DNA from: Chloroflexota bacterium
GTDB lineage: Bacteria > Chloroflexota > Anaerolineae > UBA4142
NCBI GenBank assembly: GCA_016219275.1
Contig: JACRBM010000056.1
Span: forward strand, 104,852 to 168,851
DNA length: 64,000 bases
Reading direction: 5' to 3'
Below the pieces are notes generated by a model that saw only the letters and a program-made list of their open reading frames with translations, was not told the DNA's origin and ran no database searches. A program made the translations under genes and the position numbers. Positions 1 through 64,000 of this stretch are shown one piece after another (the first letter of the stretch is position 1; every line of letters begins with the position of its first letter).

Positions 1-1
1 A

Positions 2-424
2 TTTCGCAAACAGTTCATCGGCACCGCGCACTCGACGCGCGATGACATCGCGTTGCAGAGCAAGCTCGCGGACGAAATTTGTCGCGCGATGGGCGAGACG
101 AAAAAATCGCGCGAGGTGCAAAACTATTTCGCGGACATGCTCGAATGTTTTATCGAGATGCGCCGCGCGCTCAAACCCGGCGGCAAGGCGTGCATCGTCA
201 TCGGCAACACGGCGTTGAAAGGCGTCGCGATTCGCAACGCTGAAGTGTTTGTCGAGCAGATGCAAAGTATCGGCTTTCGCAAACACGCCATCATCAAGCG
301 CGAGATTCCTTCCAAAATTCTCCCGCAAACACGCGACCCCGAAACCGGTAAGTTCACTTCCGCGGCAAACGCGAAGATGCTCGCGTACCCAGTTGAGTAC
401 ATTTTGGTGATGGAGAAAATCTAG
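2..424 (+). CDS. DNA methyltransferase, C-terminal part (5' truncated by window edge)
   Basis: The open frame runs in from the left edge (frame beginning at base 2) and ends at TAG 422-424, so the true start is outside the window; an internal TTG at 53 is not a convincing start. The visible part contains RALKPGGKACIVIGNT, which resembles the late motif of the DNA N4-cytosine/N6-adenine methylase fold, followed by a GF-K-HAIIKREIPSK segment and a typical C-terminal end, VEYILVMEKI. The expected role is SAM-dependent methylation of DNA bases. The catalytic DPPY/SPPY motif is not visible because it lies upstream, so whether this is an orphan methylase or part of a restriction system cannot be told. 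The mutY gene follows 68 bases downstream on the same strand. Confidence 0.6.
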   Translation, partial: FRKQFIGTAHSTRDDIALQSKLADEICRAMGETKKSREVQNYFADMLECFIEMRRALKPGGKACIVIGNTALKGVAIRNAEVFVEQMQSIGFRKHAIIKREIPSKILPQTRDPETGKFTSAANAKMLAYPVEYILVMEKI

Positions 425-492
425 CCAGCCACAAGAAAAGTTGAACCACAGATTGCACAGAAAAAACAATCTGTGGTTTTTGAAAATCGCGC

Positions 493-1590
493 ATGAGTGT
501 CCTGTCAGCAAAGAATTTATCCGCTCGCTCCCGCAAAAACATCGCCGCACGTTTGCTCGCGTGGTACGCCACCCACAAACGCGCTCTCCCCTGGCGGCGC
601 GACGCGCACGATCCGTATCGCGTTTGGATTTCTGAAACGCTCCTCCAACAGACCCAAGTCGCCATAGTCATCCCGTATTACGAACGATTCCTCGCGCGCT
701 TTCCAACGGTTCACGCGCTCGCGTCCGCGCCGCTCGACGACGTGCTCAAGACCTGGGAAGGCGCGGGATACTACGCGCGCGCGCGGAATCTGCATCGCGC
801 CGCGCAAGAGATCGTCGCGCGGTTCGACGGCAACCTGCCCAGCACCGTCGAAGAACTGCGCGCGCTGCCCGGCATTGGTCGTTACACCGCCGGCGCGGTC
901 GCCAGCATCGCGTTCCAGCGCGATGCGCCGGTGCTCGACGGCAATGTGACGCGCGTATTGTGCCGTTATTTCAAGATTGAGAGCGACTCTAAAAGCAAAG
1001 CGACGCAGGATTCACTCTGGGAGTTGGTGACGGAACTGGTCCCACACGGACTCGCAGGCGAGTTCAACCAAGCCGTGATGGAACTCGGTGCGACGGTTTG
1101 CTCGCCGCGCAAACCCGCGTGCGACGCGTGTCCGCTGAAACGCGGGTGCGCCGCGCGACGTGCCGGGATTCAAGATGAGTTGCCGATCAAGCAAAAAAAG
1201 AAACCACTGCCCCATCATGAAATCGCAGTGGGCGTGATCTGGAAACGCGGCAAGGTGTTGATCGCGCGACGCAAAGACGACGCGCTGCTTGGCGGGCTGT
1301 GGGAATTTCCGGGCGGTCATCGCGAAAAACGCGAGTCGCTCGAAAAATGCGCCGCGCGCGAGGTGCGCGAGGAACTGGGGATCGAAATCGCGGTCGGAGA
1401 AAAATTCGCGGAGGTGGAACACGCGTACTCGCACTTTGCGATCACACTGCACGCGTTCCAGTGCAAACACGTCCGCGGTCGCCCGCGCGCGATTGGATGC
1501 GCGGCGTTCAAGTGGGTCGCACCGGACGCACTGTCGCGTTACGCGTTTCCAAAAGCGAATCTCAAAGTAATCGAGAAAATGAGACTGTAG
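493..1590 (+). CDS. mutY: A/G-specific adenine DNA glycosylase MutY
   Basis: Removes adenine mispaired with 8-oxoguanine or guanine in base excision repair. The 365-residue protein has the full architecture. The helix-hairpin-helix glycosylase domain carries catalytic Glu48 in SETLLQQTQV, the hairpin LPGIGRYTAGAV and the Asp of VLDGNVTRVL. A 4Fe-4S loop with exact C-X6-C-X2-C-X5-C spacing starts CSPRKPAC. The C-terminal domain is Nudix-like and, unusually, retains a perfect Nudix box (G-X5-E-X7-RE-V-R-EE-L-G-I) beginning GHREKRESLE; in many MutY proteins this box is degenerate, so hydrolase activity could be retained (inference). The ATG at 493 is chosen because the N-terminal helix begins just after it. 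The stop codon is part of a TGTAGCATG inverted-repeat arm. Confidence 0.96.
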   Translation: MSVLSAKNLSARSRKNIAARLLAWYATHKRALPWRRDAHDPYRVWISETLLQQTQVAIVIPYYERFLARFPTVHALASAPLDDVLKTWEGAGYYARARNLHRAAQEIVARFDGNLPSTVEELRALPGIGRYTAGAVASIAFQRDAPVLDGNVTRVLCRYFKIESDSKSKATQDSLWELVTELVPHGLAGEFNQAVMELGATVCSPRKPACDACPLKRGCAARRAGIQDELPIKQKKKPLPHHEIAVGVIWKRGKVLIARRKDDALLGGLWEFPGGHREKRESLEKCAAREVREELGIEIAVGEKFAEVEHAYSHFAITLHAFQCKHVRGRPRAIGCAAFKWVAPDALSRYAFPKANLKVIEKMRL

Positions 1591-1762
1591 CATGCCCGCC
1601 GGTAAAATGGCAATTGTCCCGAATGCAATGAGGGATGGACGCCCGGCGGAACGCCCACCAAAGGCGATTTCAATCGCCCCTGTCGGTCGCCATGCTACAC
1701 TGTTGAGAAAATCGGTAGACAAGTTGGCATCGCCACCATGTCTACCGGTTTTCTTGTCTACC
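1586..1762. repeat. Palindromic repeats between convergent genes
   Basis: The arms TGTAGCATG (1586-1594) and CATGCTACA (1691-1699) are perfectly complementary and enclose about 96 bases; the left arm contains the mutY stop codon. A second hairpin pairs CGGTAGACAAG (1711-1721) with CTTGTCTACCG (1752-1762). Together they fill the spacer between mutY and the minus-strand gene ending at 1777. No T-run supports a conventional terminator, although a bidirectional terminator role is possible. Confidence 0.6.
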
Positions 1763-1776
1763 GGTCTACCCACGAC

Positions 1777-3729
1777 TTATTTTTTCGCGTCGAACAACTT
1801 GATGTCGTAACTGCCCGTGCCGTTCCAAAAGAGCCAGCCGTGACTGCCCGCGTCCGCCGCGGCTTTTTTCTGTACGCGATATTGCGTCAGTCCAAAATCG
1901 CCGCGTCCGCTGTACGCTTGCAACCACGGACGAATGCGCGTCGGTGTTTTTTCCATCGCACGTTTGGTGCTGTTGAAGATCACCTCGTACGGACAGCGCA
2001 CCGCTTCGGTGCAATTCGGAATACCCAGCCCGCGCGATAACAAATCCTCCGCGCGCACCCAGGTATCGGGATAGACCATCGGCGAAATGTAATCGAGGTA
2101 CGGACCCAGATCGCGCAACCGTTGCCCGGTGTATTGCTCGTCGTCGGTTGCGGTCGTCAAACCGAACACATCCGCGGAGAGGAACACGCCGGTCGGACGC
2201 AATTCCTTTTGCGCCCGCGCGAGAAAACCACTAATCGTCGCGATGCGCGTCTCTTCGGTATTCGTCACCCCCGCGCCGAAATAGAGATTGTTCCACAAGC
2301 CAGGAAAACGCACATAGTCGAATTGGATTTCTTCAAAGCCCAACGCGGCAACTTCTTTTGCGAGCGCCAGATTATACGCCCACGCATCTTGATGGTACGG
2401 ATTCGTCCACGCGCTGCCGCCGTTCTCGGTAAACACCACACCGTTTGTATACTTGATCGCGAGATTTGGGCGTGAGGTGGCAAGCAAGGTGTCTTGAAAG
2501 ACCGGCATTCGCGCGATGCAATAGATGTTGTGCTTGCGGCACGCGTCGAGCACGACCACGAGGTCCACGCTTTGCGGTAGACGCGCGCCGATTTCTTTCG
2601 CAAGCGGAACCTGGGAATCCCAGGCAATGCGCCCTTTCTCCGATTTTACATCCACGACCACCGTGTTCAATTCCGTCTTGGTCACCATGTCAATCAGCTC
2701 GGACACGTGATCGTTTGTCGCGCCGAATGGTATGCGAATGCCGCGCGCGTGGAACGGCGCGAGTTTCACATCGCGCCTCGCCAAGCCGCTGACTTCGACC
2801 GGCGTTTTGCGATAGCCGGGCGCGAGCAAAGAGATCGTCGCCTTGGGTGGAACATTTTCGATGCGATACTTGCCTTGTGCGTTCGTCGTCACACTCGTCG
2901 CGCCCAGAAAGATCAACGTGCCACTGATCGGTTGATTCGTCACCGCGTCGGTGACCACGCCTTCGACAACATTTGCGCGCAACGCAAACGCGAGCGACGC
3001 GTTCCCGGTGTATGGCGCGCTTGCGGCGTCGTAGCCAGCCAGCGCGACGCGAATCGCCGTCCCAGGTTTCACACGACGCAATTCGACGCGACCATCCGCG
3101 CCGGTCGTCAGCGTTTGGTTTCCGAATTCTACACGCGCATTCGCCAGCGGGCGCTTGGTCGTCACATCGCTCACCGCGACGACGAGAACGTTCGGCGCGA
3201 GCGGGAAATCGAAATCGTTCTGCTCGTCGAACGTCTGGGTGGACGATTGATAACCCAGCAGTACGGCGGTGATCATCGCGCCTTTTTTTACGCCGCGCGC
3301 TTCAAACGCGCCCTGCGCGTTCGTCGCAAGTTTCTGTTCGCCGACCGTGACCGACGCGTTTGGCAAAGGCAAGTGCGTCTCCGCATCGCGCACCACGCCG
3401 GCAACGCGATTCGGCATGAGCCACACATCGAGCGCGACAGTCTGTGACAATGGACTCACGGCGTCGAGATAAACCTGCGCCGCCGCGTAGCGCTCCGCTT
3501 CGACCGCGAGCAAGGTCGCGCCAGGCGGCAAAGACACGGCGTATTCGCCACGCGTGTCGCTCGCGGCAAGATTGCCGGCAAGGTTCAGTAACGCATCTTC
3601 AATGGGTTGTTGATTCGTTGCATCGCGCACGACGCCAGTGAGTTGTCGCGTGGTTTGCGAAAGATACACCAGCATCGTTGCGGGGATCAAAATCACGAGG
3701 GCGAGCGCGAGGAAAATCCATTTACGCAT
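1777..3729 (-). CDS. Membrane-anchored DUF4015-type putative glycoside hydrolase with carboxypeptidase-regulatory-like repeats
   Basis: A 650-residue protein with one N-terminal hydrophobic helix (about residues 5-23) and no obvious cleavage site, so probably a signal anchor. Four tandem beta-sandwich modules of the carboxypeptidase regulatory-like type follow (about residues 30-330), each opening with a V-G/V-V-x-DA-T-xx-P-I pattern. The C-terminal part (about 332-650) matches the DUF4015/putative glycosyl hydrolase family: it starts RGIRIPFGAT, and contains NTVVVDVKSEKG, FEEIQFDYVRFP and YISPMVYPDTW, as expected of a TIM barrel with acidic residues at strand ends. The substrate is unknown; an extracellular polysaccharide is the reasonable guess. 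A TATAAT box lies 8 bases from the ATG, so the message is probably leaderless. Confidence 0.8.
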   Translation of the reverse strand: MRKWIFLALALVILIPATMLVYLSQTTRQLTGVVRDATNQQPIEDALLNLAGNLAASDTRGEYAVSLPPGATLLAVEAERYAAAQVYLDAVSPLSQTVALDVWLMPNRVAGVVRDAETHLPLPNASVTVGEQKLATNAQGAFEARGVKKGAMITAVLLGYQSSTQTFDEQNDFDFPLAPNVLVVAVSDVTTKRPLANARVEFGNQTLTTGADGRVELRRVKPGTAIRVALAGYDAASAPYTGNASLAFALRANVVEGVVTDAVTNQPISGTLIFLGATSVTTNAQGKYRIENVPPKATISLLAPGYRKTPVEVSGLARRDVKLAPFHARGIRIPFGATNDHVSELIDMVTKTELNTVVVDVKSEKGRIAWDSQVPLAKEIGARLPQSVDLVVVLDACRKHNIYCIARMPVFQDTLLATSRPNLAIKYTNGVVFTENGGSAWTNPYHQDAWAYNLALAKEVAALGFEEIQFDYVRFPGLWNNLYFGAGVTNTEETRIATISGFLARAQKELRPTGVFLSADVFGLTTATDDEQYTGQRLRDLGPYLDYISPMVYPDTWVRAEDLLSRGLGIPNCTEAVRCPYEVIFNSTKRAMEKTPTRIRPWLQAYSGRGDFGLTQYRVQKKAAADAGSHGWLFWNGTGSYDIKLFDAKK

Positions 3730-3737
3730 TGCCGCCG

Positions 3738-3766
3738 ATTATAACACACATTTTTTCCACAACCAA
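3738..3766 (-). promoter_or_regulatory. Putative leaderless promoter for the DUF4015-type gene
   Basis: On the minus strand a perfect TATAAT (3743-3738) stands 17 bases from TTGGTT (3766-3761). The -10 box ends 8 bases before the ATG at 3729, so transcription would start at about the first base of the start codon. Confidence 0.55.
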
Positions 3767-3886
3767 TCCACATGTACCGCCGTTTTCATCCACACCTCTT
3801 GTGGCATTTTTTTCAACGACCACTAGGCGTGGGGGATACGCGTATAGATTTCTTAACCTGCACGAGTAGTGCGCGCTTTGTCCACA
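3753..3886 (+). other. DnaA-box-like cluster upstream of dnaA
   Basis: Three one-mismatch versions of the DnaA box TTATCCACA are readable on the plus strand: TTTTCCACA 3753-3761, TCATCCACA 3786-3794 and TTGTCCACA 3878-3886. A weaker CAATCCACA (3764-3772) lies between them. Placement directly upstream of dnaA suits autoregulation or an origin sub-region. Confidence 0.5.
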
Positions 3887-3952
3887 TCTTTTCTACCGGC
3901 GAGTCCAATCTTAAAAAGCCGGCACGCGGATTTCCTTTTTAAGGTTTTCATC

Positions 3953-3981
3953 TTGCGTACAATCCCAAGATGTATTACAAT
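3953..3981 (+). promoter_or_regulatory. Putative dnaA promoter
   Basis: TTGCGT (3953-3958) and TACAAT (3976-3981) are separated by 17 bases and lie about 70 bases upstream of the dnaA start. The match is moderate (4/6 and 5/6). Confidence 0.45.
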
Positions 3982-4051
3982 CTTGCGGCATTTGATACCG
4001 AGACAGCGCGGTCACGGCTTTTTTGTTTCCCTGCGCAGACAGGACACACCT

Positions 4052-5455
4052 ATGAACCCTCAAGAGATATGGCACGCGACGCTCGGCGAACTGCAATTAC
4101 AGATGACCAAAGCGACCTTCGATACCTGGGTGCGCCCCACGTATGCGATTGGGTACGACAACGGCTCGATGGTCGTCGGCGTCCATAGCCCGTATGCCAA
4201 AGAATGGCTCGAAAATCGTCTGTCCACCACTATCCACCGGACTTTGACCGGCATCCTGGGTCGGTCGGCGGAGGTACGCTACGTGGTCAAAGATCAAAAA
4301 TCTTCGCGTGAACGAACAGACCCACCGGCGGAACGCACCACCCCATTGCTGGGTCACGCGCAGGTAGACGAACGGGAACCCAAGCGCGAAGAGCCAGCCA
4401 CCGCCAATCCGCGTGAGACCGATTTTGCTGGACGCATCACTCGCCCACTCAATCCCAAATATACCTTCGAAACTTTTATCGTCGGCAACTCGAATCGGTT
4501 AGCGCACGCCGCCGCACTCGCCGTCGCCGAACATCTCGGCGAATCGTACAATCCGCTGTTTTTGTACGGCGGCACCGGGTTAGGTAAGACACACTTACTG
4601 CACGCGCTCGGACAGCATCCGCAAGTGCATGGCAAGCGCGTGATGTACGTCTCATCCGAGACCTTCGCCAACGACCTGATCAATTCGATTCGCAATCAGT
4701 CCACCGAAGAATTCCGCCAATTGTATCGCCAGGTGGATGTGTTGCTGATTGACGACATCCAATTTATCGGCGGCAAAGAGTCCACCCAGGAGGAATTTTT
4801 TCACACCTTCAATCACTTGCACGCAGCGAACAAACAAATCGTGATTTCAAGCGACCGCCACCCGCGCGCGATTTCGACGCTGGAAGACCGCGTGCGCTCG
4901 CGCTTTGAGGGCGGCATGATCACCGATATTCAACCGCCGGATCTCGAAATGCGGATCGCGATTTTGCGCGCCAAGGTCGAAAGCCATTCCGTCGCGGTGC
5001 CGAGCGAAGTGCTCGATTTCATCGCGCGCAAAGTGCAAAGCAACATTCGCGAGTTGGAAGGCGCGCTGACGCGCGTGTACGGTCACGCCCAATTGATGAA
5101 ACTGCCGTTGACCGTGGACCTCGCCGAAATCGTGCTCCAAGACATTCTGCGCCATCAACCGATCACCGAAGCGCAAGTGATTCAAGTCGTCGCCGAGTTT
5201 TATCGCGTGGACTTGGCGGACTTGACGGGGCGCGGGCGTAACAAAGAGATCGTCGTGCCGCGCCAAATGGCGATGTACCTTTTGCGCGAAGAGACCGACG
5301 CCTCGCTCCCGCAGATCGGCGAATTGCTCGGCGGGCGCGATCATACGACCGTGATGTACGCCTACGAAAAAATCGCCGAACAGATCGAGACGGACAACCA
5401 GCGCCGTCGGGAAGTATTGGCGATCAAAGAGCGGCTTTACAACCAAGCCACCTAA
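4052..5455 (+). CDS. dnaA: Chromosomal replication initiator DnaA
   Basis: Binds DnaA boxes at oriC and opens the duplex. The 467-residue protein has domain I at the start ([10 protein letters not shown]...), a variable linker (about 95-140), and an AAA+ domain with Walker [12 protein letters not shown] and Walker B LLIDDIQF. Domain IV carries the DnaA signature [15 protein letters not shown] near the C-terminus. The open frame extends upstream to 3869, but the ATG at 4052 is preferred: an AGGA lies 9 bases upstream, the known domain I begins immediately after it, and the extension overlaps the promoter and DnaA boxes. A strong hairpin terminator follows. dnaN and recF are not adjacent; gyrB is the next replication gene, 3.5 kb away. 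Confidence 0.97.
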
Positions 5456-5457
5456 CG

Positions 5458-5488
5458 AAAAAACCGGGCACTTGCCCGGTTTTTTGTG
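5458..5488 (+). terminator. Rho-independent terminator after dnaA
   Basis: The stem AAAACCGGGCA / TGCCCGGTTTT has a two-base loop and a T-rich tail, starting 3 bases after the dnaA stop codon. Confidence 0.85.
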
Positions 5489-5983
5489 TACCCAGCCCAA
5501 CCTTGCGAAGGTTACCCACCACTTTGCCGAAACAGAACGCGACGATGCCAAATTCCATTTCTAGAGAATTGTACCTTCAAACCTTCGCAAGGATGAAAAC
5601 TCACTTTTTTTCTGTCAACCACTTGTCTTTTCCATCTAACTTTATGTCTGTTGATTTATGATTTTTTTGTGGATAACTGCCATTAATCTGGGGATAAAGA
5701 CGCCGACTTGGGGATAACCTCAATCTTACCAAACTTTGTTATGCTACAATTTGTGCTGGTTCGGCAAGCCGACCACAATCTATTGGACACTGAAAAACAT
5801 CAAAAAAATGTGGAAAACCACAAATTTTCGCCCACAAGCCATACCCATTCTATTCGCGCCGATTTTGGTACGCGCAAACTAAATCTCGCGAAGGTAGCTG
5901 GGTTGCAACGCGAGGGCTCGCACCGAATAGCACAGGCGTTCGCTCTCCCCACTTTTCCACAGCCCCTACTACGACTACTAGTA
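5489..5983. other. Putative oriC: AT-rich spacer with DnaA boxes
   Basis: This spacer after dnaA holds no supported gene. It has one perfect DnaA box in reverse orientation, TGTGGATAA (5668-5676), followed in register by two one-mismatch boxes TGGGGATAA at 5689-5697 and 5709-5717, starts 21 and 20 bases apart. Further matches are TGTGGAAAA 5809-5817 and TTTTCCACA 5953-5961. The stretch 5590-5760 is clearly AT-richer than the surroundings and could be the unwinding element. Two copies of a palindromic motif (AACCTTGCGAAGGTT 5499-5513 and an inverted near-copy 5580-5594) flank its left part. Confidence 0.65.
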
Positions 5984-6208
5984 CTATTTATTGATGATAC
6001 GAAGAATAACATTGATCAATACCGTCAGCACAATGCTCAACAGAATTGAAGTTGCCAATGGAAAGAAACATGAAAAACCTTCCATCTGAATTGCAAAATC
6101 ACCCGGCAAACGACTAATGCCGGGTATGCGTCCGACAAACACGAGCACACCACCCAACAACGCAAGCGCGAGTCCGACGAGCAATAGCATCTTGCCCCAC
6201 TCTTCCAC
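5984..6208 (-). CDS. DUF2905 family small membrane protein
   Basis: A 74-residue protein with two hydrophobic segments (about residues 6-26 and 46-70) joined by a GRIPGISRLPGDFAIQ stretch and FFPLATSILLS, the recognisable pattern of the DUF2905 family. The function is unknown; the protein is expected in the cytoplasmic membrane. The start is GTG at 6208, supported by GGGAGG 6 bases upstream. It begins 10 bases after the stop of the GT-C gene on the same strand, so the two are probably co-transcribed. Confidence 0.8.
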   Translation of the reverse strand: MEEWGKMLLLVGLALALLGGVLVFVGRIPGISRLPGDFAIQMEGFSCFFPLATSILLSIVLTVLINVILRIINK

Positions 6209-6218
6209 TGCAACCTCC

Positions 6219-7796
6219 CTACTGGCTCTTTCTCCGATACAATGTCAGAAACTTGGCAAGCGCCGGATCGTCCGTCCACGTAACTGGAACTCGTTCGTAC
6301 TCTGCGATGCTATCGAACAACGTTCCGAAAATCACGACGTATTGCGGTTGCCGTACGAGTACGTAACCCAGATCGAATTTCTCATGTCCGGGCGTGCCGG
6401 TCCCCAAGGTCGGTACTGCAAGCCGTCCGATGTGCAAGTCATTGATGCCGAACATGTCCACTGCCGGCAGATCGGAAAAGTACGGTACTTGCCCTGCGGC
6501 GTCTACCGCGATCAACGTCCCCGGCGGCACGTTCGCTTTAAGCCACCGCCCCATTGTCTCACGTGCGAGCGTTGCCTTGCCTGCGTCGAAACTCTTGATG
6601 TAGATGCCATACTCGCCCATCCACGACGAAGCCAATATTATCAACAGAATTAGTGCAGTTATCCCCAAACCCGCGACCCAGGATGAGCGTAGTTGTCCCC
6701 ATTTATCCACAATCCATCGCCAGATTTCCACAACTCCGGTGGAAAGCACCAGGTAGAACAATGGCATCAACGGCGCAAAGAATCGTCCGACCGACCAATC
6801 GCCGCCGACGTAAACGATGTAGGCGCAGTACGGCGCGATGAGCGCGATGAAGTAGGTTAGCCAGAAAAGCCGGGAGCTCCAAAATTTTCTTCCTGCCGTC
6901 TTATGTAACGAATTAATAAGTGCCGCAAGCGCCGGTAGCAGGATAATCCAACTGAGGTGCACGCCGACAAACTGGGACAGGTGTCGCCAGCCGCGTTCGA
7001 TTTGCGCGGCGGGTCCCGACGCGGAGACCTTGGCGTGGAACGAGTTAGGTAAGAGCGATTTGAAATACCACCAGCGTCCCAGCCAGTACGGCACGAAAAT
7101 CATCGCGAAGGTTGCGACGCGCGCGACATCGCGCCCGGTGAACAAGCGCCGCTCGGCGAGAATGCGCCACGCGGCTTGATGCGCGACCGTGATCGCGAAC
7201 ACCAGCAGTCCCTCCGGGCGCGTCATCCCGGCGAGCGCGAAGAAAATGCCGCTGAGTGGGAAATTTTGGACGCGAATGAACGCGGATGTGCGCGGATTTT
7301 CGTTCTTTGATTGAGACGCTCTGTCCAAGTTGTTTTCGCGCACATAGAGCCACGCGCCGGCGAAAATCAGAAAACCGAACAGCGGCGTCTCGAGTCCGCT
7401 GACCGACCACAGCACGAACGAGCCATCCGCGGCAAGCAAACCCGCGGCAAGCAAGCCGACACCGCGCGGCGCGTCAACTGTTTTCGCAAATTGCACGACG
7501 AGCCACATCGTCGCGAGCGCGAACAGCGCGCCGAGCACCATACTCGCGCGACCGACATCCGCGTGAATGCCTTCGAGCGGAATCATCGCGACCGTCCACA
7601 AAAAGTTGGTGAACCCTTCGACGCGCTCGCCGGGATTGAACACCAGCCCGATGCCGCGCACCGCGTTCTGCGCGTATCGAAACGAAATGAACGCGTCGTC
7701 CACCGCGTCGTAACCGAGGACGACAAAATAGAAAACCGCGTGCGCGACGAAGACGCCCATCGCGAGCGCGAGCCACAAGGAGTTTCGTTGTTTCAT
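6219..7796 (-). CDS. GT-C fold membrane glycosyltransferase-like protein
   Basis: A 525-residue polytopic protein with roughly ten predicted membrane helices. Near the N-terminus it has YDAVDDAFISFRYAQN and NPGERVEGFTNFLW, the pattern of lipid-phosphate-sugar-dependent GT-C transferases of the arabinofuranosyl/mannosyltransferase type. The DDAFISFRYA motif is the expected first-loop acidic site. A C-terminal extracytoplasmic region contains VPPGTLIAVDAAGQVPYFSD. The acceptor is unknown. The frame is open upstream to 8483, but ATG 7796 is chosen because a TATAAT lies 7 bases upstream and the family start matches. A loop of about 13 residues (7268-7297) is encoded by a dispersed period-10 repeat. 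Confidence 0.75.
   Translation of the reverse strand: MKQRNSLWLALAMGVFVAHAVFYFVVLGYDAVDDAFISFRYAQNAVRGIGLVFNPGERVEGFTNFLWTVAMIPLEGIHADVGRASMVLGALFALATMWLVVQFAKTVDAPRGVGLLAAGLLAADGSFVLWSVSGLETPLFGFLIFAGAWLYVRENNLDRASQSKNENPRTSAFIRVQNFPLSGIFFALAGMTRPEGLLVFAITVAHQAAWRILAERRLFTGRDVARVATFAMIFVPYWLGRWWYFKSLLPNSFHAKVSASGPAAQIERGWRHLSQFVGVHLSWIILLPALAALINSLHKTAGRKFWSSRLFWLTYFIALIAPYCAYIVYVGGDWSVGRFFAPLMPLFYLVLSTGVVEIWRWIVDKWGQLRSSWVAGLGITALILLIILASSWMGEYGIYIKSFDAGKATLARETMGRWLKANVPPGTLIAVDAAGQVPYFSDLPAVDMFGINDLHIGRLAVPTLGTGTPGHEKFDLGYVLVRQPQYVVIFGTLFDSIAEYERVPVTWTDDPALAKFLTLYRRKSQ
7268..7297. repeat. Period-10 repeat lying in frame inside the GT-C gene
   Basis: Three 10-base units, GGACGCGAAT, GAACGCGGAT and GTGCGCGGAT, lie end to end. 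They belong to the same family as the intergenic copies at 13683-13741 and 17377-17406. Read on the coding (minus) strand they give the peptide ENPRTSAFIRV in a hydrophilic loop, without breaking the frame. Confidence 0.75.
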
Positions 7797-7803
7797 CGCG
7801 CCG

Positions 7804-7832
7804 ATTATACCGCGAGTGAATCGAATCCCCAA
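7804..7832 (-). promoter_or_regulatory. Putative leaderless promoter for the GT-C gene
   Basis: On the minus strand TATAAT (7809-7804) and TTGGGG (7832-7827) are 17 bases apart. The -10 box ends 7 bases before the ATG at 7796. The promoter is back to back with the divergent one at 7839-7867, with 6 bases between the -35 boxes. Confidence 0.55.
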
Positions 7833-7838
7833 CTTTAT

Positions 7839-7867
7839 TTGACCCCGCACACGTGTTCTGTTATAAT
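7839..7867 (+). promoter_or_regulatory. Putative leaderless promoter for the 331-residue membrane protein
   Basis: TTGACC (7839-7844), 17 bases, then a perfect TATAAT (7862-7867). The start ATG is at 7876, 8 bases after the -10 box, leaving no room for a ribosome binding site. Confidence 0.7.
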
Positions 7868-7875
7868 TCTCGCCG

Positions 7876-8871
7876 ATGATGAAACAAACAGAAAACAAAC
7901 CGCTCGGCGTGATCGAAATTCTCTCCGGCGGATTCGCGATGATCGTGCGCCGACCGTGGGTGTTGCTCATTCCGATCGCGCTCGATCTCTTTTTGTGGTT
8001 CGGTCCGTCTATCACCGCCGAGCCGGTGTTGCGTCCGCTTTTTTCGTCGCTCAGTCTGCCGGCGGGAATGACCGCGGATGCGGCGAAAAATTTTGACGAA
8101 CTGAAACACGCGTTGGAAACCGGCACGGCGCACTTTAATGTCTTTACGTTCCTCACGTTGCTCGCGTTCGGTATGCCGAGTCTCGTCGGCGCGGTGGATG
8201 CAGAGAGCGCCTGCATTCCCGCGCGCGCGACCTGGCTAACGCTCAACAACGGCGTCGGGTTGTTTGCGCTCGCCGTCGTGCTCGTCCTCGTCGGCGTTCT
8301 GCTCGCGAGCGTATATCTCGAAGCGGTCGCGCGCGGTGTGCGGCGCGAGTCCGGCGGCGCGTTGGTCGGACGCGCGGTCAAAGCGTGGTTAAATGTGCTC
8401 GCGTTGCTCGTACTCGGCTTGCTCGCGTTCATGGTCTTGATGATTCCGTTCTCGATCATCGCGGTGCTCGCGAGTTTGATCAATCAAGGTGTGGGCGCGT
8501 TTGTGTTAATGCTAGGCATGGTCATTCTTTTGTGGACGGCGCTCTATCTTGCGTTTACGATCCCCGCGATTTTTGTCGGCGGATTGAACGTGCGGCAAGC
8601 CGCGCTCAACAGCATCGCGATTTTTCGGTTCAATGGACGCTCGGCGCTCATTCTGCTGTTCTTGATCTATTTGCTTCAGATCGGATTCGCGGTCGTCTGG
8701 GAGAATTTATTGGTCAATGTGTGGGGCTTGGCATTCGATATTGTCGCCAACGCGTTTTTGGGCAGCGGGTTGATCGCGGCGGTGATGCTGTTTTACTACG
8801 ACCGCGTGAATTGGCTCGCGCAGTGGCAAGCCCAGGCGCGCAAAGCGGCGACGCCGCCGGTCAAGAGTTAG
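7876..8871 (+). CDS. Multipass membrane protein of unknown function
   Basis: A 331-residue protein with about six hydrophobic segments: near residues 30-50, 90-110, 133-160, 180-210, 215-245 and 260-310. A short basic/polar N-terminus (MMKQTENKPLGVIEILSGGF) precedes them. The order and the loop GGLNVRQAALNSIAIFRFNG recall the glycerophosphoryl-diester-phosphodiesterase-membrane/DUF975-like group of polytopic proteins, but no diagnostic motif is present and I do not assign a function. It is transcribed divergently from the GT-C gene from a strong leaderless promoter. A repeat-rich spacer and gyrB follow. Confidence 0.7.
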   Translation: MMKQTENKPLGVIEILSGGFAMIVRRPWVLLIPIALDLFLWFGPSITAEPVLRPLFSSLSLPAGMTADAAKNFDELKHALETGTAHFNVFTFLTLLAFGMPSLVGAVDAESACIPARATWLTLNNGVGLFALAVVLVLVGVLLASVYLEAVARGVRRESGGALVGRAVKAWLNVLALLVLGLLAFMVLMIPFSIIAVLASLINQGVGAFVLMLGMVILLWTALYLAFTIPAIFVGGLNVRQAALNSIAIFRFNGRSALILLFLIYLLQIGFAVVWENLLVNVWGLAFDIVANAFLGSGLIAAVMLFYYDRVNWLAQWQAQARKAATPPVKS

Positions 8872-8881
8872 GATTCATTCA

Positions 8882-10949
<2,068 letters not shown>

Positions 10950-11026
10950 GCATCCCAGGGACGTTTCCTAAAAACGACGAACTGTTCGGGTGCCAATGTG
11001 ACCCCGTTCGATTCGAGTAGGTGGTT

Positions 11027-11063
11027 TGCCTGCTCAGGTCGTACCTGGGCGGGCAATTGTGTT
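11027..11063 (+). terminator. Putative terminator after gyrB
   Basis: The stem TGCCTGCTCAGGT / ACCTGGGCGGGCA has 13 pairs including two G-U, a 3-base loop, and the T-rich run ATTGTGTTTT. The rest of 10950-11079 shows nothing else. Confidence 0.6.
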
Positions 11064-11079
11064 TTGCCTACGCTCTGAT

Positions 11080-11131
11080 TTGACAGACGTTGGTTTGTAG
11101 TGTATAAACATATTAACCCCCGCCGTTAATA
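11080..11131 (+). promoter_or_regulatory. Toxin-antitoxin promoter and operator
   Basis: TTGACA (11080-11085), a 17-base spacer and TATAAA (11103-11108) form a near-consensus promoter. Just downstream, over the expected transcription start, is the inverted repeat TATTAAC-N7-GTTAATA (11111-11131). An operator of this kind suits binding by the HTH domain of the antitoxin, as in HigBA autoregulation. Confidence 0.7.
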
Positions 11132-11151
11132 CTTTTTTATAGGGGTTTTTA

Positions 11152-11490
11152 GTGAAAATCCTCTTTCAAAACGATCGGCTCCGCAAAGAATTCAACAATA
11201 GCAGATTGCTGGTCAAACGCTATGGCGCGATCCAAGCCAAACTCATTCAGCGGCGTCTTGCCGAGATACACGCCGCTGATCGCTTGGAGGATTTGCGCTC
11301 ACTGCCGCAAGCGCGTTATCACCAATTGAGGGAAAATCGCGCTGAACAAATCTCCGCTGACGTAGAGTATCCGTACCGTCTAATTTTTGTCTGCGCGAAT
11401 GATCCTGTACCACGCAACCCTGATGGCGGGTTGGATTGGACACGTGTCACAGCGATTGTGATTATTGGCGTGGAGAATACGCATGATTAA
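11152..11490 (+). CDS. HigB-like type II toxin (plasmid maintenance killer family)
   Basis: A 112-residue protein resembling the HigB/killer branch of the RelE/ParE superfamily, whose members are ribosome-dependent mRNA endonucleases. Visible family features are RLAEIHAADRLEDLRSLPQ, the RYHQLRENRAEQIS loop, the strand YPYRLIFVCAN, and a C-terminal VTAIVIIGVENTHD. The start is GTG at 11152 with AGGGG 6 bases upstream. The gene overlaps the antitoxin by 8 bases, the usual coupling in such pairs, and follows a strong promoter with an operator palindrome. It is slightly longer than the ~90-residue HigB proteins. Confidence 0.75.
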   Translation: MKILFQNDRLRKEFNNSRLLVKRYGAIQAKLIQRRLAEIHAADRLEDLRSLPQARYHQLRENRAEQISADVEYPYRLIFVCANDPVPRNPDGGLDWTRVTAIVIIGVENTHD

Positions 11491-12568
11491 ACAATTACAA
11501 AATCAATTCATCCCTGACTATGCCACTCCCCCCGGCGACACGTTGCTCGAAACGATTCAGGCGCTTGGGATGAACCAAGCCGAACTGGCAAAACGCACTG
11601 GTCGCCCGCTCAAAACCGTCAACGAAATCATCAAAGGCAAAGTCGCGATTACGCCTGAAACGGCTTTGCAATTGGAGCGCGTGCTGGGTGTGCCTGCCGG
11701 CTTTTGGAACAATCTCGAACGCAATTATCGCGAATCTCTCGCGCGCCTTGATGAGCAAGAACGTTTGCAAAAGCAGTTGGCTTGGCTCAAACAGATTCCG
11801 GTCAAAGCAATAGCTAAACTCGAATGGTTTGCCGCGTTCGATGATCCCGTTCAGCAATTCCAAGCTGTCTTGCGGTTTTTTGGCGTGGCGTCGCCCGATC
11901 AATGGGAAAACCTTTGGGGCAAGCCGGCTGCCGCGTACCGTCAATCCCGCGCGTTTCAGAGTGATCCCGGCGCGGTGGCGGCGTGGCTTCGCAAAGGCGA
12001 GCTGGACGCACAACAAATTCCTTGCCAAGCGTATGATGCCGCCAAGTTTCAAGCCGCGCTGAGTCACGCGCGTGCGTTGACGACTGCCGCGCCCGAAGAG
12101 TTTTGTCCCGCACTAACGCGGATGTGCGCGAATGCTGGCGTCGCGGTCGTTTTCGTGCCGGAACTCCCCAAAGTGAGAGTGAGCGGCGTCACACGTTGGC
12201 TCTCGCCAGACAAGGCGCTCATTCAACTGAGTTTGTTTTACAAACGCGATGACCAACTCTGGTTCACCTTCTTCCACGAAGCGGGACACATCGTCTTGCA
12301 CGGCAAACGTGACGTGTTTCTTGAAGAGGATACGTTGACCGACGACAAAGAAAACCAGGCGAACGATTTTGCGGCAAATTTATTGATTAGTCCGGCCGAC
12401 TGGGAACGATTCATCCAAGCCGGTTCGTACCGCACTAAAACCGCCATCCAAGAATTTGCGGATGAAGTTGGAATTGCCCCAGGCATTGTCGTCGGACGGT
12501 TGCAACACGATGGACATTTGCCGCACAGTCATTGCAACGATTTGAAACGCCGCTTGGTGTGGATCTGA
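11483..12568 (+). CDS. HigA-like antitoxin with HTH and ImmA/IrrE-type zinc peptidase domain
   Basis: A 361-residue protein. Residues about 22-75 form a HigA-type Xre helix-turn-helix (NQAELAKRTGRPLKTVNEIIKGK) that should repress the operon and neutralise the upstream toxin. The C-terminal half is an ImmA/IrrE metallopeptidase domain (PF06114) with the zinc motif HEAGH (HEXXH) in FFHEAGHIVLHGKRD and the downstream NQANDFAANLLI helix supplying the third ligand. Such long antitoxins occur in the HigBA/RES-like systems of many bacteria. The ATG at 11483 is chosen over the frame opening at 11465 because it gives the usual 8-base overlap with the toxin stop. An inverted repeat follows. Confidence 0.8.
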   Translation: MIKQLQNQFIPDYATPPGDTLLETIQALGMNQAELAKRTGRPLKTVNEIIKGKVAITPETALQLERVLGVPAGFWNNLERNYRESLARLDEQERLQKQLAWLKQIPVKAIAKLEWFAAFDDPVQQFQAVLRFFGVASPDQWENLWGKPAAAYRQSRAFQSDPGAVAAWLRKGELDAQQIPCQAYDAAKFQAALSHARALTTAAPEEFCPALTRMCANAGVAVVFVPELPKVRVSGVTRWLSPDKALIQLSLFYKRDDQLWFTFFHEAGHIVLHGKRDVFLEEDTLTDDKENQANDFAANLLISPADWERFIQAGSYRTKTAIQEFADEVGIAPGIVVGRLQHDGHLPHSHCNDLKRRLVWI

Positions 12569-12571
12569 TCA

Positions 12572-12610
12572 AGACCCGAAGGGTTTTCGCGAAGTGAACC
12601 CTTCGGGTCT
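12572..12610. repeat. 14-bp inverted repeat after the toxin-antitoxin pair
   Basis: AGACCCGAAGGGTT and AACCCTTCGGGTCT pair perfectly over 14 bases around an 11-base loop, 3 bases after the antitoxin stop. There is no T-run, so it may be a dispersed palindrome that blocks read-through or protects RNA ends rather than a classic terminator. Confidence 0.65.
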
Positions 12611-12620
12611 GTGCGCTACT

Positions 12621-12931
12621 ATGACCCAAAAAACAATATCTGCTTGGCGCACCATCCGCTTTGGCGACGTGATGCGGAATGTCCAAGTTGACGCCGAACC
12701 GCAATGAGCGGTTTGGAACAATATGTTGCGGGCGAGTATATGGACACGGATAATTTACGCATTCGTCGATGGGGTAAAATTGGCGACGGTTGTTTTGATC
12801 CCGTGGTGCTCCGCAAATTTGTGTAAAGTCACGTGCTATACGGTTCACGACGCACATTGCTCAAGCATCAACTGCACACTGGCCAGGAATTGTTCGGTCG
12901 TGCATTTGCGTATGTGAGGAAGTATTATTAA
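12621..12931 (+). pseudogene. Decayed type I restriction S-subunit N-terminus
   Basis: Three pieces together spell the start of an HsdS specificity subunit. Frame 12621-12707 reads MTQKTISAWRTIRFGDV and ends at a stop. Starting at 12704, in another frame, MSGLEQYVAGEYMDTDNLRI continues as RRWGKIGDGCF and hits TAA 12824-12826. In the same frame after that stop, HVLYGSRRTLLK follows and the frame ends at TAA 12929-12931. HsdS proteins typically contain YVAGEHMDT...IRRWG...GxVLYGSRRTYLRK in this order. The remnant therefore carries one frameshift, one nonsense codon and loss of the rest of the gene. It lies next to the toxin-antitoxin pair. Confidence 0.75.
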
Positions 12932-12937
12932 AACTTG

Positions 12938-12974
12938 GGGCGAAGCATTTGAAAAATGCTTCGCCCTGTTTTTA
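12938..12974. terminator. Hairpin terminator between convergent units
   Basis: GGGCGAAGCATTT and AAATGCTTCGCCC form a 13-bp stem with a 3-base loop, followed on the plus strand by TGTTTTTATTT. It lies at the 3' end of the minus-strand gene at 12977 and can serve both directions. Confidence 0.75.
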
Positions 12975-12976
12975 TT

Positions 12977-13609
12977 TCACGGCAACCACTTGATTTCTAT
13001 TTCATTCGCTAACACATCATTCGCCTTGAGGACGAGTTCGTCGTTTTGCCGTAGCGCATCCACTTCGTCCGGCGAAATCGGTCTACCCTGGAATTCGCGC
13101 GCGCGGTCCGAAACGCTAATCAAACACTTCAGTCGGCAATCGGGGCACGCGTACAGCCACACGTATTCGTTAGCCAATTTACGCCCTTCGACAAAATGGA
13201 GCGGACGCGGTCGCGATTTGGGACACTGGGTCGCTGGCGGCGGCGCTTTCGCCAAGATGACATTGCAGATTTGTTTGACCTCGTCTTCACCGGGAAAAAT
13301 GATGCCAACCGCGCCCAGGTCGCGAAAGCGCGATGCCTTTGGATGCATCGTCGTCACGCCGATAATGCGCGCGTCCGGCTTGTAGGCGCGCAAGAGACCC
13401 GCACCTTCGACGCCGCCCATCTTTTTGCCAAAGTTGCTGTAGCAAACGAACACGTCATAGTCCAGCGTCGAGTCCAGCAAATCTTCCATGTACCGGTAGG
13501 CGAGCACCTCTACGTTGCGATAGCCGAGGACGCGGAGACGATAACTGACGCCGCGTGCGAGCAACTCGCGCGCGGGCGGATACGTGTTATTGGCAATAGC
13601 CACTTTCAT
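12977..13609 (-). CDS. Conserved-looking protein of unknown function with Cys cluster
   Basis: A 210-residue soluble protein that I do not recognise. The N-terminal two-thirds reads like an alternating alpha/beta Rossmann or receiver-like fold: MKVAIANN, then YDVFVCYSNFGKKMGG, then ARIIGVTTMHPKASRFRDLGAVGIIFPGE. The last pattern resembles the late part of a response-regulator receiver, but a phosphoacceptor arrangement is not evident. The C-terminal part has ACPDCRLKC, a possible metal site. The start ATG 13609 is supported by AAGGGGAT 6 bases upstream and a TTGACG-N18-TATACT promoter. It stands alone between a pseudogene and the trp operon. Confidence 0.65.
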   Translation of the reverse strand: MKVAIANNTYPPARELLARGVSYRLRVLGYRNVEVLAYRYMEDLLDSTLDYDVFVCYSNFGKKMGGVEGAGLLRAYKPDARIIGVTTMHPKASRFRDLGAVGIIFPGEDEVKQICNVILAKAPPPATQCPKSRPRPLHFVEGRKLANEYVWLYACPDCRLKCLISVSDRAREFQGRPISPDEVDALRQNDELVLKANDVLANEIEIKWLP

Positions 13610-13632
13610 GTGCGATCCCCTTCCGTGGTTTC

Positions 13633-13662
13633 AGTATAACGCATCACGCACACGCGCGTCAA
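13633..13662 (-). promoter_or_regulatory. Putative promoter of the 210-residue protein
   Basis: On the minus strand TTGACG (13662-13657), an 18-base spacer and TATACT (13638-13633), about 23 bases upstream of the ATG at 13609. Confidence 0.5.
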
Positions 13663-13682
13663 TTTTGGCAAGATGAAAAATA

Positions 13683-13741
13683 GGACGCGGATGAACGCGG
13701 ATTTTTTTCTTATCCGCGAAAATCCGCGTTCATCCGCGTCC
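13683..13741. repeat. Period-10 inverted repeat downstream of trpA
   Basis: The left arm has GGACGCGGAT and GAACGCGGAT; the right arm has ATCCGCGTTC and ATCCGCGTCC. The arms are perfect complements over 20 bases and enclose a T-rich loop. It lies just after the end of the trp operon and may act as its terminator. The same 10-base unit recurs at 7268-7297 and 17377-17406. Confidence 0.8.
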
Positions 13742-13755
13742 AAATAGTTCTGGTA

Positions 13756-14553
13756 TTATTCGATCTTGTGATTGATCGCTCCACGCAACTCGGCGATGAA
13801 CTCGCGCGCGGCTTGAATCGCGTTGCCATTGCCAATCTTGTTCACGAGCGCACTGCCCACGATCACCCCGTCCGCGATCTGCGCGACCTGCCGCGCCGAT
13901 TCCGCATTCGCGATGCCGAATCCCACGCAGACCGGTTTCGAGGTGATCGCGCGCACCCGCGCAACGAAACTCGACAGATCGGCGGCGAGTTGCGCGCGTG
14001 CGCCGGTCACGCCAACGACCGACACGAGATACACAAAGCCGCGCGTTGCCGCCGCGATTTTTTGCAAACGTTCCGGTGTGCTCGTCGGCGCGGCGAGAAA
14101 AATCAATGCGAGGTCGTGCGCGCGCGTCGCCGCATCGAACGCGCCAGCTTCTTCGGGCGGCAAGTCGGGCACGATGAGTCCATCTACGCCGGCGTTTTGC
14201 GCGTCGCGCGCGAATGCAGCGATGCCGTAACGCAGAATCGGATTCGCGTACCCCATCAAGATGAGCGGAATCGTCACGCCTGCATCGCGCGCCGCGCGCG
14301 CCATCGCCAAACATTTCGCGAGCGTGACGCCGTTCTTCAGCGCAACCTGGGTCGCGTGTTGAATCACCGGACCATCCGCGAGCGGATCGCTGAATGGTAC
14401 GCCGAGTTCGATCATGTCCGCACCCGCGTCGGCGATCACGCGAATCAAGTCCTGGGATTCCTCCACCGTCGGATAGCCGAGCGGCAAGTACGGCATCAGC
14501 GCGGCGCGCTGCTGTGTTCCTAGTTCGACAAATTTTTCTTCAATCCGATTCAT
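13756..14553 (-). CDS. trpA: Tryptophan synthase alpha subunit
   Basis: Cleaves indole-3-glycerol phosphate to indole and glyceraldehyde 3-phosphate; the indole is channelled to TrpB. The 265-residue protein is of family length, with a (beta/alpha)8 barrel. Catalytic Glu49 lies in MIELGVPFSDP and Asp60 in PLADGPVIQ. The motifs LMGYANPI, GLIVPDLPPEE and the phosphate-binding GFGIANAESA are also present. It is the last gene of trpEGDCFBA, 23 bases after trpB, and the operon ends in a period-10 hairpin. Confidence 0.97.
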   Translation of the reverse strand: MNRIEEKFVELGTQQRAALMPYLPLGYPTVEESQDLIRVIADAGADMIELGVPFSDPLADGPVIQHATQVALKNGVTLAKCLAMARAARDAGVTIPLILMGYANPILRYGIAAFARDAQNAGVDGLIVPDLPPEEAGAFDAATRAHDLALIFLAAPTSTPERLQKIAAATRGFVYLVSVVGVTGARAQLAADLSSFVARVRAITSKPVCVGFGIANAESARQVAQIADGVIVGSALVNKIGNGNAIQAAREFIAELRGAINHKIE

Positions 14554-14576
14554 GTCTCAACTCCGATATTCACTGT

Positions 14577-15746
14577 TCATTGTTCACCGCTCGCCGACAT
14601 CACCGTTTGCAAATCCTTGTCCCCGCGCCCGGACAAATTTACCAACACGATTTCATCGCGAGGCATTTCGCGCGCGCGCTTGATCGCTTCGGCGACCGCG
14701 TGCGCGGATTCGAGCGCGGGCAAGATGCCTTCGAGCCGCGCGAGTTGGTGAAACGCGTTGAGCGCCTCGTCGTCGGTCGCGTACGTGTAGCCGACGCGTT
14801 CGGTGTCGAACAGGTGCGCGTGTTCGGGACCGACCGCCGGATAATCCAAACCGGCGGAAACCGAATGCGTCGCGCGCACCTGACCATCGTCGTCTTGCAG
14901 AACGTAGGTGTACGTCCCGTGCAAAACGCCCGGGCGCGCCTCGGCGAAACGCGCGGCGTGTTTGCCGGACGCGATGCCGAGTCCGCCGGCTTCGACGCCG
15001 ATCATCGCGACGTCGTCGTCGCGGAACGCGTGAAAGAGACCGATCGAGTTCGAGCCGCCGCCGACGCACGCGATCAACAAATCGGGTAGACGTTTTTCGG
15101 TCGCGAGCATTTGGGCGCGCGCCTCGTGACCGATGACCGCTTGAAACTCGCGCACCATCGTCGGGTACGGATGCGGACCGAGCGCCGAGCCGAGCAAATA
15201 GTGCGTCGTCTGCACGTTCGTCACCCAATCGCGAATCGCTTCGTTGATCGCATCCTTTAAGGTGGCGCTGCCCGCGTCCACGCCGCGCACCTCCGCGCCG
15301 AGCAACTTCATGCGATACACATTTGGCGCTTGACGGCGCATATCTTCGGTCCCCATGTAAACGATGCACTCCAGACCCAGCATCGCACAGACCGCCGCGC
15401 TCGCGACGCCGTGTTGTCCCGCGCCGGTCTCGGCGACGATGCGTGTCTTACCCATTCGCTTGGCGAGCAGACCTTGCCCGAGCGCGTTGTTGATTTTGTG
15501 CGCGCCGGTGTGCGCGAGGTCTTCGCGTTTCAAATAAATTTTTGCGCCGCCGCAAAATTCGGTGAGGCGCGACGCAAAATACAATGGCGTCGGTCGTCCG
15601 GTAAAATGCGCGGACAAATCCACAAATTGATTTTGAAACGCGTCATCCATGCGCGCGGCGTTGAACGCGTCATCCAATTCTGCCAGCGCCGCCATCAAAG
15701 TTTCGGGCACGAACTGCCCGCCGTACTCTCCGAATCGTCCGATCAT
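14577..15746 (-). CDS. trpB: Tryptophan synthase beta subunit
   Basis: PLP-dependent condensation of indole with serine to give tryptophan. The 389-residue protein begins [15 protein letters not shown] as TrpB1-type proteins do. It has the PLP lysine at Lys84 in [15 protein letters not shown], the channel segment [14 protein letters not shown], and the phosphate-binding loop GGGSNSIG. Its ATG overlaps the trpF stop by one base (TAATG), which implies translational coupling. The partner TrpA is encoded immediately downstream. Confidence 0.97.
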
Positions 15747-16396
15747 TAAATTCCTCCGTCAATTTTTGCCGCGCGAATAAACTCGCGCACCTTGGCGTGA
15801 TCCTTCAGTCCCGGCGCGCGTTCGACGCCCGACGAGACATCCACGCCCCAGGGTCGCACGCGTTGAATCGCGTCCGCGACATTCTCCGCGTTCAATCCGC
15901 CGGCGAGCAACAACGGAAACTCGCGCGCGATAATTTCCGCGATCTCCCAGTCCGCGCGCGTGCCCGTTCCGCCGAATTGTCTTGCGTCGAACGCGTCCAC
16001 GAGCAACGCCGGCGTGTTACCGTTCACCGCCGCGCGATACATTTCGATTTGAGCGCGCGCGTACAAGGCATCGCGCGGGCGCAATGCCTTGTACGCGCGC
16101 GGCGACAACGCGCGCACCATCGCGGCGGATTCGTCGCCGTGCAGTTGCGCGAAATCGAGCCGCGCCGTTCCCATCGTCGCGCGAACTTGTTCGAGCGAAT
16201 CGTTCACGAACACACCGACAAAACGAACGGCAGGTGACGCGTGGCGAACGCGCTGAACAATTTCACGCGCGCGTTCCGGCGCGATATAGCGCGGCGATTT
16301 CGCGTAAAAGATAAAGCCGAGCAAATCCGCACCCGCGTCCGCCGCGACGCGCGCATCGTCCAGGTTCGTGATTCCACAGATTTTGATTTGAGCCAT
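15746..16396 (-). CDS. trpF: Phosphoribosylanthranilate isomerase
   Basis: Converts N-(5'-phosphoribosyl)anthranilate to CdRP, step 3 of tryptophan synthesis. The protein has 216 residues when started at ATG 16396, giving [11 protein letters not shown] with catalytic Cys7. Asp in [16 protein letters not shown] and the C-terminal phosphate loop [13 protein letters not shown]...GVDVSSGVE are typical. The frame is open to 16429, but that extension runs into the period-8 repeat between trpC and trpF and gives a non-homologous leader, so the shorter start is preferred. It is coupled to trpB by a one-base overlap. Confidence 0.95.
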
Positions 16397-16406
16397 AAGC
16401 AAAATG

Positions 16407-16478
16407 TAAACAGGTAAACAAGGAAACAAGGAAACTTGTTTACCTGTTTACTTGTTTCCGCCTTTCCCTATTTCCTTG
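16407..16478. repeat. Period-8 inverted repeat at the trpC/trpF junction
   Basis: Nine 8-base units run end to end: TAAACAGG, TAAACAAG, GAAACAAG, GAAACTTG, TTTACCTG, TTTACTTG and three T/C-rich units. The A-rich and T-rich halves are complementary and form a hairpin. The trpC stop codon (16448-16450) and its last residues (KGGNK) lie inside the array. Confidence 0.8.
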
Positions 16479-17257
16479 CTTACCGGCACTTGCGTCAATT
16501 CTTTCACCCTTGCCGCGATCTCTCCCGCGCGCACCAACGCCTCGCCGACGAGGACTGCGCGTGCGCCAGCGTGTGCCGCGCGCGAGACATCCTCGCGCGT
16601 GAACACGCCGCTCTCCGCGACGACGATTTTATCGGATGCGATTTTCGGCGCGAGTCGTTCGGTTGTCGCGAGGTCAACCGTGAAATCGGCGAGGTTGCGA
16701 TTGTTGATGCCGATCACACGCGCGTTCGCCGCGACCGCGCGTGCGAGATCGCGTTCGTCGTGAATCTCGACGAGCGTGCCCAGTCCCAGGTCGCGCGCGC
16801 ACGCGAGGTACTCGCGCAACTGCGTGTCGCCGAGCACGCGAACGATGAGCAGGATCGCGTCCGCGCTCGCGGCGCGCGATTCGAAAATCTGGTACGCGTC
16901 CACCGTAAAATCTTTGCGGAGGACAGGCACACTCACTGCCGCGCGCACCGCGCGCAAATCGTCGAGCGAGCCGTGAAAGTACTTTTCGTCCGTGAGCACC
17001 GAAATCGCGGACGCGCCATTTTCGGCGTACACGCGCGCGAGCGCGACTGGGTCGGCAATCGCGTTCAACGCGCCGCGCGACGGTGACACGCGTTTGATTT
17101 CAGCGATGAGCGCGATGGTGTCGCGTTGCAGTGCGCCCGCGAAATCGCGCGGGGGTGGCGTCGCTTCGGCGCGCGCGCGGATTTCGGAGAGCGGTACGCG
17201 TTGCTTTAGCGCGTCCACTTCCTGGCGCTTGTGCGCGATGATGTCGTCAAGAATCAT
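16448..17257 (-). CDS. trpC: Indole-3-glycerol phosphate synthase
   Basis: Ring closure of CdRP to indole-3-glycerol phosphate. The 269-residue barrel protein has the family start MILDDIIAHKRQEVDALKQ. Conserved segments are IAEIKRVSPSRG (catalytic Lys), VLTDEKYFHGS, VPVLRKDFTVD, GINNRNLADFTVD and VAESGVFTRED. The C-terminal tail SKEIGKGGNK is encoded by the period-8 repeat and is not a family feature. It follows trpD after a 154-base spacer full of inverted repeats, and is separate from trpF rather than fused to it as in enterobacteria. Confidence 0.96.
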   Translation of the reverse strand: MILDDIIAHKRQEVDALKQRVPLSEIRARAEATPPPRDFAGALQRDTIALIAEIKRVSPSRGALNAIADPVALARVYAENGASAISVLTDEKYFHGSLDDLRAVRAAVSVPVLRKDFTVDAYQIFESRAASADAILLIVRVLGDTQLREYLACARDLGLGTLVEIHDERDLARAVAANARVIGINNRNLADFTVDLATTERLAPKIASDKIVVAESGVFTREDVSRAAHAGARAVLVGEALVRAGEIAARVKELTQVPVSKEIGKGGNK

Positions 17258-17293
17258 TTTGTTTTTGTCCCATTAACTCACGTTACACGGTTT

Positions 17294-17406
17294 TGTCATT
17301 TCGACGAGCGAAGCCAGGAGAAATCGCGAATCGGAGTGGAGATTTCTCGCTTCGCTCGAAATGACAGTATGAAAAAATCCGCGTTCATCCGCGTTCGTCC
17401 GCGTCC
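17294..17406. repeat. Two repeat elements between trpD and trpC
   Basis: TGTCATTTCGA (17294-17304) and TCGAAATGACA (17356-17366) are perfect outer arms; GAGAAATC and GATTTCTC lie inside. Directly after comes a period-10 array of three units, ATCCGCGTTC twice and GTCCGCGTCC (17377-17406). Both interrupt the operon without a gene boundary. Confidence 0.75.
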
Positions 17407-17411
17407 TATTT

Positions 17412-18434
17412 TTACATCGCGAAATCCTGGCTCATTGAAACCAACCCATCGAGTGCGCGTTGCGCCGCGCCGGAATCAATCGCGGTGTTGGCGCGTGCGA
17501 GACCATCGCGTAAATCGCGCGCTTTGCCCCCGGCAACGAGCGCGGCGGCGGCGTTGAGCATGACGACATCGCGTTTTGCGCCGCGCTCTTCACCCGCGAG
17601 AATCGCCCGCGTGATCTGCGCGTTCTCAGCCGGCGTGCCGCCGCGCAAATCGTCGCGCGTTGCGCGCGGCAGACCCAGGTCGCGCGCGTCCAATTCTTCA
17701 TTGCGAATCGCGCCGTTGTCGAATCGCGCAACGTGATTCATGCTGGTCGTCGTCAGTTCGTCGAGACCGTCCGCGCTGTGAAACACAAACGCGGCGCGTA
17801 CGCCGAGCGCGTGCAGAACGCGCGCCATCGTCGTCGTGAGCCGCGCATCGTACACGCCAACAATTTGCGCGGGCGTGCGCGCGGGATTCGTGAGCGGACC
17901 TAGGATGTTGAACACGGTGCGAATGCCCAATTCCTTGCGCACGGGCGCGACATTCTTCATCGCGGGATGCAATTTCTGCGCGAACAAAAATCCGATGCCG
18001 ACGCGATCAATGCACTGCGCGACCTGTTCGGGCGTGAGGTTGAGATTGACGCCGAGTGTTTCGAGCAAATCCGCGCTGCCGCTCTGCCCGGAGACCGCGC
18101 GATTGCCATGTTTGGCGACGCCCAACCCCGCGCCGGCGATCACGAACGCGGCGGTCGTCGAAATGTTGAACGTGCCGGCTTTGTCGCCGCCGGTGCCCGC
18201 CGTGTCCACCAGGTCGGTGCGTTGCGGTTTGACCGCGATCGCTTTTTCGCGCATCACGCGTGCGCAACCGGTGATTTCGTCCACGGTTTCGCCTTTCGCG
18301 CGCAACGCGGTGAGGAATGCCGCCATCTGCGCCTGGGTCGCGGCGCCGTCCATGATTTCGTTCATCACGCTTGCGGACTCGTCGTGCGAGAGATCTTGCC
18401 GCTCGATCAGTTTGGCGATAGATTCGCGAATCAT
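17412..18434 (-). CDS. trpD: Anthranilate phosphoribosyltransferase
   Basis: Transfers phosphoribose from PRPP to anthranilate. The 340-residue protein starts [19 protein letters not shown]. It contains the PRPP loop [17 protein letters not shown], the [18 protein letters not shown] segment, [11 protein letters not shown] and LGPLTNPA, all diagnostic of the family. ATG 18434 overlaps the trpG stop by 4 bases (ATGA), so the longer frame to 18767 is rejected. TrpD is not fused to TrpG here. Normal length. Confidence 0.97.
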
Positions 18435-19000
18435 TGTGCACCTCGATTCAAAAAGTTTTTCAAAATTTGTTTGCCGTGCTGGGTCAGCACGCTTTCGGGA
18501 TGGAACTGTACACCTTCGAGCGGAAACTGTTTGTGGCGAATGCCCATCACTTCGCCTTCTTGCGTGTGCGCGGTGACGCACAATTCGTCGGGTAGCGGGT
18601 CTTGCACGATGAGCGAGTGATAACGTCCCGCCTCGAAGGGATTGGGAACGCCGGCAAAAATGCCGCGCCCGTCGTGATAAATCGCGGACGTTTTGCCGTG
18701 CATCAAGCGCGGCGCGCGCGTGACGTTGCCGCCGAACGTCGCCCCGATGCACTGATGACCCAGGCACACACCCAGGATCGGCACGGTGCGATGGAAATCA
18801 CGAATTACCGCGTTCGAAATGCCGCCTTCGCTCGGATTGCCGGGACCGGGCGAGATGACGATGTGCGAGGGCGCGCGCCGCGCAATATCGCCGAGAGTCA
18901 CTTGGTCGTTGCGAAACACTTGCAACTCTGCGCCAAGTTCGCCCAGGTATTGCACGAGGTTGTAGGTGAACGAATCATAGTTATCAATGACGAGAATCAT
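18431..19000 (-). CDS. trpG: Anthranilate synthase component II (glutamine amidotransferase)
   Basis: Supplies ammonia from glutamine to TrpE. The 189-residue class I amidotransferase starts [14 protein letters not shown], has nucleophile Cys79 in [10 protein letters not shown], and His/Glu of the triad in [11 protein letters not shown]. The ATG at 19000 has AGGAGG 7 bases upstream; the in-frame extension to 19054 reads through the inter-cistronic palindromes and is not coding by family comparison. It follows trpE by 68 bases and overlaps trpD by 4. It could double as PabA, because no pab genes are seen. Confidence 0.96.
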
Positions 19001-19016
19001 GGGAATGCCTCCTGTG

Positions 19017-19071
19017 GGACAAGTTTCCAACTTGTCCACCCAATGATAAAGCAAATTGGAAATTTGCTTTA
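19017..19071. repeat. Two TTGGAAA/TTTCCAA-centred palindromes between trpE and trpG
   Basis: GGACAAG-TTTCCAA-CTTGTCC (19017-19037) and TAAAGCAAATT-GGA-AATTTGCTTTA (19047-19071) are perfect hairpins. The second contains the trpE stop codon at 19069-19071. They share the central heptamer with palindromes at 38151-38165, 56751-56790 and 58280-58306. Confidence 0.75.
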
Positions 19072-20550
19072 CGATTCCGCGATTTCGATGGCACGCGTGA
19101 GCGCGCGCGCCTTGTTTTCACATTCGCGATGCTCGCCGAGCGGATCGGAATCCGCGACGATGCCAGCGCCGGCTTGGACGAACGCGTGCTTGCCGCGCTG
19201 AACGATGGTGCGAATCGTGATGCAAAAATCCATATTGCTCTTGCCCGCAACCGGAAAACCGAAATAACCAACCGCCCCGGCGTACGGTCCGCGTCGTGTC
19301 CCTTCAAGGTCTTCGATGATTTCCATCGCGCGAACCTTGGGCGCGCCCGAAACCGTCCCCGCCGGGAAGGTCGCACGAAGCAGATCGAACGCGCTGAACT
19401 CGCGGCGCAACTTGCCGACGACGCGCGAGACGATGTGCATCACGTGCGAGAATCGCTCGACGGTCATGTACTGCGGAACCTGCACCGAGCCGTACTCGCA
19501 CACGCGACCCAGGTCGTTGCGACCCAGGTCTACCAACATCACGTGCTCGGCGCGTTCCTTGGGATCGTTGCACAACTCAGTTTCGAGCCGCGCGTCCTCG
19601 GCTTCGTCCTTGCCGCGGCGACGTGTGCCCGCAATCGGATTCAGTTGCGCGATATCGTCTTCGAGCCGCACGAGCACTTCGGGCGACGACCCGATGAATT
19701 GCAGATCGCGGAAATCGAGCAAGAACATGTACGGCGATGGATTCAATCGGCGCAGGGCGCGATAAATCGAAAACGCGTCCGCTTCAGTTTCGCGCGAAAA
19801 ACGTTGCGACAAGACAACCTGGAAAATATCGCCCGCCGCGATGTGTTCTTGCGCGCGGCGCACCATCGCGGCGAATTGGTCGGGTGTGACGTTCGATTGC
19901 AACGCGTGTCCATTGGGCGCGGGCGCAGTATCCGATGTTGGAACCGGGCGATTCAACCGCGCGACGATATTCTCGATACGCGCGACGGCGTCGTCGTACG
20001 CGGCGCGCGCGCTCCCGCGCTCCGCGACATGCGCGTTCGCGATGACGAGCGTACGATGCTTGACCTGATCGAACGCGATGAGCGTGTCGGTCAGCAAGAA
20101 AATCGCGTCCGGCAGATCGAGTTCATCGCGCGCGGTGCGCGGCAAGCGTTCGATGTAGCGCACGATGTCGTACGACAGGAATCCGACCGCGCCGCCGAAA
20201 AAGCGCGGTAGACCTGGGATTGTGACCGCGTGATACGGCGCGAGAAAATCGCGCAACGCGTTCAGCGGGTCGTCGGCATCGAACGTCGTTTCCGCGCGCG
20301 TGTGATCGCGCAGCGTGACGCGCCCCTCGCGTACGGTGATGACGCGCGACGGATTGACGCCGATGAACGAATAGCGCGCCAGTTGTTCGCCACCCTCGAC
20401 CGATTCGAGCAAGAACGAGGCGTACTCATCGCGTAGTTTAAGGTAGACCGACACGGGTGTTTCCATGTCCGCGTTGAGTTCGCGATAAACCGGGATGAGA
20501 TTGCCCTGGCTGGCGAGCGATTCGAATTCGCTAAAGCTGGGATATGTCAT
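19069..20550 (-). CDS. trpE: Anthranilate synthase component I
   Basis: First committed step of tryptophan synthesis: chorismate plus ammonia to anthranilate. The 493-residue protein carries the tryptophan feedback motif LLES in [20 protein letters not shown]. Its chorismate-binding domain has [55 protein letters not shown], and a C-terminal end rich in [15 protein letters not shown] 20550 is chosen because GGAGGT lies 5 bases upstream; the frame open to 20826 runs through the T-box leader and terminator. Regulation is visible: a tryptophan T-box precedes it, and feedback inhibition is expected. Confidence 0.97.
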
Positions 20551-20573
20551 TGCGACCTCCTTTTGAATTTCTG

Positions 20574-21034
20574 AAAAATAAAAACCTCTCGTCCGTTGCG
20601 CGTATAGATACGCAACAAGGGACGAGAGGTTGCTTGGCTCCCGTGGTGCCACCCTGATCGAGACTGGCGAGACATTGAGTTGTATGTCTCGATAAAATAA
20701 AACGTGCGTTTCGTGATGAAACGAAACGCACGAGCCAGTCTCACTCTGTGGAAACGCATTTAGAAGTTGGAGGTTAGAAGTTGGAGGTCGGGACTTGGAT
20801 TCTCGATGTTTCAATCCAATTTCCAAACTCCAACTTCTAATCTCTAATTTCTAAAATCAATTTCCTCTGCCACGATAACGGGGGCGATTTCCGTCCACGC
20901 ATACTGGGCGTTTGCCGTTCAGCGGGAGACTCATCGGTCCATTCGCCGTTTTCGGAAATATCAATCTCACACCAACTCGATTGACTCTCTGAATTTCGTC
21001 TGACGAGTACTCGTCCGAATCATTGTCTTTCAGT
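20574..21034 (-). promoter_or_regulatory. Tryptophan T-box riboswitch leader of the trp operon
   Basis: Read on the minus strand the leader has the T-box sequence AGGGTGGCACCACGG (20655-20641), which pairs with the uncharged tRNA acceptor end. A terminator with arms around ACCTCTCGTCC and GGACGAGAGGT follows, with a T-run (about 20627-20574). Upstream are stem I elements including GGACGAGTA and AGAGAGTC, and a specifier region GGCGAATGGACCG whose TGG (20941-20939) is the tryptophan codon. Uncharged tRNA-Trp should stabilise the antiterminator and turn on trpEGDCFBA. Between stem I and the antiterminator sits a 95-base heptad hairpin. The trpS leader shares the same blocks. Confidence 0.9.
20760..20854. 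repeat. Heptad-repeat hairpin inside the trpE T-box leader
   Basis: On the plus strand there are six 7-base units (TTAGAAG, TTGGAGG, repeated, TCGGGAC, TTGGATT), an 11-base loop 20802-20812, and six units (AATCCAA, TTTCCAA, ACTCCAA, CTTCTAA, TCTCTAA, TTTCTAA). The two halves are partly complementary. It occupies the position where T-box stem II would lie. The trpS leader has the same 6-loop(11)-6 layout at 30568-30662. Confidence 0.85.
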
Positions 21035-21040
21035 GGCAAA

Positions 21041-21069
21041 CATATACCACAAAAAAACGCGGCTGTCAA
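21041..21069 (-). promoter_or_regulatory. Promoter of the trp operon
   Basis: On the minus strand a perfect TTGACA (21069-21064), 17 bases, then TATATG (21046-21041). The -35 box overlaps the stop codon of the desaturase gene, so the operon has its own promoter directly after that gene. The start would be near 21034, giving a leader of about 480 bases. Confidence 0.7.
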
Positions 21070-22073
21070 TTCGCGCGCGCGCGATATTGCCGCAACACGT
21101 CAAAGCCGACGAGCCGTTGTGCTTGCTCGTCCCACAAATGCAGATGTACGCATTTGAGACTCTCTAGGAAAGTGAGCGGCGGAATTTGAAATGCCGGATT
21201 ATTCTTGTGACACTTGGGCAAAAGATAATTCGGCACACGCGGGCTAAGGTGGTGGATGTGATGAAAGCCAATGTTTCCGCTGAACCATTGCAGAATCGCG
21301 GGGAGTTTGTAGAACGAACTGCCTTGCATTCCCGCGCGCACAAAACTCCACGCGTCCTGACGATCCCAGTAGACGTTCTCGAATTGGTGTTGAACGTAGA
21401 ACATCCACAACCCAATCGCCGAGGCGACGACCATAATTGGCAGTTGGATAAGCACGTAACGTTCCCAGCCGATCAACATGCTCAACCCCAAAGCAATGGC
21501 GAACACCGCAAGGTTGGTATAGAGCACGCTCAGGCGTTCGCGTTTGCCGGAGTTGGGTGTGGCAAAACGATGTAAGACCAGGAACGTAAACGATGCCCCA
21601 ACCGTGAACAAGAACAGAGGATTACGCATGACCCGGTATCCCACGCGCTTGTACCATGGGGCGGTAAGATACTCGCGCACGGTCATCGTTGGTACATCGC
21701 CGGTGCCGCGTTTGTCGAGATTGCCGGCGGTCGCGTGGTGAATCGCGTGGTCGTGTCGCCAACGATAGAACGGCGTGAAGGTGATGAATCCCAGCAGTAC
21801 GCCGAGTGATTCGTTCGCGCGGTTGGATTTGAAGAACGCTCCGTGACAGCAATCGTGGAAGATGATAAACGCGCGGATGAGCAGACCTGCGGCGGGAATC
21901 GCGAGAAGCAGGGTCAGCCAGTACGCGATGTCCACACTCCAGATCATCACTGCCCACAGCGCGAGATACGGCGCGAGCGTGTTGACGATCTGCCAAAGAC
22001 TGCGACCCAGTTGCGGTTCCGTGTAGGGCGCGATCATTTCTTTCCAATTTAGTTTTTCGAACTCCACTTGCAT
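21066..22073 (-). CDS. Membrane fatty acid desaturase
   Basis: A di-iron, membrane-bound acyl desaturase that introduces a double bond into fatty acyl chains. The 335-residue protein has the three histidine boxes in order: HDCCH at residues 73-77, HDHAIHH at 107-113, and HHIHH in GFHHIHHLSPRVPNY near residue 270, with QHQFENVYW before the third. Four hydrophobic segments flank them. The box spacing fits the omega-6/delta-12-like bacterial group; regiospecificity cannot be read. ATG 22073 is chosen because GGAGT lies 4 bases upstream; the frame is open to 22148. Confidence 0.88.
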   Translation of the reverse strand: MQVEFEKLNWKEMIAPYTEPQLGRSLWQIVNTLAPYLALWAVMIWSVDIAYWLTLLLAIPAAGLLIRAFIIFHDCCHGAFFKSNRANESLGVLLGFITFTPFYRWRHDHAIHHATAGNLDKRGTGDVPTMTVREYLTAPWYKRVGYRVMRNPLFLFTVGASFTFLVLHRFATPNSGKRERLSVLYTNLAVFAIALGLSMLIGWERYVLIQLPIMVVASAIGLWMFYVQHQFENVYWDRQDAWSFVRAGMQGSSFYKLPAILQWFSGNIGFHHIHHLSPRVPNYLLPKCHKNNPAFQIPPLTFLESLKCVHLHLWDEQAQRLVGFDVLRQYRARAN

Positions 22074-22196
22074 ACTCACTCCTATCGCTTGGCTTGAGAG
22101 CAACTCCCAAACCGATGGTTTTTGGTTAACCCGATGCGCCTTCATCATACTCGCGCATTATGCCAAGCGCAAGTGCCCACGCGCGTGCAAGCGTGC

Positions 22197-22225
22197 TTGA
22201 CGTATGGCACTACTAGCCTTATAAT
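22197..22225 (+). promoter_or_regulatory. Strong promoter for the 22.3-30.3 kb gene cluster
   Basis: TTGACG (22197-22202), exactly 17 bases, then a perfect TATAAT (22220-22225), 43 bases upstream of the first start codon. Confidence 0.75.
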
Positions 22226-22267
22226 GTTGACGAAGTTGAGTTTTTTCTCTTGGCGGAATGTTTTAAC

Positions 22268-22540
22268 ATGGCTTGGGATGCCGCGCGCCGCGAGCAGGTA
22301 GTAGACGACCTAGTAAAACGCATTGGCGAAGCGGACATGGTTGCGCCGGCGCTTTTATTCTTGACGATCCACCAACCATGGGCATTCGTCGGCGCGCAGT
22401 TGGTGTGGTTCGCCCAGCCCTTGCTGCGTCTTGGTTTGAACGATGCGGAGGTGCGGCATCTCGCGCAGTTGCTCGAAGATCGCACGGGCGTTCAGATGCT
22501 GATAGACCGACTCGAAACGCTATCCTCCACGTCGCGCTGA
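22268..22540 (+). CDS. Small protein of unknown function
   Basis: About 90 residues, mixed helical: an N-terminal amphipathic part (AWDAARREQVVDDLVKRI), then PALLFLTIHQPWAFVGAQLVWFAQPLL, which could be a single membrane-associated helix, and a C-terminal acidic helix DRTGVQMLIDRLETL. I do not recognise a family with certainty. The frame opens at TTG 22250, but ATG 22268 with GGCGGA 10 bases upstream seems better. It is the first gene behind a strong promoter and ends 23 bases before the DUF6754-type gene, so it is probably part of that operon. Confidence 0.6.
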   Translation: MAWDAARREQVVDDLVKRIGEADMVAPALLFLTIHQPWAFVGAQLVWFAQPLLRLGLNDAEVRHLAQLLEDRTGVQMLIDRLETLSSTSR

Positions 22541-22563
22541 CGCGCGTTCGCGGGAGCGATTGA

Positions 22564-23385
22564 ATGGAAACACTGCTCAGTCTTTTGCAATCCACGATTG
22601 GAACAGACCAAGCGCGCCAACTCGTTCTGTTCCTTCTTTTTCTCCCCCTCTTTGCTTTCGCATATTGGGCGGTCAAACGCGGCATGGTCATTTCGCTGCG
22701 CGCGATTCCGGGCTATGCCGCGCTCACGCAATTGCTCACTCAGTCTGCCGAGACCGGTCGCCCGGTGCATTTGTCGCTTGGCATCAGCGGCATCGCGGAC
22801 GCGTTCACCGCGGATACGATGGCGGGCTTGACGACGCTCGAATACGTCGCCGAGCGCGGCGTCATCAGCGAAGCGCCGCCGATTGTCACCGTCGCGAATC
22901 CGACCGCGCTCCCCGCGGCGCAGGATGTGTTGCGCCGTACCTATACGCGGCACGGTTACGCCGAAGAGTACGATCCGGCGCGCGCGCGTTTTATCGCGCC
23001 GAACGGCGCGCTCAACAGCGCGACGCCCGTCGCGCCCGGCAGTGGTTTTGCCTACGCCGCCGGCGCGATGCAAACGCTCACCCAACACAAGTTGACCGCG
23101 AATGTCATGCTCGGACGATTCGGCGACGAGTTTCTTTTGCTCGGCGAAACCGGCGCGCAACGCGGTTTGCCGCAGGTCGGCGGCACGAGTGCAGAGCGCG
23201 TGCTGCCGTTCGTGCAATCTACAGTAGATAACCCCTTGCTCGGCGAAGAGATTTACGCCAGCGGCGCGTATCTCCTTAAAAAACCGGCGCACCTCAGCAG
23301 TCTGCTCGCGCAAGATATTGCGCGCGGGTTGTTGGTTCTCGGGATCATCGTCGCGGTGCTGATGAAAACGATAGGATTGTTCTAA
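22564..23385 (+). CDS. DUF6754-type membrane protein
   Basis: A 273-residue protein with one N-terminal membrane helix (about 20-38) and one C-terminal helix (about 252-268). The soluble middle contains GRPVHLSLGISGIADAFTADTMAGL, VTVANPTALPAAQDVLRRTY and GRFGDEFLLLGETGAQRG, a pattern I associate with the DUF6754 family of Chloroflexota; the function is not known. The following gene begins 2 bases after its stop, so they are translationally linked. Confidence 0.7.
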   Translation: METLLSLLQSTIGTDQARQLVLFLLFLPLFAFAYWAVKRGMVISLRAIPGYAALTQLLTQSAETGRPVHLSLGISGIADAFTADTMAGLTTLEYVAERGVISEAPPIVTVANPTALPAAQDVLRRTYTRHGYAEEYDPARARFIAPNGALNSATPVAPGSGFAYAAGAMQTLTQHKLTANVMLGRFGDEFLLLGETGAQRGLPQVGGTSAERVLPFVQSTVDNPLLGEEIYASGAYLLKKPAHLSSLLAQDIARGLLVLGIIVAVLMKTIGLF

Positions 23386-23387
23386 CG

Positions 23388-23987
23388 ATGAAGTGGCTGG
23401 CGACCGCATTTGCGATTAGCGTGGGCTTGATCGTTCTGCTCGATTATTTTTTCGACCACCCCTTGTTGAACGGTTTGGGCGAAGTGTTTCGCGAGTGGGC
23501 GATTGTGCTTACCGCGTTCGCGTTGTTGCTCGGTCTGTTCAATCTGTTTTTCGTTCACGCGCTTCGCATCGTGCGCCGCAACGAGCCGGGCGTGTTCTAC
23601 AGCATCGTCGTCGTCGTGACGACGCTCGGCGTGCTTCTGCTTGGTTTGTGGTTTGATATTCCGAGCAATGAGATGAACTGGATTTTCAACAACCTTTATC
23701 TCCCACTCCAAAGCGCGTTTTTTGCGTTAACCGCGTTCTTCCTCGCGACCGCCGCGTATCGCGCGTTACGCGCGCGTAATTTCGAAACGACCTTGATGTT
23801 GCTCGCCGCGGTCGTCGTGTTTCTTGGTCAATTGCCGTTCCTGACCGTGCTGGAAGATTTCCGCGAATGGGTGTTGCGCGTGCCTAGTCAAGCCGGCGTC
23901 CGCGGCATTCTCCTCGGCGTTGCCATTGGCACGATTGCCACCGCGTTGCGTTTACTCGTCGGCATGGATCGCCCGTACAGCGAATAA
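23388..23987 (+). CDS. Five- to six-helix membrane protein, unknown function
   Basis: A 199-residue, strongly hydrophobic protein with segments at about 4-22, 40-60, 72-90, 105-122, 135-153 and 168-186. No catalytic motif is visible. The ATG lies 2 bases after the previous stop, and the zinc-ribbon gene starts 6 bases downstream, so it belongs to a compact operon. Confidence 0.65.
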   Translation: MKWLATAFAISVGLIVLLDYFFDHPLLNGLGEVFREWAIVLTAFALLLGLFNLFFVHALRIVRRNEPGVFYSIVVVVTTLGVLLLGLWFDIPSNEMNWIFNNLYLPLQSAFFALTAFFLATAAYRALRARNFETTLMLLAAVVVFLGQLPFLTVLEDFREWVLRVPSQAGVRGILLGVAIGTIATALRLLVGMDRPYSE

Positions 23988-23993
23988 ATTACG

Positions 23994-26267
23994 ATGGTAT
24001 ATTGTTCTCACTGCGGAACTCAAAATCGAGATGGTAGTAAATTCTGCAATCACTGCGGCGCGCGCCTGGTTCCGCAGTCGGGTTTAGTTTGCCCGATGTG
24101 CAGTACGCCGAATCCGGTCGAGAACGTATTTTGCTTCAAGTGCAACGCGCGGCTTGTGCCGATGACCGCGCCGCCTCCCGAAGAAAAACCGGCGAGTCCG
24201 CCGCCGATCAAAGGTTTATCGCTCCCCGCGAAATTGGAACCAGCGGCGGAAGAACCGGTCACGCCGGAAGAAACCGATGCGTCTGCCGCGATTCCACCCA
24301 GCGAACCGGCGCTGGCAAATTCGGATGTGCCGGATTGGTTGGCGCATCCATCCGTGACGCCAGCCCCGACGAACGAAGCGCCCGCGCCGACCAGCGATGA
24401 GCCAGATTGGCTCGCGCGTTTGCGCGCCTCTGCGCCGCCGGCGGAAGAAACCACCGATGCCAGTCCGGCTCAGGTTTCCAGTTGGCTTGAATCGGCGGAA
24501 GCGCCGCCGGCAGAAACACCCGCGCCGCCCAGCGAATCTGGGTCGAGCGCGTCCGTACCCGCGTGGCTCGACAATTTGCGCGCGGAAGAACCTGCGGCAG
24601 CGGAACAACCGAGCGCGTCCACTCCGCCAACCGAAAATGAAGAGCCGAGTTGGATGAGCCAACTGCGCGCCTCGGCGGCGCAAGCACCTGTGCCAAGCGA
24701 ACCGGACGCGGGCGTACCCGATTGGCTCCAGTCAGCCGGCGCAACGCCCTCCGTGCCCGCTGAAGCGCCCGCGATCCCGTCCGCGTCCATCGAAGAACCG
24801 GATTGGCTCAAGCCAATGGCTGGCGAAATTCCGGTGGCACCCTCCGTGGATGAAGACGTGCCGGATTGGTTGCGGTCGGTCGCGCCATCTGCGCCGACTG
24901 CGCCACCGCCATCACCGCCGATGCCACCGATGCCACCGATGCCACCGACACCAACCGAACAAGAAGAATTGTCGGACGAAGAATGGTTGCGGCGCATTCA
25001 ATCCGGTGAAGGAATTCAGATTCCTTTGCCGTCCGGGTTGCCGCGTGCGCCCACACAACCATTCGCCGAAGAAGAAATTCCAGACTGGTTGCGTTTTGCC
25101 GCCCCGTCTGCCAAGCCCGAACCGATCTTGGGCGAAACGCCGGCGCGTCCGATTGAGCCAGCCCAGCAAGTGCCCGAGTGGATTGCCGTACTCAAACCGG
25201 CGGATGCCGCACCCGGTTTCGACCTGGGCGAAGGCGAGCCAATCGAAACCGTTGGACCGATTGCAGGATTGCGCGGCGTGTTGCCGCTCGCTAACGCGAT
25301 TGCCGAGCCGCACACGTTGAGCGCCGCGCAGACCGCATCGCCCTTGCCGCGGCGGAGCGGCGCGCACCTCTTCGAATCTATTCTCGCCACACCGGTCGCA
25401 CCGACCACCGTGCCGGTCGTCAAAAAAGCGCGCGCGTTCTCGGTCTCGCGCTGGTTGGTTTATTTAACCTTGCTCGTCGCGTTGTTCGTGCCGCTCGTCC
25501 TGCCGCCGGATTTGTCGAGCGCGACGCTACCGATCACGCGCACGCCCGCGCGTGAATTTTTCGAAACGCTCGACAAACTTGCGACCCCGAACGCGACGGT
25601 GGTGCTCGCGTTCGAGTACGAGCCGGGCATGGCGGGCGAAATGGATTTACAGGCGCGCGCGCTCGCGCGTTATCTTGCCGGCAAACGCGTCAAGGTCGCG
25701 GCGCTCTCGACGTTCGAGACCGGTCCACAGATCGCACAACGTGTGCTCGATTCTGTCGTGAGCAAGGGTGCGTACGAGTACGGCACGCAGATGGTCAACC
25801 TGGGTTATTTCCCTGGCAACGAAGTCGCGCTCGCGAATCTCGCGACGGCGAAATTTTCGGCGGACAACCTGGATTGGCGCGATCGCAAGTCGTTGCGTCC
25901 GTTCCTCGAAACATCGCGCATTACGAGTTTGAATGATGTCGCGCTCGTGATCGTGCTTGCCGGCAACGACGACGCGCTCAAGATGTGGATGGAGCAAGTG
26001 CAACCCCGCGGCGTCAAAATCGCGGCGGGTGTCAGCGCGGGCGTCGAGCCGCGCGCGCGCGCGTATCGGTCCGCGAATCAAATCGTCGCGATGATGGCGG
26101 GGTTGACCGGCGCGGCGCAATTCGAGATTTTGACCGGCAAGCCGGGTGCGGCGGTCGTTAGCGCGGGCGCGCAAAACGCGGCGGTCGTTTTGTTGGTGCT
26201 CGTCATCGTCGTCGGGAATATCATGTTTTTGTTCTCACGCGCGCGGACGCGGAGCGAAAAGAAATGA
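23994..26267 (+). CDS. Zinc-ribbon membrane protein with PDWL repeats
   Basis: A 757-residue modular protein. Residues 1-55 hold two zinc ribbons (CSHCGTQ...FCNHCGARL and CPMCSTP...FCFKCNARL). Residues about 60-400 are Pro/Ala/Glu-rich and disordered, containing about ten short repeats of the form E/V-P-D-W-L (PDWLAHP, PDWLARL, PDWLQSA, PDWLKPM, PDWLRSV, PDWLRFA, and variants PAWLDNL, PSWMSQL, PEWIAVL). A membrane helix at about 485-503 (WLVYLTLLVALFVPLVL) is followed by a soluble domain and a C-terminal helix (about 730-750) with a basic tail. The repeats may be short linear motifs for a partner protein (inference). The gene overlaps the next by 4 bases. Confidence 0.7.
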   Translation: MVYCSHCGTQNRDGSKFCNHCGARLVPQSGLVCPMCSTPNPVENVFCFKCNARLVPMTAPPPEEKPASPPPIKGLSLPAKLEPAAEEPVTPEETDASAAIPPSEPALANSDVPDWLAHPSVTPAPTNEAPAPTSDEPDWLARLRASAPPAEETTDASPAQVSSWLESAEAPPAETPAPPSESGSSASVPAWLDNLRAEEPAAAEQPSASTPPTENEEPSWMSQLRASAAQAPVPSEPDAGVPDWLQSAGATPSVPAEAPAIPSASIEEPDWLKPMAGEIPVAPSVDEDVPDWLRSVAPSAPTAPPPSPPMPPMPPMPPTPTEQEELSDEEWLRRIQSGEGIQIPLPSGLPRAPTQPFAEEEIPDWLRFAAPSAKPEPILGETPARPIEPAQQVPEWIAVLKPADAAPGFDLGEGEPIETVGPIAGLRGVLPLANAIAEPHTLSAAQTASPLPRRSGAHLFESILATPVAPTTVPVVKKARAFSVSRWLVYLTLLVALFVPLVLPPDLSSATLPITRTPAREFFETLDKLATPNATVVLAFEYEPGMAGEMDLQARALARYLAGKRVKVAALSTFETGPQIAQRVLDSVVSKGAYEYGTQMVNLGYFPGNEVALANLATAKFSADNLDWRDRKSLRPFLETSRITSLNDVALVIVLAGNDDALKMWMEQVQPRGVKIAAGVSAGVEPRARAYRSANQIVAMMAGLTGAAQFEILTGKPGAAVVSAGAQNAAVVLLVLVIVVGNIMFLFSRARTRSEKK

Positions 26268-26908
26268 GTGATCCCATCGGCGCGTTGGTCGGCGTAATTC
26301 TGACCTTGCTGGTGTTTAGTTATTTGCTGGGCGACACGCCGTTGTTCCGTTTGGCGCAAGCGCTTTTCGTCGGCGTGGCGGCGGGCTATGCCGCGACGGT
26401 CGCGATCTATCTTGTGCTGTGGCTCAAGTTGTTCAAGCCGCTCTCCGAAGATCCGAACGGAAAATGGATTTACTTTTTCCCGCTCGCGCTTGGTATTTTA
26501 CTCTTTGCGAAATTACGCGCGACCTGGGCGCCGATTGGAAATCTGCCGATTGCGTTTCTGTTCGGCGTGGGCGGCGCGCTCGCGATTGGCGGCGCGCTTG
26601 GCGGCACGCTCGTCCCGCAACTCAGCGCGACGATTGTTTCGCTTGCGCCTTCGCAAGGTCTCGAGACGCTTGTCAACAACGCGTTCCTCGTGATTGGCAC
26701 GATAGGCGCGTTCCTCTCGTTCCGTTTCATCGTGCCAGCGAAAACCTCCGGGTTGCGCGCGTTCGATACCGTAGCACGTGGTTGGGGACGCGTCGGACGT
26801 TGGTTCATCTTTGTTGCGTTCGGCGCGATTTTCGCCGGGATCGCCGTGTCACGTCTAGCGATTCTGATTGATCGTGTTTCCTTTTTGCTCATGCTCGGCG
26901 CGCGCTAA
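26264..26908 (+). CDS. Hydrophobic membrane protein, unknown function
   Basis: A 214-residue protein with about six membrane segments (near 8-26, 32-54, 70-82, 92-112, 136-152 and 176-200). It starts at an ATGA overlap with the zinc-ribbon gene, so the two are coupled and may interact in the membrane. No known family motif is visible. A heptad repeat separates it from the MutL-like gene. Confidence 0.65.
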   Translation: MSDPIGALVGVILTLLVFSYLLGDTPLFRLAQALFVGVAAGYAATVAIYLVLWLKLFKPLSEDPNGKWIYFFPLALGILLFAKLRATWAPIGNLPIAFLFGVGGALAIGGALGGTLVPQLSATIVSLAPSQGLETLVNNAFLVIGTIGAFLSFRFIVPAKTSGLRAFDTVARGWGRVGRWFIFVAFGAIFAGIAVSRLAILIDRVSFLLMLGAR

Positions 26909-26922
26909 TTGAACCGTTTTGC

Positions 26923-26964
26923 AATCTCAAATCTCAAATCTCAAATCCTAAATCCTAAATTCCA
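26923..26964. repeat. Single-arm heptad array before the MutL-like gene
   Basis: Six exact 7-base units: AATCTCA three times, AATCCTA twice, AATTCCA. The array ends 2 bases before the ATG at 26967. No complementary arm is seen nearby. It displaces any Shine-Dalgarno sequence, since no AG-rich motif precedes the start. Confidence 0.8.
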
Positions 26965-26966
26965 AA

Positions 26967-28775
26967 ATGCCTGACTCGAAACTCGAATCGTTGCTCGTGG
27001 CGGATTGTGGCAGTGTCAACACCAAAGTCGGTTTGGTAGACTGGGTGGATGGCATCTACCGCTTTATCGGCGCGGGCACCGCCGCCACCACCAGCGACGA
27101 CATTACCGTCGGGTTGCGCCGCGCGGTGCAACAGGTCGAAGCGCGCACCGGGCGTCGTTTGTTGACGGACGATGGAAATATCATCGCGCCCGAACGCATC
27201 GGCGCGCAAGGTGTGGACGCGGTCGTCGCACTGACGAGCGCGCCGCCGCCGCTGCGCGTCGCAATCGTCGGCTTGAGCCGCGATGTCAGCGTCGCCAGCG
27301 CGCTGGACGCGATTCACGGCACGTACGCGACGGTGGTCGCGATCCTCGCGCTCGACGAGACGGGGCGGCGTTGGTTGCCAGTGGATTGGGATCAGGATGT
27401 TGTGACGGATCAGACCGGCATTCGCGTCGCGATGGCGCGGCGCAAGAGCGGCGAATCCACACCCGATCCTGCTGTCATCGCGGCAGAGGCGCTCGCGCAT
27501 TCCAAACCGGATGTGATCGTGCTGGTCGGCGGCGTGGATGGCGGCGCGACGAACAGCTTGTTCGAAATTACCAACTTGATCGCGTCCATTGTCGCTTCGC
27601 GCGAGGAGAGCGCGCGTCCGGTGATTATTTTCGCCGGCAATCGCGAGGTGCGTCCGCAGATCGCGCAACGGCTCGGCGATCTCACCGAGCTGCGCGTGGT
27701 GGACAATGTGCGTCCGACGATGGAACGCGCCGACCCGGCGGCGCTGCAAGCCGCGCTCGAATCGTTGTACGCCGAACGCAAAGTGGCATACCAGCCGGGT
27801 ATGGACGTGCTGTTGGGGATGACGCCCATCAACGTCGTTTCCACCGCGCGTGCGTTCGAGAACGTGGTGCGCTTTGTCGCGCGCTTGTTCGATTTGAACG
27901 TGCTCGGCGCGGACATCGGTAGCAACACGACGACGCTTGTCGTCGCGCGGCGCGAGGCGTACTCGCGCGTTGTGCGCGCCGACCTGGGTGTGGGACAAAA
28001 TATCGAGCGCGTGATCGCGGTGGGCGGCGTCGCGGCATTGCTCGATTGGTTGCCAATGGAGTTGACCGAAGACGACGCGTTGACGCGCTGTCTCAACCGC
28101 GCGGCGCACCCGCGTTCGATTCCGGTCACGCGCGAAGAAGCGCGCCTTGCTCAAGCCGCGGGACGCGTGGCGCTCATGTCCGCCGCGCGCGCGAGCAATG
28201 TGGACGTCAACGATCTCGATTTGATTTTGCTCACCGGCGGTTTGCTGGCAAACAACACGAACCTGGGCGCGATGGCGTTGCTCGCGCTCGACGCGTTGCA
28301 ACCCAGCGGCGTGTTTACACTCGCGGTGGATACCTTCGGGCTTGCGCCGGCGTTTGGCGCGCTCGCGGCGGTCAACGCCGAAGCCGCCGCGATGGTGCTC
28401 GAACGCGATGGCTTTGTGACGCTCGGCACGGTCATCGCGCCGTTGTCGAATCTGCGCGAAGGGCAAGTGGATCTGAACATCAAGATAAAACCGCAAGACG
28501 GCGGCGTGATGAATTTGGAAGTGCATCACGGTAGTCTGGAAATCGTGCCGCTGGCGCCGGGACAAAAAGCTCAGCTCGAGGTGCGCCCCGCGGTGGGTGT
28601 GAGTCTGGGGCGCGGACGACGCGGCGTGTTGAAAGCCGAAGTGGAAGGTGGCGCGCTCGGATTGATTATTGATGCGCGCGGGCGTCCCATCGCGCTGCCG
28701 GAGGATCCGGAAAAGCGGCGCACGAAAATTCAACAGTGGTACTGGGACATTGGCGGCGAGGTGGCGTATGGCTAA
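26967..28775 (+). CDS. Glutamate-mutase-L-like (MutL) ATPase
   Basis: A 602-residue protein of the GlmL/MutL family (actin-like ATPase fold). In clostridia this family accompanies coenzyme-B12-dependent glutamate mutase and is thought to act as a reactivating chaperone. The phosphate-1 motif VADCGSVNTKVGLVD is at residues 10-24, a second one, LGADIGSNTTTLVV, is near 315, and LILLTGG near 420. The duplicated actin-like halves are clear. No mutase S or E subunit genes are present, so the client here is unknown. The stop overlaps the next ATG by 8 bases. Confidence 0.8.
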   Translation: MPDSKLESLLVADCGSVNTKVGLVDWVDGIYRFIGAGTAATTSDDITVGLRRAVQQVEARTGRRLLTDDGNIIAPERIGAQGVDAVVALTSAPPPLRVAIVGLSRDVSVASALDAIHGTYATVVAILALDETGRRWLPVDWDQDVVTDQTGIRVAMARRKSGESTPDPAVIAAEALAHSKPDVIVLVGGVDGGATNSLFEITNLIASIVASREESARPVIIFAGNREVRPQIAQRLGDLTELRVVDNVRPTMERADPAALQAALESLYAERKVAYQPGMDVLLGMTPINVVSTARAFENVVRFVARLFDLNVLGADIGSNTTTLVVARREAYSRVVRADLGVGQNIERVIAVGGVAALLDWLPMELTEDDALTRCLNRAAHPRSIPVTREEARLAQAAGRVALMSAARASNVDVNDLDLILLTGGLLANNTNLGAMALLALDALQPSGVFTLAVDTFGLAPAFGALAAVNAEAAAMVLERDGFVTLGTVIAPLSNLREGQVDLNIKIKPQDGGVMNLEVHHGSLEIVPLAPGQKAQLEVRPAVGVSLGRGRRGVLKAEVEGGALGLIIDARGRPIALPEDPEKRRTKIQQWYWDIGGEVAYG

Positions 28776-29841
28776 TCGTCGTCTGCCTCCATTGACACAA
28801 ACGCGCGTCTTGACGCTCGCAAAAATTCGCCGCGAACGGGTTTTACCGGTGAACGGCGAAGTTCTCGTAACGATGGGCAGTCGCGTTGGGGCGCTCGACG
28901 TAGTGGCGCGCGCGGCGTCCGTCGGATTTTTGCGACCGGTCCCGCTCGCGCGGTACATGCACACGACCGAGACGACCTTGCCCAGTTTGATGAAAAAGCA
29001 AGTCGGCGACGATATTGTCGCGCGCGATGAAATCGCGTCCAAGCCGGAATTTTTCGGCGCGGCGCGCCGGGTGTATCGCGCGCCGGGGAACGGGCGCATC
29101 ACCGCATTGCAGGGCTCGTGGCTGACGATGGATTTGATGGACGCGCCGTTTGAATTGCGCGGGCATTATCGCGGGGCGATTGTGAACATTGTGCCGCGGC
29201 GCGGCGTGGTGATCGAAGCGAACGGCGCATTGGCGGAAGGTACGTGGGGCACGGGCAGCGAAGCGTATGGCATCCTCCGCAAAGCGGTGGACGCGCCGGG
29301 CAGCGTTTTGACCGACGAGCAGATTGACGTTTCCGCGCGCGGCGCGATTCTCCTCGCGGGCGCTGGGATCACCGAGACCGCGTTGCAACGCGCGGCGCAG
29401 GAACAAGCGGCGGGCTTGATTATCGGCAGCATCTCGGCTAAAATCAAATCACTGCTCGTGACCTTGTCTCTGCCTGTGATGGTGACTGAAGGGTTCGGCG
29501 AGATTCCGATGGCGTTGCCGATTTTCGAAATGCTCGCGCGTCACAGCGGCGAAGAAGCGTTTCTGGATGCCAAGATGCCCAACCCCGAAATTTTCATTCC
29601 CGCGTTGTCGGCGGCGGTGTCTGGTGAAACCGCACAGGTGCCTGCCACCCTAAGTTGCGAGATTGGCGCAACCGTTCGGATTACGAGCGGTCCCTTGATC
29701 GGGCAGGTCGGCAAAATCGCGGATGCGCCGGCATTGCCCCAGGTTTTGGAGAGTGGTATTTCCGTGTGGGGCGCGGAGGTCGAATTGCTGACCGGCAGTC
29801 GCGCGTTTGTGCCGTGGGAAAATCTTGAACTGATTGGTTGA
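28768..29841 (+). CDS. Partner protein of the MutL-like ATPase, unknown function
   Basis: A 357-residue protein starting at ATG 28768 inside the end of the previous gene (8-base overlap). The middle region, with HYRGAIVNIVPRRGVVIEANGAL and LLAGAGITETALQRAAQEQAAGLIIGSIS, suggests alpha/beta domains. The C-terminal end has a KOW-like beta-barrel pattern (GATVRITSGPLIGQVGKI ... VPWENLELIG). A GEVLVTMGSRVGALDVVA segment near the start resembles biotinyl-like barrel-sandwich folds. I do not assign a function; tight coupling suggests a complex with the ATPase. Confidence 0.65.
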   Translation: MANRRLPPLTQTRVLTLAKIRRERVLPVNGEVLVTMGSRVGALDVVARAASVGFLRPVPLARYMHTTETTLPSLMKKQVGDDIVARDEIASKPEFFGAARRVYRAPGNGRITALQGSWLTMDLMDAPFELRGHYRGAIVNIVPRRGVVIEANGALAEGTWGTGSEAYGILRKAVDAPGSVLTDEQIDVSARGAILLAGAGITETALQRAAQEQAAGLIIGSISAKIKSLLVTLSLPVMVTEGFGEIPMALPIFEMLARHSGEEAFLDAKMPNPEIFIPALSAAVSGETAQVPATLSCEIGATVRITSGPLIGQVGKIADAPALPQVLESGISVWGAEVELLTGSRAFVPWENLELIG

Positions 29842-29879
29842 GGACTGGGTCGTAACTCGTCACGAAAGGAGACTGAACG

Positions 29880-30332
29880 ATGTCAGAAATTACCCCAGCG
29901 GGCGGCGGTGGTTCGAGTCGCCAAGTGTTCATCATTCTCGCGATTGGTCTGGCGGGTTTGTTGATTTTGGGTTTGATCGGTCTGGGTGGTGTGTTCCTGT
30001 TCAATCAGATCGCGCGCCCCGCCGCAACGGCGACGCCGACGCGTGTTACGCCGACGGTCACACGAACCGTGGCAATTGCCGCGATTCCGACCGCGACCGA
30101 AGCGGCGACCGCAACCCCGGTTGTTCCTACGGTTGCCGCTCCTGCGACGGTTGCCGAACCGACTGCCGCCGGTAGCGTGACGGCGGCGACTACGACGACA
30201 CCCGGCACGGGCACACCGGCTGGCTCGTTACCGGAATCCGGCTTGGGGGAAGATTTGTTGCTCCTGGCGGGTGGCGTTGTGTTGGTGCTTGTGATCTTTG
30301 CCGCGCGACGCGCGCGGGTGAGCGCGGCGTAA
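29880..30332 (+). CDS. Thr/Ala/Pro-rich membrane protein with LPESG end
   Basis: A 150-residue protein: short Gly/Ser N-terminus, a membrane helix (about 16-42), a low-complexity extracytoplasmic stretch of TATPT/TAAT repeats (about 48-115), then LPESG, a second hydrophobic helix and an Arg-rich tail. The last three elements in order mimic a sortase sorting signal, but no sortase gene is in the window and the N-terminal helix is a poor signal peptide. RBS AAAGGAGAC precedes the ATG. It is the last gene of the cluster. Confidence 0.6.
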   Translation: MSEITPAGGGGSSRQVFIILAIGLAGLLILGLIGLGGVFLFNQIARPAATATPTRVTPTVTRTVAIAAIPTATEAATATPVVPTVAAPATVAEPTAAGSVTAATTTTPGTGTPAGSLPESGLGEDLLLLAGGVVLVLVIFAARRARVSAA

Positions 30333-30338
30333 ACGCGT

Positions 30339-30367
30339 TTGACATTTGTGCGCGCGCATGATATAGT
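30339..30367 (+). promoter_or_regulatory. Promoter of the trpS T-box leader
   Basis: A perfect TTGACA (30339-30344), 17 bases, then TATAGT (30362-30367). It starts 6 bases after the preceding stop codon, mirroring the arrangement at the trpE leader. Confidence 0.7.
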
Positions 30368-30373
30368 CGCGCA

Positions 30374-30806
30374 ACTTATTCAATCGAACAATGTGGATCC
30401 GGACGAGTAGCCGTCGTGTTCCGTTCAGCGAGTCGCACAGCGCGTGGTGCAAGTGCGATGCGGCAAGCGGCGGCGAATGGACCGGGGAGTTGCAAGCTGA
30501 ACCGCGCGTAGGCGCCTAGTAGGTGATGCCGGAGACGCCCCCGTTATCGTGGCGAAGGAAATTGATGTTTGAAGATAGAAATTAGAAATGGGAAGTTGGA
30601 GATTGGATGAAACCATTCAGAATCCAATTTCCATCGTCCAATTTCCAACCTCCAATTTTCAAACTGCGTTTCCAGAGTGAGACTGGCATATCCCTATCGT
30701 CTGCACGATGGGGATTTTTGCTGGGCTAACCAGGGTGGCACCACGGGCACGCTTTGCGGCTCGTCCCCGATTGCGCGGTACCTTGCGCGGGGCGAGCGTT
30801 TTTATT
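30374..30806 (+). promoter_or_regulatory. Tryptophan T-box riboswitch leader of trpS
   Basis: The leader has the T-box AGGGTGGCACCACGGG (30732-30747), then a GC-rich terminator with arms CTCGTCCCCG and CGGGGCGAG and a TTTTTATTTT tail ending near 30806. Stem I has GGACGAGTAG and a specifier region GGCGAATGGACCG with TGG at 30478-30480, the tryptophan codon. A block CCCCCGTTATCGTGGC before, and GCGTTTCC-AGAGTGAGACTGGC after, the heptad hairpin are shared nearly base for base with the trpE leader, so the two leaders are duplicates. Uncharged tRNA-Trp should allow read-through into trpS. Confidence 0.9.
30568..30662. repeat. Heptad-repeat hairpin inside the trpS T-box leader
   Basis: Six 7-base units (TTTGAAG, ATAGAAA, TTAGAAA, TGGGAAG, TTGGAGA, TTGGATG), an 11-base loop 30610-30620, then six units (AATCCAA, TTTCCAT, CGTCCAA, TTTCCAA, CCTCCAA, TTTTCAA). 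The halves are imperfect complements. Number of units, loop length and location match the trpE leader, while many bases differ. Confidence 0.85.
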
Positions 30807-30858
30807 TTCCGCCAATCAAGAATCTGAAATCGGCAATCGAAAATAATTGGGGGTTCCA

Positions 30859-31863
30859 ATGAAAAAACGAATCTTGACGGGCGACCGACCAACCGGTCTG
30901 TTGCACCTGGGTCACTATGTCGGCACGTTGGCGAACCGCGTGCGCTTGCAAGACGAGTACGAAGTGTTCTTGATCGTCGCGGATTATCACGCGCTTACGC
31001 GGCACACGGAAAAAGACCACGTCATCGCGACGAAACAATTCACGCGCGACCTCGTGCTCGATTATCTTTCGGTCGGGATTGATCCGAACAAGGCGACGAT
31101 CTACGTCCAGTCCGATGTGCCGAGTGTGTGCGAGCTGCACTTGCTCTTTTCGATGCTGACGACCGTGCCGCGCCTCGAACGCGTGCCGTCGCTCAAAGAA
31201 GTGATGGACGCCGAGCACATCGAAAACCCGTCGTATGGCTTGCTCGGTTACCCCGTATTGCAAGCGGCGGATATTTTGCACGTGCGCGCGCATCTCGTAC
31301 CCGTCGGCAAAGACCAGGAATCGCACATCGAAGTCACGCGCGAGATCGCGCGCCGCTTCAACTTTTTGTACGGCGGCGACGTGTTTCCAGAACCGGACGC
31401 GCTGATCGGCGAAGTGCCGACCTTGATGGGCACCGATGGCAAGGGCAAAATGTCCAAGAGCATCGGCAACGCGATTTTTCTCGCGGACGATGCGAAAACC
31501 GTGGATCAAAAAGTGCGCGGGATGTACACCGATCCCACGCGCGTGCGCGCAGACATTCCCGGCAATCCCGAAGGCAATCCGGTGTTTCAGTATCACGACG
31601 CGTTCAACCCGGACAAATCCGAGGTTGAGGACTTGAAAGAACGGTATCGCCAGGGCAAGGTCGGCGATGTCGAGGTGAAGAAAAAATTAGCGAAAGCGCT
31701 CAACGCGTTCCTCGATCCGATCCGGGAACGGCGCGCGTTTTACGCGAACAATCCCAATCAGGTGGACGACATTCTCGCGGCGGGCGTCGCCAAGGTGCGC
31801 CCCATTTCGCAAGAGACGGTTGATCTCGCGCGCGAAGCGATGGGGCTGGGTCGCATGATGTAA
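30859..31863 (+). CDS. trpS: Tryptophanyl-tRNA synthetase
   Basis: Charges tRNA-Trp. The 334-residue class I synthetase has the HIGH-type motif in [10 protein letters not shown] (residues 11-20), the KMSKS loop in [11 protein letters not shown], and Rossmann-fold segments [11 protein letters not shown] and [16 protein letters not shown] 30859 is chosen because GGGGG lies 5 bases upstream; the TTG at 30847 adds only four residues. Its expression should be controlled by the T-box leader, which also measures tRNA-Trp charging for the trp operon. Confidence 0.97.
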
Positions 31864-31952
31864 CTCAGGTTAGGTAAACACGTCTGACGTGTCAGTGATT
31901 CGCTGAGATAATCAATCGGCAAATAGAGTTCAATGAAATTGCTCGACGATTA

Positions 31953-32037
31953 ATCCATCCGGTGAGGATTCTCCTGATCGTTCTGATCCTCGGGTCTGGC
32001 GGCTTGGGTTTCAGCCGCTGGTCAAATCCGGATGAAT
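31953..32037 (+). ncRNA. Possible structured RNA (three-stem arrangement), unidentified
   Basis: In the 565-base spacer between trpS and the protease gene, ATCCATCCGG (31953-31962) pairs with CCGGATGAAT (32028-32037) except for one mismatch. It encloses two hairpins: GAGGAT/ATCCTC (31964-31991) and GCGGCT/AGCCGC (31999-32018). This forms a three-way junction. I tested purine riboswitch and hammerhead consensus by eye and neither fits. The spacer also has ACACGT-CTG-ACGTGT (31878-31892), CTCAGCT/AGCTGAG arms (32147-32179) and a T-run at 32228-32236. Whether it is transcribed is unknown. Confidence 0.35.
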
Positions 32038-32295
32038 CTAGGAATCTAGTTTGCCCCTTGACTAGAAGATCGGATTGTTTTATAGTTCAACACAAATTCG
32101 CGCGCTGACAACGCGATGGGATTGTTTTTTGACGGGAGCAATGACGCTCAGCTTGTGTTTTTGGACGCCTTGAGCTGAGTCGAGCAAATGGCGTAACCGA
32201 CCGTGACCACGCATCTAGCGCGGAGCGGTTTTTTTATTTGCGTCCGGCTTGATTTGATCCAAAAGGGTGATACCTATCCTCTGACGACCTTGTCA

Positions 32296-32335
32296 CAAAG
32301 GAGGTGATGCCACAACAAAGGAGGTGATGCCACAG
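32296..32335 (+). repeat. 20-bp tandem duplication containing a perfect anti-16S sequence
   Basis: Two adjacent copies of a 20-base unit, CAAAGGAGGTGATGCCACAA/G. Each contains AAAGGAGGTGAT, fully complementary to the usual 3' end of 16S rRNA. They lie about 95 bases upstream of the protease start, which has its own Shine-Dalgarno. Confidence 0.8.
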
Positions 32336-32428
32336 CATAGTGAGCAACTAGCGTTTGTGCCCGAGTCTTGGAATGGCTTTGGGTTTGCGTCGTTTGCAAA
32401 ACACAACACAAGGAGAGGAGTAAGGCAC

Positions 32429-33739
32429 ATGAAAAAAAGAATGTTACAGGTTGCATTTCTGACTGCAACTTTGTCCGCGCTGCTTCTCGTCGTACTCGTT
32501 CAGTCAGCGTCGGCTGGTACCTCTGCGGTCATTGATGAAGCCACCGCCCGGGCGAACTGTATTGCAGGGTACCCGGGAACGAGTGGGGCAGATCCGCTAT
32601 CGCCCTGCCAGTGGGATATGAAAGTGATCAACGCTGGAGCCGCTAACGCCAAAGCAACTGGTGTAGGTGTGAAGGTCGGCGTGATTGACGGCGGTGTTGA
32701 CTTTACCCATCCGGATCTCGCCGGCGGCATTGACGTTGCACGGTCGTGTTCGTTCATTTTTGACTCGACGCCCACAGCGGACCCGGCAGAAATCGCCAAC
32801 GGGAATTGTTCGAACAAGACTGCTGTACAAGACCTTCAGGGTCATGGCACACATGTCGCCACGACGATCGCCGGTCGAGTCAACGGAATCGGCATCGTGG
32901 GCGTGGCGCCGCAAGCTACGATTGTTGGCTTGAAAGCATGCACCATCGCTGGCTTTTGCTTCGCCGACTCGGTAGCGGCGGCGCTCCGCTACGCCGGCGA
33001 TCAGCGGCTGGATGTGGTGAATCTCAGTTTGTTCGCCGACCCGTACCTGTACTTCTGTGCCAATGAGGCAGGGCAGCGGGCTGTTCTCCAGGATCTCCAA
33101 AATGCCGCCCGCTACGCGCAGCAGCGCGGTGTGGTGATTGTCGCCGCCGCTGGCAATGAAGCGCATGATCTCGGTCATCCCACCATTGACGAGATCAGCC
33201 CGGACTGGCCGCTGGATTCAGCCATTGTACGTGAGGTGCGGAACAACTGCCGCGTCACACCGGCTGAACTGCCCGGCGTTGTGACCGTGTCGGCTTCCGG
33301 TGTCAACACCCTCGCCAGCTACTCGAATGTTGGCTCTCCAGTTGATGTCACTGCTCCGGGTGGCGATGCCGGACAGACCCCGTCCAGCGTATTCGGTCGC
33401 GGACGCATCCTGGCTGGCTGGTCGAGCACCGACGCCACCGGTTTATGGGAGGCGCTTGCTGGCGTCAACCGCGCCGTCGTGAGCGGCGGGGGCAGGTATG
33501 TATGGATTAGCGGCACTTCGATGGCTTCACCCCACGTCGCCGGTGTCGCGGCACTGATTCGTCAGAGGCACCCGGGCATGCCGCAGGGCGCGGTTGCGGC
33601 GTTAATCCGCTCGTCGGCTACGCCGCTCTCCTGCCCAGCGAATTGGCCCGCCACTGACCCACGTCGTTGCACCGGTGGACCTGGTCAAACATCGTTCTTC
33701 GGCGCGGGAATGGTTAACGCGTATGCGGCAGTCAAGTAG
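32429..33739 (+). CDS. Secreted subtilisin-like serine protease
   Basis: A 436-residue S8 family peptidase with a signal peptide (residues 1-28, MKKRMLQ then a hydrophobic run, cleavage likely after ASA). The triad is Asp87 in VGVIDGGVDFTHPDL, His139 in QGHGTHVATTIAG and Ser364 in SGTSMASPHVAGVAAL; oxyanion Asn243 is in VAAAGNE. Nine or so cysteines outside the core suggest disulphides. No inhibitor-I9 propeptide is obvious. ATG 32429 follows AGGAGAGGAG; the frame open to 32324 starts inside the tandem duplication. Base composition lacks the CGCGCG runs of all neighbours, suggesting horizontal transfer. A terminator follows. Confidence 0.93.
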   Translation: MKKRMLQVAFLTATLSALLLVVLVQSASAGTSAVIDEATARANCIAGYPGTSGADPLSPCQWDMKVINAGAANAKATGVGVKVGVIDGGVDFTHPDLAGGIDVARSCSFIFDSTPTADPAEIANGNCSNKTAVQDLQGHGTHVATTIAGRVNGIGIVGVAPQATIVGLKACTIAGFCFADSVAAALRYAGDQRLDVVNLSLFADPYLYFCANEAGQRAVLQDLQNAARYAQQRGVVIVAAAGNEAHDLGHPTIDEISPDWPLDSAIVREVRNNCRVTPAELPGVVTVSASGVNTLASYSNVGSPVDVTAPGGDAGQTPSSVFGRGRILAGWSSTDATGLWEALAGVNRAVVSGGGRYVWISGTSMASPHVAGVAALIRQRHPGMPQGAVAALIRSSATPLSCPANWPATDPRRCTGGPGQTSFFGAGMVNAYAAVK

Positions 33740-33801
33740 TCGTTGACGCACTGTCTTGGTGCGTGATTGTTGAATCTGCCGTAACCTGCTGAGAAAATAT
33801 T

Positions 33802-33836
33802 GCCCCACTCGTTTCGAGTGGGGCGATTCATTTTGA
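33802..33836. terminator. Terminator between the protease gene and clpB
   Basis: GCCCCACTCG / CGAGTGGGGC form a 10-bp stem with a TTT loop, followed by ATTCATTTT. It lies between convergent genes and may serve both. Confidence 0.75.
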
Positions 33837-36437
33837 CTTTTTCGTTTGCTGTTCCTCTTTCAAAAACACCAGCGTGCCCTTCTCCAAATCCACGACGACC
33901 GTATCCCCTTCCGCGAATTTGCCTTCCAGCACCTGGGTCGCGAGCGGATCAAGAATCGCGCGTTGGATCGTGCGCTTGAGCGGACGCGCGCCGTACGTCG
34001 CATCGTATCCTTCGTTCACGAGATAGTCTTTCGCCGCGTCGGTCAGCTCGATTTCGATCTTGCGTTCCGCCATGCGCTTGCTCACGAGTTCCATCTGAAT
34101 GTCCACGATCTTTTTGAGCTGCGCGCGCGCGAGCGGGTGGAACATCACAATCTCGTCAATGCGATTCAAGAACTCGGGACGAAAGCGGGCGCGTAACGCG
34201 GTCAAGACCATTTCGCGCGCGTTCGCGCCGTCGCCATTCATCAGAAACTCGGTGCCGACGTTCGAGGTCATAATGATGACCGCGTTTTTGAAATCTACCG
34301 TGCGACCTTGTCCGTCGGTGAGTCGTCCATCGTCGAGAATTTGCAACAATGTGTTGAACACATCGGGATGCGCCTTTTCGATTTCGTCGAACAGCACGAC
34401 CGCGTACGGACGGCGACGCACCGCTTCGGTGAGTTGCCCGCCTTCGTCGTAGCCGACGTACCCCGGCGGCGCGCCGATCAAACGCGCGACCGTGTGTTTT
34501 TCCTGATACTCGCTCATGTCAATGCGAATCATTGCGGCTTCGTCGTCGAAAAGAAATTCCGCGAGCGCGCGCGCGAGTTCGGTCTTGCCGACGCCGGTCG
34601 GACCCAGGAAGATGAACGAGCCGATGGGACGTTTCGGGTCTTGCAGTCCGGCGCGCGCGCGGCGCACCGCGTTCGCAACCGCGTGAATCGCATCGTCTTG
34701 TCCGACGACGCGCGCGTGCAAGCGGTCTTCCATCCGCAACAATTTTTGCACCTCGCCTTCCATCAAACGCGAAACTGGGATGCCCGTCCATTTCGCGACG
34801 ACTTGGGCGATGTCTTCCTCGCTCACTTCTTCTTTCAACAACGAGCCGGTCTTTTGGATTTCGGCGAGATGCGATTGCTGCGCCGCGATTTTCTTGTCGA
34901 GTTCCGCGAGCGTGCCGTACTTTAATCGCGCCGCTTCTTCGAGTTTCGATTCGCGTTCCGCGTGTTCGAGTTGATGCAGGACGTTCTCGCGTTCCTCTTT
35001 CAACGCGCGCGACTGGGTAATCACATCTTTCTCTTGTTTCCATTTCGCGGTGAGTGCGTTCGATTTTTCGCGCAGGTCGGCAAGTTCTTTGTCGAGCCGC
35101 GACAATCGTTCCCGTGACGCGGCGTCTTTTTCTTTTTGCAGCGCGACGCGTTCGATTTCGAGTTGCTTGATGCGCCGCGTGATCTCGTCGAGTTCGGCGG
35201 GCATCGAATCAATTTCCATTCGCAAGCGCGACGCGGATTCATCCACCAGGTCAATCGCCTTGTCCGGCAAAAACCGATCGGTGATGTAGCGTTTCGACAA
35301 GACTGCCGCTGCGACGAGCGCGCTATCGCGAATGCGGACGCCGTGATGCACTTCATACCGTTCTTTCAGTCCGCGCAAAATCGAAATCGTGTCGTCGACG
35401 CTTGGCTCACCGACGATGACCGGCTGAAAACGTCGTTCGAGTGCAGCGTCTTTTTCGATGTGCTTGCGATATTCGTCGAGCGTCGTCGCACCGACGGTGT
35501 GCAGTTCGCCGCGCGCGAGCATCGGCTTGAGCATGTTGCTCGCGTCCATCGCGCCTTCCGCCGCGCCCGCGCCGACGACGGTGTGAATCTCGTCAATGAA
35601 CAAAATGATTTGCCCTGCCGCCGTCGTGATTTCTTTCAGCACGGCTTTGAGCCGTTCTTCAAACTCGCCGCGATATTTCGCGCCCGCGACGAGCGCGCCC
35701 ATATCGAGTTGGACGACGCGTTTATTTTTCAGCGGCTCCGGCACATCGCCGCGCACGATGCGCTGCGCGAGTCCTTCCGCAATCGCGGTCTTGCCGACGC
35801 CTGGTTCGCCGATCAACACCGGATTATTTTTCGTGCGCCGCGACAAGATTTGCATCACGCGTCGGATTTCTTCATCGCGCCCGATGACTGGATCGAGTTT
35901 GCCTTTGCGCGCGAGATCGGTGAGATCGCGCCCGTACTTTTGCAGTGCCTGGTATGTCGTCTCTGGATTCTGCGACGTGACGCGCTGGTTGCCGCGAATC
36001 TGGGTCAACGCCTTGAGCACCGCGTCGCGCGTGATGCCGGCGTTTTGTAGGGGCGTTCGTCCCGACGCCCACCCGCCCGCATCAATCAACGCGAGCAAAA
36101 GATGCTCGGTCGAAACGTACTCGTCATGCAAATTGCTCGCTTGCTGAAGCGAGTTGTCGAGCACGCGCGACAATCGTTGCGACGCGCCGATTTGTTGCGT
36201 TGCGCCCGACACCTTCGGCAAGCGATTCAGTTCGCCGCCGACTTGTTGCGCGATGCTTTCCGGATTCGCGCCGAGCGCGCTGATGATTTGTGGTACGACG
36301 CCATCGCTCTGCGCGAGCAAAGTTGCGAGCAAATGCTCCGGCTCGATTTGACTGTGCTGATTATTCTGCGCGAGTTCTTGCGCGGCAACCACTGCTTCCT
36401 GCGCTTTTTCAGTTAATTTGTTCAAGTTGAAAGCCAT
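33828..36437 (-). CDS. clpB: ClpB protein disaggregase
   Basis: An AAA+ disaggregase working with DnaK/DnaJ to rescue aggregated proteins. The 869-residue protein has a Clp N-domain (two repeats, about 1-150), AAA-1 with [17 protein letters not shown], the long coiled-coil middle domain (about 405-525), AAA-2 with [16 protein letters not shown] and [12 protein letters not shown], and a ClpB-type C-terminal domain. In the N-domain the segment [14 protein letters not shown] differs from the usual sequence, and its DNA (36048-36078) resembles the dispersed GTAGGGGCG... palindrome. RBS AGGAG precedes ATG 36437. It lies downstream of hspR and dnaJ, consistent with HspR control. Confidence 0.97.
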
Positions 36438-36462
36438 AGCTCAAAACTCCTGTGATATGGAA

Positions 36463-36535
36463 CTGAGCACCCTGGGGTGCTCAGCAACCTTGCTCGACCT
36501 TCATCCGTTTTTCCGTTTATCCGTTCCTCGTCCGT
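36463..36535. repeat. Palindrome and period-8 array upstream of clpB
   Basis: CTGAGCACCC / GGGTGCTCAG (36463-36484) is a perfect 10-bp hairpin. It is followed by a period-8 array TTCATCCG, TTTTTCCG, TTTATCCG, TTCCTCG-TCCG (36500-36535). The pair fills the spacer between the gene ending at 36538 and clpB. Confidence 0.7.
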
Positions 36536-36537
36536 TG

Positions 36538-36921
36538 CTATCCCCATTCTGCTTCAATCGCCTCGCGAATTTCGGCGAGTGAGAGCGCAGTGAGCCGGCG
36601 CATTCGCGTTGTCGGCGTGTGCCCATCGTAATCGAGCGGGGTGGTGGCGTGGCGTTGCACCCACACGCGCGCGATCTTTGCATAACGTCCATCATCTTCT
36701 ATGGCGGCGACCACGTTCAGATCAAACTGGATCGGTCCCTCGTGCCACTCCAAGGTCCAGCGGATGCTATCGCGTTCGACGGCGGCTTTTGCTAAAAGTG
36801 TACCATTGTCCTTGAGGCGGATGTGGTTAACTTCCTGCAACAGTGCCCCAACCGAATCGCCAAATTCGACTTGGATATTTCCGATCAATTGTTTGATCCG
36901 CGCTTGTTGGTCGTCTGTCAT
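36538..36921 (-). CDS. Small soluble protein of unknown function
   Basis: A 127-residue protein without membrane segments: an N-terminal helix MTDDQQARIKQLIGNIQVEFG, then beta-rich RWTLEWHEGPIQFDLNVVAAIEDDGRYAKIARVWVQRH, and a C-terminal helix LAEIREAIEAEW. I do not recognise the family. ATG 36921 has GGGGG 7 bases upstream, inside the end of the rhomboid gene, whose stop is 2 bases before the ATG. The two are therefore coupled. Confidence 0.65.
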   Translation of the reverse strand: MTDDQQARIKQLIGNIQVEFGDSVGALLQEVNHIRLKDNGTLLAKAAVERDSIRWTLEWHEGPIQFDLNVVAAIEDDGRYAKIARVWVQRHATTPLDYDGHTPTTRMRRLTALSLAEIREAIEAEWG

Positions 36922-36923
36922 AC

Positions 36924-37652
36924 TCACCCCCAATTCGCCTCGTCATACGACGAATAATAACGCGGCACGCGCCGGCGTTGCCGCGCCCGTCCCAGGAAAG
37001 GCAAAATTAAAACGATGCCGGCGACGAATCCACCGATATGCGCCCAAAATGCAATCCCGCCCATCCCGGCTTCGCCGAGCGAACCGACGCCGTAAAAGAA
37101 TTGTTGCACGAACCACCACCCAATGACGATCAATGCCGGTAATTGAATCGTCCAGAATAAAATGAACAACGGAATCAAAATCCGAATGCGCGAGAACGGA
37201 TACATCAACAAATATGCGCCAAGCACGCCGGCAATCGCGCCGCTCGCGCCGATGGACGGAATGTTGCTCGCTCCCGAAACGAACGCTTGTGCGAACGCCG
37301 CGGCGACGCCGCTCGCCAGATAAAACGCGAGGTACGTGAAATGACCGAGTGCGTCTTCGATGTTGTCGCCGAACACCCACAGAAACAACATATTCCCGAT
37401 AATGTGCGCCCAGCCGCCGTGCAAGAACTGGGACGTGAATAACGACAACCACACGTCGAGCGGCGTGTTGAGCGGATGTGCGAACAAATACCACACTTCG
37501 TTTGGCATCACGCCCCACGTCGCGAACAAGCGGTCGAGCGCGCGTGGACGTAGCGTTAGTTCGTACAGGAACACGAATATGTTGATCGCGATCAGAGACC
37601 AATTCACCACTGGCACACGTCGCGACGGATTGTCGTCACCGACTGGAATCAT
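36924..37652 (-). CDS. Rhomboid family intramembrane serine protease
   Basis: Cleaves substrates within the membrane. The 242-residue protein has six to seven helices. The catalytic dyad is Ser137 in IGASGAIAG and His205 in FWAHIGGFVAG; the L1 loop contains FLHGGWAHIIGNMLFLWVFGDNIED with the family HxxxN. The N-terminus MIPVGDDNPSRRVPVVNW is typical. It is in the same direction as dnaJ/hspR/BON upstream and the 127-residue gene downstream. A palindrome of the GTAGGAGCGAC type precedes it. Confidence 0.92.
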   Translation of the reverse strand: MIPVGDDNPSRRVPVVNWSLIAINIFVFLYELTLRPRALDRLFATWGVMPNEVWYLFAHPLNTPLDVWLSLFTSQFLHGGWAHIIGNMLFLWVFGDNIEDALGHFTYLAFYLASGVAAAFAQAFVSGASNIPSIGASGAIAGVLGAYLLMYPFSRIRILIPLFILFWTIQLPALIVIGWWFVQQFFYGVGSLGEAGMGGIAFWAHIGGFVAGIVLILPFLGRARQRRRVPRYYSSYDEANWG

Positions 37653-37664
37653 TCAAATCCTTTG

Positions 37665-37693
37665 GTAGGAGCGACCACGCGAGTCGCCCCTAC
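37665..37693. repeat. Palindromic repeat upstream of the rhomboid gene
   Basis: GTAGGAGCGAC (37665-37675) pairs with GTCGCCCCTAC (37683-37693) with a single mismatch. It lies 4 bases from the end of the BON gene. Confidence 0.65.
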
Positions 37694-37697
37694 GATG

Positions 37698-38126
37698 TTA
37701 CGCGACGACGGCGATTTCGTCCGAAACGTGTTGTACGCCCAATACCTTGCCTGCGATTTCTGCCGCCGCGTCTTTCAGCGTCTGGTTGCGCGCCAATCCT
37801 TTAAGGTACGCCACGCCGAACACAACGCCAACTTGAATGCCAGGAAAACCGCCTTGGGTGCGCGTATCGTTCGCCAAGGCGCCCGCCAACGCGATTTCGA
37901 CCGCGTCGTCGGCAACGAGTTGATTCACGACGCGTGTAACGCCGGGGACGCCGCGCGCGAGTTGTTCCGCGATTTGGCTTGTCGCGCGCGTGCGCACGAC
38001 GCCGGCAAGGGTGACTGTACCGTCGCGTGTTTCCACGGCGATTCGATCAGACCACACGCGGAGCGGCGTGTACGTGTTCAGCATGGCGCGAACCTTGAGC
38101 GCCAATCTTTCGTCCTGAGTTGCCAT
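37698..38126 (-). CDS. BON domain protein
   Basis: A 142-residue protein with two BON-like modules. The first is about residues 8-70 (RIAVETRDGTVTLAGVVRTRATSQIAEQLARGVPGVTRVVNQL); the second, about 75-140, contains VVFGVAYLKGLARNQTLKDAAAEIAGKVLGVQHVSDEI. BON domains bind phospholipid or other ligands in periplasmic or cytoplasmic stress proteins. No signal peptide is seen. ATG 38126 has AAGGAG 9 bases upstream. It lies in the heat-shock operon after hspR, separated by a TTGGAAA palindrome. Confidence 0.8.
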   Translation of the reverse strand: MATQDERLALKVRAMLNTYTPLRVWSDRIAVETRDGTVTLAGVVRTRATSQIAEQLARGVPGVTRVVNQLVADDAVEIALAGALANDTRTQGGFPGIQVGVVFGVAYLKGLARNQTLKDAAAEIAGKVLGVQHVSDEIAVVA

Positions 38127-38145
38127 CGAGTGTTCTCCTTGAAAA

Positions 38146-38171
38146 GTAGGCAAGTTGGAAACTTGCCCTAC
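38146..38171. repeat. TTGGAAA-centred palindrome at the hspR 3' end
   Basis: CAAGTT-GGA-AACTTG (38151-38165) is extended by GTAGG and CCCTAC. The right part contains the hspR stop codon (38168-38170). Confidence 0.7.
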
Positions 38172-38512
38172 GATAATGTGCCCAACATCTTTCGCAGACG
38201 TTCGATCTCGCCCAACAATTCCTGTTCGCGCGCGTGCATTTGCTTTTCCATCTGCTCGAGTCGCTCGGTTAGTTCGATGATGATTTCGACGCCGGCGAGA
38301 TTCACACCCAGTTCGTTCGTCAGCCGCTGAATCTTCCGGAGGTGCTCGATCTCGCGGCGCGAGTAGAGCCGAATCTTGCCGGACGACCGCGTCGGCTTGA
38401 GCAACCCGGCGCGCTCATAGTACCGCAACGTTTGCGGATGCATCTCGACCAAACGCGCGGCGACGCTAATCACGTAGATCGGTTCATCGTCGTTGTGAAA
38501 ATCAAAGATCAT
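38168..38512 (-). CDS. hspR: HspR-like MerR family heat-shock repressor
   Basis: A MerR-type DNA-binding protein of 114 residues. The helix-turn-helix and wing are in [46 protein letters not shown], very close to HspR, followed by a coiled coil (about 72-110). In actinobacteria HspR binds HAIR sites and uses DnaK as co-repressor. Here it directly follows dnaJ (stop and start adjacent at 38512/38513), and a HAIR-spaced palindrome lies in the dnaJ/hsp20 intergenic region, so autoregulation and control of dnaJ, hsp20 and perhaps clpB is likely. Confidence 0.9.
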
Positions 38513-39445
38513 TTACTTCCTCCGCAATTCCGCCAATTTTTCGAACAAGCCGCGTTCCTTTGCCGACAAATTTTCCGGCAACACGACGCGCACTTTGGCG
38601 TACAGATCGCCGAACGCGTTTTCTTGATTCATGCGCGGCATCCCTTGCCCGGCGAGACGAAACGTTTTGCCAGTTTGCGTCTCCGGCGGAATCTTGAGCG
38701 CGAGTTTACCCTTGAGCGTCGCCACACTCGCCTCGCCGCCGAGCAGCGCGGTGTACAACTCGACCGGCACTTGGACGTACAGATCATCGCCCTGGCGTTC
38801 AAAGAGCGCGTGCGGCGCGATTTGAATTCGCAAGTACAGATCGCCGGCGGGCGCGCCGCTCACGCCGGGCATTCCTTCGCCGCCGAGTCGAATTTTCGAT
38901 CCCGATTTTACGCCCGCCGGAATTTTTACTTCGAGCCGGCGTCCCTCTTTTTGCAGAACGCGCGTCACGCCGCGATACGCGTCCTCGAGCGGAATCTCAA
39001 TCGCTTGCTCGATGTCTTGCCCGCGGCGCGGTCGCACGCCCGCGCGCGCGTTGCCAAAGCCGCCGCCAAAAAACGTGCGAAAGAAATCGGATACGCCGCC
39101 GGCATCATCGCCGCCGAGTCCGCCGAAAATATTTTCGAAATCGTCCTGCGTCACAGTGCGATACTGACCGCCGCCCCATTGAAACGGACCCTGCCCGCCC
39201 GCGCGTTGATATTGTTCGTACTGTTGCCAGTTCGAACCGAGCATGTCGTACTTTTTGCGCTTTTCCGGGTCGGAAAGCACGTCGTTCGCTTCGTTGATTT
39301 CCTTGAATTTTTCCTGCGCGGCTTTGTTGCTAGGGTTCACATCCGGGTGATATTTGCGCGCCAATTTGCGGTACGCTTGCTTGATGTCTTTCTCGCTGGC
39401 ATCCTTGGGCACGCCGAGAATTTGATAATAATCCTTGTAATCCAT
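38513..39445 (-). CDS. dnaJ: DnaJ/CbpA-type co-chaperone
   Basis: A 310-residue J-domain protein stimulating DnaK. The J domain is residues 4-70 with HPD in [16 protein letters not shown]-rich linker (about 75-140, with FGGLGGDD and FFGGGFG) leads to the C-terminal substrate-binding domains. The cysteine zinc fingers of full DnaJ are absent, so it is type II (CbpA-like). ATG 39445 is chosen for GGGAG 7 bases upstream and because the homologous start is [12 protein letters not shown]; the frame open to 39568 reads through the promoter. Transcribed from a consensus promoter divergent to hsp20. Confidence 0.93.
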
Positions 39446-39475
39446 CACCACTCCCTCGCCCGGTCTTCTGGCGCG

Positions 39476-39504
39476 ATTATACCACCCAACATAATCTATG
39501 TCAA
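39476..39504 (-). promoter_or_regulatory. Consensus promoter of the dnaJ-hspR operon
   Basis: On the minus strand a perfect TTGACA (39504-39499), 17 bases, and a perfect TATAAT (39481-39476). It lies about 30 bases upstream of dnaJ. Confidence 0.85.
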
Positions 39505-39533
39505 TGTATTTTACTTTAACTTTATGATAAAAG

Positions 39534-39552
39534 TTGATAAAATCATTATCAA
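39534..39552. promoter_or_regulatory. HAIR-like operator between dnaJ and hsp20
   Basis: TTGATAA-AATCA-TTATCAA: the outer TTGA and TCAA are 11 bases apart, exactly as in the HspR site CTTGAGT-N7-ACTCAAG. It ends 5 bases before the hsp20 -35 box and lies about 30 bases from the dnaJ -35, so one repressor dimer could affect both. Inner bases differ from the actinobacterial consensus. Confidence 0.55.
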
Positions 39553-39557
39553 ACCTA

Positions 39558-39586
39558 TTGACAAACAAAAATGATAGTTGTATAAT
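39558..39586 (+). promoter_or_regulatory. Consensus promoter of the hsp20 pair
   Basis: A perfect TTGACA (39558-39563), 17 bases, then a perfect TATAAT (39581-39586). The first ATG is at 39641 with an AAGGGGGAAG ribosome site. Confidence 0.88.
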
Positions 39587-39640
39587 CCAGCCGAAAATGT
39601 AATTCGCCGAAAAGCGACCAGATAAAAAAGGGGGAAGACA

Positions 39641-40087
39641 ATGAGCGCGTTAATTCGATGGGAACCGTTTCGACCAGTAACGACTCTGCGCGATGCGATG
39701 GATCACTTGTTTGAGGATTCGTTCCTCAACGCGCGTGGTTGGATGGCGCCAACCTTCGCGACCGAGTTCGCGATGGATCTGTACGAAACGAAAGATCACG
39801 TCGTGGTCCAAGCGACCTTGCCCGGCGTCAAACCGGATGATGTTGAAATCACGATTGCCGGCAACACGTTGACGATTCGCGGCGAAACGCAGCAAGAGAC
39901 CGAAATCAAACAAGCCACGTATCACCGGCGCGAACGTCGCGTGGGTTCGTTTACGCGATGCGTGATGCTGCCGGCGGGTCTCGAATCAGCCAAGGCGGAA
40001 GCGGAATTTGAGAATGGCGTGTTGACGTTGCGTGTGCCGAAGAGCGAAGAAATCAAACCCAAGACCGTCAAGGTCAAAACCAAGTAG
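39641..40087 (+). CDS. Hsp20 family small heat-shock protein (first copy)
   Basis: An ATP-independent holdase that binds unfolding proteins. The 148-residue protein has the alpha-crystallin domain (about 42-140): [29 protein letters not shown], then the conserved strand with [34 protein letters not shown]. The N-terminal arm is [25 protein letters not shown]. The C-terminal IXI-like motif is weak. It is followed after 8 bases by a paralogue sharing N-terminus and domain, and both are driven by the consensus promoter at 39558. Confidence 0.95.
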
Positions 40088-40095
40088 GAGGCAAA

Positions 40096-40530
40096 ATGAG
40101 CATCTCGCGTTGGGAACCCTTCAAGGAAATGATGACGTTGCGTCAGGCGATGGATCGTTTGTTTGAAGATTCAGTCGTGCGCCCGGCGCGCTACTGGAGC
40201 GAAGCGGGCGCTTACCTGCCGCTGGACGTGTTCACGACCAAGGACGCGATTGTCGTGCGTGCGCTCGTGCCCGGCGTCAAACCGGCAGATGTCGAGATCA
40301 CGATCGAGGGGAGCACGGTGACTCTGCGCGGCGAGTACAAAGCGCCCCAGGAGGAAGGCACGTACCTGTTGCAGGAGCAACGCTACGGACCGTTCGCGCG
40401 TTCGATCGAACTCGCTTTGGCGATTCAAGCGGACAAAGCCGAAGCCGCCTTCGACAACGGCGTGCTGACCTTGACGATTCCGAAAGCCGAAGAGATCAAA
40501 CCCAAGGTCATCAAAGTCAAAAGCGTCTAA
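40096..40530 (+). CDS. Hsp20 family small heat-shock protein (second copy)
   Basis: A 144-residue paralogue of the preceding gene: SISRWEPFKEMMTLRQAMDRLFEDS at the N-terminus, the alpha-crystallin domain with VVRALVPGVKPADVEITIEGSTVTLRGEYK, and the end DNGVLTLTIPKAEEIKPKVIKVKSV. Tandem duplication is evident. RBS AGGAGG precedes the ATG. A strong terminator closes the operon. Differing N-terminal regions could allow hetero-oligomers (inference). Confidence 0.95.
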   Translation: MSISRWEPFKEMMTLRQAMDRLFEDSVVRPARYWSEAGAYLPLDVFTTKDAIVVRALVPGVKPADVEITIEGSTVTLRGEYKAPQEEGTYLLQEQRYGPFARSIELALAIQADKAEAAFDNGVLTLTIPKAEEIKPKVIKVKSV

Positions 40531-40538
40531 ACGCGAAT

Positions 40539-40571
40539 AAAAAAAGCCGAGACATGCTGCTCGGCTTTTTT
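40539..40571. terminator. Terminator after the hsp20 pair
   Basis: AAAAAAGCCGAG / CTCGGCTTTTTT, 12 pairs with an 8-base loop. The A-run before and T-run after make it bidirectional for the convergent gene at 40599. Confidence 0.9.
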
Positions 40572-40598
40572 GATCGGCGCGATTTTTTCAACGACCAA

Positions 40599-40850
40599 TC
40601 AGTACGTGTTTGCGTTGACCGGCGCGGGGATCGGTTCGACGAACGCGTACGCCCTGGGTGTGGCTGTTGGTATCGGGGTCGGTCCCGCGGTCGGCGCGAC
40701 AATCGTCGGCGCTACTGGCGGCGGCTGGGGCGGCGCAAAAATCAGTACTGTACCGATCACCATACTAAGCACGACGGCGCCATTCAAGCCGATGTTCACA
40801 TACCAGCGCCAATCCCGTTTTTTTTGCTGAGGAGAATATCGTCTAGGCAT
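40599..40850 (-). CDS. Small single-pass membrane protein with Pro-rich tail
   Basis: An 83-residue protein: a basic N-terminus (MPRRYSPQQKKRDWRW), one membrane helix (about 18-40), then a low-complexity Pro/Thr/Ala stretch (PPVAPTIVAPTAGPTPIPTATP). The likely topology is N-in with an extracytoplasmic tail. GGAGG lies 10 bases upstream of the ATG, supporting translation. The function is unknown; such proteins are common near the ends of Chloroflexota operons. Confidence 0.55.
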   Translation of the reverse strand: MPRRYSPQQKKRDWRWYVNIGLNGAVVLSMVIGTVLIFAPPQPPPVAPTIVAPTAGPTPIPTATPRAYAFVEPIPAPVNANTY

Positions 40851-40912
40851 TACTCATCAACCTCCAAAATTTTGCGGCAGGATTATACCACAATCCCGCG
40901 TGACGACAAGTT

Positions 40913-41026
40913 GGCGAATAGCGAATGGCAAATGGCAAATTCGGAAATCGGTCGCGGACGCGCAACTCATCCGACTTCCAACTTCCGACTTCCAATTTCC
41001 AACCGCCAATTTCCAAATTCCAATTT
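40913..41026. repeat. Heptad-repeat element upstream of the DUF6391 gene
   Basis: The left arm has four exact 7-base units, GGCGAAT, AGCGAAT, GGCAAAT, GGCAAAT (40913-40940). The right arm has eight units, mostly CCAATTT/CCGACTT/CCAACTT (40971-41026). The right array ends 6 bases before a TACAAT box (41033-41038) that probably drives the next gene, so the repeat occupies the -35 region. Confidence 0.82.
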
Positions 41027-41056
41027 TTAGTGTACAATACCGCGCGAGGTGAAACG

Positions 41057-41554
41057 ATGACGAACATTTTGGATACCGCGCCGATTGGAACGGTGCGGCG
41101 CCATCACGGGATCGAGCACGCGACCGTCCACATTCTCACAGCGCACAATCCGGATCTGCGGTTGGTCGGCAAAGCCGACACGACCGGTTTTAATATCTAT
41201 GGCGAGGTTGCCCGCGATGAATTGATCATCGCCGCGCGCGAAGCGGTGGCGCGCCTACAACGCGGCGAGAGTAAACTCGCGGTGCATCCGCGCTGCGGCA
41301 CGAATCTGCTCGCCGCCGGTTTGCTCACCGCGCTCGCGGCGATCTTGGCGCTCGGACGCAAGCCGAGCATCAAGAAATTACCGGATGTGATTCTCGCGAC
41401 GACGTTCGCCGCGTTTGTCGCGCAACCCCTGGGTCTGCAATTGCAAGCGCGCGTGACGACGTCGCCCGATGCGTTGGGCGCGCGGATTACCGGCGTGCGC
41501 GAACAATACTGGGGTAATCTCAAGATTCAGCATGTGGATGTCGAGTGGGATTAA
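41057..41554 (+). CDS. DUF6391 family protein
   Basis: A 165-residue protein with the conserved HHGIEHATVHILTAHNP near the N-terminus, then TGFNIYGEV, AVHPRCGTNLLAAGLLTALAAILAL (a membrane-entering helix) and a further hydrophobic segment LPDVILATTFAAFVAQPLGLQLQ. The His-rich HHGxEH pattern suggests metal binding or hydrolase activity, but no function is established. ATG 41057 follows GCGAGGTG; the frame open to 40925 is translated heptad repeat and is rejected. The next gene starts 10 bases downstream. Confidence 0.75.
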   Translation: MTNILDTAPIGTVRRHHGIEHATVHILTAHNPDLRLVGKADTTGFNIYGEVARDELIIAAREAVARLQRGESKLAVHPRCGTNLLAAGLLTALAAILALGRKPSIKKLPDVILATTFAAFVAQPLGLQLQARVTTSPDALGARITGVREQYWGNLKIQHVDVEWD

Positions 41555-41564
41555 GGAGGTGTCC

Positions 41565-42485
41565 ATGCTCGAAATCGCGATCATGGTCGAAGGACAAAAT
41601 GGACTGAATTGGGAACGTTGGCAACGGATTGCGCTAGCCACGGAAGATTTGGGATTTGTCGGACTGTACCGCTCCGATCATTTTACGAACGCGAATCCGC
41701 CGGACAAGGATTCGCTGGAACTCTGGGTCTCGCTCACGTGGCTCGCGACGAACACCACGCGTATCGAATTCGGTCCGCTCGTCACACCGGTCTCGTTTCG
41801 CCACCCCACGCTGACCGCGCGCATGGCGCGCGACGTGGACGCGTTGTCCGGCGGACGCTTGACGTTGGGTCTGGGCGCGGGCTGGCAAGCGCGCGAGCAC
41901 ACCAACTATGGATGGGAACTTTTGGAACTCGGGGAGCGTTTCGTGCGCTTTGAGGAAGGGGTCCAAATCGTCAAGCGTTTGCTCGACGACGACCGACCGC
42001 TGACATTCCCGGGAAAGTACTTTCGTACCAATGATGCCATGTTGCTACCGCGTCCCGCGCGCCATATCCCCATCCTCATCGGCGGCAATGGCATCAAGCG
42101 CACGCTCGCATTTGCCGCGCGATACGCGGACGAGTGGAACGCCACGTTTCAAACGCCCGCGAATTTCGCGCGGCTCAACGCGCGGCTCGACGAAACCCTC
42201 ACCGCGCACCAGCGCGATCCGCGTACCGTGCGTCGCTCGGTGATGACTGGCTGTGTCTTCGGTCGCGATGACGCGGCAGTCCAGAGCAAGGTCAGCGCGC
42301 GCGGGCAAACCGCCGAAAAATTGCGCGAGCGCGGCATTATCGTCGGCGTCGCGAATCAAATCGTCGAGCAGCTCGGTAAACTCGCGCAAGCCGGCGCGCA
42401 ACGCGTGATGCTGCAGTGGCTCGATCTCGACGACCTGGATGGACTCGAAGCGATGGCAAAGAGCGTCCTGCCGCAGTTCCGCTGA
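41565..42485 (+). CDS. LLM-class flavin/F420-dependent oxidoreductase
   Basis: A 306-residue bacterial luciferase-like TIM-barrel protein. Visible signatures are LATEDLGFVGLYRSDHF, ATNTTRIEFGPLVTPVSFRHPTLTARMARDVDALSGGRLTLGLGAGW, and PRPARHIPILIGGNGIKRTL. These fit the F420-dependent group, though FMN use cannot be excluded. The substrate is unknown. ATG 41565 follows AAGGAGG with 6-base spacing. It is probably co-transcribed with the DUF6391 gene and is closed by a strong hairpin. Confidence 0.88.
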   Translation: MLEIAIMVEGQNGLNWERWQRIALATEDLGFVGLYRSDHFTNANPPDKDSLELWVSLTWLATNTTRIEFGPLVTPVSFRHPTLTARMARDVDALSGGRLTLGLGAGWQAREHTNYGWELLELGERFVRFEEGVQIVKRLLDDDRPLTFPGKYFRTNDAMLLPRPARHIPILIGGNGIKRTLAFAARYADEWNATFQTPANFARLNARLDETLTAHQRDPRTVRRSVMTGCVFGRDDAAVQSKVSARGQTAEKLRERGIIVGVANQIVEQLGKLAQAGAQRVMLQWLDLDDLDGLEAMAKSVLPQFR

Positions 42486-42546
42486 AATCCCGCACCGGTT
42501 CAGTTTCGTAGCGGCTTTAACCGCGACCAATCTTGATTTTTTTCGT

Positions 42547-42590
42547 AACACACGCAAGTTTGACCTAGGTCAGACTTGCGTGTGTTGTTT
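42547..42590 (+). terminator. Hairpin terminator after the oxidoreductase gene
   Basis: AACACACGCAAGT / ACTTGCGTGTGTT pair perfectly over 13 bases, with an inner TGACCTAGGTCA palindrome and a short GTTTT tail. The rest of the spacer to 42709 shows only weak promoter-like boxes (TATACT 42669-42674). Confidence 0.7.
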
Positions 42591-42709
42591 TGCGCCCTCA
42601 CCTTATTTCTTTATGCTTTCTTGATACCGCCGGCTATTTTCTTGTCCCTCTCTTGACTTGCATCCTCGTATACTGCCCCGTGGACGAAATTTGACGCGGA
42701 GATTTTGAC

Positions 42710-42802
42710 ATGCCTGATCTTTTACTGTTTGGGCTTACGATAACTTTTCTCGTAATGACGGTCGGTTTTGTTTCGCTGTGTCAGCGCGTGGAGGACAAGT
42801 AA
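42710..42802 (+). CDS. 30-residue single-helix membrane peptide upstream of kdpF
   Basis: ATG 42710 to TAA 42800-42802 encodes PDLLLFGLTITFLVM... ending SLCQRVEDK, a single hydrophobic helix with a charged C-terminus. It lies 1 base before kdpF. A peptide of this size and pattern precedes kdpF in a number of kdp operons; its role is unknown, perhaps an additional KdpF-like stabilising subunit (inference). Confidence 0.55.
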   Translation: MPDLLLFGLTITFLVMTVGFVSLCQRVEDK

Positions 42803-42803
42803 C

Positions 42804-42893
42804 ATGAATATTCTGTATCTTGTCGTTGGCATCATCTCGCTCGCATTGCTCGTCTATCTCTTCGCCGCGTTGTTGAAACCGGAGTGGTTCTAA
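42804..42893 (+). CDS. kdpF: KdpF subunit of the potassium-transporting ATPase
   Basis: A 29-residue, single-helix peptide: [19 protein letters not shown] followed by [10 protein letters not shown]. The C-terminal ALLKPEWF/ALLxPExF pattern is diagnostic of KdpF, which stabilises the KdpABC complex. Its stop overlaps the kdpA start (TAATG). Confidence 0.9.
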
Positions 42894-44656
42894 TGACGAC
42901 TCTTGGCGTTCTGCAAATCGTGCTCTACTTTGTCGTATTGATCCTGCTCGTCAAGCCGCTCGGCGTGTTCATGGCGCACGTGTTTCAGGGCGAACGCACT
43001 TTTCTCGATCCGCTCTTGCGTCCGGTCGAGCGCGCGATCTATCGCGTGTGCGGGGTTGCGCCCGATATGGAAATGGATTGGAAGACGTACGCGTTCGCGG
43101 TGCTCGCGTTCAATTTCCTGGGACTCGTTGTGGTGTACGTGATTCAACGCGCGCAAGGATTTTTGCCGCTCAATCCGGCAGGACTGGGCGCGGTGTCGCC
43201 CGACGGCGCGTGGAACACAGCAGTAAGTTTCGCGACGAACACGAACTGGCAAAATTACGGCGGCGAGACGACGTTGAGCTATCTCACGCAGATGATCGCG
43301 CTCACTGCCCAGAATTTCGTCTCGGCGGCGACCGGCATGGCGATGCTCGCCGCGATCGTTCGCGGATTCGCGCTGACTCCCTCCCCGGTGAAACGGGGGA
43401 GCGACGGGGTGGGGGTTGGCAACTTTTGGGTGGACCTGACGCGCGCGACGTTGTACATCCTGATGCCGTTGTCCATCGTACTTGCGCTCTTGCTCGTTTC
43501 GCAAGGCGTCGTGCAAACATTCAGTCCGTACGTCACGGCGAATCTCGTTCAAGCGACCCAGGATGCGAATGGTAATCCGGTGACCCAGCAAATGATCGCG
43601 GTTGGTCCCGCCGCGTCGCAAATCGCGATCAAGCAACTCGGCACGAACGGCGGCGGGTTCTTCAACGTGAACTCGGCGCATCCGTTTGAAAATCCGACGC
43701 CGCTATCGAATTTCTTCGAGATGCTTTCGATCCTGCTCATCCCGGCGGCGTTGTGTTACACGTTTGGAAAAATGGTTGGCGATACACGCCAGGGTTGGGC
43801 AATCCTCACCGCGATGCTGATAATTTTCGTCGCGTTCCTTGCCATCGCGGTGTGGGCGGAATCAAGTCCGCATCCCGCGCTCGCGAAACTTGGCATAGAT
43901 CAAATCGCGAGTGAAACCCAGGAGGGCGGCAATATGGAAGGCAAAGAAGTCCGCTTTGGCATCGCCAATTCCGCGCTCTGGGCAACCGCGACGACGTCCG
44001 CGTCGAATGGCTCGGTCAACTCGATGCACGATTCGTACATGCCGCTCGGTGGCATGGTCGCGCTCATTATGATGCACCTGGGTGAAGTGATCTTTGGCGG
44101 CGTCGGCTCGGGTTTGTACGGAATGCTCGCCCTGGTCGTCGTCGCGGTTTTTGTCGCAGGGTTGATGGTCGGGCGCACGCCGGAGTATCTCGGCAAGAAA
44201 ATCGAAGTGTACGAAATGAAAATGGCATCGCTCGCGATTTTGATCATGCCATTGATGGTGCTTGGTTTTACCGCCATCGCGCTCTCGCTCGACGCGGGTA
44301 GAGCGACGATCTTGAACCCAGGAGCACACGGTTTCAGCCAAGTGCTCTACGCGTTCACTTCGATGGGCAACAACAACGGCAGCGCGTTTGCCGGACTTGG
44401 CGTGAACACGCCGTTCTACAATATCCTGGGTGGACTCGCGATGCTCATCGCGCGCTACTGGCTCGCGATTCCGATGCTGGCGCTTGCCGGTTCGCTCGCG
44501 CGCAAGAAAACAGTTCCGCCCAGCGCCGGCACACTCCCGACGCATACGCCGCTCTTCATCGGCTGGCTCGTCGCGATCGTCATCATCGTCGCTGCGTTGA
44601 ATTTCATTCCCGCGCTCGCGCTCGGACCGATTGTCGAACAATTGATGCTCGAGTGA
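42893..44656 (+). CDS. kdpA: Potassium-transporting ATPase subunit KdpA
   Basis: The potassium channel-like subunit of the high-affinity KdpFABC pump. The 587-residue polytopic protein has selectivity-filter-like segments, including [43 protein letters not shown] and [14 protein letters not shown], all typical. The start ATG 42893 overlaps the kdpF stop. Compared with the family (RGFA...[18 protein letters not shown]), the stretch [17 protein letters not shown] is additional; its DNA (43378-43423) resembles a dispersed CCCTCCCC-loop-GGGG repeat. It falls in a loop and does not disturb the frame. Confidence 0.96.
43378..43423. repeat. Dispersed repeat in frame inside kdpA
   Basis: CTCCCTCCCCGGTGAAAC then GGGGGAGCGACGGGGTGGGG then GTTGG: a CCCC/GGGG hairpin with the same GGGGTTGG tail as the intergenic element at 8911-8970. 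It encodes the loop [14 protein letters not shown]. Confidence 0.65.
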
Positions 44657-44658
44657 AA

Positions 44659-44706
44659 CGTAAAACGGGATGCGTGATACGCGAAGATTACGATTCACGT
44701 TTTACG
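44659..44706. repeat. Inverted repeat between kdpA and kdpB
   Basis: CGTAAAACG (44659-44667) and CGTTTTACG (44698-44706) are perfect arms around 30 bases, filling the 63-base gap between the two genes. Confidence 0.65.
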
Positions 44707-44719
44707 AAAGAGATAAATC

Positions 44720-46798
44720 ATGCCTAGTAAAAAAGCGGACGCGCCCAACACCATTTACCGCCGCGCCGTCGTAGATTCGTTCGTCAAACTCGATCCGCGC
44801 GGGATGGTAAAAAATCCGGTCATGTTCATCGTCGAGGTTGGCAGTGCGCTGACGACGATCCTGTGGGCACAAGCTCTGGTCGGGCAAGGCGAAGCGCCGG
44901 TAGGTTTCATCGGCGCGATCTCAATCTGGCTTTGGTTCACCGTGCTCTTTGCGAATTTCTCCGAAGCGCTCGCCGAGGGACGCGGCAAGGCGCAAGCCGA
45001 TGCGCTGCGCCGCGCGCGTCGCGAAACGCAAGCGAAAAAACTGCGCGAGCCGAAACGGAATGCCAAAATCGAAATCGTCGCTTCGACCGCGTTGAAACAA
45101 CACGATGTCGTTTTCGTCGAACCGGGCGACATCATTCCCGCCGACGGCGAAGTGATCCAGGGCATCGCGTCGGTAGACGAAAGCGCGGTCACTGGCGAAA
45201 GCGCGCCGGTCATTCGCGAAGCCGGCGGCGACCGCAGCGCGGTCACCGGCGGCACGCGCGTCTTGTCCGATTGGCTCATCGTGCGCGTCACCGCGAATCC
45301 GGGGGAAGGATTCTTGGATCGCATGATCGCGATGGTCGAAGGCGCGAAGCGGCAAAAGACGCCAAACGAAATCGCGCTGAATATTTTGCTCGCGGCATTC
45401 ACGATTATTTTTCTCGGCGTGTGCATCACGCTGCTGGCGTTCTCGCTCTACAGCGTTCAATCTGCCGGACAAGGCACACCGATCACCATCACGGTGCTCG
45501 TCGCGTTGCTCGTATGTTTGATTCCGACGACGATTGGCGGCTTGTTGTCCGCGATTGGTATCGCGGGCATGGATCGTCTCATTCGCCGCAACGTGATCGC
45601 GTTGTCGGGACGCGCGGTCGAAGCGGCGGGCGACGTGGACGTGCTTTTGCTCGACAAGACCGGCACGATCACGCTCGGTAATCGGCAAGCGGTGGGATTT
45701 ATCCCGGTCGCCAAGATAACGGAACACGATCTGGCTGAGGCGGCGCAACTTTCTTCGTTGGCGGACGAGACGCCGGAAGGACGCAGTATCGTCGTCCTGG
45801 CGAAAGAAAAATACGGACTGCGCGGGCGCACCGTCGGTGTGAGCGACAAGGCGTACGATGGAATGGAATTCATTCCGTTCACCGCGCAGACGCGGATGAG
45901 CGGCGTGAATTTCAATGGGACTGAAATTCGCAAAGGCGCGCCGGATACGATTCTCGCCTACATTCAAAAACACAATTGTCCAGCGCCGCCGGATTTGAAA
46001 GGAACGATTGAAGGCATCGCCAAGAATGGTGGGACGCCGCTCGTCGTCGCGCGCAATGGCAACGCGCTCGGCGTGATTCATCTCAAGGACATTGTCAAAG
46101 GCGGCATCAAGGAACGCTTCGCGCATCTCCGCAAAATGGGCATCAAGACGGTAATGATCACCGGCGACAATCCGCTCACCGCGACTGCGATCGCGGCGGA
46201 AGCCGGCGTTGACGATTTTCTCGCGCAGGCAACGCCGGAAACGAAACTGAAATTGATCCGCGAATATCAGCAAGGCGGTCGTCTGATCGCGATGACCGGC
46301 GATGGGACGAACGATGCGCCCGCGCTCGCGCAAGCGGATGTCGCCGTGGCGATGAACACCGGCACGCAACCCGCGCGCGAAGCCGCGAACATGATTGATC
46401 TCGACAGCAATCCGACCAAGTTGATTGACATTGTGGAAATCGGAAAACAGTTGTTGATGACGCGCGGCGCGTTGACCACGTTCTCAATTGCCTCCGACGT
46501 TGCCAAGTACTTTGCTGTCATTCCAGCTGCCTTTGCAACAACTTACCCAGCTCTAAATGTGCTCAACATACTGCAGCTGACGACGCCGGAGAGCGCGATC
46601 ATGTCGGCGGTCATCTTCAACGCGCTAATCATCGTCGCGCTGATTCCGCTGGCGTTACGCGGCGTGCCGTATCGTCCAGTCGGCGCGGCGCAACTCTTGC
46701 GCGACAATCTGTTGATCTATGGCGTCGGCGGCGTCATTGCACCGTTCATTGGGATCAAAATCATTGATTTGATTTTGGTCGCGCTGCATTTGGTGTAG
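44720..46798 (+). CDS. kdpB: Potassium-transporting ATPase ATP-binding subunit KdpB
   Basis: The P-type ATPase catalytic subunit of KdpFABC. The 692-residue protein has [24 protein letters not shown] (actuator domain, TGES), the phosphorylation site [10 protein letters not shown], the nucleotide-binding domain with [10 protein letters not shown], and the hinge [24 protein letters not shown]. The helix with [27 protein letters not shown] is at the N-terminus. Normal length. The ribosome site is weak (AAGAGAT). A non-canonical gene follows before kdpC. Confidence 0.97.
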
Positions 46799-46806
46799 GA
46801 GGATGT

Positions 46807-47166
46807 ATGAAATCGCGTAAACCGGCTTGGTGGCAATTGTATTTGGTGATTCCGGTGGTGATTGGGTTAGGGTTGAGCGAAGAGCTTACGCCTTTGCCCG
46901 GCGTCTCACGGGAAATCGTCTTTGCGGCGATTATCGCACTGATGTTTAGCGCGATGTTTGCCTGGGTTCAATTCAACCGTGGTCGCTTGGAGTGGTACGA
47001 AATGGAGCGCACCGGAACGGTGGACGATCTGCGGATCACGGTCTTCAATCCCAAGTCTGCCCGCGCGGATCAAAATTCGGGTGAGGTGATTCGGTCTCCA
47101 ATGCTACGCCCCGTGCTGCGCGTGCCGGCGCGACCGACCCAGGAAACGGATAACGAAAAATGGTAG
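46807..47166 (+). CDS. Small membrane protein inserted between kdpB and kdpC
   Basis: A 119-residue protein: basic N-terminus, two membrane segments (about 9-26 and 36-55), a cytoplasmic [19 protein letters not shown] segment and a polar Arg/Pro-rich tail. It lies 8 bases after kdpB (RBS AGGAGG spanning the junction) and overlaps kdpC by 7 bases, so it is fully embedded in the operon. It is not KdpF, KdpC or another canonical component. An accessory or regulatory subunit of the pump is an inference from position. Confidence 0.65.
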
Positions 47167-47732
47167 CGCAATTGAAACCGGCGATTATGCTGCTTGCGCT
47201 GATGACGATCATCACTGGTGTGATCTATCCGTTGATCGTGACCGGCATCGCGCAAATTGTTTTCCCAGGTCAAGCGAATGGCAGTTTGATCGTCAAGGAT
47301 GGACGCGTGGCTGGCTCGTCGCTCGTCGGTCAGTCCTTCGACGATCCAAGATATTTCTGGGGGCGTTTGTCCGCGACATCGCCGTTGCCCTACAACGCGG
47401 CGGCATCGTCCGGTTCCAATCTTGGACCGACGAACCCGGCGCTTGTGACGGCGGCGCAAGCGCGCAGGGACGCGTTGCGCGCAGCGGATCCCAATAACAC
47501 CGCGCCCATCCCGGTGGATTTGGTCACTGCGTCCGGCAGTGGACTCGATCCGCACATCAGTGTCGCCGCCGCGCTGTACCAAGTTTCGCGCGTCGCGCGT
47601 GCGCGCGGATTGAGCGAGGCGCAGCCGCGCGCGCTCGTAGTCAAGTTTACCGAGGACCGTCAATTCGGAATCCTGGGTGAGCCGCGCGTGAATGTTCTTC
47701 AACTCAATTTGGCGTTGGATGTGGTAAAATAA
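47160..47732 (+). CDS. kdpC: Potassium-transporting ATPase subunit KdpC
   Basis: A 190-residue single-pass subunit that increases ATP affinity of KdpB. It has the membrane helix at about 8-30 ([32 protein letters not shown]), [53 protein letters not shown] in two parts, [25 protein letters not shown], and a typical end [15 protein letters not shown]. The start ATG is inside the end of the preceding small gene. Confidence 0.96.
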
Positions 47733-47743
47733 AGGCAGGAGTC

Positions 47744-47828
47744 AGAGGGATGAAGGATGAAGAGCACAATTTCCCTCAGTTCCTGTGGTTCCCTTCTTCA
47801 TCCTTCATTCTTCATCCTTCATCCTTCG
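47744..47828. repeat. Heptad-repeat hairpin upstream of kdpD
   Basis: The left arm has AGAGGGA, TGAAGGA, TGAAGAG (47744-47764). The right arm has five exact 7-base units alternating TTCTTCA and TCCTTCA (47794-47828). Arms are complementary. The array ends 7 bases before the kdpD ATG, leaving no Shine-Dalgarno. Confidence 0.8.
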
Positions 47829-47835
47829 ATTGAAT

Positions 47836-50574
47836 ATGGAAGAACATCCGCGCCCGAATCCCGATGAGTTGCTCGCGCGCGTGCAAGCAGAAGAAAAACA
47901 GCAAGCGCGCGGCAAACTCAAAATTTTCCTGGGCTATGCCGCCGGCGTCGGCAAAACATACGCGATGCTCGAAGCCGCACGCGCGCGCCGAGCCGACCAC
48001 GTTGACGTCGTCATCGGGTACGTCGAAACGCACAAGCGCGCGGAAACCGACGCGCTGGTCGCTGGTCTGGAAATCATCGCGCGCCAGCCCATCGAATATC
48101 ACGGCGCGCTCCTCGCCGAAATGGATGTGGATGCCGTGCTCGCGCGCAAACCGCAGATCGCGCTCGTGGACGAACTCGCGCACACGAACGCGCCGGGCGC
48201 GCGCCACCCCAAGCGGTACCTCGACGTGCTCGAACTTCTCGCCGCCGGGATTGATGTTTACACGACGCTCAACATTCAGCATCTCGAAAGTCTGAACGAT
48301 GTCGTCGCGCAAATTACCGGCGTCATCGTTCGCGAAACGATCCCCGATAGCGTGCTCGACGAAGCCGACGAAATCGAATTGATTGACCTTTCGCCGGATG
48401 AATTGCTTCAGCGATTGAAAGACGGCAAGGTCTATGTGCCGGATCAAGCCGCGCGTGCGATTGAAAAGTTTTTTCGCAAAGGCAACTTGACCGCCTTGCG
48501 CGAGATCGCTTTGCGCCGCACCGCGGATCGCGTGGACGACCAAATGCGCGCGTACATGGAAACGCGCGCGATTCCCGGTCCCTGGCCCGCCGCCGAACGC
48601 TTGCTCGTGTGCGTCAGCCCGGGCGCGTTGAGCGAGCGATTGATTCGCACCGCGCGCCGGCTCGCCGAAGACCTCCAAGCCGAATGGTTCGCTGTGTACA
48701 TCGAACCGCCGGAACACGCGCAGATGCCGCCGGCGCAACGCAATCGAATCGTGCAGGCGCTCGACTTGGCGGAAGAGCTGGGTGCGAAAGTGTTGACGGT
48801 GACGAGTCCGCTCGTCGCGGAGACGATCATCAATTACGCGCGTTCGCACAACATCACTAAAATCATCGCGGGCAAGCCGGTGCGTTCGCGTTGGATCGAA
48901 TTGGTGCGCGGCTCGATCGTGGATCAACTCATTCGCCAAAGCGGACGCATTGACGTTTACGTGATCAGCGGCGAAGGGGATGTATCGCCGGTGATCGAAA
49001 CGGAAGGGTGGCGACCGCATCGCCCGCTGCGCCGGTATGCGCAGAGTCTGGGTCTGGTTGCCATCGGGACCTTGCTCGGCGCGCCGTTGCACGGCAACAT
49101 CACGCCGACGAATTTGGTCATGGTGTATCTCGCGACGGTGGTCGTCGCCGCGATTTACCTGGGACGCGGACCTTCGATTCTTGCCGCGGTGCTCAGCGTG
49201 CTCGCGTTCGATTTTTTCTTCGTGCCGCCCTATCTTACCTTCGTCGTTTATGACGCGCAGTACTTGTTGACCTTCGCCGGCTTGTTGGTGGTCGGTATTG
49301 TGATTAGCGCGTTGACGGTACGTGTCCGCGAGCAAGCCCAAGCCGCCCAGCAACGCGAAGCGCAGACGGCGGAACTGTACGGATTCACGCGCGACCTTGC
49401 GGCGAGCAATGGTGTGGAAGATATTTTGCGCGCGGCGATTCAGCACATCAGTCAAACCTTCAGCCGTGAGATGGTGATTCTGTTGCCGGAGGGCGAGGCG
49501 CTCAAGCCGCGCATGACGACGACTGGTTTTGCAATCAGCGAAGATGAGCTTGCCGTTGCGACCTGGTCGTTTCAACATGGCGAACCCGCCGGACGCGGTA
49601 CGGATACCTTGCCCGCCGCGACGATTCGGTGCTCGCCGCTCAAAACTTCGCGCGGGGTTGTCGGCGTGCTGGGCGTCAAGCCGCCTAGCGCGGGTCCGCA
49701 TCTCACGGCGGAACAACGCCACTTGCTCGAATCGTTCGCGAATCAAACCGCGCTCGCGATTGAGCGCGCCCAGCTTCACGAGCAAGCGCGCCAGGCGCAC
49801 TTGATTCAAGCGACCGAGAAACTTCAAACGGCGCTCCTCGATTCGATCTCGCATGAACTCCGCACGCCGCTCGTTTCGATTACGGGCGCGTTGAGCAGTT
49901 TGCAGGAAGAGAATTCACATCTGGATGCCGCCAATCGCCGCAATCTCATCGAGACCGCGCTGGGCGAAGCCGAACGATTGAATCGGCTGGTCGGCAATCT
50001 GCTCGACATGACGCGGATCGAAGCCGGCGCGATTCGACTGAAGAAAGAACCGTGTGATGTCCAGGATCTGATCGGCTCGACTTTGGATCGGCTGGGGAAT
50101 CGCATCGCCGAGCGAAGTGTCAACGTGGATATTCCTCCCGACCTGCCGCTCGTGCCGATGGATTTTGCGCTGATCGTCCAGGTGTTGGTAAACCTGCTCG
50201 ATAACGCGCTCAAGTACTCGTTCGCTGATACGCCAATCGAAATAGCCGCGCGCGTGCAAGGCGCGGCGTTGCAAATCCAGGTCAAGGATCGCGGGATTGG
50301 CATTCCGCGCGAGAACCTCACGCGCGTGTTCGACAAATTCTTTCGCGTCGAACGCGCAGAGAACCCGCGACGACTCGTGCCGATTGCCACGCGCAAGTTC
50401 GACAAATCGTTTCGCGTGCATCGTCCCGACAAGGCGGCGGGCACCGGGCTGGGTCTATCCATCTGCAAGGGAATTGTCGAAGCGCACGGCGGCGCGATTC
50501 GCGCGGAAAATCGCGATGGCGGCGGGACCATCATTGCGGTGACGTTGCCATTGGCGAAGGAGGCAAGCGCGTGA
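47836..50574 (+). CDS. kdpD: KdpD sensor histidine kinase
   Basis: The osmosensing/potassium-limitation sensor kinase. The 912-residue protein has the KdpD N-domain with Walker A GYAAGVGKTYAML, a universal-stress-like domain (about 245-370), four membrane helices (DUF4118, about 400-490), a GAF-like linker, HisKA with SISHELRTPLVSITG and a HATPase_c domain with N-box VLVNLLDNALKYS, DRGIGIP and GTGLGLSICKGI. Within the HATPase F-box region FDKFFRVERAENP is followed by RRLVPIATRK and a second FDKSFRVHRPDK: an about 23-residue partial duplication. ATG 47836 is chosen over the frame opening at 47785, which is translated repeat. Confidence 0.94.
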   Translation: MEEHPRPNPDELLARVQAEEKQQARGKLKIFLGYAAGVGKTYAMLEAARARRADHVDVVIGYVETHKRAETDALVAGLEIIARQPIEYHGALLAEMDVDAVLARKPQIALVDELAHTNAPGARHPKRYLDVLELLAAGIDVYTTLNIQHLESLNDVVAQITGVIVRETIPDSVLDEADEIELIDLSPDELLQRLKDGKVYVPDQAARAIEKFFRKGNLTALREIALRRTADRVDDQMRAYMETRAIPGPWPAAERLLVCVSPGALSERLIRTARRLAEDLQAEWFAVYIEPPEHAQMPPAQRNRIVQALDLAEELGAKVLTVTSPLVAETIINYARSHNITKIIAGKPVRSRWIELVRGSIVDQLIRQSGRIDVYVISGEGDVSPVIETEGWRPHRPLRRYAQSLGLVAIGTLLGAPLHGNITPTNLVMVYLATVVVAAIYLGRGPSILAAVLSVLAFDFFFVPPYLTFVVYDAQYLLTFAGLLVVGIVISALTVRVREQAQAAQQREAQTAELYGFTRDLAASNGVEDILRAAIQHISQTFSREMVILLPEGEALKPRMTTTGFAISEDELAVATWSFQHGEPAGRGTDTLPAATIRCSPLKTSRGVVGVLGVKPPSAGPHLTAEQRHLLESFANQTALAIERAQLHEQARQAHLIQATEKLQTALLDSISHELRTPLVSITGALSSLQEENSHLDAANRRNLIETALGEAERLNRLVGNLLDMTRIEAGAIRLKKEPCDVQDLIGSTLDRLGNRIAERSVNVDIPPDLPLVPMDFALIVQVLVNLLDNALKYSFADTPIEIAARVQGAALQIQVKDRGIGIPRENLTRVFDKFFRVERAENPRRLVPIATRKFDKSFRVHRPDKAAGTGLGLSICKGIVEAHGGAIRAENRDGGGTIIAVTLPLAKEASA

Positions 50575-51260
50575 GCGACTCCAATCCGCGCGTGTTGGTC
50601 GTGGATGACGAGTTGTCCATTCGACGATTTTTGCGTACGTCGCTCGCGGCGCACGGCTTTACGGTGTTCGATGTCGCGACGGGGCAAGAAGCGTTGTCCG
50701 CAGTGATTACTCATCGTCCCGACCTGGTTATTCTTGACCTGGGTTTGCCGGATATCGAAGGGCTTGAAGTTACCCAGCGGTTGCGCGAGTGGAGTAAGAT
50801 TCCGATCATCATTCTTTCCGTGCACGAACACGAATCGGACAAGGTCGCCGCGCTGGATGCGGGCGCGGACGATTATCTCACCAAACCATTCGGCATCGGC
50901 GAATTGTTGGCGCGCATTCGCGTGGCGATGCGGCATACGCTTCAGCCCGCGACGCAACCGGCGTTCACGGTGGATGCGTTGACGATTGATCTGGAGCGGC
51001 GCGTCGTGACGTTGGCAGGACAAGCAGTGACGTTGACGCCGACCGAGTACGACCTGTTACGCGTGTTAGTTTTGAATGCCGGCAAAGTACTCACTCATCA
51101 TCAACTCTTGCGCCAAGTGTGGGGCGCGGGCTATGAATCCGAGACGCACATGTTGCGCGTGAACATCAGCAACTTGCGCCGCAAAATCGAAGCCGATGTG
51201 TCACGCCCGCGCTATATCATCACCGAACCCGGTGTCGGGTATCGTTTGAAAACAGAGTAA
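50571..51260 (+). CDS. kdpE: KdpE response regulator
   Basis: A 229-residue OmpR-family regulator of kdp. The receiver domain has DD at 11-12 (VLVVDDELSIRR), phosphoacceptor Asp in DLVILDLGLPD and Lys in DDYLTKPFG. The winged-helix domain has LTPTEYDLLRVL and HHQLLRQVWGAGYESETHMLRVNISNLR. It starts at GTG 50571, overlapping the kdpD stop by 4 bases, so sensor and regulator are translationally coupled. It lies downstream of kdpFABC, as in the classic operon. Confidence 0.95.
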   Translation: MSDSNPRVLVVDDELSIRRFLRTSLAAHGFTVFDVATGQEALSAVITHRPDLVILDLGLPDIEGLEVTQRLREWSKIPIIILSVHEHESDKVAALDAGADDYLTKPFGIGELLARIRVAMRHTLQPATQPAFTVDALTIDLERRVVTLAGQAVTLTPTEYDLLRVLVLNAGKVLTHHQLLRQVWGAGYESETHMLRVNISNLRRKIEADVSRPRYIITEPGVGYRLKTE

Positions 51261-51274
51261 TCAGTTTTTCTGCG

Positions 51275-51784
51275 ATGGGTACAGTGGAAATAAAAATTCG
51301 TACGATCAATCGAAATGAATTACCAGCTCTGTTGGAATTGTACCGGCATTTGCACGCCGTTGACGCGCCATTGCCGAGCGATGACCTGCTTCACCAAGTG
51401 TGGAACGACATCGTGAATGATCCCAGGTTGGACTGCCTGGTCGCCGAGTGTGACAGCAAACTGATAGCGTCTTGCACGCTCGCGATCATTCCGAATCTAA
51501 CCCGCGGCGCGCGTCCGTATGGCTTGATCGAAAATGTCGTGACGCATGCCGAGTACCGGCAAAAGGGCGTCGGTACCGAGTTGCTGCGCCATGCTTTGCA
51601 AATCGCGTGGGCGAAGAATTGCTACAAGGTCATGTTGCTCACCAGTTCCAAACGCGAGGAAACGCATCGGTTTTACGAACGAGCGGGTTTTCGCAAAGGC
51701 GTCAAGACCGGTTTTGTCGCGACCCAGGAAAATCAAACGGCGTTTGACTCGCGAACGCCGCGCGGCGATGTGAACCTAGGTTGA
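51275..51784 (+). CDS. GNAT family N-acetyltransferase
   Basis: A 169-residue acetyl-CoA-dependent transferase with the GNAT fold. Motif A is IENVVTHAEYRQKGVGTELLRHALQIA (R-x-x-G-x-G/A), followed by YKVMLLTSSKREETHRFYERAGFRKG, the typical motif B. The acceptor is unknown. It begins 14 bases after kdpE without its own promoter, so it may be transcribed with kdpDE. The C-terminus has a short polar extension. There is no recognisable Shine-Dalgarno. Confidence 0.85.
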   Translation: MGTVEIKIRTINRNELPALLELYRHLHAVDAPLPSDDLLHQVWNDIVNDPRLDCLVAECDSKLIASCTLAIIPNLTRGARPYGLIENVVTHAEYRQKGVGTELLRHALQIAWAKNCYKVMLLTSSKREETHRFYERAGFRKGVKTGFVATQENQTAFDSRTPRGDVNLG

Positions 51785-51902
51785 TGTACGTGATAAGGTG
51801 GGGACGGTAATAGAAGAAATTGGGAGCGTGATGGTTTCGGCGAGGAAGGTCTCGCGCAGAGCCGGTGCTCTCTATAGACGTTAAGAAAATGATTTGGAAT
51901 TT

Positions 51903-51952
51903 CGGATTTTGTAGAGACGTTCGCGAAGCGTGTCACGTCTCTACAAAATCCG
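51903..51952. repeat. 17-bp perfect inverted repeat
   Basis: CGGATTTTGTAGAGACG (51903-51919) and CGTCTCTACAAAATCCG (51936-51952) are perfect complements with a 16-base loop. It lies in the 566-base spacer before coxM, which otherwise holds only the coxM promoter. Confidence 0.75.
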
Positions 51953-52116
51953 ATTCTAAAAGTAATCCTTAACCTCTCTAGCATCGTCTGCCTTCTGCAA
52001 GCCGCGTTAACCGGACACGTGTCTCCCGTCAGATCGTCCATGGTGTACGTAATTTGGCGGTTGGACGCGGCGCGAAATCTTTTATCAGACTTTAACGCAT
52101 TTCACAAGTAGACCGA

Positions 52117-52145
52117 TTGACCGGAGTTTTGTCTAGACGTATAAT
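52117..52145 (+). promoter_or_regulatory. Putative promoter of the cox operon
   Basis: TTGACC (52117-52122), 17 bases, then a perfect TATAAT (52140-52145). The leader to coxM would be about 200 bases long. Confidence 0.65.
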
Positions 52146-52350
52146 GGTGTTACTTTTCTGCGGTACTTGTAAACTCTTTATAGTCCTCTGTTCTAATCTC
52201 CCTCACATCCTCCGGGGACGCGGGCAATCTTCTTTCCTTCGACTCAAGTGAAATAGCGCGCCGATGGTCGCGCTTTCGATCACGCTTTGCCGATGTTGGC
52301 AGAGCGATTTGGAACAGGGATGTTCCTGCCACTGAAGGAGGTGGTTGAGT

Positions 52351-53217
52351 ATGATTCCCGCAGAGTTTCAGTACATTTCCCCGAAGAGTGTCCCCGAAGC
52401 GATTGCGCTCTTGCAATCGAACCAGGACGCCAAAATCCTCTCCGGCGGGCAAAGTCTTATTCCCCTGATGCGATTCCGGCTCGCGACGCCGCCGCTTCTC
52501 GTGGACATCAACAACATCGTCGGGCTGGGTTACATTCGTGAAGCAAGCGGTTGGCTTCACATCGGCGCTACGGTGCGCGAGGACGACCTCGACAACGCGC
52601 CGATCATCCGCGAAAAATATCCTCTCTTGCGCGAGACCGCGCGCGCGATTGCCGATCCCCTCGTGCGTAATCGCGCCACCGTGTGCGGCAACCTCGCCCA
52701 CGCCGATCCCGCGAACGATCACCCAGCGACCATGCTCGCATATCGCGCGGAGGTCGTGGCGACCGGCGTAAAAGGCGAGCGCGTCATTCCGATTGACCAA
52801 TTCTTCATCGGCTTGTTTACTACCACACTCACTTCCGACGAAATTCTCACCGAGGTGCGTCTCCCCGTGCCGCCCGCGCGCAACGGCGGCGCGTACGTGA
52901 AAATGGAACGCAAGGTCGGCGATTTCGCGACCGCCGGCGTTGCCGTGCAATTGAATTTGGATACCGCCGGCAAGATTCAGCAGGTCGGCATCGGTTTGAC
53001 GAATGTCGGACCGACGGCGATCCGCGCAGCGCGCTCGGAAGATGTGTTGCGCGGCAAAATGCCGGACGATACATTGATCGCGCAGTCGGCGCAGTTCGCG
53101 CAAGCGGATTGCGCGCCCTCGGCGGATTTGCGCGGATCGGAAGAATACAAACGCAATCTCGTGCGCGTGCTCACGCTGCGCGCGATCAACAAGGCGTTGG
53201 AGAGAGCGAGAGGTTAA
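52351..53217 (+). CDS. coxM: Carbon monoxide dehydrogenase medium (FAD) subunit
   Basis: Flavoprotein subunit of the Mo-Cu aerobic CO dehydrogenase; passes electrons from CoxS to FAD. The 288-residue protein has the FAD-binding motifs [19 protein letters not shown] (about 29-47) and [28 protein letters not shown], plus [14 protein letters not shown] in the C-terminal domain. ATG 52351 has AGGAGG with 7-base spacing; the TTG at 52345 is rejected. It is the first gene of coxM-S-L, the order of form I CODH operons. Confidence 0.92.
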
Positions 53218-53219
53218 CG

Positions 53220-53804
53220 ATGGGTGAAAAAATCCATTTGGTCGTCAATGGCGCCGAGGTGGACACCGAGGTCGAGCCGCGTTTGTTGCTCGCGCATTTT
53301 CTGCGCGATGTCTGCAATCTCACCGGCACGCACGTTGGTTGCGACACCACCTCCTGCGGCGCATGTACCGTCGTCATGAATGGTAAAGCGGTCAAGTCGT
53401 GTACGTTGTTCACCGTGCAAGCCAACGACGCGCGCATCCTGACCGTCGAAGGATTGGCGAACCTGGGCGACGGCAAACTGCATCCGTTGCAAGAGGGCTT
53501 TCACATGGAGCACGGTTTGCAGTGTGGGTTCTGCACGCCGGGCATGGAGATGACCGCGTACGCCTTTTTGACCAAGACCCAGGATCCCAATCCCACGGAA
53601 GAAGAAATTCGCTGGGCGATCTCCGGCAATCTGTGTCGTTGCACCGGGTACATGAATATCGTCAAAGCGATTCGCTACGCGGCGCAAAAAATGTACGCGG
53701 CACAACCCGCGCCGGTCGAACGACCGACCGCGGTTGCGCCAGTCACTGCCCCGCAACAAGAACCCGAGCGCGTTCCCGTGCGCGTCCAGGGCGGAGGTGA
53801 ATGA
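53220..53804 (+). CDS. coxS: Carbon monoxide dehydrogenase small (2Fe-2S) subunit
   Basis: An iron-sulphur subunit with two 2Fe-2S clusters. The 194-residue protein has the plant-type cluster in [22 protein letters not shown] and the alpha-helical cluster in [10 protein letters not shown] ... [17 protein letters not shown]. It is longer than the usual ~160 residues owing to a Pro/Ala-rich tail ([17 protein letters not shown]...), whose purpose is unknown. It starts 2 bases after the coxM stop and overlaps coxL by 4 bases. Confidence 0.94.
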
Positions 53805-56158
53805 AGATGGCTGCCATTGCGCATGGAATGGGCGCCGATGTGAAACGCAAAGAGGACGCGCGTTTCATTCGCGGCAAGGGTAATTACATTGACGATATCA
53901 AACTGCCCGGCATGTTGTGGCTCGATATCGTGCGTAGTCCGCTCGCGCACGCGCGCATCAATAGCATCAACACGGATGCCGCCACAAAAATTCCGGGCGT
54001 TCTGTCCGTCATCACCAGCAAGGACTTGGAGAAATACAATCTGCATTGGATGCCGACGTTGATGAGCGACAAGCAGATGGTCTTGCCGGTGGATACGGTG
54101 ATGTACTATGGGCAAGAAGTCGCCGCGGTCGTAGCGACCTCGCGCTATGCGGCGGCGGATGGCGTCGCCGCGCTCGACGTGGATTACGATCCGTTGACGC
54201 CGGTCGTGGATCCGTTCTTCGCGCTCCAACCGAACGCGCCGGTGATTCGTTTCGACCGCGCGGAAAAGACGAATCGCATCTGGCATTGGCAAGTCGGTGA
54301 TCTGGCGGCGACGGACGCGGAAATGAACAAGGCGGATGTCGTCGTCAAGCAAGATATGTACATCCCGCGCATCCACGTCGCCTCGATTGAAACGTGCGGC
54401 TGCGTCGCATCCTGGGACGCGACCGAAGGCAAACTCACGATGTACATGACGACGCAAGCGCCGCACGCGATTCGGACGGTCATCGCGCTCGTCGCGGGAC
54501 ACCTGGGTTTGCAGGAAAACAAAATCCGCGTGATCTCGCCGGACATTGGCGGCGGATTCGGCGGCAAGGTGCCGGTCTATCCTGGGTATGTCATCGCGAT
54601 TGCCGCGTCCGTCCTGACCGGTCGCTCGGTCAAATGGATCGAAGACCGCACGGAGAATCTGATTGCCGATTCGTTCGCGCGCGACTATCACGTGCACGCC
54701 GAACTCGGCGCGCGCAAAGACGGCAAGATCACCGCGTTGAAAATCAACACCATCGCCGATCACGGCGCGTTCGATTCGGCGGCGAATCCCAGCAAATTCC
54801 CGGCGGGATTGTTCTCGATCTGCACCGGCTCGTACGATTTCCAAAAGGCGTTCGCTGAAGTGGACGGCGTGTACACCAACAAACCGCCGGGAGGCATCGC
54901 GTATCGCTGTTCGTTCCGCGTGACCGAAGCGGTGCACACCATCGAACGCATGGTGGACATTCTCGCGCATCAACTCAACATGGACCCGGCGGATGTGCGA
55001 ATGCGGAATTTCATTCCGCCGGAAAAATTTCCGTACAAGTCCGCGCTCGGCTGGGAGTACGATAGCGGCAACTATGCAGGCGCGCTGGAAAAAGCCAAGC
55101 AAATCATCGGCTATGATTTGTTGCGCGTCGAGCAAGCCGAGAAACGCAAGCGCGGCGAGTTGATGGGCATCGGCATTTCGACGTTCACGGAAATTGTCGG
55201 CGCGGGTCCATCGCACACGTTCGACATCCTGGGCATCAAGATGTTCGACTCGGCGGAAATTCGCATTCACCCGACCGGCAAAGTGATCGCGCGCTTCGGC
55301 ACGAAATCGCAAGGGCAAGGACACGAGACGACGTACGCGCAAATCATCGCGCATGAACTGGGAATTCCGGAAGACGACATCTCGGTCGAAGAAGGCGATA
55401 CCGACACAGCGCCGTACGGACTGGGCACGTACGCCTCGCGTTCGACGCCGACGGCGGGCGCGGCGGCGGCGATGGCGTGTCGCAAGATTCGGGAGAAATC
55501 GAAAAAGATCGCGGCGCATCTGCTTGAAGCGCGCGAGGACGACCTGGTTTGGGAGCGCGGCAAGTTTTTCGTGAAAGGTTCGCCCGACCGCGCCAAAACG
55601 ATTCAGGAAATCGCGTTCGCCGCGTACACGAATCATCCGCTCGGGATGGAAGCCGGGTTGGAAGCAGTGGATTACTATGATCCGCCGAATCTCACATTCC
55701 CGTTCGGCGCGTACATCTGCGTTGTGGATCTTGATCGCGGCACGGGGCAGGTCAAGATTCGCCGTTTCGTCGCGGTGGACGATTGCGGCAACATCATCAA
55801 CCCGATGATCGTGGATGGACAGATTCACGGCGGCTTGACGATGGGCATGGCGCCGGCGTTGATGGAGGAAATCGTCTACGACGAAAACGGGGTGAATCTT
55901 ACCGGTTCATTCTCGGATTATCTTTTGCCAACCGCGATGGAGACGCCGCATTGGGAACTCGACAAGACGGTGACGCCTTCGCCGCATCATCCGCTCGGCG
56001 CGAAAGGCGTCGGCGAATCGGCGACGGTGGGCGCGCCGCCCGCGATTGCGAATGCAGTCGTGGACGCGCTTGCGCACCTGGGTGTCACAAACATTGACAT
56101 TCCGATCACGCCACCCAAGGTGTGGCAGATTCTGAAAGAGAAGGGAGTCGCGTTATAA
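53801..56158 (+). CDS. coxL: Carbon monoxide dehydrogenase large subunit, form I
   Basis: The catalytic subunit carrying the Mo-pterin cytosine dinucleotide and Cu centre; oxidises CO to CO2. The 785-residue protein contains the form I active-site signature AYRCSFR with the Cu-ligand Cys at residue 370, which distinguishes true CODH from form II (AYRGAGR) and other xanthine-dehydrogenase-like proteins. Also seen are the start [49 protein letters not shown] motif ([14 protein letters not shown]), and the catalytic Glu in [24 protein letters not shown] overlaps the coxS stop (ATGA). The organism can very likely use atmospheric or geological CO. Confidence 0.95.
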
Positions 56159-56280
56159 GGACATGTGCAGCGGAGTATCTCCGCGCTTACTCAACATTTG
56201 ATTAACCCATGTGCGTGTGGCTCGAACAGACTCGGCAACGGTTTGTTCGACCATACCCAGATCAAGATAAGGAGACGACC

Positions 56281-56724
56281 GTGTCTATCCAAGATAATAT
56301 CAAGTTGGACGATGAGTTTATTGCATCGTGGAACAACCATGACGCAGACCGTTCTCTGGCAGTCTTGTCCGACGATGTGGTGTGGAATGATGTCAGTACT
56401 CCGAACGCCATGCGCGGCAAAGCCGCGGTGCGTGAGTACATCAAGAACTGGTTCACCCCATTTCCGGATATGACGGTGGTGGTAAAGAATCGCGTCGCCA
56501 CGGAGGATCAGATTGCCGCCGAGTTGGAGTTCACCGGCACTAACACGGGTCCGTTGCAGATGGCGCCGGGCGCGCCGACGCTGCCCGCCACCGGCAAAAC
56601 GATCCATGGCAAAGGAACCTACTTTGTGCGATTCCGCAGTGGCAAAGCAGTGGAGATTCACACTTATCCCGACATGGCTGGGATGATGATGCAGTTGGGA
56701 TTAGCGCCGATGCCAGGTAAGTAA
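56281..56724 (+). CDS. SnoaL-like/ester-cyclase family protein
   Basis: A 147-residue NTF2-like cone fold: FIASWNNHDADRSLAVLSDDVVWND, AMRGKAAVREYIKNWFTPFPDMTVVVKNRVATEDQIAAELEFTGTNTGPL, and the C-terminal sheet GTYFVRFRSGKAVEIHTYPDMAGMMMQLGL. Family members are isomerases, cyclases or small-molecule binders; the ligand is unknown. GTG 56281 is preferred (AAGGAG 7 bases upstream), 122 bases after coxL. It is one of three NTF2-fold genes in the cox operon. Confidence 0.75.
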   Translation: MSIQDNIKLDDEFIASWNNHDADRSLAVLSDDVVWNDVSTPNAMRGKAAVREYIKNWFTPFPDMTVVVKNRVATEDQIAAELEFTGTNTGPLQMAPGAPTLPATGKTIHGKGTYFVRFRSGKAVEIHTYPDMAGMMMQLGLAPMPGK

Positions 56725-56750
56725 CGGCAAGTCGCGCAGCATTGAGGGCG

Positions 56751-56790
56751 TTCAGACTTACGAAGTTTTTGGAAACTTCGTAAGTCTGAA
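56751..56790. repeat. 18-bp perfect TTGGAAA-centred palindrome
   Basis: TTCAGACTTACGAAGTTT and AAACTTCGTAAGTCTGAA pair over 18 bases around TTGG; the centre reads TTGGAAA. It lies between two co-directional genes. Confidence 0.8.
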
Positions 56791-56860
56791 TAACGCGGTG
56801 TGTTGAACCTGGGGTAGTCGAATAATCGGGCTACGGCAGAATCTTGAAAGGGGAAAGCAA

Positions 56861-57181
56861 ATGCCGAAATATCTATTTCAAGGCTCCTACACGGAGCAGG
56901 GTCTGAAGGGTCTGCTGAAAGATGGCGGGTTGAAACGCCGGGAAGCCGTCGAGCAATTAGCCAAGGGGATGGGTGGGCGACTGGAGGGATTTTACTTTGC
57001 TTTTGGCAGCGACGACTTTTTCGTCATCGTAGATTTGCCAAACAACGTGAACGCGTCTGCCGTGGCGCTGGCGGTCAACGCGAGCGGAGCCGTGAAGGCG
57101 CGAACGACGGTCCTCATTTCACCGGAAGAGGTTGACCAAGCGACGAAGCAGACCGTCAACTACCGCCCGCCTGGACAATAG
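56861..57181 (+). CDS. GYD domain protein
   Basis: A 106-residue protein of the GYD family: YLFQGSYTEQGLKGLLKDGGLKRREAVEQLAKGMGGRLEGFYFAFGSDDFFVIVDLPNN is split over the first 65 residues, followed by the conserved strand AVKARTTVLISPEEVDQA. GYD proteins resemble ferredoxin-fold small-molecule binders; no reaction is established. RBS AAAGGGG precedes the ATG. A 230-base spacer (57182-57411) follows in which I see only a GGGCGGC/GCCGCCC pair. Confidence 0.85.
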   Translation: MPKYLFQGSYTEQGLKGLLKDGGLKRREAVEQLAKGMGGRLEGFYFAFGSDDFFVIVDLPNNVNASAVALAVNASGAVKARTTVLISPEEVDQATKQTVNYRPPGQ

Positions 57182-57411
57182 AGCTGCACGGTCAAGGTCA
57201 AGTAGTGAGAAGATGGTCTGAGCAGGATGTTATCAGGTTGGAGGGAATTAGCGTCCTGCTCACTGTTAATGGTGTAATGCACTGGGCGGCGTAGCTGTGC
57301 GTGTAGCCGCCCTGCGTTCCGCATCGCTCCACGCGCGCGGCTGAACCGGAGCGTTGGGCGACGCCACTTGGGTCGCATTTCATTTGCACTGCCAACCCAC
57401 GGGAGGAAGAA

Positions 57412-57843
57412 ATGAACGACATAGAAGCGCAGGTTATTCAAGCCGAGAACGACCTCTTGGGTTCTCTCAGAACCGGCGATTTAGCCAGGGGTGTGGGGAT
57501 GCATTTGAACTCGCCAGAGTATCGAAACATTTGGAACGGCGAGATGAAAACATACAGCGAATTGAGCGCGCGCATTGCCGCCGCCATGGGCAAGGGTCTT
57601 GCATCCATTGATTACCAGGTCGCCAGTAGAGAAATGTTCATTCTCGATGAATCCAATGTTATGGCGACCCTGGTCGCGACCGAAACAACCCATATGAATA
57701 CCGGCGAATCGAAGACTTCAGGCAAGACGATCATTTCCATCCTTTGGCGTAAGATAGATGACAAGTGGCGGTTAGGGTACTTGCATGCGTCCGAGGAACC
57801 GCAGGACACGGCGAACCCGGTCTGGAAGGAGACCAGCCAATGA
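57412..57843 (+). CDS. SnoaL/NTF2-like protein (DUF4440-type)
   Basis: A 143-residue NTF2-fold protein: helix AQVIQAENDLLGSLRTGDLARGVGMHLNSPEYRNIWNGEMKTYSEL in the first third and strands IDYQVASREMFILDESNVMATLVATETT, ISILWRKIDDKWRLGYLHASEE. The last pattern is characteristic of DUF4440/SnoaL-like proteins. The ligand is unknown. The ATG follows GGAGGAAG, and the stop overlaps the next gene (ATGA). Confidence 0.7.
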   Translation: MNDIEAQVIQAENDLLGSLRTGDLARGVGMHLNSPEYRNIWNGEMKTYSELSARIAAAMGKGLASIDYQVASREMFILDESNVMATLVATETTHMNTGESKTSGKTIISILWRKIDDKWRLGYLHASEEPQDTANPVWKETSQ

Positions 57844-58226
57844 CCGAACAGGACAAACGAAATCTTGAAGCCGTGCGCCGCATGTATCGCGGTGACGCCG
57901 AAGAAAACGCCACGATCTCACGCGAGATTGTCTGGCACGTTCCCGGGCACAATCCTGTCTCCGGCGATTATCGCGGCTATGACGAATACACCCAGGTCAT
58001 GCCGTCGCGTATGGCGCCGCTGACGCGCTGGGATTTCGAACTCGAGGATGTGATGGTCAACGGCAATTATGTTGTGGCGACTTTTAATTTGAAAGGTACG
58101 CGCAAGGGGCATCACGTTGATCTGCGCGGCGCGCACATCATGCGTCTCAACGATCAAGGTCAGGTTGGCGAGGGTTGGGGATTTACGGACGATCAAGATG
58201 CGTTGGATAAATTCTTCTTGGCTTGA
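57840..58226 (+). CDS. SnoaL-like NTF2-fold protein
   Basis: A 128-residue protein: NLEAVRRMYRGDAEENATISREIVWHVPGHNPVSGDYRGYDEYTQVMPSRM, then VMVNGNYVVATFNLKGTRKGHHVDLRGAHIMRLNDQGQVGEGWGFTDDQDALDKFFLA, the SnoaL-like domain pattern with a buried His/Trp cavity. The function is unknown. It is coupled to the preceding NTF2-like gene by a 4-base overlap, so the two may form a heteromer (inference). Confidence 0.75.
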   Translation: MTEQDKRNLEAVRRMYRGDAEENATISREIVWHVPGHNPVSGDYRGYDEYTQVMPSRMAPLTRWDFELEDVMVNGNYVVATFNLKGTRKGHHVDLRGAHIMRLNDQGQVGEGWGFTDDQDALDKFFLA

Positions 58227-58279
58227 ACACGACACTAGTTGCCAAGTTGCCAATTGCTTTTTACAAAGCGGGAGCAAGT

Positions 58280-58306
58280 CCGGTCGGGTTTTCCAAACCC
58301 GACCGG
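58280..58306. repeat. 12-bp palindrome with TTTCCAA centre
   Basis: CCGGTCGGGTTT and AAACCCGACCGG pair perfectly around TCC; the centre reads TTTCCAA. It lies just upstream of the His-rich gene. Confidence 0.75.
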
Positions 58307-58324
58307 TCTCTGAAAAGGAGAACG

Positions 58325-58588
58325 ATGCGAACAGGATTGACGATTGCGCTTTTGTGCTTCATCTTCGCGGTGGGCATCACACCCAGCGTGTCTGCCGATG
58401 GCGATCCCATCGGTCGCTGTCCGGATGGTTTTCAACTGCATCTTGCCATGCACCACGACGATCACCACGAACACCATCACATTGGAACCGCGACCGATCA
58501 AAATGGCGATGGTTGGATTTGCTTCAAGCACGTTGGCGCGGCGGATAATAATCACGTGCACACGGATAATCACGCCGCGTTGAGATAA
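58325..58588 (+). CDS. Secreted His-rich small protein
   Basis: An 87-residue protein with a signal peptide (about 1-24, MRTGLTIALLCFIFAVGITPSVSA) and a short mature part. The mature part contains MHHDDHHEHHH and DQNGDGWICFKH, then HVHTDNHAAL at the end. The His/Asp clusters should bind Cu, Zn or Ni; DQNGDGW also resembles a calcium loop. ATG 58325 follows AAAAGGAG. Position inside a Mo-Cu CODH operon, directly before the XdhC-YHS gene, makes copper handling an attractive but untested idea. Confidence 0.65.
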   Translation: MRTGLTIALLCFIFAVGITPSVSADGDPIGRCPDGFQLHLAMHHDDHHEHHHIGTATDQNGDGWICFKHVGAADNNHVHTDNHAALR

Positions 58589-58609
58589 CCGCTGAAAGGT
58601 CGTTACGCG

Positions 58610-59611
58610 ATGGCAGACGTTCTCCTTGACCAGATTTATCAACTCAATCGTGCGGGCGAGTCGTTCGCAGTGGCGACGGTGGTGCGCGCCGAGAAACCGA
58701 TCTCGGCAAAGCCGGGCGACAAGGCGCTCATCACAAGCGACGGCGCGCTCCAGGGTTGGATCGGCGGCGGCTGCGCGCAGGACACCGTGATTCGCGAAGC
58801 GAAGAAAGCGATTCACGAAGGACAGCCGCGTTTTTTGCGGCTCATTGGCAAAGGCGCGTCCATGACCGAAAAAACAGAAGGCATCCTCGAATTTCCGATC
58901 ACGTGTCACAGCGGCGGTACGCTCGATATTTACATCGAGCCAGTTTTGCCGCGCCCGCAGTTGATTCTGTTCGGGAATTCGCCGGTCGCGCTCACGCTGG
59001 CGAAACTCGCGCGTATCTTGAATTTTGAAATTGATGTGTTCGATCCGCTCGCAACGCGCGACGAATTTCCGGATGCCGATGCGGTCGCGTCCGTTTTTGA
59101 TCGCGCTGCGTGCGTCGTGCGCCCGTTATCCTTCGTCGTCGTGGCGACGCAGGGACACGACGACGAATTCGCGCTCGAAACGGCGGCGCGGAGCGGCGCG
59201 CCGTACATCGCGTTCGTCGCGAGCAAAAAGAAATTCGCGAGCCGCGTGGATTACTTGCGCGAACGCGGCGTGAGCGACGAGGATATCGCGCGCATACAAG
59301 CGCCGGCCGGATTGGATCTCGGCGCGGCGACGCCGGATGAAATCGCGGTGAGTATTCTCGCGGAGATCATTCAGGTGCATCGCCAGCATCTTGCGCCGCA
59401 AAAAGTACACGCCGGGCAAGTGGTTGCGGCGGTCGAAGAGATGGTCGTGGCAGAAGCCCAGGACCCGGTTTGCGGGATGATGGTCGAGCTCGCCGGGGCG
59501 CGCTATATTTCTGAGCAAGCCGGTACGCGGTACTATTTTTGCGCCGCCAGTTGCAAGAGCGCGTTCGACCGCGCGCCGGAAAAATTCCTTACGCAGAACG
59601 TGGGAGGATAA
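58610..59611 (+). CDS. XdhC/CoxI-CoxF family maturation protein fused to a YHS domain
   Basis: A 333-residue protein. The N-terminal XdhC_CoxI domain (about 1-80) has VATVVRAEKPISAKPGDKALITSDGALQGWIGGGCAQDTVIREA. The Rossmann XdhC_C domain (about 115-260) has PQLILFGNSPVALTLAKLARILNFEIDVFDP and RIQAPAGLDLGAATPDEIAVSILAEI. A C-terminal YHS domain (about 285-333) has DPVCGMMV and YYFCAASCKSAFDRAPEKFL. XdhC proteins mature the molybdenum cofactor site; in Afipia carboxidovorans CoxF has been implicated in active-site assembly. YHS domains bind heavy metals including Cu, so the fusion could deliver copper to CoxL (inference). Confidence 0.85.
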   Translation: MADVLLDQIYQLNRAGESFAVATVVRAEKPISAKPGDKALITSDGALQGWIGGGCAQDTVIREAKKAIHEGQPRFLRLIGKGASMTEKTEGILEFPITCHSGGTLDIYIEPVLPRPQLILFGNSPVALTLAKLARILNFEIDVFDPLATRDEFPDADAVASVFDRAACVVRPLSFVVVATQGHDDEFALETAARSGAPYIAFVASKKKFASRVDYLRERGVSDEDIARIQAPAGLDLGAATPDEIAVSILAEIIQVHRQHLAPQKVHAGQVVAAVEEMVVAEAQDPVCGMMVELAGARYISEQAGTRYYFCAASCKSAFDRAPEKFLTQNVGG

Positions 59612-59612
59612 C

Positions 59613-60095
59613 ATGGGGATGAATCTCAAGGGGAACCTGGTCGTGGACGCGGCGCGCGAGCAAGTATGGCAACTCTTGTTTGATGTCGAGGTGCTTACGT
59701 TGATCTTGAACAAAATCCCAGGAATCAAGGTCGAGCGATTGGTTCAGGTTGTCCAAGACAAGTATGAAGCGACGGCGACCATTGGCGTGGCGATGGTCAA
59801 GGGGAAATACGACGGAACTATATCGGTGATTGAAAAACGCGCGCCAGAATTCGTCAAGTTCCGGGGCGAGGGCAAGGGCGGCGGCAATTGGACGAGCGGC
59901 GATATGTCGGTCATGCTCACGGCGCAAGATGGCAAAACGCTGATGGTCTACGATGGGACCGGCAATGTGAGCGGACCATTGGCAAGTCTGGGACAACGAT
60001 TGATGGATACGGTCGGCAAGCAGTTCGTTCAACACGGTACCAAAGCGTTAGCAGAAGAATTGACGGCGCGTACCAGGACGAAGCCGATGATGTGA
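59613..60095 (+). CDS. coxG: CoxG family (SRPBCC) protein
   Basis: A 160-residue SRPBCC/START-like protein of the CoxG family: LKGNLVVDAAREQVWQLLFDVEVLTLILNKIPGIKVERLVQVVQDKYEATATIGVAMVKGKYDGTISVIEKRAPEFVKFRGEGKGGGNW is split by strands into the usual helix-grip fold, and ends SLGQRLMDTVGKQFVQHGTKALAEEL. In model organisms CoxG recruits CODH to the membrane and may bind quinone. It starts 1 base after the XdhC-YHS gene. A period-9 hairpin follows. Confidence 0.9.
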   Translation: MGMNLKGNLVVDAAREQVWQLLFDVEVLTLILNKIPGIKVERLVQVVQDKYEATATIGVAMVKGKYDGTISVIEKRAPEFVKFRGEGKGGGNWTSGDMSVMLTAQDGKTLMVYDGTGNVSGPLASLGQRLMDTVGKQFVQHGTKALAEELTARTRTKPMM

Positions 60096-60106
60096 AACAC
60101 AAACAA

Positions 60107-60186
60107 GGGAACGGAGGGAAATAAGGGAAATAAAGGCAAGAATGGAACGTTCCCTCATTTCCTTCATTTCCCTTATTTCCTTCGAT
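60107..60186. repeat. Period-9 repeat hairpin between coxG and coxD
   Basis: Exact 9-base units: GGGAACGGA, GGGAAATAA twice, AGGCAAGAA, TGGAACGTT, CCCTCATTT, CCTTCATTT, CCCTTATTT. The purine-rich left half and pyrimidine-rich right half are complementary, with the turn at GGAACGTTCC. The array ends a few bases before the coxD start. Confidence 0.82.
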
Positions 60187-60190
60187 TAAC

Positions 60191-61081
60191 ATGTTCAACA
60201 CGATTGACGAAATCCAGCAGCGACTAACTGAAAATGGGTACATCGTGGATCGCGGTCTCGCCACCGCGATTTTTATCGCGCTGACTTTGCCCAAGCCGCT
60301 GTTTCTCGAAGGCGAAGCCGGCGTCGGCAAGACCGAGGTCGCCAAGGTGCTCGCGCGCATCCTTGCTACGCGCTTGATACGATTGCAGTGCTACGAGGGA
60401 TTGGACGTTAACACGGCGGTGTACGAATGGAATTACCAGCGGCAGATTCTCGAAATTCGTTTGCTCGAAGCGGAAGGCGTCGCGCGCGACGCCGCGCGCA
60501 AAAATATCTTCTCCGAAGAATTTCTCCTCAAGCGCCCGCTGTTGCAAGCCATCGAGAATCATTCCGACCGCGCGCCGGTGTTGCTAATTGACGAACTCGA
60601 TCGCGCGGACGAAGAGTTTGAAAGTTTTCTCTTGGAACTCTTGTCCGATTGGCAAATCACGATTCCAGAGTTGGGCACGTTGCGCGCGCAACAACCCCCG
60701 ATTGTCGTCATCACGTCGAACCGCACGCGCGAGATTCACGACGCGCTCAAACGCCGATGTATTTATCACTGGATTGATCTGCCGGCGTTTGAAAAAGAAT
60801 TGCAGATCGTCCGCGCCAAGGTTCCTGGTATCTCCGAAGCGCTGGCGCAACAGATTGTCACGTTCGTTCAGGAACTGCGCCGGCAGGATTTGTACAAACT
60901 TCCTGGCATCGCCGAGACACTCGATTGGGCGCAAACGTTGCTCGCGCTCAAAGCGAACGCGCTGGATGAAACGACGATCAAGAATACGCTGGGGGTGCTG
61001 TTGAAATACCAGGATGACGTTCAGAAAATCAGTGATCAGTATTCGCGCGAAGCGTCCAGTGTTCAGTCCTCTGAACATTGA
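60191..61081 (+). CDS. coxD: MoxR-type AAA+ ATPase CoxD
   Basis: The AAA+ chaperone-like ATPase required for sulphuration and assembly of the [MoCu] site of CODH in Afipia. The 296-residue protein has Walker A FLEGEAGVGKTEVAKVLA (about 38-55), Walker B APVLLIDELDRADEEFESFLLELL, and IVVITSNRTREIHDALKRRCIYHWIDLP with sensor 1 and arginine finger. The last codons and the stop (61079-61081) come from the heptad array that separates coxD and coxE, so the tail SSVQSSEH is repeat-derived. It is paired with coxE, the usual AAA-VWA partnership. Confidence 0.9.
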   Translation: MFNTIDEIQQRLTENGYIVDRGLATAIFIALTLPKPLFLEGEAGVGKTEVAKVLARILATRLIRLQCYEGLDVNTAVYEWNYQRQILEIRLLEAEGVARDAARKNIFSEEFLLKRPLLQAIENHSDRAPVLLIDELDRADEEFESFLLELLSDWQITIPELGTLRAQQPPIVVITSNRTREIHDALKRRCIYHWIDLPAFEKELQIVRAKVPGISEALAQQIVTFVQELRRQDLYKLPGIAETLDWAQTLLALKANALDETTIKNTLGVLLKYQDDVQKISDQYSREASSVQSSEH

Positions 61082-61127
61082 ACATTGAACACTGAACACT
61101 GGAAACTGAACACTGAATACTGGACAC
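61072..61127. repeat. Heptad array spanning the coxD stop codon
   Basis: Eight exact 7-base units: TGAACAT twice, TGAACAC twice, TGGAAAC, TGAACAC, TGAATAC, TGGACAC. The second TGAACAT supplies the coxD stop codon TGA. A partly complementary left arm (CAGTATTC and CCAGTGTTCAGT, 61037-61068) lies inside the coxD coding end. The array ends 4 bases before the coxE ATG. Confidence 0.85.
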
Positions 61128-61131
61128 TCGA

Positions 61132-62460
61132 ATGTCTGATTACTTCCTCTCCAACCTCCTCATCTTTGCGCGCGTCCTGCGCGACGCCGGTGTGGATGTG
61201 GCGATGGAGCAAGTGAGCGACCTGGCGCGCATCCTGCGTGTGATCGGCGTCGCGTCGCGGGAGGATGTGCGCCACGCCGCGCGCGCGTTGTTCGTGCGAC
61301 GCTATGCCGACCGCGCCATTTTTGATCGCGCGTTCGAGCTGTTCTTCCGCATCCAGGGTTTCCCGACACAAGCGGTGATTGATCCGACCCAGGAACCCGT
61401 GCGCCGGGTTGATCGTCCCAAGACGATTCAACACTGGGCAGAGCGCGAAACTCGCCGCGCGGAAAACGCGTCGTCCGCTCAAACGCCGACCGATATTGCC
61501 ACCATCAAAATTTCTAGTCCAAGCGAAACGCTGCGACAAAAACATTTCGATCAGTTCACCGAAGATGAGATTCGCGCGACGCGACAATTGATCGCGGCGA
61601 TGGACTGGCGCATCGGTGAACGCCAAACACGGCGTAGAAAGAATTCGCCGCGCAGAGGACAAGTGGATTTTACTCGCTTGATGCGTCAAAACCTCAAGTT
61701 CGGCGCGGAGATATTTCAGTTGCCCAAGCGTCAGCCGAAATTCAAACCACGTTCGCTCATCGTGCTGGCGGACGTGAGCGGTTCGATGGAACGCTACACG
61801 CGGATGATACTGCACTTGCTCCACGCCTTGAGTCACGCCGAGTTTGCAACGAACGTCGAGGCGTTCCTGTTTGGCACGCGCCTCACGCGCATCACGCCGG
61901 ATTTGCGTCGGCGGAACGTGGACAACGCGCTCGCGCGCGTGGCGCAACGCGTCCCCGATTGGTCGAGCGGTACGCGTATTGGCGACGCGCTCAAGCGATT
62001 CAACTTTGCGTGGGCGCGCCGCGTTCTACGCGCCGGCGCGGTCGTTCTCATTCTTAGCGACGGTTGGGATTGCGGCAAGCTCGAATTACTGCGCGATGAA
62101 ATGGCGCGCTTGCAACGGAGTTGTTTCCGCTTGATGTGGCTCAGTCCGTTAGTCGCCGCAGACGGCGCGCGCGATGCGACCCAGGGATTGCAGGTCGCGC
62201 TGCCCTTCGTGGATGATTTCTTGTCGGTGTACAACTTGGCGAGTTTGGAAATGCTCGTCGCCAAACTGGAAACGCTGACCGAGGTTCGCGCCCTGCGGCG
62301 TCAACACCCGCGCGCGCGCATTCCCGCGCGTGAGGAGATCACCCTGCCCAGGTTTATGGACGTGCCGCAAATGGGAACCAGCAATTATGTGCGTCGGACG
62401 ATGACGCTTCAAAACGTTGACGGAACACCGCGTTTTCGATACGAGGATAATTCGGAATAG
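61132..62460 (+). CDS. coxE: VWA domain protein CoxE
   Basis: A 442-residue partner of CoxD with a C-terminal von Willebrand A domain. The N-terminal part (about 1-90) is helical (LSNLLIFARVLRDAGVDVAMEQV), followed by a basic linker. The MIDAS motif DVSGSMERYTR is near residue 222, and further MIDAS positions are in SGTRIGDALKRFNF and LILSDGWDCG. In Afipia, CoxE acts with CoxD in active-site maturation. Like CoxD and CoxG it is required for assembly rather than catalysis. Terminated by a strong hairpin. Confidence 0.92.
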   Translation: MSDYFLSNLLIFARVLRDAGVDVAMEQVSDLARILRVIGVASREDVRHAARALFVRRYADRAIFDRAFELFFRIQGFPTQAVIDPTQEPVRRVDRPKTIQHWAERETRRAENASSAQTPTDIATIKISSPSETLRQKHFDQFTEDEIRATRQLIAAMDWRIGERQTRRRKNSPRRGQVDFTRLMRQNLKFGAEIFQLPKRQPKFKPRSLIVLADVSGSMERYTRMILHLLHALSHAEFATNVEAFLFGTRLTRITPDLRRRNVDNALARVAQRVPDWSSGTRIGDALKRFNFAWARRVLRAGAVVLILSDGWDCGKLELLRDEMARLQRSCFRLMWLSPLVAADGARDATQGLQVALPFVDDFLSVYNLASLEMLVAKLETLTEVRALRRQHPRARIPAREEITLPRFMDVPQMGTSNYVRRTMTLQNVDGTPRFRYEDNSE

Positions 62461-62465
62461 TGGAA

Positions 62466-62497
62466 AAAACCAGGTTTCTCGAAGAAACCTGGTTTTT
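62466..62497. terminator. Terminator after coxE
   Basis: AAAACCAGGTTTCT / AGAAACCTGGTTTT, 14 pairs around CGA. The T-run makes it effective on the plus strand and the A-run upstream also serves the convergent gene. Confidence 0.82.
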
Positions 62498-62506
62498 AGG
62501 TCAGTT

Positions 62507-62521
62507 AACCTTGCGAAGGTT
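62507..62521. repeat. AACCTTGCGAAGGTT palindrome
   Basis: The same 15-mer occurs at 5499-5513 downstream of dnaA. Near-copies are at 5580-5594 and 63653-63667. Confidence 0.7.
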
Positions 62522-62524
62522 CTT

Positions 62525-63553
62525 CTAGACCTGCAAGACGATCTTGCCAAATTGTTGTCCCGACGCCAGAAGTTCGTACGCCGCGCGTCCTTCCGCCAGC
62601 GGCATCACGCGATCAATCACCGGTTTGAGTTTCCCCGACCAGACGAGTTCCATCACGTCAATAAAATCTTGATGACTGCCCATCGTACTGCCGATCAAAC
62701 TGATCTGTTTGCCGAATATGAAACGCACGTCAATTTGAGTTTGCGCTCCGCTCGTGTTGCCGACGATTGCAATGCGTCCGCCGCGCGCGACTGCGCGCAT
62801 ACTCGAATTCAGCGTCGCTTGCCCGATATTGTCCACGACGACATCTACGCCGCGTTTGCCGGTCATGGTGTACAACGCGCGCGACCAGTCTTCATCGCGA
62901 TAATTGATGACCTGGTCCGCGCCCAGTTCTTGCGCCCGCCGCATTTTTTCCGGCGTGCTCGTGATCGCGTACACGGTTGCGCCCAGATACTTGGCAAGTT
63001 GAATCGAAATGCTATTGACGCCGCCGCCCGCGCCGATAATCGCGATGCTTTCGCCGGCTTGCAATTTCGCGCGATGGATGAGCATGCGCCACGCGGTCAA
63101 CCCAACCAGGATCGGCGCGGCGGCGGATGCGAAATCAAAACCAACCGGCATTGGCAGCAGGTTGCGCGCGGGGATCGTCAGATATTCGGCGCATCCGCCG
63201 CGCACGGTTTCGCCCAGGATGTGATAATGCGGACTGACCGATTCTTCGCCGCGCCGCGTCCAATCATCTTCACCCAACACAACGCCGGGGTCAACGACGA
63301 CCGGCGTACCGATGGCAGGTCCACGCGCGTCCTTGCCGTACCCCGCGACGATCCCTGCCACATCCGCGCCGCTATAATGCGGCATCGTCAACTTGAGTCC
63401 AGCCCAACCCTGGCACACCCACAGGTCGAGGCGATTCAACGCAACCGCGTGCACCCGCACGAGCGCTTCGCCGGGTCCGGGCTCGGGGTCTGCGACATCG
63501 CCATATTGCAAAGCCGGGATGCCGCCGTGTTCGTTAAAGAACAATGCTTTCAT
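62525..63553 (-). CDS. Quinone-oxidoreductase-like zinc-less MDR protein
   Basis: A 342-residue medium-chain dehydrogenase/reductase. It has the GroES-like part with HAVALNRLDLWVCQGWAG and YSGADVAGIVAGYGKD, and the NAD(P) Rossmann region with SIAIIGAGGGVNSISIQLAKYLGATVYAITSTPEKM and GADQVINYRDEDW. The catalytic-zinc cysteine (C/D-G-H-E) of alcohol dehydrogenases is missing, so it fits the NADPH:quinone reductase/enoyl-reductase group. ATG 63553 follows AGGAGG. The substrate is unknown. It is convergent with the cox operon and not obviously connected to it. Confidence 0.85.
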   Translation of the reverse strand: MKALFFNEHGGIPALQYGDVADPEPGPGEALVRVHAVALNRLDLWVCQGWAGLKLTMPHYSGADVAGIVAGYGKDARGPAIGTPVVVDPGVVLGEDDWTRRGEESVSPHYHILGETVRGGCAEYLTIPARNLLPMPVGFDFASAAAPILVGLTAWRMLIHRAKLQAGESIAIIGAGGGVNSISIQLAKYLGATVYAITSTPEKMRRAQELGADQVINYRDEDWSRALYTMTGKRGVDVVVDNIGQATLNSSMRAVARGGRIAIVGNTSGAQTQIDVRFIFGKQISLIGSTMGSHQDFIDVMELVWSGKLKPVIDRVMPLAEGRAAYELLASGQQFGKIVLQV

Positions 63554-63642
63554 TCTGCCTCCTGCCAAAGCAAAGTAGGATCGTCATCCAGTATAGCCAT
63601 GTCTCGCTTGAACCGCAAGACGGATGGTTGAGTGGTTGTATC

Positions 63643-63846
63643 TACCCAGCCCATCCTTGCGAAGGTTTGAAAGCGCGATCTCTCGGTAAAATGGTTTGTA
63701 ACCTTCGCGTAACTACTCAGCCACCCCACATTTACGCCGATGAAAAAACAAATTTATCCGCGAATAACGCGAATTGCGCGAATAAGAAGAAAAAATTAGC
63801 GAAGATTCGCGTAATTCGCGGATAAAGGAACGATGGCTGAGTAGTT
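63643..63846. repeat. Nested repeats near the right edge
   Basis: TACCCAGCCC plus ATCCTTGCGAAGGTT (63643-63667) nearly repeats the sequence after dnaA (5489-5513). AACTACTCAGCCA (63711-63723) and TGGCTGAGTAGTT (63834-63846) are perfect outer arms. They enclose a period-9 array: CCGCGAATA, ACGCGAATT, GCGCGAATA on the left (63758-63784) and ATTCGCGTA, ATTCGCGGA on the right (63805-63822). No gene is seen in 63554-63868. Confidence 0.7.
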
Positions 63847-63868
63847 TGACAATGTCAGATGTAACTGC

Positions 63869-64000
63869 TCAGGCGGTTGATGCAGGTTGCGTAGCCAAGA
63901 TGGGCGGCACATAGGGTGTTCCTTGCAACGCCGACTTGAGTGCATCCAAGACCCGCTGTCCGTTTTTCTGCGCGGTGGAAATGTAACTGCGAACTTGGCA
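63869..64000 (-). mobile_element. IS66-type transposase, C-terminal end (continues beyond window)
   Basis: Read on the minus strand from the window edge, the frame gives [19 protein letters not shown] then [15 protein letters not shown] and stops at 63871-63869. IS66-family transposases end in this pattern (RSYISTxRKQGxNVLDAL...ALxGxP). The 43 visible residues are unbroken, but whether the element is complete cannot be told. The nested repeats just left of it could be insertion targets or part of its end. Confidence 0.7.

What the first reader, a model, noticed from the sequence alone, without database searches (positions are those of the whole stretch)
20574..30806. Two tryptophan T-box leaders contain the same 6-heptad / 11-nt loop / 6-heptad module
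Both the trpE leader (minus) and the trpS leader (plus) have a T-box, a GGCGAATGGACCG specifier region with TGG, and shared blocks either side of a 95-base insert (20760-20854 and 30568-30662). The insert is built of 7-base units with exactly six per arm and an 11-base loop in both, although many bases differ. It sits where stem II would be. Geometry kept while sequence drifts suggests either selection on a spacer hairpin or a repeat that mutates in register.
Basis: partly seen in the sequence, partly recalled or inferred. Interest (0 to 1): 0.88.

Follow-up and report, generated by a model that had tools for sequence, protein, structure and literature searches.

The report
Swappable repeat-built arms on T-box RNAs
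In an uncultured bacterium whose named relatives are Chloroflexota, the three RNA switches (T-boxes) found with the tryptophan codon carry a hairpin built of degenerate 7-letter repeats that also lie all over the genome, and across its bacterial family outer arms of such switches are often repeat hairpins, which have likely been swapped in again and again while the tRNA-reading part stayed put.

Summary
In detail: trpE (20615-21032, minus) and trpS (30385-30771, plus) leaders match Rfam T-box (E 1.1e-16, 1.4e-12; both below the gathering score), each with a 95-nt insert of 6+6 heptads around an 11-nt loop. Its placement was misread: stem II lies upstream; the insert stands at the tip of an extra, covarying helix between IIA/B and stem III. 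A third Trp leader (TrpB-like gene) has it with 7+6 units. The same heptad foldback is dispersed genome-wide, among 73 different heptad consensuses at 111 loci in 864 kb. In 23 copies, arms pair no better than arms of different loci (p=0.86), so the shared geometry reflects repeat structure and shared descent (Trp loops 80% alike), not base-pair selection. Of 18 Trp leaders in the family 8 have a heptad hairpin there; of the 5 in relatives, 3 use another heptad, 2 a related one. Of 102 T-boxes in the family, 44 have period-7 or -8 repeats just before the T-box; period 8 is enriched over spacers (odds ratio 30), period 7 not significantly. Within a T-box type the stem III hairpin is kept while its letters differ; another dispersed palindrome sits in stem II or III of five. 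Best reading: T-box helix tips are permissive sockets for genome-resident foldbacks. Function untested.

The parts
20615..21032 (-). trpE T-box leader (stem I to antiterminator)
   Evidence: RF00230 80.8 bits, E 1.1e-16, model 1-219
20939..20941 (-). specifier codon TGG of the trpE leader
   Evidence: GGCGAATGGACCG
20893..20928 (-). stem II of the trpE leader (present, upstream of the insert; limits approximate)
   Evidence: covariance-model alignment
20873..20894 (-). IIA/B element ACGG...CCCCCGTTATCG (limits approximate)
20861..20865 (-). 5' strand (GGAAA) of the extra helix ('IIC') that carries the insert
   Evidence: pairs with 20750-20754; the pairs differ but pair in relatives (swapped-ends control); in the MFE fold
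20760..20854 (-). 95-nt heptad foldback: 5' arm 20813-20854, loop 20802-20812, 3' arm 20760-20801
20750..20754 (-). 3' strand (TTTCC) of the extra helix
20659..20742 (-). stem III of the trpE leader, separate from the insert (limits approximate)
20645..20655 (-). T-box motif AGGGTGGCACC (UGGC)
20572..20631 (-). terminator hairpin and T run
   Evidence: 94% complementary arms followed by TTTTTATTTTT
19069..20550 (-). trpE
   Evidence: TIGR00564 582.5 bits, above cut-off
30385..30771 (+). trpS T-box leader
   Evidence: RF00230 64.9 bits, E 1.4e-12
30478..30480 (+). specifier codon TGG of the trpS leader
30557..30561 (+). 5' strand (GGAAA) of the extra helix
30568..30662 (+). 95-nt heptad foldback: 5' arm 30568-30609, loop 30610-30620, 3' arm 30621-30662
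30669..30673 (+). 3' strand (TTTCC) of the extra helix
30679..30727 (+). stem III of the trpS leader (limits approximate)
30732..30742 (+). T-box motif AGGGTGGCACC
30859..31863 (+). trpS
   Evidence: TIGR00233 313.6 bits, above cut-off

Best explanation
The 95-base module is one copy of a degenerate 7-base-repeat foldback that occurs all over this genome, standing at the tip of an extra helix in the three Trp T-box leaders found there, and it most likely works as an interchangeable, sequence-neutral extension of that helix that was captured once and then copied between the leaders. Shown here: the leaders match the T-box model; the module is dispersed; the extra helix pairs with changed letters in relatives; the module's loop is shared by the three leaders but by none of 20 other copies examined; the trpE and trpS leader bodies are nearest to leaders of other genomes while the module region is nearest to own-genome paralogs (for the TrpB-like leader the body margin is only 0.76 against 0.75). 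Inferred: exchange between the leaders, perhaps through the nearly invariant blocks on either side (CCCCCGTTATCG and GTGAGACTGGC). More widely, the outer helices of T-boxes in this family (stem II loop, extra helix, stem III) would be permissive sockets: they need to fold back on themselves and not disturb the tRNA-reading stem I or the antiterminator, so genome-resident 7- and 8-nt repeat hairpins and other palindromic repeats would be taken up there repeatedly. Any role of the longer stem, such as pausing the polymerase or insulating the antiterminator, is untested.
For: Dispersal: 73 matches of the insert in the own genome at E up to 10, the query itself and matches on both strands included, from 40 scored of 100 candidates; 111 period-7 loci in 864 kb, 55 with an inverted partner against 2.7% of 300 random places, 73 distinct heptad consensuses. 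Arms of 23 copies do not pair better in their own locus. Loops of the three Trp copies are 80% alike; 0 of 190 pairs among 20 other copies reach that, maximum 0.64; trio against pool at most 0.67. Body against cassette (16 leaders compared): G000 trpE body is nearest to a G010 leader (0.79; own paralogs 0.68, 0.72), its extra-helix region to its own paralogs (0.79, 0.81); the G010 pair has body 0.63, cassette 0.74; three trpE ortholog pairs share 0.27-0.49 of the cassette, 45 trpS ortholog pairs 0.43 on average, maximum 0.80. Extra-helix pairs: GGAAA/UUUCC, GAGGA/UCCUC, AAGCA/UGCUU, AAGAA/UUCUU, AGGGA/UCCCU, AGUUG/CAACU; 14 of 20 leaders have a run of 5 or more pairs between their own ends, against 10% of 342 swapped ends. 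Same tip in relatives: other heptads in G006 (GTTTCAG) and G010 (CAAGTNG, two leaders), related ones in G013 (GATTAGA) and G007; stem II loop in G001 (GGTAAAT). The G006 and G013 heptads are dispersed in their own genomes. Family-wide: 44 of 102 T-boxes have period 7 or 8 in the last 110 nt before the T-box motif; in five genomes period 8 in 11 of 44 T-boxes against 22 of 2036 spacer windows, odds ratio 30. Own stem III arms pair better than arms swapped between genomes within a type: 17.0/11.2, 15.4/7.0, 17.7/10.4, 16.5/10.3, 11.5/7.1 in five groups, 7.2/6.7 in the Thr group. Another dispersed palindrome (TGTCATTGCGAG or TGTCATTCTGAG) lies in the stem II loop of four T-boxes and spans the stem III place of one.
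Against: Whole-insert identity of the three Trp copies (0.73-0.75) is not special: 26 of 190 pool pairs reach 0.72; single capture rests on the loop and flanks. Two of the five heptad hairpins at this tip in relatives (G007, G013) are of the same RRTTRGA kind, so old common descent is not excluded there. Period 7 just before the T-box is not significantly enriched (4 of 44 against 94 of 2036, p=0.15). T-boxes of one type are related by descent and spacer windows overlap, so the period-8 test overstates independence. Nearest neighbours by stem III are of the same gene in 17 of 43 cases, same genome in only 4 (expected 8.2 and 2.7); median stem III similarity is higher within a gene (0.101) than within a genome (0.094), only the means run the other way; arms swapped between T-boxes of one genome pair poorly (8.4 against 14.1 own). 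So descent also shapes stem III and a genome pool is not the whole story. In G012 the two Trp bodies are nearest to each other (0.83), so no cassette-only exchange shows there. No agent of dispersal was found; one Y1 transposase match only. No transcript or function was tested.
Confidence: 0.65

Rival explanations
1. Functional spacer under selection: the heptad hairpin has a set length and period because it acts as a ruler, pause hairpin or protein-binding array in Trp T-boxes.
For: 6-11-6 in trpE and trpS; period 7 recurs at the same tip in five genomes; period-8 stem III enriched in T-boxes; hairpins kept while sequence differs.
Against: 7+6 units in the third leader; 10 of 18 Trp leaders of the family have a short stem or none there; no locus-specific pairing in the heptad family; the same repeats lie far from any T-box.
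Confidence: 0.16
2. Plain background and descent: spacers in these genomes are rich in short-period repeats and T-boxes simply share in it; nothing exchanges, the Trp trio inherited one insertion when the whole leader was duplicated.
For: Period 7 before the T-box is not significantly enriched; 111 period-7 loci in 864 kb; nearest neighbours by stem III are more often of the same gene than expected; median similarity by gene exceeds that by genome; related heptads at the same tip in G007 and G013.
Against: Period 8 in T-boxes, odds ratio 30; no array in the 60 nt after the T-box motif in 102 leaders; bodies of G000 trpE, trpS and G010 leaders are nearest to leaders of other genomes while cassettes are nearest to own-genome paralogs; mean stem III similarity within genomes exceeds all 2000 label shuffles (upstream 4 of 2000 reach the observed value).
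Confidence: 0.19

Closest known systems
T-box riboswitch (Rfam RF00230), trpE/trpB-like/trpS type
   Same: Stem I with TGG specifier, stem II, IIA/B element, stem III, UGGC T-box, terminator; Chloroflexi trpE and trpB-like T-boxes are already reported (PMC2494555, passages).
   Different: Extra helix between IIA/B and III in most Trp leaders of this family examined, tipped in 8 of 18 by a heptad repeat hairpin; stem III of other types often built of 7- or 8-nt units.
Heptamer repeat arrays of bacteria: (GATAGRA)n of Chloroflexus aurantiacus (PMC6749651), TAACTGA of Beggiatoaceae and cyanobacteria (PMC4679880)
   Same: 7-nt tandem units at many, mostly intergenic sites (passages).
   Different: In the passages seen those are described mainly as direct repeats of one unit; here 73 consensus units occur in 864 kb, about half the loci fold back, and some sit inside riboswitch helices.
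REP/BIME and MITE-like palindromic repeats (recalled as classes)
   Same: Dispersed foldback sequences; a TGTCATT...AATGACA palindrome of that look sits in five T-boxes.
   Different: The heptad foldback has no fixed sequence, ends or length; a Y1 transposase was found once in the genome and its link to the repeats was not examined.

Membership tests
T-box riboswitch (RF00230) | Covariance-model match at or above the gathering score (93 bits) | tested here: not met
   80.8 and 64.9 bits; the full model is matched and the long insert is scored as an insertion. I keep the T-box name because the structural features below are met
T-box riboswitch (RF00230) | Stem I with a specifier codon that fits the downstream gene | tested here: met
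   TGG at 20939-20941 and 30478-30480; trpE and trpS downstream
T-box riboswitch (RF00230) | UGGN T-box and antiterminator followed by an intrinsic terminator | tested here: met
   AGGGTGGCACC, then a 94% complementary hairpin and T run for trpE; read from sequence for trpS
T-box riboswitch (RF00230) | tRNA-dependent readthrough | not testable with these tools
   needs transcription assays
Dispersed heptamer repeats | 7-nt period at many genomic sites beyond chance | tested here: met
   96 arrays in 800 kb, 0 in one shuffle
Dispersed heptamer repeats | Same unit as a described family | tested here: inconclusive
   Units of the Trp inserts (RRTTRGA) differ by eye from GATAGRA and TAACTGA; no systematic comparison
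REP elements moved by RAYT transposases | A Y1/RAYT gene flanked by the repeat | tested here: inconclusive
   one PF01797 match in the genome; its flanks were not examined

The most novel reading that the evidence does not exclude
In this order of Anaerolineae-like Chloroflexota the outer helices of T-box riboswitches are exchangeable cartridges: the tRNA-reading and antiterminator cores descend with the gene, while stem III, the stem II loop and a new extra helix are repeatedly rebuilt from the genome's own pool of 7- and 8-nt foldback repeats, with selection asking only for a hairpin.
Probability: 0.4. Interest if true: 0.78.

Novelty: new variant of a known kind. Interest (0 to 1): 0.6.

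Why it matters
The role of T-box stem III is called unclear in print (PMC6197855, passages). A lineage in which stem III exists in dozens of natural versions with the same fold and different letters would be a ready-made mutant series: it says which part of the switch must be only a hairpin. It would also show dispersed repeats entering the structured part of a riboswitch without, it seems, breaking it, and give a phylogenetic readout of how 7- and 8-nt repeat hairpins arise and spread.

Tried and rejected
Insert in place of stem II: rejected by the covariance-model alignment. Compensatory evolution of the heptad arms: chimera test negative. MFE folds of whole leaders show the insert stacked on GGAAA/TTTCC and a separate stem III, but pair other parts of the leader in ways that do not follow the T-box model, so they are used only for that point. 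Dispersal by a REP-type transposase: one PF01797 match, not followed. Matches to microRNA families are far below their gathering scores and taken as chance. One search was meant to test dispersal of the G010 octad but its coordinates lay in the stem II loop; it showed another dispersed palindrome there; the octad was tested properly (31 matches in G010 with the query itself, 14 in G009, 7 in G012, 5 in G000).

Rows dropped and limits. Of the 21 heptad places printed one with a single arm (L025) was left out. Of 107 family T-box loci 5 lacked the motif I used and were dropped. For some searches I put six leaders that the motif rules had left as 'other' into groups by hand (L143, L194, L193, L183 by likeness; L195, L166 by serS-like ORF starts); Trp leaders were not in those tests. 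T-box types other than Trp are named by specifier-like motifs and ORF starts, not by full annotation. From other families of the class, 27 of 29 fetched, best-scoring T-boxes were examined (0 with period 7-9) out of a much longer list, a choice biased towards short leaders. In the same-order family f2, 30 of 39 matches were fetched; 2 lacked the motif and I set aside 1 with a run of N, leaving 8 of 27 with period 7 or 8. The helix finder chose a different pairing for G005 and for contig CALMZO, and none for G009 and one G003 leader. My gene finder for spacers is home-made and crude, windows overlap. The five contigs sampled for the census were large ones that already held a match, a mild bias.

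Not in print, as far as searched: (open PMC papers only) listed no paper on short-period repeat helices in T-box leaders.
Full report
What was claimed and what is there. The two leaders match the T-box model. With the permissive Rfam scan both match RF00230 from end to end: trpE leader 20615-21032 minus (80.8 bits, E 1.1e-16) and trpS leader 30385-30771 plus (64.9 bits, E 1.4e-12); neither reaches the gathering score of 93 bits, so the default scan reports only a c-di-GMP-II-GAG riboswitch in the window. NCBIfam names the genes trpE and trpS, and trpD and trpC behind trpE. Each leader holds a 95-nt insert of six 7-nt units, an 11-nt loop and six 7-nt units. The insert is not where stem II would be: stem II precedes it, and the model places it between the IIA/B element and stem III.

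The host helix. In relatives the same place holds a stem whose base pairs differ but pair: GGAAA/UUUCC in the three G000 leaders, GAGGA/UCCUC in G001 and G012, AAGCA/UGCUU in G004, AAGAA/UUCUU in G007, AGGGA/UCCCU in G002, G010 and G014, AGUUG/CAACU in G011 (21 leaders examined; no such helix was found in G009 and in one G003 leader, and for G005 and one further leader the search chose another pairing). As a control, 14 of 20 leaders have a run of 5 or more pairs between their own ends, against 10% of 342 swapped ends. I call it IIC. The insert prolongs IIC; folding of both leaders puts the insert on GGAAA/UUUCC as one hairpin beside a separate stem III.

A third leader. The own genome (G000, 6.16 Mb, 107 contigs) has 11 T-box matches. 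A third with TGG, before a TrpB-like gene (NF009057 724 bits) on contig C35, has the insert too, by reading with 7 units in the 5' arm and 6 in the 3' arm. So unit number is not fixed. Among the other eight T-boxes some have other period-7 or period-8 hairpins at stem III (L033, L034, L035).

A dispersed repeat. The trpE insert finds 73 matches in its own genome at E up to 10, itself and both strands included, with 40 of 100 candidates scored. Copies read at 20 of these places are foldbacks of RRTTRGA units with 2 to 9 recognisable units per arm and loops of many sizes. A census of 864 kb (40 sampled stretches and the window) gives 111 period-7 loci, 55 of them with an inverted partner, against 2.7% of 300 random places, with 73 distinct consensus units (AATTCGC, GATTTTC, CAGTGTT, GGTAATT and others). 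At a stricter threshold 800 kb hold 96 period-7, 25 period-8 and 14 period-9 arrays, with none of these periods in one shuffle. Period-7 arrays also occur in samples of the relatives G001, G011, G012, G014 and G017 and once in 100 kb of G010.

Is the hairpin held by selection on pairs? For 23 foldbacks of the RRTTRGA family, the three Trp copies included, the arms of one locus pair no better (mean score 23.7) than arms taken from different loci (24.7; one-sided p 0.86). The arms match because both are made of the same degenerate unit. This speaks against base-pair selection in this family.

Descent of the Trp trio. The loops of the three Trp copies are 80% alike; among 20 other copies no pair of 190 exceeds 0.64 and no trio-to-pool pair of 60 exceeds 0.67. 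Whole-insert identity is not special (0.73-0.75 against a pool mean of 0.67, with 26 of 190 pool pairs at 0.72 or more). Leader bodies (stem I to IIA/B) and IIC cassettes disagree among the 16 leaders compared: the G000 trpE body is nearest to a G010 leader (0.79) and less like its paralogs (0.68, 0.72), yet its cassette is nearest to those paralogs (0.81, 0.79); the trpS body is nearest to a G004 leader (0.80; paralogs 0.68, 0.75); for the TrpB-like leader the margin is slight (0.76 against 0.75); the G010 pair has body 0.63 and cassette 0.74; trpE orthologs (3 pairs) share 0.27-0.49 of the cassette, trpS orthologs (45 pairs) 0.43 on average with a maximum of 0.80. In G012, which has only the short stem, the two bodies are nearest to each other. 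I infer capture of one foldback and copying between Trp leaders of the genome, perhaps through the nearly invariant blocks on either side.

Relatives. Of 18 Trp leaders in the same family, 8 carry a heptad hairpin at the IIC tip: three in G000, one each in G006 (GTTTCAG), G007 (TTRGA type) and G013 (GATTAGA, cut by the contig end), two in G010 (CAAGTNG). The G007 and G013 units fit the RRTTRGA pattern of G000; those of G006 and G010 do not. Ten leaders have no such hairpin, and one of those (G001) has a heptad hairpin (GGTAAAT) in its stem II loop instead (trpE of G000 and trpS of G007 reach 15 of 21 period-7 matches, just under the 0.74 threshold, and were counted by reading). The G006 heptad finds 41 matches in G006, 54 in G013, 1 in G012, 0 in G000; the G013 heptad 102, 89, 77 and 49 in G013, G006, G012 and G000 (in both calls at most 40 candidates per genome were scored). 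So in the three genomes tested (G000, G006, G013) the heptad at the tip is common in its own genome; G007, G010 and G001 were not tested for this.

T-boxes of the family at large. One search lists 107 T-boxes in 14 genomes; 102 have the motif I used. In the 110 nt before the T-box motif 13 have period 7 and 31 have period 8, together 44 of 102; none has either in the 60 nt after it. In the five genomes with sampled spacers, T-boxes have period 8 in 11 of 44 and spacer windows in 22 of 2036 (odds ratio 30, p 1e-11), but period 7 in 4 of 44 and 94 of 2036 (p 0.15). T-boxes of one type share descent, so the p value overstates. Period-8 stem III looks like a T-box trait of this lineage; the heptads alone are not shown to be enriched. 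By type, periodic stem III occurs in 6 of 9 AlaX-type, 11 of 14 Val, 10 of 13 TTC, 9 of 12 ATGGC and 7 of 13 Ser leaders, while 12 of 13 Thr leaders have a short plain stem. In the sister family of the same order 8 of 27 examined have period 7 or 8; of 27 best-scoring T-boxes of other families of the class none has.

Sequence different, fold kept. Within a T-box type, own stem III arms pair better than arms swapped between genomes (AlaX 17.0/11.2, Val 15.4/7.0, TTC 17.7/10.4, ATGGC 16.5/10.3, Ser 11.5/7.1; Thr 7.2/6.7); arms swapped between T-boxes of one genome also pair poorly (8.4 against 14.1 own). Mean stem III word similarity is higher within a genome (0.178) than within a gene type (0.147) or neither (0.109), beyond all 2000 shuffles of genome labels, but the medians run the other way for the first two (0.094, 0.101, 0.079); for the upstream part the gene dominates (0.387, against 0.235 and 0.224) with a slight genome effect (4 of 2000). 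The nearest neighbour by stem III is of the same gene in 17, the same genome in 4 and neither in 22 of 43 cases (expected 8.2, 2.7, 32.1), whereas upstream it is the same gene in 43 of 43. Stem III is thus partly inherited and partly replaced. The G010 octad is dispersed in G010 (31 matches with itself).

A second kind of repeat in the same places. A palindrome TGTCATT...AATGACA of 79-98 nt lies in the stem II loop of four T-boxes (G010 twice, G001, G006; flanks read) and spans the stem III place of one in G006; a query from one of them finds 43 matches in G010 (40 of 326 candidates scored). Helix tips of T-boxes therefore host more than one sort of foldback repeat.

Literature seen. [quoted passage not shown] PMC7778990 (passages): stem layout and conserved purines at stem III. 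PMC2494555 (passages): Chloroflexi T-boxes at ile, trpE and trpB-like genes. PMC6749651 (passages): 22 (GATAGRA)n satellites in Chloroflexus aurantiacus. PMC4679880 (passages): TAACTGA repeats. PMC4692102: search listing and start of abstract. REP/RAYT and MITE biology is recalled.

Named relatives.

Odds. On checking I lowered the main confidence from 0.68 to 0.65 and the novel case from 0.45 to 0.40, because the G007 and G013 heptads are related to those of G000 and because the medians and the same-genome swaps weaken the idea of a genome pool.

Verdict. A T-box with an unusual habit: outer helices often made of foldback repeats that the genome owns. Shown: location, dispersal, independence of the arms, shared loop, discordant body and cassette, enrichment of period 8, different sequence with kept fold. 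Inferred: exchange between leaders and functional neutrality. Not tested: transcription, tRNA response, agent of dispersal.

Noticed in passing
window 32125-32211 (+): c-di-GMP-II-GAG riboswitch (48.5 bits, above gathering score), 112 nt before an ORF (32324-33739) with sub-cut-off similarity to mycosin-type serine proteases.
   Followed up: no
window 26912-26972, 40911-41026, 47787-47833, 61054-61133: Further period-7 arrays with other units (consensus CTCAAAT, ATTTCCA, TTCTTCA, ACACTGA) in the window.
   Followed up: partly
L031 and L036, downstream of the T-box: Short-period TTCCC-rich repeats stand between the T-box and the start codon of serS-like and aspartokinase-like ORFs (names by eye); period 9 scored in L031, in L036 seen by eye only.
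   Followed up: no
L151, L205, L212, L223 (stem II loop), L228 (stem III place): A MITE-like palindrome TGTCATTGCGAG / TGTCATTCTGAG ... AATGACA sits inside five T-boxes of G001, G006 and G010.
   Followed up: partly
G000 contigs C11, C33, C72, C73, C74 (ends); also C40:292420-292620, C46, C53, C77: A TGTCATTCTGAG-type element, 99% identical in eight of nine matches (one of them the query), lies at the ends of at least five contigs of the own genome and may break the assembly.
   Followed up: partly
L032, L146, L149, L162, L165, L170: A T-box type precedes an ORF that reads like an AlaX-type tRNA editing protein in several genomes (naming by eye from the protein start).
   Followed up: no
Thr-type leaders, for example L216, L207, L217: Thr(ACC)-type T-boxes keep a short, non-repetitive stem III in 12 of 13 leaders, in contrast to the other types.
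   Followed up: no
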